A stretch of 64,000 nt of DNA. Origin: Bolinopsis microptera. Lineage: Eukaryota > Ctenophora > Tentaculata > Lobata > Bolinopsidae. Each line of letters opens with the position of its first letter. Position 1 is the first letter of the stretch. The DNA lies in NCBI RefSeq assembly GCF_026151205.1, contig NC_087076.1, forward strand, positions 6,128,902 to 6,192,901. The letters run 5' to 3'. The position numbers and the translations under genes are program-made. This document shows, piece after piece, positions 1 through 64,000 of this stretch. Under the pieces are notes generated by a model. The model saw nothing but the letters and a program-made list of their open reading frames with translations, was not told where the DNA came from and made no database searches.

Positions 1-3000
1 CGTGGTCAACAGGATGGATTTACCATTCCTTGTCACTGACCTGATGACGTTCAGCAGCGTTTCTTCTCGGATAATAATGTCCAACATCTGCAACAAGTGA
101 TTATATTATTTTCTTATCGAGTACTATGGTAAATTACGATTTTAGACAAAACCAAAGCCAAATGAGCAAAAATCGTTGATTCTATCAACGATCTACTAAA
201 GTGAAAGTGAAAGTATAAACTGACCAATATACTGTAGAAGAAGTTGTGAACAACAAGTCCAAGTATACAGAGCACCATGTAAACGTTACGGTACAACAAT
301 TCTCCGTCTCTCTTCAGGTTTTCTCTTTTAAACCCTCTGTTTCCCAGGTAACTGATCAGGTACATGGCTTTACCAACCACCTAGTAATATTTACTAGTTA
401 CTAGTTATTAAACAATAGTTGTTGTTAGTCGTTAATGTTTCTATCAGTTTGCCTCTAGAACATTGAAATTTACTCCTTCATTTAATCTTCCATTAAAATT
501 GTGTTTTAAAAAACTAATATAATACCTTAACTAGACGGCACGCACTAGGGTATGTACATTGTACATACCCTAGTGCGTGCCGTACAATGTACATTGTACA
601 TTGTAGCATGAGCCGTTTACCGCAGCCTGGACCTACCTGACAAAGTCCCAGGAAAGTAAGAGTAAAGTTCATCCCGGCGGTGATCTTGAGCCGCGCTATA
701 CTGAACACGACGAGCATGGAGATGGTCTTGCTGTTGGGAGTCAGGTAACACAGAGCACCTAACACCACTAACATCAGCCACACAAACACAGATATTGAGG
801 TCGGGATTTCCTCTGAAGTTAAGGAAATGGTTAACGAGATAATATGAGCATAATATGTGGAGCTGTGATCTAATTAGCTAATTAATAATAATTAACATCA
901 CAAATGGTGACACTGAATCTAATGACACATGATGCATGAAAATGTTGATATAATTTGAAAATGTTGATATAATTTGACTCTCCAAGTTTTTACCTTCCAC
1001 CATGGGGAATGGGTAGAAGAGAGCGACCAGTGAGTTACAGATAACAGCTAGTAAGAAGACGATGTTTGCCCACAGGGGCATGTTCCTACTGATAGCATAC
1101 AACAGCGGGTTATCTGAAATGTTATATTATGTGAATAATGTAAAATATTTAAAATAATAATATGAAGAATTTGATTAACTTCTAGATGAAATGCTCTTAT
1201 ATATCATAATTATCGGATAATTAGAAATATTTCATTAGCAAACTAGAACCAGTCTCCAAAACACAAACCTCGGAGTTTCTTCTGCCAGATCATCTCGTTA
1301 AAGAGGTCATCAGTACGGGAGAAGAAGTCAGTGACCTTGCTGCCCTGTTCATCTCGCTCAGCTGTGTAGAGGACCTTCAGTTTACTGGTTTTAGTCAGGT
1401 AATTACAGATGGGCGGAACCTGGAACACGATCCTTTCCAGTGATCTGTCGTATCGTACAACCTGAAAGTGAAAGTGATGTATAAAAATTTTTGTGGGGTT
1501 CAGTTACCCTTAGGTCGGCGGTGATACGGTATCCTCTTCTGACCCATCATTTTGGATCAGAAATATTTGAAATAAATTCTGATCCATTGTTGGACCTGAA
1601 AACTAACCTCAATCTGAGCAGTTCGTTTGGAATAGTAATCGAGAGCAGGGTCTGAGAGTCTGCTAGCTTCGTTAATAAATCCTCTACACAACAAGTGAGC
1701 CAGCTCCTTGTTATACTCTGATAGCTGAAAGTTAGAGACAATGTCAACTACCACGCAACTTTTTGATGAATATTTACAGTATGACTTGAGATGCTTATCG
1801 TGATCCCGACTTTGTTTCGAGCCAAAATCTTTTTCAAGTTAACTTAATAATCGAAAGAAATAAGTGAATATAAAGCGTCATTGAAAGTGAAAGTGGGTAA
1901 GGGACCTGATAAGCGAGGATGCAGAATATGTGAAAGTGAAAGTGAAAGTGGGTAAGGGACCTGATTTAAAGCGAGGATGCAGAATATGTGAAAGTGAAAG
2001 TGAAAGTGGGTAAGGGACCTGATAAGCGAGGATATAGATGTTGTGTCCAACTTCATGAGGGGTGGCCTCATCGTCACCGATCTCTTCCTCCGCATCCAAC
2101 GGGTCGATATCCTCAGCACTACTCCCTGTTAGTTTACACGTCAATACTTAGTAAGTCAATAGAAAGTTCTGGAAATGGAGAATCCTACACTGATTAGTAC
2201 GCTATGAATAAAGAATAGTCTCAGAATCTAATTAGTGTACATGTAGTAAATAAACATGTTAATGATAAATATCATGATGAATGTTTTTATCTTTATTACG
2301 TGTTATGCAACAAAAAATCAGCTAGCTAGCGTTGAAAATGGGCGTTTTGTATTGATGAAAGAAGGAACAAAAACAAAACAAAAGATTCTGCCCGGAAGAA
2401 AGAACTAGTTAAAATTAATTACCACGTACTAAACTTAACAAATCTTAAAAACATTGATAATAACATAATAAATTATCTCAGAAAACATCAGCCAGCCGTA
2501 AAATTAAAAAAGATAAAAACAGGGCGTCTCGTAATGGTACTGGGACGCTACACACAGAATGCTTTGAACACATAGTGCCACGAGACTCACCACCCTGAAC
2601 CTCATCAGCCTCACCAGTATTGTAAGCCTGTCTGATGGCGTTCACAAGGTAGGACGGCTGGATATTCTGCATGATTCGCTCAGCCATGTCGGAGTCCTGC
2701 CTGCTCTCCATGATGGAGAGGAGGAGTTTGGCGGCGTCGTTTTTTAGTTGGAGGACAAGTGACATTCGTCTTTTGGCTAGTGGGTTGATGTCGTTCAGCA
2801 CTATGGCTACTATGATGTCTATTCCGTTGCTTTCTTGATATGCGATGGCGGTCTGAGAAAAGATGAATTTCGTCATTGAAAAATATTGAGTAAAACTAAA
2901 AACTTGATCTGATCAAGCAGTTGTGGTATAAGGAACATGATTAATTGCTATGTTGTTACCTGGAGCACCCAACAGAAAAAAGTGAAGAGAAACAAATACT

Positions 3001-6000
3001 GTACGTTGATCAATGGGATTCTATGAATGAACAATTAACTTTTAATTAGTAGACATTCAAATAGTGCTATGAGTTCTATGATTAAATTAAGATAGGTAAT
3101 GGCACGATAATTCACCTGATTTTCGGGGCAAGGACCCTGGCAGAACTCAGTGAGAGTACAGAGACACTGGTCGACTAGCTCGAAGTTACCCTCGTTGATA
3201 TAGAGTCCCAGCAGGCCCAGACCTCCTGTTGTTCCACCACATAACGCATCTATCAGCTCCAGAGTCTCGTTTACCAGGTTGTACGAGTTTTTGTTGTCCT
3301 GGGGTTATGTTGTTATAGTGAAAGTGAAAGTAGTTGTTGTTTTCCTGGGCTTATGTTGGCATAGTGAAAGTGAAAGTAGTTGTTGTTGTCCTGGGCTTCT
3401 GTTGGCATAGTGAAAGTGAAAGTAGTTGTTGTTGTCCTGGGCTTCTGTTGGCATAGTGAAAGTGAAAGTAGTTGTTGTTTTCCTGGGGTTATGTTGTTAT
3501 AGTGAAAGTGAAAGTAGTTGTTGTTTTCCTGGGGTTATGTTGTTGTAGTGAAAGTGAAAGTAGTTGTTGTTTTCCTGGGGTTATGTTGTTATAGTGAAAG
3601 TGAAAGTAGTTGTTGTTTTCCTGGGGTTATGTTGGCATAGTGAAAGTGAAAGTAGTTGTTGTTTTCCTGGGGTTATGTTGTTATAGTGAAAGTGAAAGTA
3701 GTTGTTGTTTTCCTGGGGTTATGTTGTTATAGTGAAAGTGAAAGTAGTTGTTGTTTTCCTGGGGTTATGTTGTTATAGTGAAAGTGAAAGTAGTTGTTGT
3801 TTTCCTGGGCTTATGTTGGCATAGTGAAAGTCAAAGTAGTTGTTGTTGTCCTGGGCTTCTGTTGGCATAGTGAAAGTGAAAGTAATTGTTGTTGTCCTGG
3901 GGTTATGTTGGCATAGTGAAAGTGAAAGTAGTTGTTGTTGTCCTGGGCTTCTGTTGGCATAGCGAAAGTGAAAGTAATTGTTGTTGTCCTGGGGTTATGG
4001 TGGTATAGTGAAAGTGGAAGTGGAAGTGAAAGTAAACAATATATGGTACATTTCAGCGGATATGATTATAGAGGAGGACGTTTTGATTTTCACAACTTCA
4101 CACAGAAAGTGGAATCAGTTAACGTGAAAAGTAGTTAACCTGTTTACGAAGATAGTTCTGGAGTTGAAGGTTATGATTCTCACAGAGAAGCTGCAGGAAC
4201 CTCAAGACGTGTGTCATTTCCATCACCTGGAGTGTGGCCAGATTGTTAACAGAAAAACGAAAATAGTCTTTCTGTCAAAAAATGTAAAAATACAAAATTC
4301 ATAACGTAAAATATAGGGATGCTCTTATGAATGAGTATTCCCAAGTTGAACCCACCTCCGCACCCACTCCATCAAGTCCAATCTCTTTATACTGAGGGTC
4401 GTCATCTTCTGGTTTCCTGAGGGCAGCCATGGCAGCTTTACTGGCACTGGCAGCTTGAGATAGGGCATCCTGGTGAAGAGAAACCGTGTTAAGTTGCTGG
4501 TATATGGACCTGGTATGTTTGTGCAGCAAATATTATACATAGTTTAAATGAATATCCCGGTATAAATATCCCAGATAATTAAAAAGTCGAGGATCAAACT
4601 GCAGGCAAGATTGAAGATTATACGTGATGAGAAATCCCACTATAGAAGCTAGAAATGTACCTGCGATCAACAGAATCATGCGAATCGAATGAAGACAGCT
4701 TAATAGGAATTAAGAGATTTAATAAAGTTATTTGTAAGCCTATAACATCCTCATTCCTTTGTGCAATGTGCAGCTTATACCCGCATTCCTTTTGCAGCTT
4801 GTTCGGTCGCTAGTCGCTAAAGACTTGGCTATGGTAGGGGAACCGAAGCACGATCACAATTGCTTTGACTTCTTTCTGTGTCAAAACTTTAGTGTTCTAC
4901 ATCCCCAACTATAGCCGAACTGATGTCAAATTTGTAAAAGCGTGAGCTAAATTGAATGCCTTGCGTAGCTTTATTGTCACAAAAGATCCTGTTTTAAGCG
5001 ATTCTGCGTAAGAATCAGGTCGAATAAGCGAGAAATAATTATCCTTAAAATCCGTCAGCTGCAGATCCGATGCAGGATGCGCAGTTCAATCAAGGTAGCG
5101 GAGAGCATTCCAGAATTTTCAGAAAAATCCTCTCCCAAAAAGATTGAGAATTTTCCAGAGAATTGAAGAATATTGCGGGTGATTTGTTTGTTTTAATATT
5201 GTATGGAGAGAGCTGCGAGTTGACCTGATCATAAGGAACCCTGTTGTCGTCGTCAGTTCCATGTAGTTGAGCAGGGATACTCCCTACACCTTCCTACAGG
5301 TGTTTATATTGGTTTCTACTTTTCTTACTTCAGCTTAATTACTTAATTAACTCACGCTCTATAGTTTATTTTGAACAAAACTCAAGTATGCATAATTAAA
5401 ATCTGAAATAACTTCAGTTTAAGAACACTTAAGCTTAATATAACTAAAATTATATTAATTAATTGTTAAACAATCAAGACTTTTTATCTGCAGTTGTAAC
5501 TACTATTTTATAACAAGTTTTTTTCTAAATTTTGGGAAATTTTAGCGAAAGATTTAAGTTCTAAAGCTGTTAACGCCACAAAGAGTTTTTCATGTCTGTC
5601 TTTCCGTGAGCAAAGGGGGCCATTCCAATGATATTTCTTAGGATTATAATATAATAAATAACGTGAGACAAAGTAATGAATTTGCAGAAGTCAATCTAGC
5701 ATAGAGTAATAAGATATAAATGATAAATGATAAAGAATAGAAAAATGATATCGAAGTGTCGAAGATTTTTAATCAAAAAGTGACGAAGAAGGCTCTCGCT
5801 TCGTGTGTGGCGTGATTCCGACGGCCAACACGTGTTTACACAGGCGAAATCTTAAGAATTAAACAAAACAGTTACAAATAACGGTTGCAACGGCAAAACA
5901 ACGGCCGCCAACCGGTTATAAACAGCTGCTTACCTGCATGTCATCCACCCTGGCTTTGTTGTTGCCCTGCCCGGTTACATCTGTAGTTGCCACTGCGTGA

Positions 6001-9000
6001 CAACTCTTGATCTCCGCGATTGCTTTTTCCATCTTTGTGAAGATCGTGTAAAAGAACTGCTCCGAGTTTTGGTTTACGAAACGTTCGTGGAAGGACCGCT
6101 GAATGGAAGATTGTCAGAAGAGTGTTAGGATAAAGGTAAGAATGGGACACATTTTAGCAGCAAGGTTGTAAAGTAACCTAAAGTAAGTAGGTTCAATAAG
6201 TCAGAAAACTCATAATTATCCTACTAAATTAGGATTTACAACTTTTTCCTTGATTGAAGACCCAGAAAGGGCTAGATAATAAAGTTTTACGAACAGTTGT
6301 TCGTAGTGTCTAGGGTCTAAATTATATCGATCAAGTATCATCATACTCATTATACTTAGCATTATAATTGGCATTATAATTGGCATTATAATTGGCATTA
6401 TAATTGGCATTATAATTGGCATTATAATTGGCATTATAATTGGCATTATAATTGGCAATGGCAGAAAGATAAAGACTATTAGCCGATTTAGCCGCCAAGC
6501 TAACGGGTGAGTTTGCCAATGATATAGCGTTTTTTCAGATGAGTGACATATTTAGTGTTTAAATAGCTATAGGTATATAGCGCTTTTTCAGATGAGTGAC
6601 ATATTTAGTGTTATAGCTATAGGTATATAGCTAGCCGATGAAAAGAGGCTGTTGACCGGCGCTCACGCCCTATTTTGCTGAAAGAAGGAATTGCTAACTT
6701 AACGTACATCAGTTAAACAAGCTTCGAATGATCGCTGGGTGAAAAAAAATTATTATTAATTAGACAGTAGACACATTCCATCAGTTCAAAATGTAGATTA
6801 TTCTAACTGTAAATGCGAAATATCGTAATGATCAAATGAGGGATAATTGCACCAACCTGGATGAGTGGGTTGCCTCCCTCGAGTAGTGATATACCCAGTT
6901 GTAAACTCTCGTGAAAGACGGCCGGACTGGACGCTGATATTACTAGCTTTATAAACAGCTCTGTTGCTCCGGCGCTGTCCAACAAACATTGCACCTGTCA
7001 GGGTTTTAGTTGAGAACTCAACTAATTATAGTCACAAACCCAGCCTCATCAGAATAAATACATAAATATTGAGATGTGGGGCTTATTCGTCCAATTCTTA
7101 TTATCTCCACCGAGATATTTCGCTTTTATTCACTGGTGATATTGGCAGAAGGATACCAGGGAACTATTTCCAACATCTCAGGTAAATTGCAGAACGTTCC
7201 TGCAGTACGTACCTGGAACAAGGTGAGGTCGTCCCTAGCCACGCTGACTGTGTTGCTTTGCTTTATCTTGGTGCACCAGTCCTCCTCCTCGTCCTCCTGC
7301 TCACCTGGATACGGAGTTTTAGGGGTCCTCCACAGGGGCCGGGGGGGGGGGGGGGGGGGGGGGGTTCTCCACAGGGGCCTGGGGGGTCTTCCACAGGGGC
7401 CGGGGGGGTAAATAATGATCAAACAAACATCAGATAGGGTTACAATTAAATTGTCGGGATTTGTTATAAACATTACATAAATCCAACCTAATTAAATAAA
7501 CCATGTCATATAATCGGAAAATTATTATGATTTGCACGGAAATCACCCGGAAATTACCTTCGTCATCATTTCCGTGTTCACCGATAGCACCGTTAGTGCT
7601 CTCGACTACGCTGTCTCCATAGTAACGCTGAAGCAGCCTCATACGTAAAGCTAATGCCTGAAATTAATTTACATAATAGCATTTATTTTAACTGAATCAG
7701 CTTATAAATGCTAGTTGAAGAAAAAAATAAAATACGGGCATCAGCAACTGATGATAATGTAGAGAAAAATATGCACATAAATATTTCTTAAATTTCATAA
7801 ATCTGCTGATAATCTTACGTCGGGAGTAAACTGGAGGTTGGTTTTCATCATACACCGGATGGTGTTGAGGAGTCTAATGATGAGTCCCTCGTCTATATTC
7901 TCCAACATCTTCTCGCAGTGGTTGATCAGCTTGCTTACAAAACCTCCTCCAGAACACTGTACCTGTCATGTGATCAGTTTTAGAGTGGGTGACTCTAACG
8001 CTCTCTGAGCTGTTTTACACTTAGAGTATGAGATCGAACTGTAACTATCTACACTATATTCATGATTTTATTAAAGCTTTTTTGCGAGCCAAAGTAACTC
8101 TTGTCTACATTTAGTATAGATGTGAGATTGGAATATCAAATTACCCGACTCTCACTGTCCTCCGGGAAAAGGCGGTCAGGACGGTGCATCACATCCACCA
8201 GGACACTCTTCTCAGCCTCAACTTGCGGCCTCATCTCCTCCTCAAACAAACTCACTATGTCCTGAAACAGTTTAGTTGGTTAATAATTGTGTTGTGGAAC
8301 TATTTTCCGTGGAAAACGAAACTGTAGGCTTATCAAAAGGTACCGCAAAGGCAAGGGCGTTAAAAGGTTAACCATTTACATATTATCAGGAAAATGTTCT
8401 GGAATTCCATAGTTATATTTTTCTGAAGAGACTTATAAATTGCAAAACTTATAAATTGCGAATGCCACAGTAGCTATCAAGAAATTTATGGACAGATGTT
8501 CCTATGGCTTGATAGCTTTTTTCATTAAACTTTTATTTGGACTTCAAAATGGCCGAAATTCCAAGTTTAAAGATGTAACAATGAGGATCCAACCTTCTCT
8601 AGGGCTATTATTTCTGTGAATATTGTGTTCATAAAATGTCCAGCAATATTTTACACCATTTACACGGACGTATATGCAAGGATACAAGAATACAAACGAA
8701 ATAATTACTTTAATATTGAATTCACAATACTTGTTATTCTGAAATGTTTTAGGTTATATCGTAATTATTGCTGAATAAAGTTGTCTAAAGCTATGTATAA
8801 GAATGATATTCAGTAAGCACTTTATGGAGAGTATAAAATGAACTGCTCTAGAAAAGGAGAAAATTCTATTTGGTTAAGAGAGAAACGCTGCTGGGAGGGA
8901 AACCAAATTATTGAATATCCAGGTTTTAACAATAACGTGTTCATTATCAGTACCTGAAGACCCTCAATGATGGTCCGATAGTCTCTACTTCCTCCGAGCC

Positions 9001-9780
9001 CAGAGGGTCGCCTACTCCTCACTCTATCCATCCACTTGTTTCCTATACGGTTACCAAGGATAGACCGGTTCAACAAGGAACTCATTTGCGCGTTCAGATC
9101 TGCTGTTATCACAATCTTCCTCTCGTTTGCTGAAAGTGGACATGTTAAGGGGACATCTAACAGGGTTTAGGATATTTGTTGGAGGAAATATGTGGCCCTG
9201 GTTTTTGCATACAAAGTCTCAAAAGTCAAAACCCTCCGACAAATCGCAAATAAACGAACCTATTTCAGAGAGAGTCTTGATGCAGTTCTCCACGTGGAAC
9301 TTCTGTTCCCCGGACAACCAATCACATCTGCTCAGCTGGAATGCTCCTTTTAACAACCTCATGAACATGGGCTGACGTGCCTGCAGGATATTGATTAATT
9401 ATTGTAATTCTAAGAAATGTGGATCAAACTTAAAGCTCTATCGTGTGACTGCACGTGAGCAACAAAAAGGGTGCCACGATGGAATTAATTGTATTAGTAA
9501 TTAATGTTAAGAGTTAGAGTAAGAGCACTTATAACAAAGTTATTGGAGTCTTGAATAAATTCAGAGGCCATGTCATGAAAAAATTGGGTCATAAAATGAG
9601 GTTGAAAGCTAGGAGTAAAAGCAGACTGCATATAATGAGGATTCCCGCACTTACATTGCTGGTGGAACTGTCCGAGAATGGGGAGGAAAAGAAGGAAGTT
9701 ATAATCTGCATGACAGGGATGGTCACGTACTGTTCTAGAACTATTTCGTGTCTAGAGGTAGGGCGGCCGTTGTTGGCTAC
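1..9780 (-). CDS. ITPR: IP3 receptor exon group 3 (20 exons, RIH-associated domain to transmembrane helices)
   Basis: Exons: 9780-9655, 9380-9260, 9129-8954, 8261-8145, 7962-7819, 7657-7558, 7304-7213, 6994-6857, 6098-5934, 4469-4356, 4226-4140, 3298-3116, 2852-2591, 2125-2019, 1724-1608, 1461-1269, 1113-994, 812-637, 380-225, 87-1 (cut by the window edge). Landmarks are [77 protein letters not shown] (RIH-associated domain), [82 protein letters not shown], then hydrophobic helices starting at [17 protein letters not shown]. The last visible residues ([18 protein letters not shown]) belong to the linker ahead of the pore helices. The exon ending at 7558 and the next one form an acidic linker ([13 protein letters not shown]). 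The donor at 2018 (GTCCCT) is unusual and lies inside a repeated unit. Confidence 0.95.
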
Positions 9781-12700
9781 CTGGAGGGAAATAGGTTTTC
9801 AGTTTTAGCATCGGTGTTGTTTCACCACCTTAGTGGTGTTACTTTAGCACTTTACTGGAGGGGTAAAATTGTGAAATATTAATGATGGATAACAGTATGT
9901 CCTAAACTTTCTGATCTTTAGATGCTTCAGATAGTTTGCGAAATATTAATGATGGATAACAGTATGTCCTAAACTTTCTGATGTTTAGATGCTTCAGATA
10001 GTTTGCGACGTTCCTGATTTTTCCAAAAAGTTAGAAATGTAATCGAATTAACAGTATTATTCAAAGTATGGCGAGTAAAAAAGAGGTGTGGATGAAAAAT
10101 CTCATATCCTTCATTGAAATAATATCCACTTAGATCAATTAGCCGTCTGCCTAAGTGCCAAGCATTTTTACTGATTCGTTATTCGCTAAATTAAATAAGT
10201 CTAACAAGTGAAAGAATCCGACATACTATATAATTTATGACACAAAAGCAGTTATTAAGTAGCTATATGTAGATAAAATTCACGATTTAATTAACAATTT
10301 GCAGCCGAAACCTTTTGGTTTTTGTCAGCTTATTATACGTTATTAGCCAACCTGGAAGGTATATCATAACTCACGCTAACTTCTGGTCTTATAAGACTTC
10401 AACAGGTACAAAAGTGTAAAATCATCAACCCTCCCCACCACCCGACTTCAGCTAACTACATTAGTTCCAAATATCCTTGTTATGTACTACATTAGTTCCA
10501 AATATCCTTGTTATGTACTGCATTAGTTCCAAATATCCTTGTTATGTACTACATTAGTTCCAAATATCCTTGTTATGTACTACTTTAGTTCCAAATATCC
10601 TTGTTATGTACTACTTTAGTTCCAAATATCCTTGTTATGTACTACATTAGTTCCAAATATCCTTGTTATGTACTAATTTAGTTCCAAATATCCTTGTTAT
10701 GTACTACATTAGTTCCAAATATCCTTGTTATGTACTACATTAGTTCCAAATATCCTTGTTATGTACTACATTAGTTCCAAATATCCTTGTTATGTACTAC
10801 TTTAGTTCCAAATATCCTTGTTATGTACTACATTAGTTCCAAATATCCTTGTTATGTACTACATTAGTTCCAAATATCCTTGTTATGTACTACTTTAGTT
10901 CCAAATATCCTTGTTATGTACTACTTTAGTTCCAAATATCCTTGTTATGTACTACTTTAGTTCCAAATATCCTTGTTATGTACTACATTAGTTCCAAATA
11001 TCCTTGTTATGCACTAAATTAGTTCCAAATATTCTTGTTATGTACTACTTTTATGAACTATCTTCACCAAGAGAGTGTTGGTTTGACCTCTGCGTTGCTG
11101 TCGAGTTAGTGTTAATTAACCTTGTGGTTTTTACTTGATTTTAAGTTGTCCTAACTGCCACTCATACACCGGTACACTATATCTCTTCCGGGGACTAAAT
11201 GTTTCTGTGATAACACTCTGTGGATTCAGAGGGTAGATCTCACAGATAACAGAGTCTAAGTAAACTATAGGTAAAAATATAATATTAATCATAAGCTAAA
11301 ATGTACTAATCTTTGTATTCTAAATGGGGAAAAAGAAGAAACATTGTCAGTCAGTCGAGAAAATTGTCAGTCAGGCTATATGGCAGCTTTGTAGATGTTG
11401 TGACTATGCTAGTAGTGGTCCCAGGCTTGCGACTGGAATTGCGGTGTTAAATCGATTTAATGGTACCAACGATCCACCTCCCACTTGTTGTTTGGTACTT
11501 AGCATTAATAGTGTTAGCTGTAGCCATTTATAGCAAGAATCTTAAAACATAAGGGGATGACAAGGAAAAGAGGAAGGAAAAAGAATAACGGGACAAACAA
11601 TTAATTAAAGTATTTATAGGAGCATTAGATATTGTAATTACAAGCTTCAATAATAAATCCCTGACTAAAACTTCTAATTAAAATGACACTTGGTACGCTC
11701 GCCCATTTTCACTGGTCAGTCTGAACTTCGGTTTAGCACGTTGTACACTTATTCACCTAAGTTTCAGAATTTGTTCAGTTTAGCAGAGTTAGTACCCGTG
11801 TTTCAATAAATCAAAAGATATCAGGGGAGTTCTTTAATAATGTTACGGTCATCTAGAATACCGAACTTCCTGAAAACGTTATCATATTTCCTCAGACAAC
11901 GTTTAATGCCTTTAATCAGTCTATCACGGCTATATCCTCTATCAATTAGAATTTTGAATATTTTGTGAAGATGGGAGGTAAAGATATCCAATCTAGTGCA
12001 AACATTACCATATCTAAGAACTTGACTTGAAAAAACGTTGTAGCCAACCTCGGTTGGGATGTTACTGTGAGGAAATGTAAGGGATACAACATGAAAATTA
12101 AAATCATCAGTTTTGTTATACACTGATATTTCTAGTCCTTCTGTGGAAATATTAATATTTAAATCAAGGTAGTTAATGATTTTATTATTGGAACCAGCTC
12201 GCTCCATCTCCAATGAATTAGGATAAATTTCTTTAATCAATTTATGAAAGTAAAGGTAGTTAATAATAGATAAATCGTCAACATATCGTTTATTATTGGA
12301 TAATATCTTTGCTAATCCCATTTTCTTTTCCTGAAGTAAACGTTTCATATAATTAAATTCCTTTTTGCCAACAGTGAGATCAGCTATAGGGGAACTTGAA
12401 TTTCCACCCATAGGAATACCCTTGGTTTGTATGAATACAATCCCACCGAAGACGACATAAGTGTTATAAATAATAAATTTAACAGCCTCTTTTAGGTCAT
12501 CTTGACTAAAGCAGGCATGACAATCATAGGTTTTATTGGAAAAGAAACATGTATTACTGTCTCTTTTAGAAATACAAATATATCTATTACGGTCTGAAAA
12601 TATTAAATCAACAACTTCATTAATCATATTCTCTACTTCAATCAAGTCTAATCTGGTATAAAGAGTAGTAAAATCATATACTTGTATATTATAAACATCG

Positions 12701-15700
12701 CTATTTTTGATAGCTTCAAGGAATTCACTTGAGGAATCTATGCTCCAAAACATGTTTATACCGCTGTTGTTGTAGATTGCCTCGCAGTATTTCTTGAAGT
12801 ATTTCCTCAAAAGTTTCAGACAACAGTTAACTTGGACGTTAAGTTGTTTCGTAACGCAAAAACGGGCACCTGCAATGAACCTCGCCTTGTAAGGGTTCTT
12901 ATGAAGCTTAGGGTTCCAGAAGATGCGTGCTAGTCGCAAGTTTTTATCTTCAACTTGTACATTAAATCTCTCCTTTAGACTCTCAGATATTTTATTGACA
13001 TAATGAGTCTCGTCTTCGCTACAGGGTTTATATGTATCATTACCTATACATTCTAGAGTATTAGGATCAAAACCCATTTCATTGACAAGAGTTTTTACAT
13101 AAAACTTTTTACAAATAAATGAAAAATTACCAGAAGCTTTGTCGATACTACAAATAATGTATTTACTTTTCAGCATTTTAAGACTTCTTTTAACATCATC
13201 TTTTTCCAGTGTGTTTTCTTTTATTTCAAATGTTTCAGGAAAGTTTTTCTTGTAATATTCAATACGATTGGAAACTATTGATAACACTTTTTCCTTCCAA
13301 TCGCTGAACTTTACTTCTTTTTGACAGTACTTTCTACTTTTTGATTTTATAAATTTATCGACAGCTTCGGTAACTGACATATATATCTCATCTGGAGATT
13401 TAAATGTGGGAATTCTGTATTTACAACCGTAGGAAAGTACTTCCCTAAGTTCAACATTATCAACAATATCTAAATTACCAGTAACTACATGTCCATGAGG
13501 AGGATAATTGAAAGGGGAGGAGTGACAATCGCATGGACTACCTAAAATAGATTTAATATCAGAAATAGAAAGTTTCTTTAAGAATGAAGCATAGTTACAA
13601 ATAGAAAGACTTATAGGATCATTATACTCATAATAAATCTGTAATGGTGTAAAAGACTGAATCAAAATGGGAAGCAAATCAATGACTGAAGTGTCAGAGA
13701 AAATAGATTTTAGGTTAAGATTATCAATGAATTTGCAATTAAATGGAACAATTATAAATTCTCTATTACTGGATTCAGATTTGTTCTGATGGTATTTGGG
13801 GGAAAATGTTGAACAGAAAGAGGAACATACGTTGTAAATCAATCCTGAATTATTTTGACTCAAAGAGTAGAGAGTGTCTAAATCTGATAAGCTATAACAT
13901 TTTAATGTTTTGTATATGGAATGTTCTGAAGAGATGTTATCTTTCAGCCTGTTAATATCAGACTCTATGGTATCCAGAGACTTCTTAGGCTGAACTTTCT
14001 TCTTTCCATTCCCTCTGCCACGTTTGTATCGAGCAATCTGTCCACTAAAATAATTCATAACCCGATCTTGGGAGATGTTGCCCGTTCCTTTCTTCTTGTC
14101 ATTAAGACCAAGAGGGAATGCTGTCCCAAGCTTCTCTATCCAGTAATCCTCCAGGAGAAGTAAATCATTTTTGACATCGGTGGACATGTCAGAATCAACA
14201 TAATCTACAATCTGTATGGAAGCATCTGAGAAGACGTGACCAGGAATATTAAAATGTTCATATAAAAATGTGGATGATTTGGCTTTGACACAATTTCTGT
14301 GGCCATTGACTCTTTTATGAAGTGGTTGAGTTGTTTCTCCAACATATTGTTTTTTACAGGTAGAACAGGTAATAACATAAATAACATTATTAGTTTTACA
14401 ATTAAATATAAAATTTGTATGTCCAAAGATAAAATCATTATTAAAAGTACTGCTCCTAAATGTATTAACAGGATTAAAACTGTTGCAAGTGAGACAACCT
14501 CTACCATTGCAACATCTAAAAGTGCTAGAAAAGACATTACTAGGGGTTACCCATTTATTCAAGGATTTTGAGAAAAATTTACCATTACGTTTAAGTCAAG
14601 AAGGTAACATCATCCCTTTCGGCGTTTCCGCCTAGACCCAACGACTCGAGATAGGCCAAGGACAACGGGTCGGACATCAACCTATTGTCATGGGGCTGCC
14701 ATGATTGGGCGGGCGTTAGATGTCATGAACCTAAATAGTTCTCCCACCGACGCAGTGTAGCCTGGCGAGATTCTTCGCGACCATAAAAATCTCTTAGAAC
14801 CGGATCTTGCACTGCCGCTGTTTCTCGTACCGTAGCATGGCGGACAGCTCACGCCAGAAAATGAAATAAACAGGTAAATACAGGATAAATCAGGAGATGT
14901 ATGTACAACAACAAGACTTCAAGGAGGGCGCCCAAGAAAACAAAGATCAACCAAATCTCGGAACCAATGGCCGGGAGAGATATAAATGTAATTATAGAGC
15001 AATATCAAGAAAAGCTATCAATTATGTATCCAAATTATGTATCCAAATTATAAGAGCAAATACCGAACAAGGAATCAGTTACAATGATAATTCTATAGTT
15101 TTAATATTTAGGAATTTGGCATAAAAAACGGTGATAACAACGACAAGAATTATCTTATTTCAGGAATAATTATAAATTTGGAAAATAATCAGAAATACAA
15201 ATTTTATAAATATATATTTCAATTTGGTGCACCAATGGTTTCAAAATTTTCCTTTGATCATAGCAGTTCCTGATTGACTACAATATTTTGCTAATTTATT
15301 GCAATGAATCGTATTATTTTGCAATCGCACTACTTCTTTTTTCCAACCTTAACCTCAGCCTGGAATTACGGCCCGATTTTCCACAAAAGCTAAAACTTTG
15401 AGTCGTTATCTTGTGATGCCAGGGTTTGTTGACTATTTTTTACATGGATGACCAGTGGAAGTATAACTATTCCCAAGAAAAATACCACCATTCGTCTCAA
15501 GCCATGACAGGAATGTTGATTTTTATCGGACTTTGAAAAGCCGAACATGTACCTATAGAGCTAAAATTCAAATTTCGTGAAATTATAAGTGTAGTAGAAA
15601 TCCCAGTTCCCACTCATTAAACAGTTTTGAGTTCAATTTAAGCTATGTGCGGGTAATATTTGAATCACTTTGTAAAACTTTGACAGCAAAATTTTAAAGT

Positions 15701-16829
15701 TATCATAAAGTTATGCTTTGTGAGAGTTAGATTTTGGATTTTAAAATGAGATATGTTTGATTCGTTTGACTCATATCAAATGTCCAAAGTTACTTTCAGC
15801 AGAACTTCTTTTAAAAAGCACTGCTGAACTTATATACAAGAAGTTCTATCAATGAATTAACAGGAGGATTCCTGCTCTATCTATAGAAACAAATTATCGC
15901 AGAAACCAATTAATGTCATCGTTTTTAGTATAGTTACATTTTTCGCTTTTAGCGACTAGAATAAAGGATTGCATAGTTCATGAAGTGATGGGTGGAAGAA
16001 GTCAGTAGCCCTACGTTTCATCCTCTAGCTAGTTGTTCACACCTGACAAGTGTCACCGTGTATCTTTGTGTACGTTCAGAAAGATATGGTAAGATGTAAA
16101 GGAATTTGCACAACGGATGAATAGATTTTCGATGGAAGTTCGTTTACCGCATATAGTGGAAAAAGTCGATAGAATATTAGCTCGTGCTTTCTAATGTACT
16201 TTTGGTAGACATTGCCGATGAGCGGTAAATCTTAGAAACTTTTTTAGACTAAAAATTAAAATTCTCTATCGTACTTCTTCGAAGAGAAACAAATATGAGC
16301 GTATTTCAAGCGTGCCAATAGATTTAACAAAGTTGAGCTTACAAGCAAATGTTAACATTTCATGACGACATTTTGGAAACAATGCTTCTGGTGGCCGCAA
16401 ACTGGCGAGAACACTTTAAATCAATTCCTAGACTTTAAATAACGTTATTGAACTAGCATGCCAGCATGGTGATTGGTGGTATTCAGAGACATAATTATGT
16501 AATCTTGCAAATCACTAATCACCAGTCATATACAACTGATTAGCGATTACTACCAAGTACATCGAGAGGCAAGTTCCTTTGTTCTACTTTAATAAATTGG
16601 TCAATAGCAAATTTAATGGACAATTAATGGTTAATTTATTACACGCGCTACTTTCACACTTGGATGGAATTTTAATTTTGGTTACATTTATTATCAAATT
16701 AGAACAAGCTGGATAAACGCCAGTTTTGTCTAATTTTGGAGTCAGCAGTTTTGATTTGGTTATAGTGAAAAAATGTGTACTAAAACGTGCTAGGACGTAT
16801 AATATCATGATAATCGTGTGGATAATACA

Positions 16830-16861
<32 letters not shown>

Positions 16862-19800
16862 GGGGGGGGGGGGGGGAGATCTCAGATGACCATTGAATAT
16901 TGATTACCCAATCAATCTTGCTAACGAGATAAACAAATTACTTGATAACTTCGTCATTTTACATCAGTTTTGTCCGATTTTTTTTCAGATCATAATAATA
17001 ATCCTGATTTCATGACCTTTAATAGCAATATGTTACAATGGAGTTTCTAACATGTTCAGAAACACGAGTATACGCAAATCAATGTTGATTGGGCGTGGCC
17101 CCTAAAAATCGGATTTTCAAATTTTGGCGACGGAATGCTCGAATGAGTAGTTACAGTATACCATCTGCAAAGTTACAAGTCTCAAATATGAAACACGGCG
17201 GTGGTATAAGACCCAACCTATGTGCACTTAATTGCCCCCCCCCCCCCCCCCCCATGTATTTACAGTTAATTGTAAGAATCTTACCAAGGAAATATCAACA
17301 AGAAAGTTCTCGAACAATTCCCACATGTGGTTACTAGTGTATATCTCCTTCATCTCAACCTGAAAGAACAAGGTGATTAACTTATTAATTAACTAATTAA
17401 AAAATACAAAATAACACAACAAAATGTTTAAAATCATATGGTTATGATGCACAGTTTATTACGGTATACTGTAAACTAGATACATTAAAGAGACTGGTCA
17501 ACAACCGAGGCAGTTACAAAATGCAGTCGTATCCTGATATCTAACCAGGTGCAAATTGGAAAGAGTTTCTGATAGAGATCTGAGCCGTTCTCAAATGTTG
17601 ACTTGGCGCTTATACTGTGACAGCATGTCCAAAGCTATATTTAGTTAGGGTTTATTTCCTGACCTTCTATACAATATACAAGTTTTAAGGCACAGGCTGA
17701 ACTTTCAACACTTTCAACACCCCATGTGCGGTTCTGTAAACCCTACCTATAATCTATATATGTGAACGTGTTTGACACGCCATTTATCACCTTGGCACGT
17801 TTTTTGGAGTTGGACGGAAGTCATAGTACAATCAATCAACAACCACAGGTTGAAGTATGTGTGTTCAGGAGATAGTGTGCGGTTCTGGGTTTTTTGAAAA
17901 TCCTTTTGTTTGGTTTGTCTGAATTATCATTTTGTTTTTAAACTATTCGGTTAAATTAACAAATTTTACATTTTCAGCTCCTACTATCATGAGCGTTAGT
18001 TTTGTGTTTCAACAAATAAAAATAGAAAAGGGAACACTAGGGTGCAGGTCGTTTAAGAAGGCCTCGTAGATTCTGTTATCTAATGTTTAAATGTCAATCG
18101 TTGGAGTCAAGTAACTACTGTGGTTGATAAAATTTAATTAATAAATGAAGTTAAAAGTTTAATTCATTTATATTGGCTATAAATTTAATTACGAAAACTG
18201 CAAATTATTATAAATTAGTTGCTATCCGGTTCATGAAAGATTTGCTTAAGATAATCTCATCAAGTGTATTCTGCAAATTTGGGTGGGCACCGTTTTACAC
18301 AGGATTAACACAACTTTCTATAATGATTGGATTCTCATTACATCAATAAATTCCCATGACTTCTTCCTCATTTATTCCTCTCCCGTTACTAAAGAATTAA
18401 AACCTTCTTAAAGTTATGAGGCCGTATGGGACCCTTTTAGACCCTCTCGTTGTTTTGAATTTGAAGCTTTTTAATTTGAAACTCCCTCTATAATTATATA
18501 GCTCCCTCCATAACATATCTGTAACTACTTTCTAGAAAACACTTAATCTTTAAGGGGATTTTGTCAGATAACACGCTGGTAGGCGCAGTTTATTAAGACC
18601 TTCAGGTTGGTGAGGTGTCGGCTATAAAACATGCAACACATTTTCACCTTTGATCTAAGATTTGCCAGTGTACTGTAGCCTAGCAACCAGTGTGTCGATG
18701 TGTTTACCACCGATCTGAGGTCTGACAGTTTTGTAATATCGCTGTTGTTTGTAGGGCAAGACTTGCAGACTTGCAGGCTGCAGGTCTTTACAGTTTGCAT
18801 TTATACAATTAACACCACCAGTCACCAGTTATTAAACAGCTAATTGAAATATTACCATAATAATACCAACTATTACATAAAAAATAATAGACTAGATTTC
18901 TATATTCTTTCAGACTTTTACTTAAGTCTAGTTATAAATTACTTAATCATATTTTATTGTACTAAGGTGTAGTATTGCCAGATCCCAGTTCAATTTGTAA
19001 CGGAGTTTTATATCAACATGAAACGATGTAACAGAGTCGATATATTTTAATGTTGCCATGGGGTGGCAAGTCCCCATACATCGTGGTCCGGTAGTTTCAT
19101 TGCGTCCTAATATATGATGGGAAGTGGTTCATATTTTTTAGGCACGTGACAGCGATCCTTGGATTTGATTGGTCGCTGCTAGAAGGTGATTGGTTAAACG
19201 GCAGTCTCGTTTCTGTAACCATGGATACCTTATATTTCTGTTTTAGTTTTATCATAGTTTTCAGTTTCTGTTTTATCCAACAGTTAACACAGTTAACACA
19301 CTTGTTAACACAGTTAACACAGTAAACTCAGCAAGGTCGGATGGATGGCCCAGTTCGTCTCCATTCTAGTTACAAATAATGCTCTAACTCACGTTGCAGT
19401 CCCCCTGCAGTACCTTCATCACAGGTTAGTCACTATTAATATTTATTAATTATATACGTTTTTAACTTCCTTCATCACAGGTTAGTCACTATTAATATTT
19501 ATTAATTATATACGGTTTTAGCTAGCAACTTCTCTTAAAGTTAATGATGAGTGTCGATTAGCAAAAAATGTACATTTTCCATTAAAATTAAAATTGGAAA
19601 CACAAATTGTTCATAATATGTGGTGACTTTTGCAGATAACTAAATACTTTTCATCAGCGTTAAGAACATTATGTAGACCGTTACCAAAATGATGATAAAC
19701 GTTTATAAAATCATATCGAACGTTGTGTCTAAAAATATGTGTCAAATCGGTATTTTGTTTGTGATTATGTCTCATGAAAACAAGCTGGAAGTCCGATCCA

Positions 19801-22800
19801 TGGTCAAGGCCCCGCAGAGACCACAAGATTAGATAACCACAACATTTATTATCAAATTATGTAGAGATATGAGAAATATGTAGATACATGAGATGACCCG
19901 AGTATTAAAGCTCATAAATTGAACACTCATGCGTTTTACCACGTGTATTGCGAAATGACTAATGACTAACTCTGTTAGTATTTTCCATTTTAAAATTCAC
20001 TCACCTTGTTTGTTGAATCACAGAACGCACATGCCGTGATAAAGTGTGAATTCCATTTATTTTAACACTTTCCATGCTAGTACGTCAATAGTGCCGGGGT
20101 TATTTTTGGCAATGCTGTGTTTCACGGTCAGGAGTTCCGTGACATATGATTTTACATGTGGTAAGTGAGCAACATGTCCTTATATGGACACCACGTGGGT
20201 AGGAACATGGTGAGAACCAACACATTATTAATATTCTGTAGGTTATATTTTATCCAAAGCATACCTAAAACTCTGAACTAAGATCAAAATTAAGATCTAA
20301 GATCACATTTTTGATATTATTGTTGGAATTGGAATTGCGTAGAGTTCAGTTTTTAGTTTTCCAGGTTTTTAAAGAAGAAACGACCATCTATTATCGAAAA
20401 TAACTATTTCTCCGGAATAAAACATTAAATTTACTGTATATAATGTACGGTAACGGGTTTCGTTCAACCGATTTCAGACTTGGTAGTAAGATCCTCTGAG
20501 CCTGCCAGATGATCCTACATTAATGTTTGAAAACTCTAGCTAAGGAGGAGTGTGTTGCTTGTACTCTAAAGGAACTAAAAATTAGTGATTTTAAGTTTAT
20601 CAGTTTGAAAAACTTCTTTCAAGACAGACCTAGCTTGGGCTAGTACTTGGAATTTATCTTTCAGTTCTAGACTGTGTGAGTGTTAAATTCTTACAAACAC
20701 TCAGACTGTGTCAGTGATCATGGAGTTTACCTGGTACACTCTGTTCTTGTACAATTTGTAGTAATACCTAGTTGTTTTAGTTTAATACTTAGTTACTTTA
20801 CTTTAATACTTAGTTACTTTAGTTTAATACTTAGTTACTTAAGCTACTTTACTTTAATACTTAGTAACTGTAGATTAATACTTAGTTACTTTAGTTTAAT
20901 ACTTAGTTACTTTCCTTTAATACCTAGATAGTTTATTTTAATACTTAGTTACTTTAGATTAATAGTTCTCTACGACTTTTATAATATACGATAAACTTTC
21001 ACAAAAATGCTTTTTTTCGATAGTTTATACCATTATAAAGGTCTGCACCACAATGCATGACCATAAGATGTTAGCCATGATTTGCCGAAATTGACTGGAC
21101 TAACAGTACCAGTAGCAGGCTGCCTTTTCATGCAGAGTGTATAATATCATCTGGACTAACAGTACCAGTAGCTGGCTGCCTTTTCATGCAGAGTGTATAA
21201 TATCATCTCTTTTTGTAGCAGTGACCAACCCAACTGTATTGTGCGATATCATCATAAAAACTATTTTTCTTTTGCGTAACAATAAAGAGGATTGTGAAAT
21301 CTAATTAGAATTGCATCTTCTACAATAGTACGTTTTACACTCGACTTTATTAAAAGTAGCTTCACAAAACTCCGGTAATAAAATAACGGTTATACCCTCG
21401 TACGAGTTATGTGATCAATTACCGTGCTGACTTGAGAACAATGTGACCAGATCAGGATCTATTTGGGATGAAGCTGGTCACACAAAGGATTGGAGCATTG
21501 GATATTGATAATCCAGCGACATCAGGCTTCATTCCTTGCTAGACACTGTGTGGACCGTGCCATCCTGGCGCGGAGATGTCATCATGGGTGTATCCTACTG
21601 AATATAAACTTGAAACAGGTGCAAAGACGCCGCTTCAACAAACTCAAAGATACTATGAGCCTAATGGTTATTAGCCCTTTTTTTGAAGTGATTTTTGTAA
21701 TAGGTCTCTTTGATGAGAATAAAATTAAACAGACACTTTCTCAAGGTAATCAAGGAGAATAAAAGGCAGTGATAAGCTTTTGTCATGAAGGAATGATTCG
21801 GCTCTATCTGGACAAAAGCCGTGTCAATTGGAAGCTCGCCTGATGCCATTGACTCATTGACATCGTATAATTGGTTTTAGATCCGCCAATATTATAATGA
21901 CACTAGGTACGACCGCACACACCGTTTGTTTATGAATCGTATGAAAGTCATTATTTCTCGGGGCAATTCATCGGTGGGCCCCCGTCTCTACACTGAACCA
22001 AGACCCGCGGTAAAATCATCAAGATCCTCGGTAAAATCACCAAGACCCGCGGTAAAATCACCAAGACCCGCGGTAAGACCCGTTTTCAGGACATCTTCAA
22101 ATCGATCCTTACCAACCTCTCCAGCAGGAGCCCAGTGTGCAAACCGACCCAGAGAAAATCGTACAGCTATCACAAAGCCGTCAGAAACCGGCCCCACCAT
22201 GGCTATCTCAGCTGCAGCGGCTGCAACTTCTTGCACGCCTTACAAAGCCAAGCTTGAAGCAAACTCAGCAAGTATATATAATACAGTTACACCTGGGCCA
22301 CAGAGTTTAATGTCAGATGCAGGTCTCACGCCTGACGATACGAAGAACAACAACATTGGAAACAGTGCCGTGTCTACCATGAACAGGAGTCTAAAGCGAG
22401 CTAAAGCAAAGTCGAGGATGTTCATAGTCTATAACCCGTAGGTACACTGTGATAATTTGTGGGGGATGGGGGGGGGGGGGGGGTGTTCATAGTCTATAAC
22501 CCGTAGGTACACTGTGATAATTTGTTGGGGATGGGGGGATGTTCATAGTCTATAACCCGTAGGTACACTGTGATAATTTGTGGGGGGGGGGGGGGGGAGT
22601 GTTCATAGTCTATAACCCGTAGGTACACTGTGATAATTTGTGGGGGGGGGGGGGGGGGGGTGTTCATAGTCTATAACCCGTAGGTACACTGTGATCATTT
22701 GTGGGGGGGGGGAGTGTTCATAGTCTATAACCCGTAGGTACACTGTGATCATTTGTGGGGGGGGGGGGAGTGTTCATAGTCTATAACCCGTAGGTACACT

Positions 22801-25800
22801 GTGATAATTTGTGGGGGGCGGGGGGGGGGGGGTGTTCATAGTCTATAACCCGTAGGTACACTGTGATAATTTGTGGGGGGGGGGGTGTGTTCATAGTCTA
22901 TAACCCGTAGGTACACTGTGATAATTTGTGGGGGGGGGGGGGAGTGTTCATAGTATATAACCCGTAGGTACATTGTGATAATTTGTGGGGGGGGGGGGGG
23001 TGTGTTCATGGTCTTTAACCCGTAGGTACACTGTGATAATTTGTGGGGGGGGGGGGGAGTTTTCATAGTCTATAACCCGTAGGTACATTGTGATAATTTG
23101 TGGGGGGGGGGGGTGTGTTCATAGTCTATAACCCGTAGGTACATTGTGATAATTTGTGGGGGGGGGGGGGGAGTGTTCATAGTTTTTAACCCGTAGGTAC
23201 ACCGTGATGATATCCGGGGGAGGGGGATATAGAACAATTTGCAACCAGAAATTGGAAATGGATAATTGTCATCCTTATCTGAAACCAAGTGAAAACTCTG
23301 TAATTATAGTTAAAAATGAAATTTTGCTCCATAAAGCTGCTTAAGAAGCGGCAAAAATAGTTTCAAATCGCCTTATTTCCTAACACCCTTGATATCATTC
23401 TGATGGAATCTTTCATCACACCCATACTATTAGCGTAAAAATTCATTTTTCATTTACCCTAAAGCTTCAACAAATGATAACCTTATATTACTAAATTAGT
23501 CACTATTTTATTAGACACTTATTCAACAACCTGTTCTATTTAAGTGCAGTTGTAATGTGACCTGGGTTCAGTGGTCGTTTTGGGATTTAGGCTGATTGTG
23601 CACCCAATTAAGCTGATTTGATGACCTGTTAACTGTGTGGAAACTAGGCTCAATTCAGTTGTCGAGTCGGTCACCCCCTGGATTTTATCAATATCACTCG
23701 CGCCCAAATAAAAGCTAAGACACTTTGCTAGCGTACTCTGTTACATTTCTGTTGGTCCTAACTTTGAATCACGACATCTTCAGCACCAACAAATATCGAT
23801 TTTTTAGTTGCGCTACATATTTTCTTGTTCGGTGAATGTACTTTGATGTAGTGTACTTTGATTTGATGTCAAGTTAATCGCTAAGGAGATGCCATCATTT
23901 TCGCCATCCACTTTTAGTGTAACACATTATTCATAGACCAACGACATCAAGTTTGCCTGCATAAATATTTAAAAAAATATATTATACTATTATATAATCT
24001 AAACTTAAAGAACACACTTTTCCCGTGAAACTAACACACAGATAAACTATTGTTTAGGGAAGGTACCGGAGTACCTCCCTCAGTCTGCTGCTCTTAGTAC
24101 CTCCCTCAGTCTGCTGCTCTTAGTACCTCCCTCAGTCTCCTGCTCTTAGTACCTCCCTCAGTCTCCTGCTATTACTATGTCTACAAATAGTAATATCCAT
24201 TAGGTGCCAGCCGCCAGGTGTAACAAGGAACCATGTCTGCTATAATTCAGTTCAATTATAGCTTGTGGTTACACATGATACCACAGGATTAAAATTGATG
24301 CTTTTGAATATATGATAGAATAAAAAGGATATTCTTAAGTGCTTTCTAATTCATCACTCAGATAATCTTGCTCTTGTTTGCATGGCACAAAGGAGATTAT
24401 TGATGGTGCAGTTAGGCATAAACACCCAATTTTAAGAGACAGAATAAATAAATAGGAGTCCCAGGGTAGTCAGTGTTATACTAGTATGTTAGTATAATAT
24501 TACAAGTCGGGTATTAAGTTGATGCACGTAATTCACACAAAAGAGGTGTTCGTGGGGTTGAGGCAAAGTTACAGTAACCACGCAGGCTTGCTTACCAGTC
24601 AAAGGTTCATAATTTGTATACATTACCTGGGTACATTTAGCGGAATTTAATATCGAGCACCCTGTTTTTATTTACGTTTTTGTGCTATTTCCAGGTAGTT
24701 AGGTACTCAGGTAATTACGCGTCGCAGTGAAGTTGAAATTCAAGATACCATCCACATGTTACGTCAGCAAGATTCTGCGGATTTTATACCCCCTTCCCCA
24801 TACATACGTCCCTTGTATACGTCAGAAACTTTACATATCCAGCTATTGTGTTAAAAATAAATAAGCGTCGGCAAATTCAAAAACCTCCAACCACATAGGG
24901 TGCTGTGGTAATCAGTGAACGATCCTGAGCGGGGAACTACCATTACCACGCACCAAACTTTACACCCAACCGTGCACAACCGTGCACGAATTGTAATTCA
25001 TGAGTTCACATAGTTCACATGGAACGCGAGGAGACGGTATAATAATGTGTCTGCAGATAATATATAGAACTTGACTTAAATTAGCTGGCTCTGTTCAGCT
25101 GTGTTCAGCTCCCGAGCCACCCTAACTTTCATGTGGGCACACCTCCTCCTCTTCCACCGGTGGTCCCCACACCTCCTCTCTTTGTGTCAGTCCTCTCTTT
25201 TCATCTGACCACAACCACGTTGTGCTTTTGGTAAACTGATTGGTAAAGCTCTCTTGTAAGCTGTCCACCCCTTCTTGCATAATTTCTGAGCAAGGGGTGT
25301 GCACATATTATTAATACTGTGCGTTTATTATTAGCCCTCGTTTACTATTTGTCTGGTTAACTTTCCTGTCGTCGTCTAGTCATGTTGAGCTTAAAGAATT
25401 AAAATTGAATAATGTAGTACGTTACTAATTGTAGATCGTGATAATGGATTATTCACATAATACAGTGATCGACGTGACTGTATATCATCAATACTTGCAT
25501 AATATCTAGGAGCTATAATTATATCGCCGAGATATTGATATTGCGATTGGGTTCAGTCTATTAATATCACCCTTCAACTCTGAGCTTGATTTGATACTAG
25601 TTGTTGTCCATAACAGATTCACACCAAACGCGATTGTAGACTTAATATGCCTAGCCGATGTGAAGCCAGCAAATAGCGGTCTGTTATTTGTTAATTGCAC
25701 ATATAAACTTCTTTGGCCGTTGCATTTAAGTCTAATTTCATATCAAAGTCCCTGTTTTAAATTTCTGCATGTTTTGGTGGGCACAGTTAATTCACACACT

Positions 25801-28800
25801 GCTCTTACCCTTTCCGTGATTCATGTTTTGTTATTGTAGCTTTCAGTAGAAGGCACGCGCTGTAGCCTTACAAATTATTATATTCTCGAGATTTAATTTT
25901 AAACATTCAGCTGATTTTCATGCCTCTTGGGAAACCACAAAGTTTACTACGCTCTGGAAAGGTCTGTTAGGAACCGTGCCGCCGAGCGAGGATTCTTCAC
26001 ATTGGTCACAATTTCTCCTTGTAGTTTAACCACAGTTGCTTTAAAATCCTTCCCTTGAGGCCTGAGCCAGGGCCAGAGCAATTAGGCGTACCTAGGTGAC
26101 AACAGTTTGATTGCAAGTTGAGCCTATCTGGATACAACGCAAATACTTATTACTTTACCAATTCGCCCACCAATTTTATGTTTATTATTTTGCTAGCGCT
26201 TTTGAATATGCAGTGACGTAGTTTCTCTAGTTCGTGCTAACTGAAACCCTGACTACCAGCAGATAACACCTCACCATGGCAATGCAGACCAACATGACTT
26301 CCTTCTCCAGACGCCTCAGTAGGTCTTACAGTGTGATTACGTCGGGAGTTCATCCCGGACAGCATCCTGCCCTCCTGCTACAACCACCTCGGTCTCCTAG
26401 AGGCGCTCTTAGAGTGGTGGACAGGTAATGTCACGTGATTTATCTGGTTTAAATAAGATCTGGAGGGGGATTATTTAAAACATATAAGATGTTTATGTGA
26501 GCATAAGAAATGGAGGAAGGCTTGGTGAGTCGCCCGGTTTCAACTCCTTCTAGGTTAAAAGATTCTCGATCTATATGATATCTCACTTTGTCTGGAACTA
26601 ACGTCAGAGACCCGGTTAAATTGCACTTTTAATTAAAGATGTCCACCATTTTCATTTGATCCCCGCTTTCCTGGATGGCGTCTCGCCTTTACGCTTTTGT
26701 TCGCTTCTTTCCGTCGAATTATTACCTAATTAAGTGTATTGTGTAATCAAGGAATACGAGAGGAAGAATATATATTATATAAGAATAATAAGAATATCTA
26801 GGAATAATAAGAATATACAATTGTGATCCAATCAATCCCATTGTCGGGGAGAACAGCGCATTCTAATGTAAGATGAGACATTGGAGTACGTGTTATCCCT
26901 AACCTCCACCGGAATAACTTTGCGGATGGGGATATTTATAAATATCATGGTTCCGGTTAGTCTGTGTCTCAAACAAAAGACCCAGTCTTTCTGAAAGTAG
27001 GGTATTGTTATATAGTATATATATATATTGTTGCAGATAGTATTGGTTAATCGTCCTGGGGAGGTGCCTTTATCTGCTTTAGGTTCACTTCTTCCGCTAT
27101 GAGAGTGTTACTGATGATAATAGGCTGCCCTTATATGGGTATCACGTGTTTAAATAGGCTGCAAGACTGTGTTCTGATTGGTTAGTTTGTGTCACGTGGT
27201 GTGGATACTGTGCTCTGATTGGTAAGTTTGTGTCACGTGGTTTGAATACAGTGCTCTGATTTCACAGCGGTACTGATGATAATAGGCTGCAAGACATATA
27301 ATGAGAGATAGTTGTATCCAAAATAATGGATATCAATCATTATCCAGTATCCAGTATAGTTGGAATGAGCAACATATACAATGGTTAGTGTTACACAAGA
27401 CTCTGACCACTCCTATCTCTGTTTACAAAGCTTACTAGTCGCTATTATTATACTGCCACATCACAAATGTAAACCTGCGCCAAAACCGATCTTTACCAGG
27501 TTTTGTTCCGGAAAAACCCAACATCTTAGCAGGTCACTAAGTGTGCACGTAACGGCAGTAAACAGAAATAATGGTCGGTCGTCATGGTTTCAAATAAAAA
27601 TAAGGGAGAATATTTCAGCACCTGGTCCCTTAGGTATCCATTTCGATTAGGAGTACATAGTAGGGTCATTATTTTAGTATTTCAAATCTGGAGATTGGAC
27701 ACTCTGGAATAAAACGTTTATCCCTTACCTAACGATTTTGGAGCCCTTGAGTCAAAATAAGGTTTCTACTAAAGTGCGTACCGTCTAAGTTTCATGTTGG
27801 GAGAGAACGTTTTAAAAGTTTTCTCAAGTTTTTACCAACAAGCTGCACGTGCAGCACTTATGATATCGTGGTGCCCAGCATAATAATTTCTGGACAGGAA
27901 CTGTAATTATTAGTCGCATTTCCGGACAGTTTCCGGACGGGAACTGTCGCATTTACAATTATTAAATCAAAGTTCTAAACAAGGGATAGTTTAAAAAACA
28001 ACGCCCAAGTCTAATCTTTCCCTAAAACAAAAACTAAAAATTAAAAACTTCATTGCAATTTCCGCCAATATCTCTTGTCATAACTCAAATTACGGAGATA
28101 ATGCAGGTCAAAGATATTATTTAAATAAAGATTTCTTTTACATAAATCATGCACAATCAGCGAGAATAGATTGCTTTGGGGTCTTCCTCTTCTCCCTGGT
28201 AAGTCCAGTGTATTGATGGCAAAAATGAGGGAAGAAAACGCTGGTCCGTCAATAGGACCCCGCAAAACATGTCCTAACATTCTCCACCGACTACGGGCCA
28301 CTTTTTCTGACAATGGTTCAGCATTGCAGCGTTTGTACAAGTTTTTGTTGGAGATGACTCCTGGGTACTTTATATTCAAAATAGTGCGAAGATGTCTGCG
28401 GTGAACAACATCTAGTTTTTCAAGGAATATTTTGGGGACGGCCCAACAGGATGAGTTGTACATAAGAACCGATACGACTAAAGCATTATACAGTATTAGA
28501 CGTTTGTTTAGGGGCAGTTTATCACTCCAGGCCTTCTTGTAATTGTTAAAGGCAGCATATCCCAGGTTTATGCGACGCTGAATATCAGCTTTGCTACACA
28601 AGACGGACCCTAGAGTGATACTTTTCCTCCATGCTTCATTCCCCGACACTAATTTTCCATCACTGTCGACTTCACCCGTACTAGCTAAATAAACATGAGT
28701 GAAGTCCGTTTTGTCTTCATTGACAAAGAGGTTCCATTTCTCGAGTATAGCTGTTGCCTGGGGCAAAATAGCTCTCAAGTTGTCTTCCTCTTCATCATTG

Positions 28801-31800
28801 AAGTCAACATCATCAGCATATTCAGTGTCAAGTGGAAGGCCAGCAATAGTAATCGCATTTACAATAATAAGTTTAAAAATATAATATTATATGTATTGAG
28901 AACATAGTTACTGGTACAGTCTGCTAGTTTATTGTAGACCAAAAATTCCAAAATTCAAACAGCATTCCGAATAACGCAATAAAATGTGGTTCTATATTTA
29001 ATATACCAGCATGTTAACAGATATATTAGATGCCATGCAGTCACGTACGTTGTAAATGTTACAAACTGCATGGTACCAAGGGTGTGGTCTGAGAGTTTCA
29101 TCTGGCATATATCATTATATCTGTGACTCCAACATAAAGAGTCAAAAAACATAGTACCGTCCAGTAGCATGATCTATCAGCATCAATGTCATTGAAGTCA
29201 CATTGTCGATTTAGAAAAGTATATACAACGCACGAAAAAACCACTGTCACGTAATATTGCTATCCTTCTCGCTTACCATCCGTCCAAAAAGCAAGAAAAT
29301 TATAAAATACTCGAGAGTATCTATTGAGGTACGTTAAAATGTCTAAAAGACCAGTCCCAGCTCACAGCGTAATATCAGCTAAAAGTGATAACATGTTAAT
29401 TGTTAAACGCCTGCGGAGTAAGATTTCCCATACGAATCATTGGAAAAATTGTCGAAGCGGATCGCCGCAATGCAGTCGGCAGCATGGAGGCAGTTATAAA
29501 AGTGTGCGTATCAAGATCAAGCAAGGTCGCTAACACTTATCTCCCATAGTGTTACAGGCTCAGTCACAGTGTACTATTATAACCGTTAATACAAGTATAA
29601 GTGTTATCTGCTTGTAGTAGTAAGGAACAGTTGCAGAGTAACAATGGTGCTTTTCAATGAGTTGCTCACGATCGGATGAAGCTTATATTTGTTAATCCCG
29701 CTTGAATAGTTTGTTCATTTTTTCGTGTTGGTTGTGGTTTTAAGTACAGTTCATCAATCATCACTGTAGCTGTGAGTTTCTTCTGCTCCAGATCTCACCA
29801 CTGCTTATATATAATGGGCAGGATCACCCGAATAAAGCCGTGGTAAGTGAGACACTGTGACTTACATTGTAAGTTTGTTTGTAAGTGTGAGGGACAACAC
29901 TGTGACTTACATGTTTGTAAGTGTGAGGGACAACACTGTGACTTACATTGTAAGTTTGTTTGTAAGTGTGAGGGACAACACTGTGACTTACATGTTTGTA
30001 AGTGTGAGGGACAACACTGTGACTTACATTGTAAGTTTGTTTGTAAGTGTGAGGGACAACACTGTGACTTACATTGTAAGTTTGTTTGTAAGTGTGAGGG
30101 ACAACACTGTGACTTACATTGTAAGTTTGTTTGTAAGTGTGAGGGACAACACTGTGACTTACATTGTAAGTTTGTTTGTAAGTGTGAGGGACAACACTGT
30201 GACTTACTTGTTTGTAAGTGTGAGGGACAACACTGTGACTTACATGTATGTAAGTGTGAGAATTAACGACGTTAGGGCACTCCTAAAGTCCTAACATCAA
30301 AACAGATGAACACTATAGCTGTTTATATAGTCTGCCAGGGTAAAATGGACTCGTGTTGTAAATATCTTTCACATTAAAACAGCCGTGAAACGTATCAGGC
30401 AGGGTATTATAAATCTTAAACAAATTTTACAGCTCTATAATCTATATATATAATATATACAATACATAAAATATATATGTATATAGGTACTGTATAAATA
30501 ATCTATTTATATAAAATTAAAATATTTCATTGCTGAACTTCTACACAATAAAAAAACCGGTTTTGACTAGATCCTCGTAATTCTTTGCATCATTAATTAA
30601 CATCAATTCTCAAATTATTTGTTATATAGTAGTGTTGAAAGCATTTAAACTAATATATAAAATATATATGTATATGGGTACTGGGTATTTATAGGTTCAT
30701 TATGGCAGCTTACTTCATCCTTCAGCAAGCATCTGAGGACAGGTGATTCATATTTAGGAATAGGTACGTTTGCCGCGAGTTCCTACAGGTGTGACCAGTT
30801 TTTAAACTTTGGAGATACCCTATCGATACAGTATAGGGGTTTTTATTGATTGGCTTATGTGAATAATACTTCATTTGGATGAAAAAGGCTGCATTGCATT
30901 CGATCTTTCATTTGGTTTTGTCCCGAACGCCTTTCGTGGCGCTCTTAAAGTTTTCCTGCTATGATCAATTGGGGCACCAAAGTGCCAACATCGATAATTG
31001 AGAAAGTTGCCGTGAAACACCGCCAGTGAGTACACCGATTTGTAAGTTTGTAGAGGGCCTTACAAAATAGTAACAAATTATGACTGTCATTATTTAGATG
31101 CTTTATATTCGCCGTATTCTGATCAACATCCTTCTCCTTTGTTGTCCTTTGTCAGCGCCAAGCCACGAATATCAGCGACAGTTTCTCAACCAACTTGCAA
31201 CATTCACTATAAAAACACGTGGTAAGTTAAACGGTCTTCTTCTAGAACACTCGCCACTTATTGCCCTCATTCTTCATGAATAAGATTTATTATCCGGCAA
31301 TCTCCCTTGTGTTACCTGGGTTTAAGCCATAAGAAGCGGTCTTCTCCGAGTTATGAGAAACTTTTGTGAAAAAAGTGAACATGTAAACAGTGAATAATGC
31401 CCAGAATTAAGTAGTTCATCTTGGCGTACGAATACGAAACAATGAGGGCGGATGACTATGAGTTCTCATTGTCTGTCAATCAATCTATACATAATAGATA
31501 ATACGAAGATAATACCAGTTCAATCTCGTCCTATCACTATTATACTGCTTCACTGTTGCATGCTCTTCTTTTATAAAATTGTTGTCGATCTGCCGTTTTT
31601 CGCCGTATTGTCGCATGAGAACATTTGGAACCCTGGCTTGTCGAAAAAGAGGGCCTAATTCTCATTGAATTTCATTGATTTTCATTGAATTTTATTAATT
31701 TCCAGTGATCTCATAGTTAAACTTCATTTGACAACACATCTTATCTTCTTATCTTATCTTATGAGGATTCGTTGCGACGCAACAAGGCCATCGAATGAGT

Positions 31801-34800
31801 CGACCACCTTTGTTATTTTACTTCGGCATTACCTGCATTACAATGTAAACCAGCACTTTCAAGGAAGAGCTTTACAAGAAGCCGAAGGATCGTTCCTAAT
31901 GCCAGCGACGGTTAAGGCACTATGACACACTTTCTTCGCCCGAGGCTTCGCTGTGTTGATCAAGCACAGCTCCTCATTTAACCCTCACACCCGATTTCTC
32001 GAGCATTTGGCTGAGTGAACCGTGGGGCTACATAGACCACTCGGGATCCTTAGCAGAGCGTCAACGACGCTCACCCCACGACTAGGCAAGCAGTGGGATT
32101 CGAACTCGCAACCTCACGATTACAGAGCCGACGATTAACCAACTGCGCTACCATCCCATAGCTAATATAATCATGAAGCATTTCCACCGCGCCAGTACTC
32201 ATATAAGGGTACTTGCTAGAAGTGTACCATTGTAAGTGTGTCCCGAGTGTATACCTTAGTGTATACCTTAATGTATACCTTGTCCCGAGTGTATACCTTA
32301 ATCTGGGTTTGCTGAGTATCATTATGACGATTTCAACATTGCTGTCCATTATTGCTAGTATGTGCTCGCTCCTATGGCTGACCTACTAACTGACCATAAA
32401 CCGCGTTTTCATGGGCTTTCTTGGCTGAATCTGTTAATATATGTTCATCAAATCAACATTAATGTAGCAATACTCTTATCTAGAGCTTGAATTGATCGGA
32501 TATACAAATAATCTGATCTAGAATTGGTCTGACATAGAGATCATCTGATCTAGAATTGCTTTGGCACAGATCATCTGATCTAGAATTGGTCTGACATAGA
32601 GATCATCTGATCTAGAATTGGTCTGACATAGAGATCATCTGATCTAGAATTGCTTTGGCACAGACCATCTGATCTAGAGTCGGCCCTTTTGCAAATAGCG
32701 ATTTGAGATAAACTCCATTCACGAAGAGTAGATCTATTTTAAACTTTTTAATTTCAGCAGGCATTTAAAGTTTTGATCTGATCAGAGCCGAGATATCAGA
32801 CCTAGAGAGACAAAAGGAGAGAGAGAAAAAGAGAAACAGGAGTTGGCCCAAAAACTAAGTTAGAGTGTAACCAATGATCTGGTCTCACACAAGCTAGTCA
32901 TCATGTACGAAATATGTCGACTAAGGGCCAGGCGAGGGCCAGGGAGTGCGAAGATGCCTCGTAGACCGCGTAGGAGGAGCACAACAGAGACTAGGAGTCG
33001 CTCAGTGGTCACTCCTTACAGCTACTTATGGGAGGAGTAAGTCAGAGAGGTGTTGTTAGTTGTTAGCCCCTGAACTGAGGAAGGAATATGATAATGATAA
33101 AATAAGATGCACATATTATGGCATAAATGACGAGAAGGAGGCGTAATGTTTGGTGATCTCAGGGGCTGACTTCAACTGACAACACTACAGTTGAGCATAC
33201 CATTGAGATGGAGTTTAAAGAGGAGACAAGGAGACTTTGAATGCTCAGAAATAATCTAACGCCAATCTTACAATCTAGATTATAGAGAATTACTCAGAAA
33301 ATACTCTAGCAAAAAAGCATTAATTCACTTCACTCTATCAGCTGGCACTTTCTGGGAGAAATCTCATTCCCCACAAGCTTTTGAAGCACTCAAAAACATT
33401 TTCTTAGCTGCCCTATAACTTGTTATTATGATGTATAGCGTTTAGAGACAGGACTAGAGTGCGGTACAAATATAGGCAATAACACGGTATCAATTCCCGA
33501 CACTCGTGCCTCGATAATTAACACCAGCCACGACTTCTTTTCGCACCTCCCACTGTTGAAAACTTGTAATGGGGTTGCAGTTCAGACCTGGACAAGAAGG
33601 GTACCATATAATTCCCTCGTTTTTTCAGTGAAGAGGATGGGGGAGCCGTAATCTGTCGCGCTGCCTGATTTGAGGTCCCCATAATCTTCTTAGAAAAACT
33701 AAGTTGTGTAAAACAGCCTCAATGCCCACCACGTAAACACTCATAACGGAATCTCTCAAATACCTATCCGACATTTTAGGTTCCATATGACGAGTAAAGA
33801 TATACAATTTACGTTGCCAGTTATTGTTGATACTGATAGCATGTTAGCCTTGTAATGTTTGTTCAGAAGTCAGACAAATGTTCAAGTCGGGATACCGTCC
33901 CAATGCGAATCTGAACCGTTCCCTTACCAGTGGGGTCCGTGACGTCACCAGTGGGCCCCGTGACGTCACCAGTGAAACGTGAGTATTTCTACACACATCC
34001 TCTATCCAGATCATACTTATTACCACTTCAGGTCAAACGGTTTCGTAGAGGGGAGTTTTGGTGGTTATTAGTGTGTGTTCGTGATATTATTATTTCTTTA
34101 TTATTTCTTTATTATTTCTTTATTATTTCTTTATTATTTCTTTATTATTTCTTTATTGTTTCTTTATTATTTCTTGTTTTTAATAGACTTTTTCATTGAT
34201 TTTTATAGTTTCCGAGGCTCTTCCATTACTTATTAGTTTGTTTCGCAAAGTTAACGTGATAGTAGCAATGATTTGATCGGATAATTTCCATATTAGTTAT
34301 GTTTTACTTTGAGGGGTTTTAATCCTTTTGTTATGACTCAAAGAGGCAATACTATCCGTCCATAACTTCAGATGTTAGAGTTTAGAGCCAGTAGAACTAT
34401 CACAATATATAAACTAGCTGCAGTCTTCCTCATCTTACTTGAAAATCTGATTTGTTGCCCTAGCAATCTCGGAGCAATTGGACAGATGCTTCCCGTAAAA
34501 TAAATAATATCATCAAATTTGGGGCACAGCTGAGTTGTGGTAACGCAATTTAAGAGCACATAATTTCTTATTTTGTATTGAGACGTGAAGGTTAATTACT
34601 AACGGGGCGAATGAACATGAGCTAAGTTAGTCATCTCAATTCCCGGTACCCGAAAGATTGGTCATACATCTGTATCCTGGTGGCACTCTCGTGGCACTCT
34701 CGTGGCACTCTCGTGGCACTATGAGTGCAACGACAGTGCCGTCGGATGTATGACCGAAAGATTAACTGAAAGATTAACTGTAAATTAATTTACATAGCAA

Positions 34801-37800
34801 GGAAATCAAATTTGCAGTTCCAAATCAACTTCCGTAACCAGCTTTAGAGGAATTCTTACGTCAGCGTCTTGAGGTGGTCAGGTACCGATTTTAACTCTGT
34901 TCTCAATTCGTTGTCTATCGTGTGTTTTCCAGTTTTTAGTGTTTAGAGTTAAACTCGGTTTCAGACGTCTTCAGTTCAGATCTGTTTCATTACATCCAGA
35001 ATGTATTCAGGCGAACCCAAATACGGACTTTTAACATTTGTTAAGTATGCGGTTATTTGTTATTTTTTCTCATATCCTAAGGTACATCAAGTTTATTGTT
35101 AGGATCTAAGACCACGTCCATCATTTCTATTTTATTGGAGAGAATTACTTCTATTATAGGGTGTTTTATGTTGAAACAGTAAAAACAGCTGAGTATTAGA
35201 TCATTCCTTGTATTTTGGGGAAGACAATGAAACAGCCCACACTCGCAGAGTAATATTACTTTGAATTGTACAATAGGGCAGGTGGGTGTGGGTATCTTTC
35301 TGTTATCCCCTATTCATGTCGCTTCTGTTTTTAATTGACTAAAGCATTACAAGTTTCAAGTTATTTGACAACATCCGGGTTTTAAGCTCAATTTTTTTTC
35401 GACCAATCATGTCACTTCAAGCGTTGAGGCGACCAATATTGTCATACAACTTAAAGTGTGCAGATGATATTATGCCCAATAGGTGCTTCAATGGATCAAA
35501 CAACGCACGGAGCCACGATTAATATTCTATTTTTACTCCAAATGAACTATATACTATGGAGCATATAGTCGCACCCCCCCCCCCCCCCACATAGTTCCAT
35601 ATCACGCATTAGTTTCACGCTGAGCAAGTTCCGCGGGATTTTTCATTCATAAATTACGCTGGTGAAATCACTGCAATTCAAACAGGATTGAAAAACTAGA
35701 GCATGCCGTCATAATCATAGCTACGACACATGACCAACAATTCAGCATTTTTCAAATTATCCCCGCTAAATCAGAAAGTTCCATAAGATATTTTGGTAAC
35801 AGAACCCAAAAATTCATAATTCCAAACAGAGTCTAACACTTGCTAATTTCAGGAACAACGCCGAAGATGGCCCGAACAACGCCAACGGAGGGAAGGACTC
35901 CCTAGTACCAACACAGACAAACGCAGCAGACCTGTGCTACATAAACGTGAGCGGGAAACAATACATCACCACCCACTCCTGCCTCCAACAGTACCCTCTT
36001 ACTCTCCTGGGCTCCCAAGCTAAGGAGCTCTACTGGATCCCGGAGCTTAAATCCTACTACTTCAACCGGAACCGGGACTGCTTCGAATCCATCCTGACAT
36101 TCTATCAAACAGGTAGGGAGTTCAGACCACTGAGTGTGGATGATGATATCTATGAGGCGGAAAGGAAGTTCTTCAGAATAGAGATGAAGACCAGGGTCAC
36201 GGAGTCGGTCATACCTCTAGGAGAAACTCCAGAGCAGCTGTCAGTGTTTTGCGATGGTGACTGGAAAACAACTAAGAAAAGGGTACACAGGTTTCTGATG
36301 GACCCGAGGTGTTCAAGATGGGCCACAGCTTGGCATATTATGGACATTCTGTTTATCTGCACATCCATAACCCTCTTAATCATGGAAACTGATGAAAACG
36401 TCAAGGATGCCTTCTCGGAGGGCCATCCTGCCTACAAGTATCTTTTTGGTCTAAACGTTCTCGTCATTGCATTTTTCACAACCGACCTATTGATACGATT
36501 CATCACCTGGCCGGGGTTGATTAACTTTTGGAAGAACTTATTTAACATCCTAGATATCCTATCAATCCTGCCGTTTTACGTGAGCCTTCTCGCTGAAGCA
36601 TTCGAAGATCCCACATCCCCGTCCAGTAACGAACACAAAAGTTATGTGGTATTGCGGGTTTGCAGAATTTTCAGAATAGTCAGGGTTTTCAAGTTTATCA
36701 GACATTCACAGGATCTTATCATGATCATCAAAGTGGTTGGCCACGCCAAGAAGGAACTGTGTCTCCTCATCCTTCTACTCTTCATTTTCTCGGTCAGCTT
36801 TGGCAGTCTCATGTACTACATCGAACACACCTCGAATGATAAATTTTCCACCATAATGCAGGGCTGCTGGTGGGCCATCGTTACCATAACAACCATAGGT
36901 TACGGGGACATTGCCCCAGAGACTTGGCTAGGCAAGGCAGTCGGAAGTCTGGTCCTCACTATGGGAATTGTCTTCTTGGCCCTCCCCATGACCATCATCG
37001 TAGGGAAGTTTAGTACCGTATACGAGAAAGAAAAAGAAAAAAATTAGATTAGTTTTTTATTGTTAATAGCAGAGCCTTAAGGAAAAAGTATTGCGTAGGG
37101 CAGTTTTTATTCCTAGAAGAGAATGTTGACATTTTTGGTTTAAATGCAGCATTTTTGATTCCGTTTCAAAGTAACAATTTGATGGATCAATGTACAAACA
37201 GACCCAGGGTTTTATACGGTCGCAAGTATTAGAATTTGTGTGACTATTTTATTAATAATTCTGAAAATAAATATAAAATCATTTAGATGAAAAAAGACTG
37301 ATTGTGATTTTAATACTGTTATTCTACAAGCAGAAGTTTATGAGCAAAAAGTTTTAGCAATTTCAATACTTTTAGTTTCTCTGGATTTGAACATTCTAAT
37401 TTTAATCTCCAAGTTTATTGAGTCAAAAATATTCATTAGTGAAATATTATTTCGTCTGTTGGGTGTTAACTGTTAATTAAGCTACGTCAGGGGAGTAGTC
37501 AGACGTATTATGTTAGAAATAAGGTGCAAGCTCAGCACGGAGGAACACCCTCCGTGATTATGCCAGAACCTCCAAAAATTAAAAAGAATCATCGAATGGG
37601 CCGTGTCCTGAAAGCTCTTCAGTGTACACCATGACCTGTTATAGCATTGAACGAAAGGGGAAAATGTGGTCCTTACATCCTGACAAAAAACTTCAAAGAT
37701 CATACTTATCAATCAATTGAAAAAAGAAAAACATGGTTCGCCTCACCTGCACCAGAAACCAGAACTATCAAAAAATAATCACACATAATTTTACCTCAGT

Positions 37801-40800
37801 ATCAACGTAGCAGTGGTTGAGGAAGTTAACATATGCTATCTTGATCTCAGGAATGCAGTCCTGGTGGGTCGCTATGTGGACTATCTCGTCCAGTGGTAGG
37901 AGGGAGTGACACTTTATCTCGGTGTACCTGGAATATTAGAACACTCACAATTTGAGCACATTTGCAGTGTAGAGCGTTATTGACGAACTGGATCTTAACA
38001 TAAGCGATCAACGTAACTAAATGTCAGTAATATTGCACTCCATCTTCAGACTCCAGACTCACTCCATTAGCAATGTAACGCTCGGCTACTGTGTGACAAT
38101 TACAAGGGTCAGCATTTTGGCCAGTTTCGAAACACCTTTCAGTCATCCTCATGCAGTATAGATTATAGAATTTGTTAAATTTCAAACAAAGAAGGATGCT
38201 GACCCCTCTGACCTGCTGGTTGATAAAAAGCCATTTTTAAGGAACGTTCTAGAATAAAACATAACCGCCCTTGATATAATATGTCCATTGTCAAACAATT
38301 AATACAGTGCCGCCTACACATAAACCTGCAGTAAATTTGGTTAAGTGCAGAATACAGCAGCCCTACAAGCGTCCCTTAAAGTACCCAAACTGAACTGAGT
38401 TCGGTGGACGGCTGTACTATAGCTACACTTCTACATACTTTCAACACATTTACTCAGTAATCCGTGTGAACTTGCTACACTTCTACATACTTTCAACACA
38501 TTAACTCAGCAATCCGTGTGAACTTGCTCGATTTGTCACTCACTGGCTACAAAAACCAATACACTGCACTTTAAAAAGTTGCCCGCCTAACAAGCCAGTG
38601 CCCTTCTTTATCCGACTTAAATAAAATCACCGAATAGGGGCTAGCACAGAATAACATCACCGAATGGGGGCTAGCACAGAATGTTCGGCCAGGTTTTAGC
38701 ACAACACGTGGCACTCCTTAAATTGACATATAACCCTACGTAACATGAACATTGATAATACTCACACATTCTTGCCCTCAGTACAGGCGCTGAGAAGGTG
38801 TACCAGCTGAATGTGGTAGTGGAGGGGAGAGTGAGGAGTTGGGTGTTCCCGGTAATCCGTCATCAGCTGGACAAGCTGGTTAAAACTCTGTCGGTCGTTG
38901 TAGAGCAACATGACCTCTTCACCCGCTTGTAACAGCTGGATGGAATGCTTGTTAAACAATGGGGTATTTCAATATTGTCAGTTAATAATTGTGTTAAATG
39001 AATGTTAATTGACAGTTTTGTTACTTGTTGGTGTTTTTAAATATGCACTATGCAGTGTTACAGGGGGAGACTTGAGGCTAATATTGTTAAGGGGTTGACA
39101 ATAATAGCCTTGGCTAATGACTACAAAAGGGAAGGTTTCATTGAAACTTTAAAGGTTTAACAAGACCTTTGGCAGAAGAAAGAGACTCGAATATAACTTC
39201 GCACTTCGCGGAAGTGACCAATGAAATACGCTAATCGCTTTCAACTATACCAAACGCAAAAACTAAAATCCTTAACGCTTTATAATCAAATTCTATGCGT
39301 AATGTTGTCAACTTCAACTATAAGTTGAGATAACCACAAAAGAGAACAGTCACATTATATCAAATTTGAAATAATCAGTAAAAACCATCCTTTACCTCCT
39401 GCATGACAATGTCCTGGCACTTCCTCAAGAACTGTCCCTCACTCTTAACCACAGTCTGAAGGAACACCAGGTACTCCACGTGCAGACCGTCACTCTCTAT
39501 ACACCGCACGTAGTGCTGTATTATAGTGTCCGTCACACACAGACACAGCTGCACGTTGTCTTTGAAGATTGCTGTGGCGGTCACTGCCTCGTTTACTCCT
39601 GGGAGTGGGGTGGGGTGTCAGTTTTGGGTTCAGATATTGAACTTAGGAAATTAGAACTTATTGTCGGTGCTCTACCTAAGATTTGGTGATTTTAGAGAAG
39701 TCAGCGATCTACGCACTACTTGAAGAGTGACAAGAATTTTACATACAGAACTTTTACAGAGTCAGTAAACGCCACGATAAACAAAAACTTAAGATTTGTA
39801 ACGTTCAACACAAGCATGTTTACATAATGAAAAATTAATTAAAAATAAGCAAAAAACTGAATCCCACAAACCAGGCACTAAGAATCTCTCTACATTAATG
39901 TGGAGGATAGCCTGGTTCTGGGGGTTGTTCCGCACGAACGCCTGTAGGAAGTAGTGGGCATGTGACATCACATCCTGCATGTTCGGGTCCTTCTGCGGGG
40001 TACACGTTATTAACAGAGTCTTCATTGGGGTGTTAGTGGGGGGGGGGGGGGGGTACTGGGTTATAAATACTTTAATAACAAAGTAAAAAAGTAGCTGGCG
40101 GGATGCTCTTACTTCGTCGTGAGGTACTTGTAAGAGGTCGAGGACGGCTTGGTGTGCCCCCAGATTCTTCAACAACCTCTGTTCGTGTTTCTGATGTTTG
40201 ACATTCTTACCGTCCTTGTCCCTTTGTTCGCACAGGTCGGTGAGGCGCTTCAGCAGCTGCAATTATAAAATGTTACCAGAAATTACACGATTGAAATTTA
40301 TTTACTTTGAGTTAATAAGCTCCACAGTTTTTAAATTTGAAATTTAAAGTATAAGATTGGAACCTGTATGATCTGCTGGAAGTTCTTCTCATAGGGGGCA
40401 TCTCTGGAGGAAGAGTCCAGATCAATGCTCCACTCAGAGGCAGCTATAGACGTTGCATCACCGCTTTTGCTCGCACCCAGGGAGGTTTCCGCGTGTGCTG
40501 ACTCCCCTTTTGGTCCCTTTCCACCTGGCACAAACATTTGTTTAGTAATGACTTCGGAGATTGGGTTTCGGTGACAAAACTGAGCAGTTGGAGGATAATC
40601 TGTTGACTTCAGGTTGAGGCTTTATAACAGCTATCTGGTATTTAACAAATAGCTCAAGATTAAAGTTTTCAACGTACCAACGTAGACCCAAAGTTCGCTC
40701 TTTTCCACCATAAGCCGCAATTTATCAAGATCGGTTCTGATTTGAGTGTAATTCTCTACATCGCTCTGTGATACCAGCAGTTGTACCTGACAAACATTTT

Positions 40801-43800
40801 ACGTTACAAAATAAAAATAAAAATCTCGGGAAAAAAAGAGGGATATTATTATTAAGAACATGACTAACAATGACAGCCAGGAGGTTCACTAGTGGTTCAC
40901 ATTCTCTCCACCTAATTGTTACCTGTTTAAAAGCCTGGAGGACCTCCTGTCTCTGGGAGAAGTGTCTGAGGAGAAGTTGGAGAGCCCCGGACACCAGGTC
41001 CAGGTAGTCGTGCATCGCCAGATGAAGGAGGACCCGGAGGAAGGTTTTACCCTGGCATCCGTCCAGATCTAACTCGGGACAGTTCTCACTGGTGGAGACG
41101 CGGGTTTAGTTTAGGGAAACAGAGTGGACCGTTCAGAAGATACTAGAAACGAAAAACATCTGATTATAGAAACCATTGTACTTTTATTGTACACATTACT
41201 TACCTTTCGAATATCTTTTCGGCTTCTGGAATTATGGAACTCATACCAATGTCGAACGCTGAAAAAAAGAACTTGTTACTCATAAAGAAAATACAATTTG
41301 CGAAGTATTATCATGAACCTACTTTACATTCAAAAATTGTGAAGACTGAGGTATAAACACAATGTTTCAGCTTCTTAGTCCAGACACCAGGGTCGCTGTG
41401 TTAATAGTTCACGATTCAAGAAGAGTAGATGATAATTGGGATCGTTGATGGTCACCAGGAATCGTCCGTGTGAAGATTGCTTATTGAATTTAAAATAATT
41501 GAGCTTATGCCAAATTTAATTTTGGAAATTATAAGTTGGTGGTGTCTTCTTTTCGTATAGAATGGAATAAGATGTTTCTTGAAACTTTTCTTGTCAATTC
41601 AAATTTAATGATTTCAGAACAACATCGAACAAGAAAAACATGTCAGACATTTTGCCAATTAATCATAATATAATCACGAAATTATTTTTTAACTAAGTTC
41701 AAATCATCAAACATCACGGTAGTTTGTGTGCGTGTTAAGTTGTACCAAAGATATTTAAATCAAAAGCTTTTAATCCTGTAATTTCTAAAAAAATTAAAAA
41801 ATTATGCATCTTTTATTTTTTCAATATTCGTTTCAAATTGGGTTCTTGTGAACGTGCCTGAATCGCTCATCACCATCACTTGTACTTGTTCAACAAAGTC
41901 AACTGTATTAACCATCTTCGGAGATTCAGAACCATGTTGAGATATTTCAACTTCGTGGCTTGAAGAAATTGAATTTTCATCAATAACTGCAACCACAAGG
42001 TTGGGAACTTTAGATTTCCCTTTAGAAGCCCTGTTCCGCAACTTGTCAACCAATGGAACCGGTTTAACAGGTACACTGCGAGGAAGTGTCTGCATTGGGA
42101 TTGAATCTCCTGTAGACTGGTTAGACATCGCAAGAGTTGTATTCAAAGTGGCTTGTCCTGGTCTAGGTCTACGCCTGAATCTTACGCACATTTTTGATAA
42201 AAGGTCACCAACAGTGGTGTCATACAACAGAGGGTTTATGACGGAGTTAATTGGAAGGATGAGGGTCGAAAAGAACGGATAGAGGTTGGAGAGCTCCAAA
42301 ACTTTGGTGTAGTGAAGAACGCAAATCAGAATGAGAGGGATCCAGCAACAAAAAGTCTGTCAGGATTATGAGCGAAATCTTTCGTTGCAGCTTTTGATTT
42401 CTTTTCTGCATGTCTTTGTTTCCAACATTGTTCGAAACACTTTTCGTAGATTGAGCAGAGAAGAAGTGAATGAAAATGTAAGAAACAGTGATGATGACAA
42501 AGCACATGAAATTGAATCCAAGGATGGCCCAGATGAAGCTTGCTTGTGGATCGTCGTTGTCAGCAAAAAACTTGAAAAGACAAACGCCGTCATTGCCATA
42601 AAAGTGCTGTTTCTTTCCAACCACATCAGAATAAGAGCTGAACATATCACGGACTAAAGGTCTTATTTTGTCCCAGCTGGCCCATTTGTCAGGCCAGGTC
42701 TGAACACTAAAATATTCACTCAAAATGGCCAGATGTTCTTTTATGTTCGGAGCACCAATGAACAAGGGAACGTCTTCATAGTACAAACCATTCACGAAGA
42801 AATCTTCGAACATATCAAATAACGGTGCCACCGCGATGAGTATTGAAATGGTAATAATCCCGATGACAAGGGCCAGCAGCTTCATCCGCGTTTTCATCGA
42901 CAAATGGCGAGGTGCAAAGACGGATCGTATGCCAAGAAGTCGAGAAATGCTGAGAACAGTCATTGATATGAGCGATATTTCAGATCCGAAAGAGCTCATC
43001 ACACCTAGGGTTGCACACTGCCAGCTCGTTAACCAGGCAAACTCAGACTTACAATACATTAGCCTGTCATTGTTCAGCCTGTATTGTGTACTGATCACAC
43101 CTATAGCCACTAGATAAATTCCCATCAAGAAGTCCCCACTGAGATGAAAAATATCAGCAATTTGTTCATCATCGCAGCTGCAGATTTAGTTCCCTCTGAA
43201 TTCATAGATAGATTTTACGATGATGACAAAGTTTGCAAGGCAGGCCAAAACGCCAATAATCCATGAAATTATGATGAGATATATTTGGTCCACTATGTCC
43301 TTAGTGCATTCGTCGTTACATTCATCACTCAGGTCAAGGCAGTCTGGACGACCGTCACATTTACTAGATCTCGGAACGAAATCTCCATTACGGCACTGGA
43401 AATTGTTGTTACAAATTTCTTCGTCCGATTCGTCGCCGCAGTCATTGACCAGGTTGCAAACTTTACTGTACTCGACACAGAAACCGTTATCGCAACGAAA
43501 AAAGTTGTTCTGCACATGCACGTTACCTTTCTTCGAGACGATAAACGCTTTGGATGTGGTAAGTAAGTCATTATTCAAAGCCATAACATGGCTAATCGTA
43601 GGAGTGTCTTCAATATTAGAGCAGGATGTTGGGTCTCCAAGCGGTGTCAGTGGGCAAGGTGACTTGACACACTGGTCACTACAGCTGAGGTAAACGTAAA
43701 GTTCACCAAACACGCTCCCACAGTCTATCCCTCCGATCTCGGTCGGCGTATAGTCTCCTGACTCACACCTAGAAGAGGAAACGGATGAGCAAACTCCTCT

Positions 43801-46800
43801 TCAACACACCCACCTTTTAAGAAATTCAAATCCCTGAGTCCTGGCAAACAGTAACTGAGGTCCTTAGTATTATTTTCATCTTCATGAACCTTTGAGAAAA
43901 CCACAGCCACATTTCTTGATACCTCGCATATACGATTTTCATTCCCGCAGCTCTCTATTCTATCACACACATAGGACAAATCAATGTAAGTTCCAGACGC
44001 GAAACACTTGAACGAAGCGAGGTCCCGGGCAGCGCAATCTTTCTCTTTTTGTACCCGCCGCATCTCATTACCAGTGCCACAGGTTTTGGGAAAATTAACG
44101 TCAACCTCATCACTGCCATCCTCACAGTCCTCTACACCATCAAAGACCCAACTGTAGGGAATCATACGGTCCCGATACCCTTTGCCAATGAATTTCCTTC
44201 TGCAAGTGAACTGTGAAGTCATCTTCTTGCAGAGCATCCTGTTTTCATCCGCGCTCCCATTACAGTCGTCGATACCGTCACAATTTTGATGCTTGTGGAT
44301 TGTGCATTTTGATTCAGGTGAATCGCACAACTTATCAACGCCGTCATCACACAGCGGTGGCATCGTTAAACTGCGATCAGTACACACGAAATGAGAGGAC
44401 ACAGTAACAGGCTGGGCCTTTTTAGAGCACTGTAAAACCTGGAGTGTCATATCTGCGCAGTTGTATTGCGAATGGAAATCATCTTATCACATACTTTTCC
44501 AAACAGTTCACTTTCGACAGAACATCTGTTTAATTCATTCAAACCTATCTTTTGATCTGTATTTGAATGTTTTGATCTGTGGCAAGAGTCGAATTGGTCA
44601 CCCTCATCCAGGCAGTCCAGTTCATCATCACCATGGAGGCAATCCATAACACCGTCACAAATCCAAGTGGGGGGCACCACTCTCGAAACAGATCTGACCT
44701 CCAATGATCCTTCAGAGAAAGCATAAGGGTGGTCACACTTTGTGCCGTACTGATAGTCATTGCAGTCACTTTCATCGTCACACCAAGCACAATCACACAC
44801 ATTGTTGCACTTGTCATCTTCTTTGTAATGTATTGACCCGGAATTGTAGCACAGTATTTCATCAGTCTCAGAGGAGTCTTCACAGTCAGTCTCATCCACT
44901 TCAGAATTGTCACAATCAAGTTTTCCGTTGCAGCGGGTGGATAAGATCATTGCGTTTCCACTTTTGACCTCAAAGCCTGCCTGACAGACATAAGAACTGC
45001 AAGAGATATTGCTGCTAACAAAGATTTCTTCATTCTCACAGCCCAAAGGCCGATGACCACACACCTGATAAAAGGAAGGGTCATTTTTACAGAAATCCGA
45101 GAAACGAGTTGAATGACAACTGGTCTCCAAAACACTGTAGTACAGGTCACTCCTCGGACATCGGTACACCAGCTTCGTAGGCACGTCTGGGTGTTTGCAT
45201 TGTGTTTTCAGGTAGCCATTCAAGTGGATATCTTCGCAATTATCTGCATTATAGCCACACCAAAGGTTGACTGCCTCTTCTTCTTTGCAGTCATGATTTC
45301 TGTAGTTGTACGAGGGGCAATCTACATCCACTCCAGGATTGCACTCGACATCGTCCAACAGGAAAACGTATCCCTCTTTCAAAGTCGCGTCTGATATAAA
45401 CGGTTCATACATGTTGTTGGAAAATGCATCAACTTTATGAAAGCCCATGTACCGGCAAATAGAGTCGGCCGTTTCCAAAGACATATCATCATCACAGACA
45501 ATTCCCATCCTGGATTTGGTCTCGGACTCAGGTGAGTTCTCCCACCGCAATTCCGCAACTAGCAGACCAGCAGCCATAGAGAAGTCCTGAGTTGACTTAG
45601 CGTGAACGTCAGACATGAGGTGAAAGTGCAAAGTGTGCTCCTGATCATTATAACCACACCTCAGAAGTATATCTTGGTCGTGAGAACAGATGCTGGGTTC
45701 TCTAACTATGTAGTCACATGAGGAGTTCTCAAAGCACCTGACTTCATCAATTATGATTTTTGTGTCGATGAAATCATTTCCATCGTTAAAATGGATCAAT
45801 CCTACGTTGAGTTCAAAGCCTACGAAGTAATCGTATCCCATTTTTTTGCACAGAACATCTCCTGACGACACATTAAAGTTTTTTCCACAGATTGTGCCAG
45901 ACATTTTAGCTCCTTCCAGAATGTAACTCCCGGACAAGACACCGTAGTATTCAACTAGATCCATTTCATCATCTCTCAGTGTGTAAGAAACTTCCAAGGG
46001 AAGCCGCTCGTGATAGCACTTAGTTGTGAACATGCTGACTTTTTCCCCACATTTCTCGAAGTTGGTAGAGCAATCTTCTAATCTTGAGTTAACTGATGGA
46101 CAAGCAAAAGTCGTAAAGCAGTTGTCAAGTAGGAAGTTTGGAATATATTTTGAATCGAATCCATCTGTATCCAACGCTCCTGAGTATCCTAACGATTTGC
46201 AGGCTATATAAGCGAATATTTCTATGGAGTCCACGTTTAGAGTTTCCCTATCGCCAACGACAAAATTCTGATGTTCACCAATATAGTTTCCATTAAAATC
46301 ATGATTCGTCACCATCTGTATCAGTGACCGCTGAGATTCTTGGCCTGGCGTTTGAATGATGCCTTCTTTTTCATCATACATTTTCAACTCGTGATGGTGT
46401 TTAGTACAGACGATCTTTAGTTTAAGTTTAGGGTGATAATTATCTCCTGATGGTAGATCAAAAGTACACAAGTCTAGAGATTCTGATCCTTTTGAGCAAT
46501 CGTAAGACATAGCTACCACTTCATAACTGTTAGCATACTCTCGCTCATAATCAACAGAAGAGTGTAAAGGTATATCATCAAACCCAGAGAATGCTTTGCA
46601 AAGGGATTTAGCAGTATCAATGGCAGTATAATCATTGGCTAAATAAAAGCCACCATTCTTGTTCTCCGTCACTTTTCCATCTGGTGCTAAGATGCTGTAA
46701 GAAATGGTCGGCCTAATTTCAACTTGCCAGGGTGAAATTTGATTAAACCTGTCATTTCGTACATTAACATTTAAAAGATTGGTGGAACAGTTAACTTTTA

Positions 46801-49800
46801 TACCAGAGCATATGTCCGCTGACACAGGATACTGAAGATCGTACCCACAGCGTTCACTTCCTGTTGCTTCAGAGCACCGTGATGAAATCATCACCCAGTC
46901 CACAGCAGAGATATTATATACAATCGTATATTCTGTAAACCCTCTTTCAAAGCCAATTTGTTTACAAGCTGTGGAAATCACATCATCATCATGATCACTG
47001 CTAAGTAAGGCTGTTAAAGATACCGGACCAGTCCCATTTCTGAACGTCACCTGAAGAACACCAGACAAACTTGGTACTGCAGCAGATTCGAGACCGTGAT
47101 CCCAGAAGCTGAACTCAAGTTCAGGGTCATGACAAAGCAATTTGATAGCACCTGATTCACACTCCGTAATATATCTTATGGTACATCCACCTTCTCCTGA
47201 GCAACCAGACAAATCAGCCCACAGTTGAAATCCTTCCATGCCTCCGGTCACTATTTCGTATTGATTTTCAGAGCTAAAAAAGCCGAACCACTCACAGAAT
47301 GTATGAATCACCTTTTCATCACCAGTTGTAGTTGTACTGCAGATTGGAATGTGTAGGGAGGTATTCTCAAAATCACGATAAGCCGAAACGAACATGATAC
47401 CGTTATTATTCACCTCCACTGAGTCGGAGTAAAGATAGAGTTTTGTAGGAATGAGCTCGGGTAAACAATCTAGGAAGTATGCATATGGGCAGGTTAGATC
47501 GTTCGATCGCTGAAACCGGCAGTAGTTCTCCTCCATGTCACAGAGAATTTGTGAAACATTTCCCTTCGCTGTCATTGATTTAATAACATTTTGATAGGGA
47601 CCTTTAGCAGAAGTATCAATTGCACTTAGCCCGTAGCCAGTGCTTAATCCCATGAGATCACAGAAATAGTTTGCAAAATCTCTTGCCACAGAATCATCAT
47701 GTGGCGCACAAACCAGTCCAATCACTTCCTCGGAGTAGTTGATAACCATCAGACCATTATATGATGCCAGGCCTCCTTCTTTATCTACAAGGCCGAGTGG
47801 TCCAGTCTTTTCCTTCATGCATTCAACGTAATATACGTAAGTTAATACAGTTTCGATGAAATTGAACGTGCAGTTGGATTGAGAGGTGCATTCATCAAAT
47901 TCGAGGATACCATTTTCTTCGTATAAGTTGTGATCATCCAGTTCACTGAGGAAAACCTTTCTCTGCTTATACGCTTTTGGGTACCCTAACGAGAAGCAAA
48001 CACGATCAGCATCTGAAACTGAATCCAATCGAACAGCCCAGAGTGAATTGTTACTTTTTCCTTCATAAAGAATAGCCTGAACGTAACCAAAATGGGAATC
48101 TGTGGGTTGTACAGTGTTATCCGTAAGTCTAAAAACCAATCCGGAACACACCAAAAAAACATCTTCAGAGTGATCACAATCATGGTTGGTCGTGTAATGG
48201 CATTCTGAGAATGTAGGTACACGGTCAATGCTCAGCTTGGGGCACTGAACTTCATCCAGTACAATGTCATACTCATGATTCTGCTCTGGACTGGGTGTTC
48301 CTCTGTTAGGTGTAGTTGTACGGTGATAGTTTGTAGAAGGCTTTTTTGTAGGGGTCTTTCTTGTTGAACGTCTCAATGTAGAACTGGAATCATCATAAAG
48401 GATATTATCGTTTATGCTGGGGATATCGAAAGTTGAGGGCGCCTCTGTAATAGATGTGGCACGGCGTGCGCGCCCGTAACTTGTGGCACGGCGTGCGCGC
48501 CTGTAACTTCCTACTTCACTGTACCACCTTGTGTTGTAAGATGCAGAGTAAAAGAATCCCATCTCCTGGCAAATTATGTTGGCAGCTGAATCTGTGAAGG
48601 AATCATCACACACCGTTCCAGTTTTGTTTCCATTACTTTCGGAGTTGTGGAGTGTAGCTAACAACAGGCCATGGTTTACAATTCCACTGTGCGATTCGTT
48701 GCCGTCGAGCGAAAATTGAATCGAAAGTTTGGGATCGGTCGAGTTGTCTGAAGAGGTGCAGTTCAAAACCAATATTTGCTCTATTGGGCAGTTGCCAAAA
48801 GTGACTTCACATTCACTGAGCCGAGTGGCAAAGCTTGGGTCACACTTAATGTTAGAGATGAATATGATGTGTTTCAAAGAGTCAACAAAAAAGTTGTCTA
48901 AGAAGTCTTGTTCAAAAATGGATCCTAAGTTGGTGTAGGAATCAGAACCACAAAAAATACCAGTAGCTGTCCATGTATCAACTCCAGAACAAATTAAAAT
49001 AGTCTCAGGTTCGTCATCGTTCAGGGGTGAGAATTGTTTGTTCCCTTTGTTAACACCAACAGCAATCTCCCAGTCCTTTAATACTTCCTCATCTTTAAAC
49101 GATTCTGCTACATTTTGTGTCACGAATTCAATGTCTTTCTCTAAATCTACACATGACAGCAGCTGTACATACTGAACACTACAACTGGTAAAGCTGACAT
49201 CTTCATAACAATAACTGTCATCATTAAAATCAACACCACTGCAGGGCTTTGCGTTGAAGACAGAAGTTTTAGCTAACATCCCAAGAGTCGAATATGCACT
49301 TCTTGGATCGTCTCCCAGCGTTGCATAAGCAGCAACCGCATCAAAATTATTATACTTGCAGATTCCATTCAACTTCTCTTTCGAGAGGACCTCATTGCAG
49401 ACGAGACCGTGCTTCGTGAGACCATCTTCGTCCTTGTATTGAACAGTAACAGCAAACAAGGGAGAAATTTCCAGATAATCCGAATCGTCTTCAAAGTCAA
49501 AGATTGGGAAAATGCTGAAGAAAAAAGAGTCCTTATACATTGCCCTGCTGCACTTGATCTTTAAAAAGTGGCGCAAATTGCAGGCACTTTCGTTGGATTC
49601 ATCGAAGAAGCTGTAAACATCTAAAGAAAATCCGCCACCGTCAAATCCAACATGTTTCTGGAACTCGATAGGTATGCAGATACTAGTCTGAGAAATATCT
49701 TCAGTTAGGGTGACAAATGATATTGAATCCAAATCCATATACTCAAACTTGCTACAAAGTATTGTGTCAATTCCCATGGAAGAGATTGCAGCTGTAATTG

Positions 49801-52800
49801 TCTCGATATCGTCATTGTTTATACTGTTTGCACCATTTATGTAGGGATAAAGGATCTGATCAGCAACAGGGCCGTTCTCCAGCACCAAGATTCCCTCACC
49901 ATCCACATAACCTTCCAAACTTTTCAAGTTCCAATCAAACAAAGAAGCCCATTTCTCTGTGCTAGCACTGCAAGTCACGATAAAGAATCCCATGCAAACC
50001 TCTTTGTCATCAAGACGGTCAGCCCTGCACCTGTAGTCAACTTCGGAGCAGGAAACTTTGTAAAAGAAAGAAAAATGCAGCTCTGCGCCCTCTTGCCCAT
50101 AAGAAGGTTGAAAAGATTCAACTTTGCTGTATCCTAATTCTGTGCATGCTGCCACTCCTATGAGTATGTCACTGTGACTATAAGACTTTGGATCAAAGCA
50201 AGCAATACCATGTTCTTCTTCATCTTCGGTAACGGACACTGTTATCATCCCACGTACAATGAGATCTGTAAGCTCAACTGGTATATGGTCATTTTCTCCT
50301 TCTACTTCATCAAGACCAAAATGAACAGCTGGGTCTTCAGGAATGCAAATCAGGACCATGTCGTAGAAGTGATCGTGCTGGTAAGAGAACAAGTCTTCTC
50401 CGATATAAATGGAACACGTTGTGTCAATGCACCTGACAGGATGTGCAGTTAGGACTCGAAGTTTGTTCACGAACTCAAAATCATTTCTTCCGCGTGCAGG
50501 TTCAGCAGCTAGGAAACCTTTAGGGTTTCCAGCACCAACACACATACCATAATTTTGGTATTTTCCTAGCGGATCCCAAAGGATGGTTCCTTCGACTTCA
50601 AAAAACAACTCCGTGTTTGTAAGCGCCATTGTTCCTATGAGAATCCCATAGGAAGAGTCAGAGGTGGTAGTTGTATGATTTAGAGAGGTGGTGTTTACAG
50701 AGCTTATCTGGATACTCACTTCAACCTCACCATCCAGTCCTCTGATGCCAATCTGGGAATCATAAACACACTCCATGACCACATCCTGGCTGTGAGCGCA
50801 TGCTGTGTTCCTCTTTACCAGACACTGGTCAAAGGACCGTGAGTACACCTGGCACTGCACTTGCTCATACAACACCCTGACGTCTAGCAGCTTCAGTTGG
50901 GCTGTGTGCCAGAACCCCATGTTAGCCTTGAACCCTGATGCCATGTGGAAGTCGAGCTCTCGGCACACGATATCCGCTGCATGGAGATCGAATTCATCAG
51001 CACATACTGTACCGAAAGCCTGGTCATCCTGACCGGGGTTCTCCACCACCACCAATAGCCCGTGTCTTACATCGCCTCCTGGAGTCTTGGTGTTCCTTCC
51101 CTGGTTGTCCCATAACTCAAACTTGTATTCAGCTGCTTGAGTTAACTTTAAGGTGAGGTGGAGAGTTGCCCAAATCAGAGCAGTGAAAAAGCCTGAGAGT
51201 TCACTCTTCCTTGACATTTTTCTTCACTAGAATTCTTTGATCATTGTAGCTGCAACGATAAGCAAGTTTACTTCAGCAATGATGATTGTGATTCAAAGGC
51301 AAATATATACAAAGAGTGCTATTATTTAAAGTTTCTCAATCATGTAATGTATCTCAAACGGGAAATGTAATAGGAGAGTCGGAAGATAAATACGACTAGT
51401 AACTTTGTCACTGAGAAACTTGTGATATTCAAGCATAAAACCACAACAACAATTCCAATCAAACAACAGTTCCAAATAATGTACGATGCATATTCTGGTT
51501 CCAAACCTTACGACAAAATACTGATATTGTCACAACTATAAGTATATTTTCTAGGTGCGTCTACTTAATGTTAAGGGTGGAGATATTGTCACAACTATAT
51601 TCTCTAGGTGCGTCTACTTAATGTTAAGGGTGGAGATATTGTCACAACTATATTTTCTAGGTGCGTCTACTTAATGTTAAGGGTGGAGATATTGTCACAA
51701 CTGTATTCTCTAGTTACGATTACTCAGTAAATTAAATAAATGTAAATTAAACCTTATTATATATAAAGCGAGACTGACACAATGACAATAACTTTAACAC
51801 GATTTTTCCGCGAAAACCGTGAGAGATATCTGATATAATATTGTTGAAACTTTTTCGGCTGGGTCGAATGCTTTTATGACCACGGTCTTTTGACCAGTAT
51901 GAAGAAATGAAAAATGTACCAAGAAAAATATGTCAAAATCACTAAATAAATAAGTATCGTTGTTTCTTGACACCGCTTTAGATTTAAATGGGTTCCTGCT
52001 AAAACTTTACTTTTATATAAAGCTCAAGTCAACGAAAACTATTTCTGGCCTGACGCCATGGCAAATTTCGCTTTTTGCTGTATCATGATACAGACTTCTG
52101 GATAGGTGAAACATAACCGCAATTAAAATATTAATTGTGAAGAAAATTAAGCATCAACTTTTAGAGATCCTTATATTTTGAGTTCTTTACACAATGACAA
52201 AGACGTTCGGTAAAATGGGTAAATTATCTTCTGGAGCAATGGCGAAACGAATGCTCCGATACCCCCGCTATGTCGACAAAGATTTCTTGCAAATGGATTA
52301 AGAATTATATAATTACTTCAGTTACGGACAAGAAATGGATTCGGTAATTAAAGAAAATGAGTTGTTTCGATTCTGTCCTCACTATAAAATATTCTATAAT
52401 CAGGACAAATAGTCACGGTTGAGTAAAAATAGCAGCTGCCAGTGCCCTAATCATAAAATATATTGAAATCAGAAGATTTAGTCATGTTCTGTAAATGATA
52501 ACAGCTGCCTTCATCATAGTACATGACGTACTAAAATCAAAAGAAAAAGCCCTCTCATGAACATATTGTTTTGATTCTGTCCTCACTATAAAATATTCTA
52601 TAATCAGGACAAATAGCCACTGTTAATTACAAAATAGCAGCTGCTGGTGCCCTAATCATAAAATATATTAAAATCAGAAGAAATAGTCATGTTCAGTAAA
52701 TGATAACGTTGCCTTCATCATAACCTGTAACCACAGGACCCATCCTAGGTATCTAGGATCTAACCGAATCAACCATCGTTGACTCTCCCTGTATCCTAAT

Positions 52801-55800
52801 CTAATCTAGATGACCCAAATCAACCATCGCTGATTCTCCCTATAACGACATGCCCCAATCCGTGCTCACCAGGATCCAACCGTAACTGGTCCTGGTCTCT
52901 TCTGGTCAGTCATCAATGACCCTCTATCGAATAGGGCAAACTCAATCTGACCTTTTTGACCTTTCCACCGGACCTTATATAATGTTCAGTTCCTAGTTCT
53001 ACCTACCGCCCCTCCCTTCGAGAAGGTTCCTGATACCCAGGTGTTACTTAGGTGTTACTTAGGTGTTACCCAGGTGTTACTCAATTAATCCAGATTTTGA
53101 GCCTCACCAAAACTCAACCAACTTTACTTGGTCAACCCTGCTCGCATATTAATATGCCCTTATTAACATACCACGCAGCTTGCTACAAACCAAGTCTAGA
53201 CTCTAGACCTCCCGAGAAACGCGGCCCCTTGCTCCGATCCTAACTGGAGGATTGGTTACACATCGGAGGATGAGTCACACCTATGCTGGCTTCCAGAAGA
53301 ATTATTCTATCAATTGCTAAGATTATAAATCTATAATATAAAACTTAACTTATCTTCATCAATAATAGTAATACTACAAATAGTCACGGCTTACTAAATT
53401 GTGATATATGCCTATAATTATGTAATTATATAATTATATAATTATGTAATTATTTAATTATATGATTACAACTGTGTTTTTATCTAGCAAAAGGGCTCTA
53501 CTAGCTGTTGCTAGGAGCATTATTATATATTATAATTATAGGGTAAAACTGCTTCCCCAGCTGAGAAGTTATGAGCAAAAACTGTTTTGTGTTTTGGTCA
53601 TGTGAATTGTGAAATGCCAACTTCTGATAACTGTAAAAAACAGTAAAAAGTGTGCAATTTCTTTCATTAAGACAATTTACTAAAATATAGAACAAATTTT
53701 GATCTACACTTTTTTGATGTGGTACATTTTAATCTAATCAGCTAATATTCTATTCGTAAAGTTTTGAATAACCAATTCCTAGACAACATATTATACGCGT
53801 ATTAGAAAGTTGTTGTTGCGTTTTATTCTCTTATCAATGAACAAACCTAAATAATGAGAACTTATCATGTTCTTTAAATATAATATATTCAGCGTTCTAC
53901 TGGTATGTCAGATGAATATTAGAATGTTGTTACGTACTTATTGTAACAAGTGGTACCACATTACGCTCTACTCGACAAACCATGTAGCAGGAAAATTTCA
54001 AGCCAAATTATTCACCAGCTCAAGACCGAACACGAACAGTAAAGCACGCTGATGAAAAAAAAGAAAAAAAAACAATAGACTGCTCCTTAAATCATCGCCT
54101 CCCTAATTGTCTCCTTAATTAGCACTTGCTCCAGTACTGAGCACATGGCTATCGGTTACAGCTGATGAGCTGGGCTTTAAAGGATTATATGTAGACAGTA
54201 AACAAATGCTAATGTGCGGGGTAATTGTGAGAACAATGACTACGTCTTCGTGGAGGAGGGGTAGTCCTCAGATCTTGAGTAAACATGCATCACTACTCAG
54301 GGGGGGGGGGGGGGCAGTCCTCAGATCTTGAGTAAACATGCATCACCATTCAGGATAAGTTTTATTCTACTGAAATAAGCTCAATTTAAGGGACAATTAA
54401 GGGACTGTCACGCGTTGAATTGATGGATATCATTGCGTAAGAGTTAAGACTGGCACGAAATAAGCCACTAATCAACCAGCGGTACAACAGCTGGCCTTTT
54501 CCATATAAAACACCTTCATAACATTAAATTAACTTCAGTGAATACGAGCCATGCAGGAAACAAAGAAAAAGGCGTCCGGTGTGAAGCTCTCTGACACGTG
54601 AAACCTGTGAAAGCACACCACATGTCCAGTGTGAAGCTCTGAAAACCAGTGAAAGTAAACCATATGTTCGGAAACAAACTTCATCTCGTCTACACTTTTC
54701 TCGTGTGAAATCATTAGGCGGTATGTAATGAACTGGTCCAAGCGAGAACGACAGTTGAGAGTTTAGAAGGGTCATAAATGTGTCGTTTCAGAGAAGAGAC
54801 GAAACTTAGGATACTTGAGCTGGTCCGTGGTCGATCTCAATGGGTATAGGACACTGCGGCGGAAGTCACTGCGGCGGTGTACAGTCCGGCGGAGGACGGT
54901 ACAGCGGAGGACGGTACGGCGGTACTTTCCAAAAAGGTTGGACGGTACGGCGGATCACATGACACCCACTTTACTTTGGACAGTAAGGCGGCACTAAAAA
55001 CTGTACCTATAAGACAGACCTAGCACTGCTAATATAACAAAATCGACTAGCTTTAAAAAGATATATTTTCATCTTCGTTACTTCGAAATTAATTTTAATT
55101 AAAATTAAATTGGATAAAGTTTGATATATACATTGTGATTGCTAAGAACAGTTCTTGTTCCACTTTCTGGTTCGTATCAGATCGCGTCTGGTCTGCACAA
55201 CTGTGGTTAAGCGAGTGCATGATGAGCTTGTTACGGTGAGATCTCATATCACTGCGCCGAGATGCAATGGGTAATAACAAGGGCATGAGAACACGTCACG
55301 AGGGATCGCATCCAGGAATCTGATCAACCGTAGCCAAGAAGAGAGGTTGCTCAGTGAAACGTAGATAATGATAGAGGCAAACAGTATATAAAGCGGATCA
55401 AAGTTGAGGAGAGTATCTCATTAGCACTACCATCTCCAGTACTGCAACACTACAACAGCAACAACGATGTTCGATGAAGATATTAGATACGGCGAAGGTG
55501 GTCAGAGGGAGAACTGCTAACAGTTCCAAAGATAGAAAGCCGACTCTGGATGGACGACAGGCTTGGAGGTGCGTGAAGAAGAACGACAGATGCAAGGGAC
55601 GACTCTACACCCTCAACGGATCCCTGGTGTCAGTCACCCAGCCTCACAACCACAGTGCCGACATAGCTGACTGCGAAGTCCGAGAAACCCTCTCCCAAGT
55701 CCACGATCTGGCTGCGACTACGATTACTCAGAACCCCAGAATCTACTGCTCCGTTACTGGCTGGCTGTCCCAGACTGCTCGCTTCCTCCTCCCCAGTGAA

Positions 55801-58800
55801 CAAGCGGTGAAGAAGCAAGCTCAGAGAGCCCGCCGGAACGAGAACCCTGTCCCTACAGCTCCGACGAACCTGGCAGACCTTGAACTGGAGGAGGACGACT
55901 GCATGTCTCTGGCTGGCGAACCTATGCTCCAGTTTGATAACAAAGACGACGAGCGACGAGTTATCATCTTTGGGACGGAGAAGAACCTGCGAGCCCTGGA
56001 GGACAGCAGCTCTTGGTACGTGGACGCGACCTTCTCCTCTTCTCCTCAGCTCTTTTACCAACTCCTCACCATTCACGCTGAGATGGTCAACTTCAACGAG
56101 GACGCTACCTGGGTCTTCCCTTGCATCTACATCCTCCTCACCCACAAGGATACCCCCATCTACAAGGAAGCCTTCGAAGCCCTCGACAGTCTTGGCAACT
56201 TCTCTCCAGACAAAATCATGGAGAGAACCCACCGAAGAGGAAGAAAGCTCACAGCGACAAGGACAGGAGGATTCACCGCATCGTGCAGAACTACCACTCT
56301 TACGTAGATGATGTCTTGACTTACCTGGATCCGCTCAGAAGTGTTATGTGAATTATTGATTGCTGTAACTTCTTGATAATGATTTGTGGGATTTAGATAT
56401 TATTGCTAATGCTATTGAGTGTGTCAAGTTATATTAACTTTTTGATTTTCAACAACTCAATATTATCGATTTACATTGTCTGCAAAGCCCTGAATAAAAA
56501 AATGAACAACTAAACTAACAAGAATTATACAAAATGATAAAGAGAAAAGAAAAAATAAAACTTATGCGAATCTAGAACAAAACTTAGAAACAAGTTGAAT
56601 GTGTAAGTTCTGTCTTAGGTACAGTTTCTAGTAGTAGTACCGCCGTACTGTCCAAAGTAAAGTGGGTGTCATGTGATCCGCCGTAACGTCCAACCTTTTT
56701 GGAAACTACCGCCGTACCGTCCTCCGCTGTACCGTCCTCTGCTGTACCGTCCACCGCCGCAGTGACTTCCGCCGCAGTGACCGGTTCCCATCTCAATATG
56801 ACAAGAGGGAGATTAAAGTGGTTAAGATATTCAAGTATGAGAACTTGCAATGAAAGAATTTTCGCAGCTGCATGCACTCACTAGAGTATTCTGTACGCAA
56901 TCAGGTAACGAATAATACGCAATATTTAAAGCTTAAATCAAGAATTGCGATATTCTGGGAATAAAGCCAGGTGTCTACAATGAAAAGTGAACTTATCCAT
57001 GTCCTATATTACGAGAAATTTCTGAAATTATTTGCACCTGGCTCTCCGCCTTTACTCCGTAAAGAAGTTAGAGTCAGCTCTTTTTCATTTGAAGAAGAAT
57101 AAGCCAATTATCTTTTGTTTTAAGTCATATTAAGCAGATGGTCATTTTTATATTGCAGGTCTTCGTTCTTATGAGCTGATACGAATGAAACTGTTTAAAA
57201 GTGATCAGAGAATCATATTTGAAGGGGTGTCTTAAAAGTCTCAACCATTCTTAATTAACATATCTCAACATATCTAACATATCTCAACTGCTACAGAAGA
57301 GGACACACTCACAGCTTAGGAGCCACTCTCATCTTATTAAACTGTTCCACTGTAACTGTCTGATACCGAGATTAGTAACACTCCTAAGAGGGCTAGATAC
57401 CGAGATTAGTAACACTCCTAAGAGGGCTAGATACCGAGATTAGTAACACTCCTAAGAGGGCTAGATACCGAGATTAGTAACACTCCTAAGAGGGCTAGAT
57501 ACCGAGATTAGTAACACTCCTAAGAGGGCTAGATACCGAGATTAGTAACACTCCTAAGAGGGCTAGATACCGAGATTAGTAACACTCCTAAGAGGGCTAG
57601 ATACCGAGATTAGTAACACTCCTAAGAGGGCTAGATACCGAGATTAGTAACACTCCTAAGAGGGCTAGAAGAGATTAGTAACACTCCTAAGAGGGCTAGA
57701 AATGTACAAGTTTGTCTGATACCGAGATTAGTAACACTCCTAAGAGGGCTAGAAATGTACAAGTTTGTCTGATACCGAGATTAGTAACACTCCTAAGAGG
57801 GCTAGAAATGTACGTGTTTGATGATGTGAAAGCTGGAGTAGACAGCTTTGATGGCATTTTATTGTTTATTAAAGGACGCGTGGAGAGGAAGAGATAAATG
57901 AATTTATTTAGGATAAAACGTAAGGAGCATGAGCATAGAGAACTGCTAGGCATCACTCGAGATTCAGCTAGTATTACCCACCTCTATCTTCCGGAAGGGA
58001 GGGAAATTTTAGCATAACAATGTCTAATCTAACAATGCTAATTTAACAATGCCTGATTTAGTAATTTGCCCTAATCCCAGGTTGAATATATTATACAGAA
58101 AACCGATTAAAGACAAGAGATAGGATGGCACATGCACAGTTTATCACAAAGCAAATATTGTCTATCTAAGTATCCCTTGGTCTAGTTTATAATTACCACG
58201 GAGGATGGAAGACTTAAAGGTGATGTCGGTAAAACAATGAGGCCCAAAGTCAACCTGGTCTCCAGCCAAATGACTCCAAATGACTCAGGCTACCCCTGGA
58301 GGGTATGGTACTAGATACATGACCTGGAGTATGGTAATGGGAGAGTATGGTACTAGACACATGACCTGGAGTATGGTAATCATACCACAGGTTTACTGTT
58401 GGATAATATGTGACCGGTGAGCCAACAAATCACAGTTTGTCTAGACAAAGGAGATAAGGACTCCAGGTGCCACCTAGGTTCACAGATTCGTAAAAAGTGT
58501 ACTGAGGGGCTTTTGTTGATGTCGTCAGTCGTGGTCTTTTCCTAGGCAGTATATATATGTCTAGCTCGTTTTAAAAATTGCTATTTGATGTGCTCAATTT
58601 CAGTTCGGGGGGAACTTAAATTTGCGTCAAAGTTTCCTCATTGAAAAGGAACTGAAACAGTTAGCTAATAAAATAGATCTTACAGATAAAGAACCGTACT
58701 TCAAAGATTTACAAACACGCAACACATACACTATACAGAGCTCAATGAAAGGCTCAATAAGAGTATTAATAAATCCTGAACTTAATTCTTTTAATCTGCA

Positions 58801-61800
58801 ATGTGGGAAGCTCCCATTAACCAGTTTGTCTGCGCAAACTGAGCTCTAATGTACCACTAGAATCCAGACAGTTGTAATTGTGTGTAGTCAATGGTTGTTT
58901 GTCCGACTCTAATGGGTAGGAAATCTATGACAATTTACAAAAACCTAAAACAGGGTGTCGAGGATTCTTAGGCCTGGAATGTTTCTTCAGGATAACGAAA
59001 GATCTGTGTCACAAAAATATAACAACAGGTCTAGCATGTGTAGAAAAAATCTTTAACTGGTAACCTTGTTGCCTATAAAGAGCAATTCTACCTGCACATT
59101 CACATTTTTTAATGAGATCGCGCGCAGTGATAACGACTTATTTGTTCAGGAAATAATAAACTTTGGACACGGTTTAAGTGTCAAAGTTTGCCCCCCCCCC
59201 CCCCCCCCCCCCAAGTTTATCTGTAGTGTCGTTAGACCATCTGCATTTAGAATGTCTGTATACTCCAAGCCTTTTGGACGATAGTTCTTAGAACTAAGTT
59301 GTATGTTTTTGCAATATTTGAACATGAAAATAACAATACCTCCCAATTCTGACGTTTATTGCTTTAAATTAGTTAATTGATAATTGTTTAGTCACATATT
59401 CATACCAATTAGTATACGATTAACTTAATATTCTCATTCATGCAACATTTAGACAATGTGACTTATATCGCTTACCAAACGGGTTACTACCATTACTACC
59501 ATCGCAATCATAAGAATCATCCAATACTTCAGAATCAGTTTCTAGTCCTAATTTTATGAAAAAAGTAATAATAAGATGGTTGCAAAGTGAAGAATTCCAG
59601 AAGGTTAAAGTTGAAATTATATTAATGCATATAATGCAAATGGAGGTTCAAACGTTTTAGAAATATAATTTGATAATTTACAGATGATGGCTGACATAAG
59701 ATAAGAAAGAAATAAACATTACCGCAACAGCGCAACACACAATACATCACACTGCGATACTGCAGTATTCCACGATAAAGAACCCTAACAAAACACGAAC
59801 AAATCACTAACCAGAGGTTTTCCTATCTCCCCCATTCTCCAGTGCCTCAGATCGCTGATTCCCGGCGAAGTCCCTCTTGAAGATAACCAATAGGGCCGTG
59901 ATCCTGTAGTCCAGGCGGACGTTCATTATAAACTCTAAGATCTCTATTATCTTTAACTTGGTGTTCATGACGATTACGTCAGATTCCGATTTTGCGCTGC
60001 CGCTTCCTTTCCTGGGATTATATTGTGTGAAATTGTTATTTATTTAAAATTTGCAGGATTCTTAAGAGTCAGATATAAACTTGAGGCCAGCAAGGTTTAA
60101 GAAGATCAATAGTAGAGCCTCTACTACAATGAGGCCAGCAGGGAAGGTCAATTCATTGTAATCATCAGAGTAATGTCATCAAAAGTTGTTTTCCACTTAT
60201 CAGCAGAATATCATAAATTATGATTAATTAAACCTTTATAAAATCATGACTGAATCATAACTATAAACCAATTTCCGATAGCATTATAGTTATTAAGTCT
60301 CATACTGATTTTTAAAGTTGATAGACTCTGTAAGACTAAAAAGATCAACATCTTACTACTCTTACAAAGCCAGTCGACATATAAAATCATAATTTTAAAC
60401 TAAATCGTTTGGTTATTATAAAATGACAGATTGTTCAAATCATATATTCATCGTGGTCAAATCATCCTTATTATGTACTAATTATGTGCTAATTTTGCAT
60501 TTATTCATGAATCATGTCAGCGAAACACAGATCATCACTGGTTCACATCTCACTGACACCTACAATTACAGCAGGAGTTACTGCCATTGACTCACAACCA
60601 CGCCAGATTACACATTAAACTGAACGGAGAAAACAGAAAAATGAATAAAATATATGCTTTTGCACGATAAGTAGCAGCGTTAACAGTAAAATTGCTAAGT
60701 GATTTTCAGCAAAACAAAACTGCGATCCACGGTTTTATCCTCAGCGATCCAGACATCTTGTCTATTTATCTAGACACAGTTTCACACATTTACGGTTCAA
60801 ATGTTTAAATCAACATAAAACGCAGATAATGATGTAATGTAATGCTTTAAGATGAATACGGTCAAATGCTTTATCTTCAAATGGGGCTTCGAAGCAGCTG
60901 GCTCAGCAGATGGCACGTGTCAAGTTCTCTCTCCCTCTGTGTGAATGGAACACAAGATAAATATAAACAATTAAATGCAGCAACTGAGTAGAGCAGTGAA
61001 ATGGGGCTGGACACGGTAACGAGCAGCAGGACGGTTAGCTCGGGTATCACTTACGACATGCTCATTCCGCCCGTTATGGCGGTCAGGAGGTTGTCGGAGG
61101 ATTCTCCAGCCTCCGTACCCTCGGTGGGAGAAGCCGGCGCCGGCGCCCCGTCAGGAGCGGCGGCGGGTGGCGGTGCTGGGGCCCCGCCTTCTGGCGCCCT
61201 GTAGTGTGGTGTCCATTACTGACTATTCCGTTATTCCTAAAACTTAACGGTAACCTGCACTTGTAGCCCCAATTTCAAAACATATGTACAACGAGAGTAG
61301 AAAAATGTAATGATGCGATAACTCTGAATGAAGCCATATAATACTAAATCAAGTAGCTTAAACTGACGCGTTGATGAAACATAAACGCTAAATTAAGCCT
61401 TTATGTCGATAATCGGCTGTAAAATCACGATGGAATCAAAAATCAGAGGAGTGATTGGTACGGATCACAAATCATGACATCATAATATTGAGTCGGCTGA
61501 ATCAGATAATATCGTAGAGACAAAAAACGCACGGTTGAACAGGAGGGGGTGGAGCGGCACCCTCTCCCCCAAGGACCATGTTCGTTACTGCAGCTCCTAG
61601 GTCGCTGATAGCTCGTAACACCTCTGAAACAACTTGGTAGTAGGGTTTAATAATTACAGTATTTCATTTTGTTGGTGATTTGAAATTATTTGATGGCTGG
61701 GTTTGTTTAAGGGAAATAGATTTATACTTGTACCAAAGTATACCTTTAGCTGGCCCCTTTACGCAGTCCAATATAGATAACATTGTCTTTGTCAATGCAA

Positions 61801-63421
61801 GAAGGTCTTTAAATCCGAAGAAACCAAAGTATACCAAGTGTTTTGCTAAGTTGACGACCTGAAATAAAGCTGTGTCAAAAGTAAACCACTACACGATGTA
61901 TCCAATTCTGCAGCCGATGTCCTATTTTTCTCAAAGTATTTTTAATGAAAACGTTTCAAAAATACGACAGCTTTAGCTAAAGAGTAGCAAATTTACTGGA
62001 CTTATTCATAAAAGTAATAACAGTTACCTCGTAAGTGAGCTTGTTCTGTTGAGAGTCCCTAAAGACGTAGGTGTTAGACTCTAGAGTTCCCAGGTAGTCT
62101 CGGACGAACTTTGTCACGTGAGTAAACTTTTCTGGGGCCTGAAGGAGGGTTTTAAATTATAAAATAAATAATCAACAAACTTCCCTGTAAACCTTCAATT
62201 AATGGATACAAAACTCCGAGTATTACCCGAGTTAATTAATTAACTAATTACCCGAGTTAATTAATTAACTAATTACCTGAGCAGCGGGTGGACTGTAATT
62301 GTTGATGGTGATCTCATCAGGAATGTAGCTCCAGAGCCGCGCATACTTCACAGACTGGTGGTTCTCCTGGGGCTCCCTGTCCACATGCATATGCAGCATC
62401 AGCCGGCAGAAGGACGCTCTCAGATCGTGGGACAAGTCCTCGTCCGCCATACACCTGTATGAGGAGTAACTTCTAGTACTACACTCTGCTACTAGAGTGT
62501 ACTGTCTCACTATCTCATTTATCAATATCATAACATTTCACGATTACTATTTCATTGATATTTCATTTAACTACTTCCCTAGTTCACCATTTCAGGCCAA
62601 ATTGAGTAGTCCGTAACCAATAATTACAGTAAACTAAGTCTATCTATCCCACTAAACTTACTTGAGTAGAAGATCAACTGACAGCTGTGACTTGAGACTG
62701 TTTATAGCAAGGTACTGTCTCTCTTGACACATCTGACTGAACAAGTCCAACTGACATCTGGGAAAGTTTTGTGTTAAGGATGAAACTGGAATAGTGCAAA
62801 AAGGGTAAAATAAGGTACATCAGAATACCTATCATGTATCTGGTATTCTCTAGGGCGGTTGTTAATACTAATATTTTAGGAAAGGTGTCTGAATATGAAA
62901 TTGGCCCTAAAATCAAACCATCCTGCCATTTTTACGTGCATTCCAATTTCCATAACCATTATTAATTTAAGGTTAAAATAAGGTACATTATTAATATAAG
63001 GGTAAAATAAGGTACATTATTAATTTAAGAAGCCACCTGACGTAACTTTAACTATGGGGCTAATTTTCAATTTTTGTCGCCATTTTTGATAAAGAATGAT
63101 AAATGATAAATATTTGCCATCTTCTAAAGAAATTCTAACAGTCAACAACAAAAACGACAAAAAAAGCAACTAATAAACACTGCTGATAAAGCTACTAATA
63201 AGCACTGCTAAAAGCTACTAATAAACACTGCTGATAAAGCTACTTATAAACACTACTTATAAACACTACTTATAAGCACTGCTGATAAAGCTACTTACTG
63301 GTAGTAAGCGAGAGTAGCCTGATCTTCCTCGTGGCCCTCTGCTGCGTTTTTACTGAGAGTCTGCAGGTCTTTCTTATCTTGAGAGCCGTACATGTACATG
63401 TTTATCTCCCCTCCCTCCATC
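1..63421 (-). CDS. ITPR: Inositol 1,4,5-trisphosphate receptor, 39 exons, partial at both ends
   Basis: This is an ER Ca2+-release channel opened by IP3. I assembled 39 exons on the minus strand (about 5.2 kb, roughly 1750 codons). Splice phases agree at every join and the order is collinear with animal IP3 receptors. Diagnostic stretches include [52 protein letters not shown]-like [55 protein letters not shown] and [18 protein letters not shown]. They separate it from ryanodine receptors. The IP3-binding core lies upstream of the window, and the selectivity filter and C-terminal tail lie beyond its left edge. Three giant introns hold a 7TM receptor gene, a Kv gene and transposable elements. 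No frame break was found in any exon. Start and stop are not visible. Exact ends of a few exons (4226, 2019, 40364) rest on weak splice sites. Confidence 0.96.
535..583. repeat. Near-perfect 24-bp-arm palindrome in an IP3 receptor intron
   Basis: Two 24-bp arms (ACGGCACGCACTAGGGTATG plus TACA, and its complement) separated by a single T. It is followed by a run of ACATTGT units to about 605. It lies in the intron between exons 812-637 and 380-225. It could be a foldback element or a cruciform-forming repeat; no transposase or target duplication was recognised. Confidence 0.85.
1883..2030. repeat. Three-copy minisatellite covering an IP3 receptor splice donor
   Basis: Three 50-58 bp units, each with a short (GTGAAA)n stretch, GGGTAAGGGACCTGAT and GCGAGGAT. 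Read on the minus strand, each copies the last codons of the exon ending at 2019 together with its donor (TTATCAG|GTCCCTTACC), giving extra donor-like sites at 1960 and 1905. The spacing is not a multiple of three. Confidence 0.85.
3299..4030. repeat. 46-bp minisatellite, about 15 copies, carrying copies of a splice acceptor
   Basis: The unit is built of CCTGGGGTTATGTTG, TTATAGTGAAAGTGAAAGTA and GTTGTTGTTTT, with small variants. It abuts the exon starting at 3298. On the minus strand each unit reads TAACCCCAG|GACAACAA, which is the real acceptor and first bases of that exon. The array therefore holds over a dozen acceptor copies. Confidence 0.9.
6352..6458. repeat. 12-bp tandem repeat (GGCATTATAATT), about 9 copies
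   Basis: Perfect 12-mer repeat in the IP3 receptor intron between the exons at 6857 and 6098. It is open in two minus frames only because the unit is a multiple of three. A two-copy repeat of about 70 bp (TTTTTCAGATGAGTGACATA core) follows at about 6518-6640. Confidence 0.9.
7325..7412. repeat. G-run and CCACAGGGGCC repeat next to an IP3 receptor acceptor
   Basis: Three CACAGGGGCC-containing units with a run of about 24 G. On the transcribed minus strand this is a C-rich tract immediately upstream of the acceptor of the exon starting at 7304. The long open frames crossing it are compositional artefacts. Confidence 0.8.
9870..10008. repeat. Two-copy direct repeat, about 70 bp
   Basis: Two nearly identical copies with cores AATGATGGATAACAGTATG and TGCTTCAGATAGTTTGCG, in the intron upstream of the exon starting at 9780. 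No coding content seen. Confidence 0.8.
10449..11055. repeat. 31-bp minisatellite, about 19 copies
   Basis: The unit contains TTAGTTCCAAATATCCTTG and TTATGTACTAC, differing mainly at one position (ACA/ACTT/AATT). Pure tandem array in the 7.5-kb IP3 receptor intron. Adjacent units lack unique spacers, so this is not a CRISPR-like array. Confidence 0.95.
11821..14562 (-). mobile_element. Penelope-like retroelement ORF with N-terminal GIY-YIG (Naiad-type domain order)
   Basis: A 913-codon frame with no breaks. Near the N-terminus is a Cys-rich motif ([10 protein letters not shown], about residues 18-27), then a GIY-YIG-like nuclease (VIYVITC...[18 protein letters not shown], a later Glu in [11 protein letters not shown]; about residues 60-165). 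The reverse transcriptase follows, with motif [12 protein letters not shown] (about 629), motif [17 protein letters not shown] (about 714) and motif C RYVDD (about 760). Most Penelope-like elements carry GIY-YIG at the C-terminus or lack it. The N-terminal placement after a Cys-rich motif is that of the published Naiad/Chlamys group. The first codon shown is TTG; the frame opens about 11 codons earlier without an ATG, so the 5' end may be truncated or use an unseen start. It is inserted in an IP3 receptor intron in the same orientation. Confidence 0.92.
14581..14880 (-). mobile_element. Probable 5' flank of the Penelope-like element
   Basis: A moderately GC-rich stretch directly upstream of the element's frame, unlike the AT-rich intron on its far side. 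It contains a perfect GGCG-TTTC-CGCC hairpin (14621-14632). I infer it belongs to the element, but no terminal repeat or target duplication could be fixed. Confidence 0.4.
14881..17284. other. Intron sequence without recognised genes; long poly-G tract
   Basis: AT-rich intron with only short chance frames. It holds a run of about 46 G (16830-16876, one A) and a run of C (17235-17253). Nothing else supported. Confidence 0.6.
17285..17359 (-). CDS. ITPR: IP3 receptor isolated 75-bp exon
   Basis: A single 25-codon exon encoding [19 protein letters not shown] and a few further residues, phase 0 at both ends. It has a good acceptor (TTCTTTCAG) and a GTAAGA donor. The peptide matches the conserved EIYTSNHxWxLFENF block that follows YVDTE in animal IP3 receptors, so it joins 37795 to 9780. 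It sits between a 20-kb and a 7.5-kb intron, which makes it easy for gene predictors to miss. Confidence 0.93.
17360..19344. other. Intron sequence, nothing recognised
   Basis: AT-rich, short open frames only, no family similarity noticed. A GTTAACACA short repeat occurs at about 19282-19322. Confidence 0.5.
19345..19424 (+). CDS. Candidate alternative first coding exon of the Kv gene (weak)
   Basis: ATG frame of 26 codons ([19 protein letters not shown]...) ending at a CACAG|GTTAGT donor in phase 2, the phase needed by the Kv exon at 35853. The exon end plus donor is duplicated about 52 bp downstream. It is short, with no homology evidence, and could be chance. Confidence 0.2.
19414..19515. 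repeat. Two-copy 52-bp direct repeat containing a donor-like site
   Basis: Two copies of CTTCATCACAGGTTAGTCAC followed by an AT-rich stretch (TATTAATATTTATTAATTAT). Confidence 0.85.
20765..20970. repeat. 20-21 bp degenerate tandem repeat
   Basis: About nine units of TTAATACTTAGTTACTTTAG with drift. The long plus-strand frame here is produced by the repeat. Confidence 0.85.
21094..21208. repeat. Two-copy 56-bp direct repeat
   Basis: Adjacent copies of TGGACTAACAGTACCAGTAG...GTGTATAATATCATC differing at one base. Confidence 0.85.
21932..22437 (+). CDS. Unrecognised 168-codon open exon; candidate alternative first exon of the Kv gene
   Basis: ATG at 21932 opens 168 codons. The product is basic and Ser/Pro/Ala-rich with a short internal repeat ([15 protein letters not shown]), an AAAAAT run and [14 protein letters not shown] near the end. 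No membrane helix, no family recognised. The frame either stops at TAG (22439) or, more interestingly, leaves at a CC|GTAGGT donor (22438) in phase 2, matching the acceptor at 35853. That end is amplified 14 times in the adjoining minisatellite. If real it would give a long cytosolic N-terminus. It may instead be a separate gene or a chance frame. Confidence 0.35.
22420..23215. repeat. Minisatellite of about 57 bp, 14 copies, each with a poly-G run
   Basis: Unit: TGTTCATAGTCTATAACCCG, TAGGTACACTGTGATAATTT, then GTGGGG with 8-17 further G. Length variation is almost entirely in the G-run. The first unit overlaps the end of the 21932-22437 open frame, so every unit repeats its last codons and the GTAGGT site. 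Minus-strand open frames through it are artefacts. Confidence 0.95.
23216..26275. other. Intergenic/intron sequence; one small repeat
   Basis: No gene recognised. Four copies of a 26-bp unit (TAGTACCTCCCTCAGTCTGC) at about 24078-24176. Remaining frames are short. Confidence 0.5.
26276..26424 (+). CDS. Candidate first coding exon of the Kv gene
   Basis: The ATG has a good start context (CACCATGGC) and opens 49 codons ([20 protein letters not shown]... RGALRVVD) to a GACAG|GTAATG donor in phase 2. Joining to 35853 gives VVDRNNAEDG and keeps the T1 domain in frame. The peptide is polar and Arg/Ser-rich, as expected for a cytosolic Kv N-terminus. No transcript evidence. It is one of the two best candidates, with 32903-33036. 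Confidence 0.45.
26425..28049. other. Intron/intergenic sequence, nothing coding recognised
   Basis: Contains a degenerate direct repeat around GTTTGTGTCACGTGGT at about 27140-27255 and a short AT repeat near 27016. Open frames are short and unsupported. Confidence 0.5.
28050..28880 (-). pseudogene. 5'-truncated LINE (non-LTR retrotransposon) reverse transcriptase fragment
   Basis: Open from about 28880 down to a stop at 28050. It begins just before the catalytic motif YADD (28809-28820) in [13 protein letters not shown], then [22 protein letters not shown], a thumb-like [20 protein letters not shown] and a C-terminal [10 protein letters not shown] block typical of the region after LINE reverse transcriptases. 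The fingers and palm N-terminal to YADD, and any endonuclease, are missing. This is the usual result of incomplete target-primed reverse transcription. An A/T-rich 3' flank follows at about 27985-28049. The retained frame has no stops, so insertion may be fairly recent. Confidence 0.88.
28881..29813. other. Intron/intergenic sequence, nothing recognised
   Basis: One plus-strand frame at 29339-29533 ([15 protein letters not shown]...) is basic but has no family resemblance and no phase-2 donor; not annotated as a gene. Confidence 0.4.
29814..29842 (+). CDS. Candidate micro first exon of the Kv gene (weak)
   Basis: ATG followed by eight more codons (MGRITRIKP) and a TG|GTAAGT donor in phase 2, compatible with 35853. 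The donor is excellent, but nine codons is too little to judge. It directly precedes a minisatellite full of GTAAGT sites. Confidence 0.2.
29848..30260. repeat. 36/45-bp minisatellite, about 10 copies, with repeated GTAAGT
   Basis: Two interspersed unit lengths: 45 bp (GTGACTTACATTGTAAGTTTG..., TTTGTAAGTGTGAGGGACAA) and 36 bp lacking an internal 9-12 bp. Both are multiples of three, so two plus frames stay open. The resulting Cys-rich peptide ([15 protein letters not shown]) is not credible as a protein. Confidence 0.93.
30702..30742 (+). CDS. Candidate small first exon of the Kv gene (weak)
   Basis: ATG and 12 further codons ([13 protein letters not shown]) to a GACAG|GTGATT donor in phase 2. 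The hydrophobic start followed by polar residues resembles N-type inactivation peptides of some Kv channels, but this is speculation from 13 residues. Confidence 0.2.
31735..32158 (-). mobile_element. tRNA-derived SINE
   Basis: On the minus strand the head starts GGGATGGTAGCGCAGTTGG. It contains an A box (TAGCGCAGTTGG, 32139-32150) and a B box (GTTCGAATC, 32097-32105) at normal tRNA spacing. The stems are degenerate (the T-stem does not pair), so it is not a working tRNA. An unrelated body follows, ending near a (TAAGA)n-like tail at about 31738-31762, which I take as the 3' end. The far boundary is uncertain. Confidence 0.75.
32500..32690. repeat. Degenerate tandem repeat around TGATCTAGAATTG
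   Basis: About five units of CATCTGATCTAGAATTGGTC TGACATAGAGAT in two variants (TGACATAGA / TTTGGCACA). Confidence 0.85.
32903..33036 (+). CDS. Candidate first coding exon of the Kv gene
   Basis: ATG opens 44 codons ([20 protein letters not shown] ... [10 protein letters not shown]) to a GGAGGA|GTAAGT donor in phase 2. Joined to 35853 it reads SYLWEENNAEDG. The exon is strongly Arg-rich, then Ser/Thr-rich, consistent with a cytosolic N-terminus. It is the strong candidate closest to the main exon. Whether it is the main or an alternative start needs transcript data. Confidence 0.45.
33878..33978 (+). CDS. Candidate alternative first exon of the Kv gene (moderate)
   Basis: ATG opens 33 codons ([20 protein letters not shown]... 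RDVTSE) to an AC|GTGAGT donor in phase 2. A 19-bp tandem duplication (GTGACGTCACCAGTG core) lies at the end of the exon and encodes a repeated RDVTSG. No family evidence. Confidence 0.3.
34085..34170. repeat. 11-bp tandem repeat (TTATTTCTTTA)
   Basis: About eight units of a T-rich 11-mer in the region upstream of the Kv main exon. Confidence 0.9.
35001..35044 (+). CDS. Candidate small first exon of the Kv gene (weak)
   Basis: ATG and 13 further codons ([14 protein letters not shown]) to an AA|GTATGC donor in phase 2, about 0.8 kb upstream of the main exon. The donor is moderate and no other support exists. Confidence 0.2.
35853..37047 (+). CDS. Voltage-gated K+ channel alpha subunit (Shaker-superfamily Kv), main exon
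   Basis: One exon encodes nearly the whole channel. A polypyrimidine acceptor (TGCTAATTTCAG) precedes 35853. Order: a T1 assembly domain ([32 protein letters not shown]), S1 ([17 protein letters not shown]), S2 and S3, an S4 with all six charges ([19 protein letters not shown]), S5, the filter [10 protein letters not shown], and S6. In S6 the usual PVP bend is PMT ([11 protein letters not shown]). Only about 13 residues follow S6, a very short tail with no PDZ motif. There is no in-frame ATG ahead of the T1 domain (the frame opens after a stop at about 35798), so an upstream exon ending in phase 2 is required. The gene lies in an IP3 receptor intron on the opposite strand. The product is a plasma-membrane tetramer subunit for K+ repolarisation. 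Confidence 0.96.
37266..37271 (+). terminator. Candidate poly(A) signal of the Kv gene
   Basis: AATAAA about 220 bp after the Kv stop codon (TAG, 37045-37047), in an A/T-rich 3' flank. Confidence 0.55.
37795..41258 (-). CDS. ITPR: IP3 receptor exon group 2 (9 exons, RIH region)
   Basis: Exons: 41258-41204, 41088-40923, 40786-40678, 40524-40364, 40256-40113, 39992-39872, 39598-39396, 38935-38766, 37927-37795. The product contains [118 protein letters not shown] and [16 protein letters not shown]. This is the RIH-type helical region shared by IP3 and ryanodine receptors; residue choice follows the IP3 receptor. The exon 40524-40364 encodes a Ser/Gly/Glu-rich linker, variable in the family. Its donor (GTTCCA at 40363) is non-consensus but the phase and the join QQIIQ|LLKRL are right. 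A homopolymeric G run (about 40038-40051) lies in the intron between the exons at 40113 and 39992. Confidence 0.95.
38416..38690. repeat. Two small direct repeats in an IP3 receptor intron
   Basis: A 52-bp duplication (TACACTTCTACATACTTTCAAC core) at about 38425-38527, and a 31-bp duplication (ATCACCGAATGGGGGCTAGC core) at about 38625-38685. Both are in the intron between the exons at 38766 and 37927. Confidence 0.8.
41802..44450 (-). pseudogene. Frame-broken LDLa / seven-transmembrane receptor part of the SRCR gene
   Basis: Continues directly from the ectodomain frame. It contains further LDLa modules (two perfect ones, [20 protein letters not shown]... and [20 protein letters not shown]..., at about 43520-43310). 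TM1 follows ([19 protein letters not shown]), TM2 ([21 protein letters not shown]), TM3 with [16 protein letters not shown]6 ([18 protein letters not shown]), TM7 ([13 protein letters not shown]) and a 130-residue tail. This is the LGR/GRL101-like rhodopsin-family group. Reading it needs frame changes near 44480 (one base missing), 43770 (a 1-base insertion or a 41-bp intron), 43190 and 43145 (extra then missing G) and 42345 (extra T). Protein-level similarity is clear on both sides of each break. Either genuine decay or clustered sequence errors. Confidence 0.85.
44447..51217 (-). CDS. Giant secreted/ectodomain protein with many SRCR-like and LDLa modules
   Basis: A single 2256-codon open frame with no introns. 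Residues 1-29 form a signal peptide ([18 protein letters not shown], cleavage near TQA|AEY). About 12-14 SRCR-like modules follow, with the pattern GTVCxDxxxxxxAxxxCxxMGF. Clear ones lie near residues 65, 340, 870, 1240, 1850 and 1960; others are degenerate. A Ser/Thr/Arg-rich insert near residues 905-960 holds two RARR sites. At least three LDLa modules occupy about residues 2040-2210 ([37 protein letters not shown]). The frame ends at a TGA overlapping the next frame's ATG, which continues with more LDLa modules and a 7TM domain, so the ancestral protein was an SRCR-LDLa-GPCR. As it stands it may be secreted. It lies within an IP3 receptor intron on the same strand. Ligand unknown. Confidence 0.9.
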   Translation of the reverse strand: MSRKSELSGFFTALIWATLHLTLKLTQAAEYKFELWDNQGRNTKTPGGDVRHGLLVVVENPGQDDQAFGTVCADEFDLHAADIVCRELDFHMASGFKANMGFWHTAQLKLLDVRVLYEQVQCQVYSRSFDQCLVKRNTACAHSQDVVMECVYDSQIGIRGLDGEVEVSIQISSVNTTSLNHTTTTSDSSYGILIGTMALTNTELFFEVEGTILWDPLGKYQNYGMCVGAGNPKGFLAAEPARGRNDFEFVNKLRVLTAHPVRCIDTTCSIYIGEDLFSYQHDHFYDMVLICIPEDPAVHFGLDEVEGENDHIPVELTDLIVRGMITVSVTEDEEEHGIACFDPKSYSHSDILIGVAACTELGYSKVESFQPSYGQEGAELHFSFFYKVSCSEVDYRCRADRLDDKEVCMGFFIVTCSASTEKWASLFDWNLKSLEGYVDGEGILVLENGPVADQILYPYINGANSINNDDIETITAAISSMGIDTILCSKFEYMDLDSISFVTLTEDISQTSICIPIEFQKHVGFDGGGFSLDVYSFFDESNESACNLRHFLKIKCSRAMYKDSFFFSIFPIFDFEDDSDYLEISPLFAVTVQYKDEDGLTKHGLVCNEVLSKEKLNGICKYNNFDAVAAYATLGDDPRSAYSTLGMLAKTSVFNAKPCSGVDFNDDSYCYEDVSFTSCSVQYVQLLSCVDLEKDIEFVTQNVAESFKDEEVLKDWEIAVGVNKGNKQFSPLNDDEPETILICSGVDTWTATGIFCGSDSYTNLGSIFEQDFLDNFFVDSLKHIIFISNIKCDPSFATRLSECEVTFGNCPIEQILVLNCTSSDNSTDPKLSIQFSLDGNESHSGIVNHGLLLATLHNSESNGNKTGTVCDDSFTDSAANIICQEMGFFYSASYNTRWYSEVGSYRRARRATSYGRARRATSITEAPSTFDIPSINDNILYDDSSSTLRRSTRKTPTKKPSTNYHRTTTPNRGTPSPEQNHEYDIVLDEVQCPKLSIDRVPTFSECHYTTNHDCDHSEDVFLVCSGLVFRLTDNTVQPTDSHFGYVQAILYEGKSNNSLWAVRLDSVSDADRVCFSLGYPKAYKQRKVFLSELDDHNLYEENGILEFDECTSQSNCTFNFIETVLTYVYYVECMKEKTGPLGLVDKEGGLASYNGLMVINYSEEVIGLVCAPHDDSVARDFANYFCDLMGLSTGYGLSAIDTSAKGPYQNVIKSMTAKGNVSQILCDMEENYCRFQRSNDLTCPYAYFLDCLPELIPTKLYLYSDSVEVNNNGIMFVSAYRDFENTSLHIPICSTTTTGDEKVIHTFCEWFGFFSSENQYEIVTGGMEGFQLWADLSGCSGEGGCTIRYITECESGAIKLLCHDPELEFSFWDHGLESAAVPSLSGVLQVTFRNGTGPVSLTALLSSDHDDDVISTACKQIGFERGFTEYTIVYNISAVDWVMISSRCSEATGSERCGYDLQYPVSADICSGIKVNCSTNLLNVNVRNDRFNQISPWQVEIRPTISYSILAPDGKVTENKNGGFYLANDYTAIDTAKSLCKAFSGFDDIPLHSSVDYEREYANSYEVVAMSYDCSKGSESLDLCTFDLPSGDNYHPKLKLKIVCTKHHHELKMYDEKEGIIQTPGQESQRSLIQMVTNHDFNGNYIGEHQNFVVGDRETLNVDSIEIFAYIACKSLGYSGALDTDGFDSKYIPNFLLDNCFTTFACPSVNSRLEDCSTNFEKCGEKVSMFTTKCYHERLPLEVSYTLRDDEMDLVEYYGVLSGSYILEGAKMSGTICGKNFNVSSGDVLCKKMGYDYFVGFELNVGLIHFNDGNDFIDTKIIIDEVRCFENSSCDYIVREPSICSHDQDILLRCGYNDQEHTLHFHLMSDVHAKSTQDFSMAAGLLVAELRWENSPESETKSRMGIVCDDDMSLETADSICRYMGFHKVDAFSNNMYEPFISDATLKEGYVFLLDDVECNPGVDVDCPSYNYRNHDCKEEEAVNLWCGYNADNCEDIHLNGYLKTQCKHPDVPTKLVYRCPRSDLYYSVLETSCHSTRFSDFCKNDPSFYQVCGHRPLGCENEEIFVSSNISCSSYVCQAGFEVKSGNAMILSTRCNGKLDCDNSEVDETDCEDSSETDEILCYNSGSIHYKEDDKCNNVCDCAWCDDESDCNDYQYGTKCDHPYAFSEGSLEVRSVSRVVPPTWICDGVMDCLHGDDELDCLDEGDQFDSCHRSKHSNTDQKIGLNELNRCSVESELFGKVCDKMISIRNTTAQI
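51218..54833. other. 5' flank of the SRCR gene and IP3 receptor intron, with repeats
   Basis: No coding feature recognised. It includes a 53-57 bp repeat of about three units (GGTGCGTCTACTTAATGTTA, 51535-51715), an imperfect two-copy repeat of about 190 bp (ACTATAAAATATTCTATAAT core, 52373-52735), ACTTAGGTGTT units at 53040-53080, an AT palindromic stretch at 53415-53465 and a G-run at 54301-54314. The SRCR gene promoter must lie here but no TATA or initiator can be fixed. Confidence 0.5.
54842..56789. mobile_element. MULE-like DNA transposon with inverted repeats and 8-bp target duplication
   Basis: Inverted repeats of about 175 bp (54842-55017 and 56611-56789) share CACTGCGGCGGAAGTCACTG, a GGACGGTACAGCGGA sub-repeat and TTCCAAAAAGGTTGGACG. 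The right arm has one extra sub-repeat unit. Both outer ends start GGG. The 8 bp ATCTCAAT flank both ends (54834-54841 and 56790-56797), a convincing target-site duplication. The interior holds a FLYWCH/MULE-like transposase remnant. The element is inserted in the large IP3 receptor intron. Confidence 0.92.
55474..56307 (+). pseudogene. FLYWCH zinc-finger / MULE-like transposase, internally deleted
   Basis: 277 codons. An N-terminal FLYWCH-type finger ([15 protein letters not shown]...QPHNHSAD, about residues 28-64) precedes the start of a MULE transposase core with the first catalytic Asp in [16 protein letters not shown]. The rest of the core (second Asp, Glu, C-terminal zinc motif) is absent. 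After residue about 250 the frame turns to low-complexity sequence ([13 protein letters not shown]). Another frame from about 56215 continues with [20 protein letters not shown], which looks like the natural C-terminus. I infer an internal deletion with a frame change, leaving a copy unable to move itself. GC content is above its surroundings. Confidence 0.82.
57362..57810. repeat. 34-bp minisatellite, about 10 copies, plus longer 54-bp variants
   Basis: Unit GATACCGAGATTAGTAACAC TCCTAAGAGGGCTA, nearly perfect. The last copies carry a 20-bp insert (AAATGTACAAGTTTGTCT). In the IP3 receptor intron, not adjoining a recognised exon. Confidence 0.95.
57811..59475. other. IP3 receptor intron, no gene recognised
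   Basis: Contains a two-copy repeat around ACATGACCTGGAGTATGGTA (58310-58385) and a run of about 22 C (59191-59212). A 75-codon plus frame at 58622 has no family resemblance. Confidence 0.5.
59476..63421 (-). CDS. ITPR: IP3 receptor exon group 1 (9 exons, central solenoid)
   Basis: Exons in transcript order: 63421-63299, 62757-62662, 62454-62277, 62138-62028, 61858-61744, 61623-61533, 61198-61055, 60011-59812, 59547-59476. They encode the segment with [59 protein letters not shown] and [19 protein letters not shown], matching the helical solenoid after the IP3-binding core. The exons 61623-61533 and 61198-61055 join into an Ala/Pro/Gly-rich linker ([23 protein letters not shown]), where vertebrate IP3 receptors also carry a divergent linker. 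The last exon is short and acidic ([18 protein letters not shown]); I accept it because the acceptor, donor and phase 1/phase 1 ends all fit. The exon at 61858 lies antisense to a chance plus-strand open frame. Intron spacing is tight, 0.1 to 1 kb. Confidence 0.93.
60012..61054. other. 1-kb IP3 receptor intron, nothing recognised
   Basis: AT-rich sequence between the exons at 61055 and 60011. No long frame or repeat seen. Confidence 0.6.
62758..63298. other. IP3 receptor intron with short direct repeats
   Basis: Holds a GGTAAAATAAGGTACATTAT repeat (about 62970-63025) and AAGCTACTAATAAGCACTGC-like units (63165-63295) ending at the donor of the exon 63421-63299. Confidence 0.7.
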
Positions 63422-64000
63422 CTGAAATATTGCTACTGATAAGAACTGTTTATCTCCCTTCCCTCCATCCTGAAATATTGCTACTGATAAGAACTGTTTA
63501 TCTCCCCTCCCTCCATCCTGAAATAATGCTACTGATAAGAACTGTTTATCTCCCCTCCCACCATCCTGAAATATTGCTACTGATAAGAACTGTTTATCTC
63601 CCCTCCCTCCATCCTGAAATATTGCTACTGATAAGAACTGTTTCACTTCCCTCCCTCCATCCTGAAATATTGCTACTGATAAGAACTGTTTATCTCCCCT
63701 CCCTCCATCCTGAAATAATGCTACTGATAAGAACTGTTTATCTCCCCTCCCACCATCCTGAAATATTGCTACTGATAAGAACTGTTTATCTCCCCTCCCT
63801 CCATCCTGAAATATTGCTACTGATAAGAACTGTTTCACTTCCCTCCCTCCATCCTGAAATATTGCTACTGATAAGAACTGTTTCTCTCCCCTCCCTCCAT
63901 CCTGAAATAATGCTACTGATAAGAACTGTTTATCTCCCCTCCCTCCATCCTGATATATTGCTACTGATTAGAACTGTTTATCTCCCCTCCCTCCATCCTG
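63422..64000. repeat. 48-bp minisatellite, about 12 copies, carrying copies of a splice acceptor
   Basis: Unit CCTGAAATATTGCTACTGAT AAGAACTGTTTATCTCCCCT CCCTCCAT. It runs from the first base after the exon at 63421 off the end of the window. On the minus strand every unit reads ATATTTCAG|GATGGAGGGAG, the same acceptor and exon start as the real exon. In the exon's own frame each unit would bring in a TAG stop. The long minus frame (repeating [15 protein letters not shown]) is a different frame and not coding. Confidence 0.95.

Follow-up and report, generated by a model that had tools for sequence, protein, structure and literature searches.

The window, by which we mean the whole 64,000-nucleotide stretch of Bolinopsis microptera DNA analysed here, carries on its minus strand, from 51217 to 41802, a signal peptide, 15 SRCR-like segments, a cysteine (Cys) module, about eight LDLa cores and a seven-transmembrane (7TM) domain, in this order. 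With moderate confidence, the locus is read as a GRL101-like receptor of the LGR clan that lacks leucine-rich repeats (LRRs) and has an SRCR array fused in front in one exon, having arisen by retroposition or intron loss, and its apparent frameshifts are taken as assembly indels.

Ectodomain and 7TM domain

The receptor locus (41802..51217, minus strand, as are all features below) begins with an ATG at 51217 and ends with a stop codon at 41802-41804. Most of it is an open frame (44447..51223; ORF list and Pfam) that runs from 51223 to 44447 without a stop over 2258 aa, has its first ATG at 51217 and includes the signal peptide, the SRCR array, the Cys module and the first LDLa cores; by inspection, no TM segment was found in this ORF. 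The signal peptide proposed earlier was placed, also by inspection, at 51134..51217 (about 28 aa).

The SRCR-like segments M1-M15 follow one another at 45257..51133, as supported by Pfam, shuffles and profile comparisons. Their boundaries were placed by eye; four are canonical (M1, 50768-51133; M7, 48146-48754; M14, 45656-46012; M15, 45257-45652) and 11 are degenerate. Within M7 lies a low-complexity insert of about 75 residues (48290..48511) with the repeated basic motif RRARRATS / GRARRATS. When the Pfam domain search was run, SRCR (PF00530) matched the 2258-aa ORF with an E-value of 6.9e-36 in five stretches, and SRCR_2 matched it with 1.4e-9. Thirteen of the 15 segments score above 1000 Cys-fixed shuffles (p<=0.031, uncorrected), among them nine of the 11 degenerate ones (Fisher over all 11, 5e-12), in line with the dozen or more SRCR-like modules claimed by the sequence-only reading; the shuffle score gives no support to M2 and M10 as SRCR-like. 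Since segments 331-406 and 1160-1245 gain score in an iterated search once they are in the model, the counts were taken from the shuffles only.

A profile with the canonical modules included (A2) gave 41 PDB matches, all to proteins that we take to contain SRCR. Because such a profile says nothing independent about the degenerate modules, the 11 degenerate segments were searched alone against the PDB (A4). Presumably SRCR-containing proteins make up eight of the 15 A4 matches, including the first six, whose E-values are weak (0.016-0.56). Against a profile of eight other SRCRs of the same genome, the 11-segment degenerate profile reached an hhalign probability of 79.8 and an E-value of 1.5e-5. 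For two degenerate modules, structure prediction with AlphaFold reached a pLDDT of 43, too low for the models to be usable, and a Foldseek search with them gave no match at E<=0.001. By sequence and conserved cysteines, the array can be assigned to the SRCR superfamily.

The array leads into the Cys module ('GYLKTQC...') and the first three LDLa cores (44450..45256), a region common to relatives. It is followed, in two reading frames, by further LDLa cores, four of them recognised by pattern and one by eye, together with a Cys region specific to the family (43300..44447). The about eight LDLa modules expected from the sequence correspond to seven cores by pattern and one degenerate core by eye; Pfam finds LDLa in four stretches in three of the five ORFs, the match in the 2258-aa ORF being below the cut-off.

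The 7TM domain (42220..43290) has a long second extracellular loop, and its frame breaks fall in the TM1-TM2 loop and within TM6; a cytoplasmic tail follows (41802..42219, from the ORF list). In the ORF 43185-42250, Pfam 7tm_1 scored 28.7 bits, below the cut-off of 30.5. A 7TM profile made from 14 relatives and the window ORF (A1) gave 97 matches in the PDB, headed by LHCGR (6e-28), FSHR, RXFP1 (7tmw, 1.3e-25), TSHR and 8w1z (7.1e-16), the first match after this group being rhodopsin at 1.2e-7. The TM2-TM6 ORF of the window alone matched eight PDB sequences, from LHCGR, TSHR, RXFP1 and 8w1z. These matches place the predicted 7TM in the glycoprotein-hormone/relaxin receptor clan. No Pfam LRR model matched the five window ORFs at E<=1, and the large exons of relatives L001, L018, L021 and L022 gave none at E<=0.01; the LGR/GRL101-like 7TM without leucine-rich repeats described earlier is supported. 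As to the class A motifs R3.50 and NPxxY, TM3 ends in LSxxR in the family, with R kept and D/E absent, and NPLLY is present, which in the window sits in another frame. Among 42 otherwise invariant 7TM sites the window has one private change (other members, 0-4 of 41-45), and among 62 nearly invariant sites it has four (other members, 0-10 of 59-66); its 7TM residues look to be under constraint and unrelaxed. An Adhesion GPCR was considered and rejected, as there was no GPS/GAIN or Adhesion-type 7TM Pfam match and the best 60 of the 97 A1 matches are class A.

A receptor family in the genome

Related loci number at least 146, on 13 contigs. A first look took 476 candidates to 127 scored family loci, and a second, in which 109 of 571 candidates were scored, added 19 new ones. 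Judged by their sequences, they form a ctenophore-expanded family with a class A 7TM of the LGR/relaxin clan and an LRR-less ectodomain, whose common plan is a Cys module, about eight LDLa cores, a second Cys region and the 7TM. The open frame reaches at least 850 aa in 99 of the 127 loci and is shorter in the other 28. Upstream SRCR matches were found in six of the 127, the window included, and no scored match within 10 kb upstream in the remaining 121. As controls, same-strand SRCR within 15 kb downstream was seen in one locus, where it is part of the exons of the following family gene, and other-strand SRCR in none of the 127. In the relatives on C7 and C5, SRCR frames stand directly ahead of the Cys-module/LDLa region. 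Some family loci carry SRCR, TSP1 or Sushi modules ahead of the rest. The assignment of the genome to a ctenophore is backed by the iGluR gene L026, whose best PDB matches are to the Mnemiopsis receptor ML032222a; a COI comparison gave no match.

In the 7TM tree, the window is nearest to L001, L014, L017 and L018 (support 98/96, with a long-branch warning). For these four loci, 4-10 kb of upstream sequence was searched with the ectodomain by tblastn, and no match came up at E<=0.1.

Host gene, origin and broken frame

The locus lies between two exons of an IP3-receptor gene, on the same strand: the upstream exon (62268..62537) matches residues 747-821 of IP3R1 chain 5gug_A, and the downstream exon (40938..41105) residues 1045-1094 of chain 5xa0_A. 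The 6.8-kb part had been described as one exon, unlike the surrounding intron-rich gene; indeed no intron is needed in it, and the surrounding gene is the IP3 receptor. Splice sites of relatives were read from DNA. In L021-L024, SRCR frames were found to end at nine places, all with C followed by three or four codons and then G|GT, in phase 1, and a phase-1 TTTCAG stands ahead of the Cys module in L014, L018, L021 and L022 (the acceptor of L021 and L022, which fell outside a pyrimidine filter, was read by eye). Of 20 relatives, four matched the pattern used for the Cys-module junction, as did the window; the window has neither G|GT SRCR ends nor TTTCAG before the Cys module. In the relatives, each SRCR appears to have an exon of its own, and the intronlessness of the window copy is probably derived. 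From this exon pattern, the window copy nested in the IP3-receptor gene is probably an old retrogene. An intron-bearing SRCR-LDLa-7TM gene would have entered the IP3-receptor intron by retroposition, or would have lost its introns wholesale. At the window locus, no poly-A tract or target-site duplication was found beyond shuffles. In the search for a parent copy of the SRCR array, the best match elsewhere in the genome was one of 33% over 197 aa, interrupted by seven stops; because no close parent was found, the origin is placed long ago.

The locus had also been described as one continuous minus-strand stretch. This holds for the 6.8 kb open over 2258 aa but not for the last 2.7 kb, where about five apparent frameshifts occur (near 44480, 43740, 43195, 43130 and 42353) and where, downstream of 44483, the coding sequence is spread over four more ORFs. 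Five query relatives, taken from 19 translated GPCR loci, were compared at the breaks: near 44480, 43740 and 42353, three of the five continue within about 5 residues, and the others give no match that extends to the break. In the TM1-TM2 loop, an apparent TAA (43186-43188) lies between opposite shifts near 43195 and 43130, and the other frame there reads a family-like TM2 start. Once shifts are allowed for, no nonsense substitution was seen by inspection in about 890 codons. For B. microptera, wtdbg was used for assembly and pilon for polishing (PMC10232365), and two of three inspected iGluR genes of the same genome show one frame change each. Because the 7TM looks constrained and such breaks also occur in iGluR genes, the frame breaks are most likely residual long-read assembly indels. 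No second copy or haplotig that would settle them was among the scored genome matches.

Random assembly error does not explain the place of the breaks, all five of which fall within the last 2.7 of 9.4 kb, with a chance of about (0.285)^5 = 0.002 if uniform (calculated by hand, post hoc). This clustering favours an alternative that we hold to be unlikely, in which the frameshift near 44480 is real, translation ends at 44447 to give a soluble SRCR-LDLa protein of about 2256 aa, and the 7TM is a young untranslated relict gathering indels. The open 6.8-kb SRCR part, the position of every break at or behind the first new stop, and a signal peptide without a TM segment in the 2258-aa ORF agree with it, whereas the unrelaxed 7TM, with its single private change at 42 sites, the codons free of nonsense substitutions and the similar single breaks in iGluR genes speak against it. 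That the entire retrogene is out of use, as a young pseudogene, is a doubtful proposition: the five or so frameshifts would fit, and the 28 family loci with short frames suggest that dead copies may be common, but 2258 stop-free codons with no closely similar SRCR array elsewhere point to selection until recently, and no nonsense change or relaxation of the 7TM residues was seen.

That short spliced introns account for the frame changes downstream of 44483 is judged very unlikely. Frame-keeping GT..AG stretches of 40-200 nt do exist at all four frame changes (23, 64, 5 and 20, as raw counts without chance expectation), one of them 65 nt long (44494-44430). However, since three of five relatives continue at each of the three breaks compared, an intron of at least 40 nt would delete coding sequence aligned with relatives, including conserved cysteines at the first break, and the relatives' big exon, in those examined, has no intron there. 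It is also highly improbable that an SRCR gene and an LDLa-7TM gene simply lie end to end. The 121 family loci without SRCR upstream and the frame change near 44480 would suit two genes, but the Cys module and three LDLa cores, which lie on the receptor exon in relatives, are in frame with M15, and SRCR frames directly precede the same region in the C7 and C5 relatives.

Known receptors and proposed working

Read as a GRL101-like receptor with a fused SRCR array, the window gene shares with RXFP1 and RXFP2 (type C1 LGRs) an LGR-clan 7TM (7tmw, E 1.3e-25); unlike it, these have one LDLa module plus LRRs and are not known to carry SRCR. Their extracellular LDLa module is required for activation (PMC5468325). 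The type C2 LGRs, Lymnaea GRL101 and arthropod LGR5, resemble the window gene in that numerous LDLa modules precede a class A 7TM of the LGR clan (PMC8286064, PMC4079206). Lymnaea GRL101 has six LRRs and twelve LDLa modules (PMC8286064), whereas the window gene has no LRR found and adds a second Cys region, a long second extracellular loop and 15 SRCR-like modules.

SRCR also precedes the 7TM in Adhesion GPCRs of Amphimedon (PMC4302439) and of amphioxus, the latter with LDLa as well (PMC2246102), but these belong to the Adhesion family, while the window gene has no GPS/GAIN match and a class A 7TM of the LGR clan. Choanoflagellate Rhodopsin-family GPCRs with LRR and LDLa likewise place LDLa before a Rhodopsin-type 7TM; the main text describing them does not contain the word SRCR (PMC12716839). 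In ctenophores, CKHR, a comb jelly LGR with 20 LRRs, is also an LGR-clan receptor, but with an LRR ectodomain for which the available text describes neither LDLa nor SRCR (PMC4079206). Mnemiopsis has 55 SRCR genes, with multi-SRCR ectodomains, some joined to LDL modules as in the window gene, and a change in 12 of its SRCR genes, upwards in eight, followed repeated exposure to Vibrio; in the available text, the legend names 7TM for the C-type lectin panel only and no SRCR-LDLa-7TM protein is described (PMC11797021).

In the proposed working, a signal peptide and some 15 SRCR-like modules (about 15) would have been fused ahead of the family plan, all in one exon. By analogy with what RXFP, SRCR and LDLa proteins do, the ectodomain with its SRCR and LDLa modules may bind a multivalent ligand, particulate or polyanionic, from microbes, prey or matrix, and the LDLa/Cys region next to the membrane would relay binding to the 7TM and then to a G protein. 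The product is a plausible candidate innate-recognition or adhesion receptor.

The family is more interesting than the single window gene. A wider reading, put forward tentatively, makes the window gene its extreme form, a 15-SRCR intronless receptor. The at least 146 LGR-clan loci, some of them fronted by SRCR, TSP1 or Sushi modules, would be candidate receptors for recognition with direct coupling to G proteins, and the family would exemplify exon shuffling in which 7TM domains of the hormone-receptor type, lacking LRRs, gained other modules. The window gene, apparently a single exon that joins a large array for recognition to a 7TM of known clan, offers a clean test.

Domain architecture of the locus

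The receptor locus, on the minus strand at window 41802-51217, begins with one open frame of 2258 aa (window 51223-44447, first ATG at 51217), and its remaining ORFs, all on the same strand, lie at 44483-43725, 43800-43186, 43185-42247 and 42359-41802. The single continuous stretch proposed in the sequence-only reading thus holds for the first frame, the remainder being split over the four others. A Pfam search of these five ORFs (E ≤ 1) matched SRCR (E 6.9e-36, five stretches) as well as SRCR_2, LDLa in four stretches across three ORFs, of which that in the 2258-aa ORF scores below the cut-off, and 7tm_1, which likewise falls short of it. Models of LRR, GPS and GAIN gave no match in the five ORFs at this threshold, so that both the LDLa modules and the lack of leucine-rich repeats noticed in that reading were borne out.

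Fifteen SRCR-like segments (M1-M15, boundaries by eye) run from aa 31 to 1989, each ending in hydrophobic-x-hydrophobic-x-Cys. Their size is about 110-140 aa, with M7 reaching about 200 aa owing to a low-complexity insert (window 48290-48511, minus strand), whose repeated basic motif could, as judged by eye, be a furin-type cleavage site. M1, M7, M14 and M15 are canonical modules. Segments were scored with a model built from ten other SRCRs of the same genome plus M1, M14 and M15, the tested segment being left out, against 1000 shuffles each with cysteines fixed in place (p uncorrected). By this measure 13 of the 15 reached p ≤ 0.031, while M2 (p 0.45) and M10 (p 0.48) were not above their Cys-fixed shuffles, which, together with the Pfam SRCR match, agrees with the dozen or more modules first proposed. 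Over the 11 degenerate segments, those other than the canonical four, the Fisher combined p was 5e-12. Their profile aligned with one of eight SRCRs of this genome (hhalign probability 79.8, E 1.5e-5), and used alone against PDB it gave 15 matches, the first six weak (E 0.016-0.56) and belonging to SRCR-containing proteins. For M10 and M12, the AlphaFold models reached a pLDDT of 43, too low to count as evidence.

For the membrane domain, a profile of the aligned 7TM parts of 14 relatives and the window ORF gave 97 PDB matches, headed by LHCGR, FSHR, RXFP1, TSHR and 8w1z (6e-28 to 7e-16), with rhodopsin next after this LGR-clan group at 1.2e-7; the window 7TM ORF as sole query matched eight PDB sequences (LHCGR, TSHR, RXFP1, 8w1z). 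Because of these matches, the window 7TM is, by sequence homology, a member of the LGR/relaxin-receptor clan, despite an ectodomain without detected LRR, as the LGR-like 7TM of the earlier reading had anticipated. Passages of published work already describe adhesion GPCRs with SRCR (PMC4302439, PMC2246102) and LGRs rich in LDLa (PMC4079206, PMC8286064), and list LDLa with a Rhodopsin-type 7TM in choanoflagellates (PMC12716839), and a figure legend of a sponge paper names SRCR, LDLa and 7TM together, not necessarily in one protein (PMC8242945). Among the literature matches listed, which include few subscription papers, there is no account of an LGR-clan 7TM preceded by SRCR-LDLa arrays, or of the present ctenophore family.

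The receptor family in the genome

The genome searched comprises 264.65 Mb in 232 contigs, twelve of them of 15-26 Mb and a further one, contig C4, of at least 16 Mb. With the window TM part as query, 127 loci were scored out of 476 first-look candidates; a second query gave 109 of 571, 19 of them new. Together these make a family of at least 146 loci, spread over 13 contigs; 40 have another member no more than 20 kb away. An open frame of at least 850 aa is present in 99 of the 127 loci, and in the large frames read, a Cys module, LDLa, a second Cys region and the 7TM share one exon. Several iGluR genes of this genome (L025-L027 and others) also have open frames of at least 900 aa, and therefore single large exons are not peculiar to the family; one iGluR has as its best PDB matches the Mnemiopsis receptor ML032222a, in keeping with a ctenophore genome. 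Two family members on contig C13 have cytoplasmic tails that are repetitive as far as fetched: L010 (~13.04 Mb, open frame 1695 aa) and L011 (~8.50 Mb, 2315 aa; e.g. DQDDIGQGKKTGNP).

SRCR matches within 10 kb upstream on the same strand were found at 6/127 loci, the window included, against 1/127 downstream within 15 kb and 0/127 on the opposite strand (150 of 344 SRCR candidates scored). As far as limits can be read from DNA, the SRCR and TSP1 modules of two genes on contig C7 apparently occupy exons of their own ahead of the large exon, and one related gene on C5 has a Sushi frame and an SRCR frame there. In a 24-row 7TM tree the window groups with the relatives L001, L014, L017 and L018 (support 98/96, with a long-branch warning), and the 4-10 kb fetched upstream of these four held no match to the window ectodomain. 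The SRCR-bearing loci included in the tree fall in other clades than the window; given this scatter, more than one gain, or loss, of SRCR modules may have taken place. Elsewhere, L019 (C11, ~9.76 Mb) has an open frame of 968 aa that holds a single SRCR module, a series of repeated Cys-rich modules, TNFR/ephrin-receptor-like as judged by eye, and a single TM-like segment at the C terminus.

Frame breaks and absence of introns

When five relatives were used as tblastn queries, the coding match continued within ~5 residues in three of them at each of the breaks near 44480, 43740 and 42353, which therefore resemble indels rather than introns. Small introns are an unlikely but conceivable cause, as GT..AG stretches that preserve the reading are present at every break (23, 64, 5 and 20). 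The apparent stop at 43186-43188 falls in the TM1-TM2 loop, where a family-like TM2 start is readable in the adjacent frame; its likelier origin, from the sequence, is a pair of frameshifts in opposite directions, one near 43195 and the other near 43130, which leaves no nonsense substitution. Translation may also now end at the first new stop and yield a secreted relict, since every break lies at or beyond that stop (~0.002 if uniform, a post hoc hand calculation), or the receptor may be a recently dead gene, a young pseudogene in a family where 28/127 loci have frames below 850 aa. Assembly indels are favoured, not strongly, because one frame change each occurs in two of three iGluR genes used as yardstick (those could be genuine too), because the window 7TM retains 41 of the 42 sites invariant in the other 14 alignment rows, and because the B. 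microptera assembly, which this genome resembles, was built with wtdbg, followed by pilon polishing (PMC10232365).

The locus is flanked by exons of the IP3-receptor (IP3R) gene at 62.3-62.5 kb and 40.9-41.1 kb of the window, on the same strand. In the relatives L021-L024, a phase-1 G|GT immediately follows the module at 9/9 SRCR frame ends found, and a phase-1 TTTCAG precedes the Cys module in L014, L018, L021 and L022, this junction having been read in the four of 20 relatives that matched the motif pattern. In the window, M15 runs into the Cys module as in a spliced message, and this intronless join, where relatives have splice-like signals, fits an old retrogene. Neither poly-A nor a target-site duplication was found at the window locus, nor a parent copy, and intron loss by another route may for this reason apply instead.

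Possible role and other elements of the window

The architecture, the 7TM clan and the minimum family size are the demonstrated part of a model in which the SRCR/LDLa array would capture a ligand and signalling would run via a G protein. In published work, relaxin receptors require their LDLa module for activation (PMC5468325), 12 of 55 Mnemiopsis SRCR genes respond to repeated Vibrio exposure, eight of them upwards (PMC11797021), and the sensory tentacles of starfish show enrichment of a GRL101-like receptor relative to the tube feet (PMC6267866). Because of this last enrichment, chemosensing is, by analogy, as good a guess as immunity.

The window also holds, at 11824-14595 on the minus strand, a single 924-aa ORF in which a GIY-YIG domain (aa 70-116, Pfam E 1.4e-5) precedes reverse-transcriptase-like motifs recognised by eye (YVDDL), with no RT model matched in Pfam at E ≤ 0.01. 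From its sequence it looks like a permuted Penelope-like retroelement of the Naiad type. A 278-aa ORF at 28053-28886 (minus) resembles, by eye, a LINE reverse-transcriptase fragment and has no Pfam match at E ≤ 0.01. Within the IP3R gene region, an ORF at 55408-56307 (plus) encodes a zinc finger of the FLYWCH type (Pfam E 2.8e-6) and resembles a MULE-like transposon protein.
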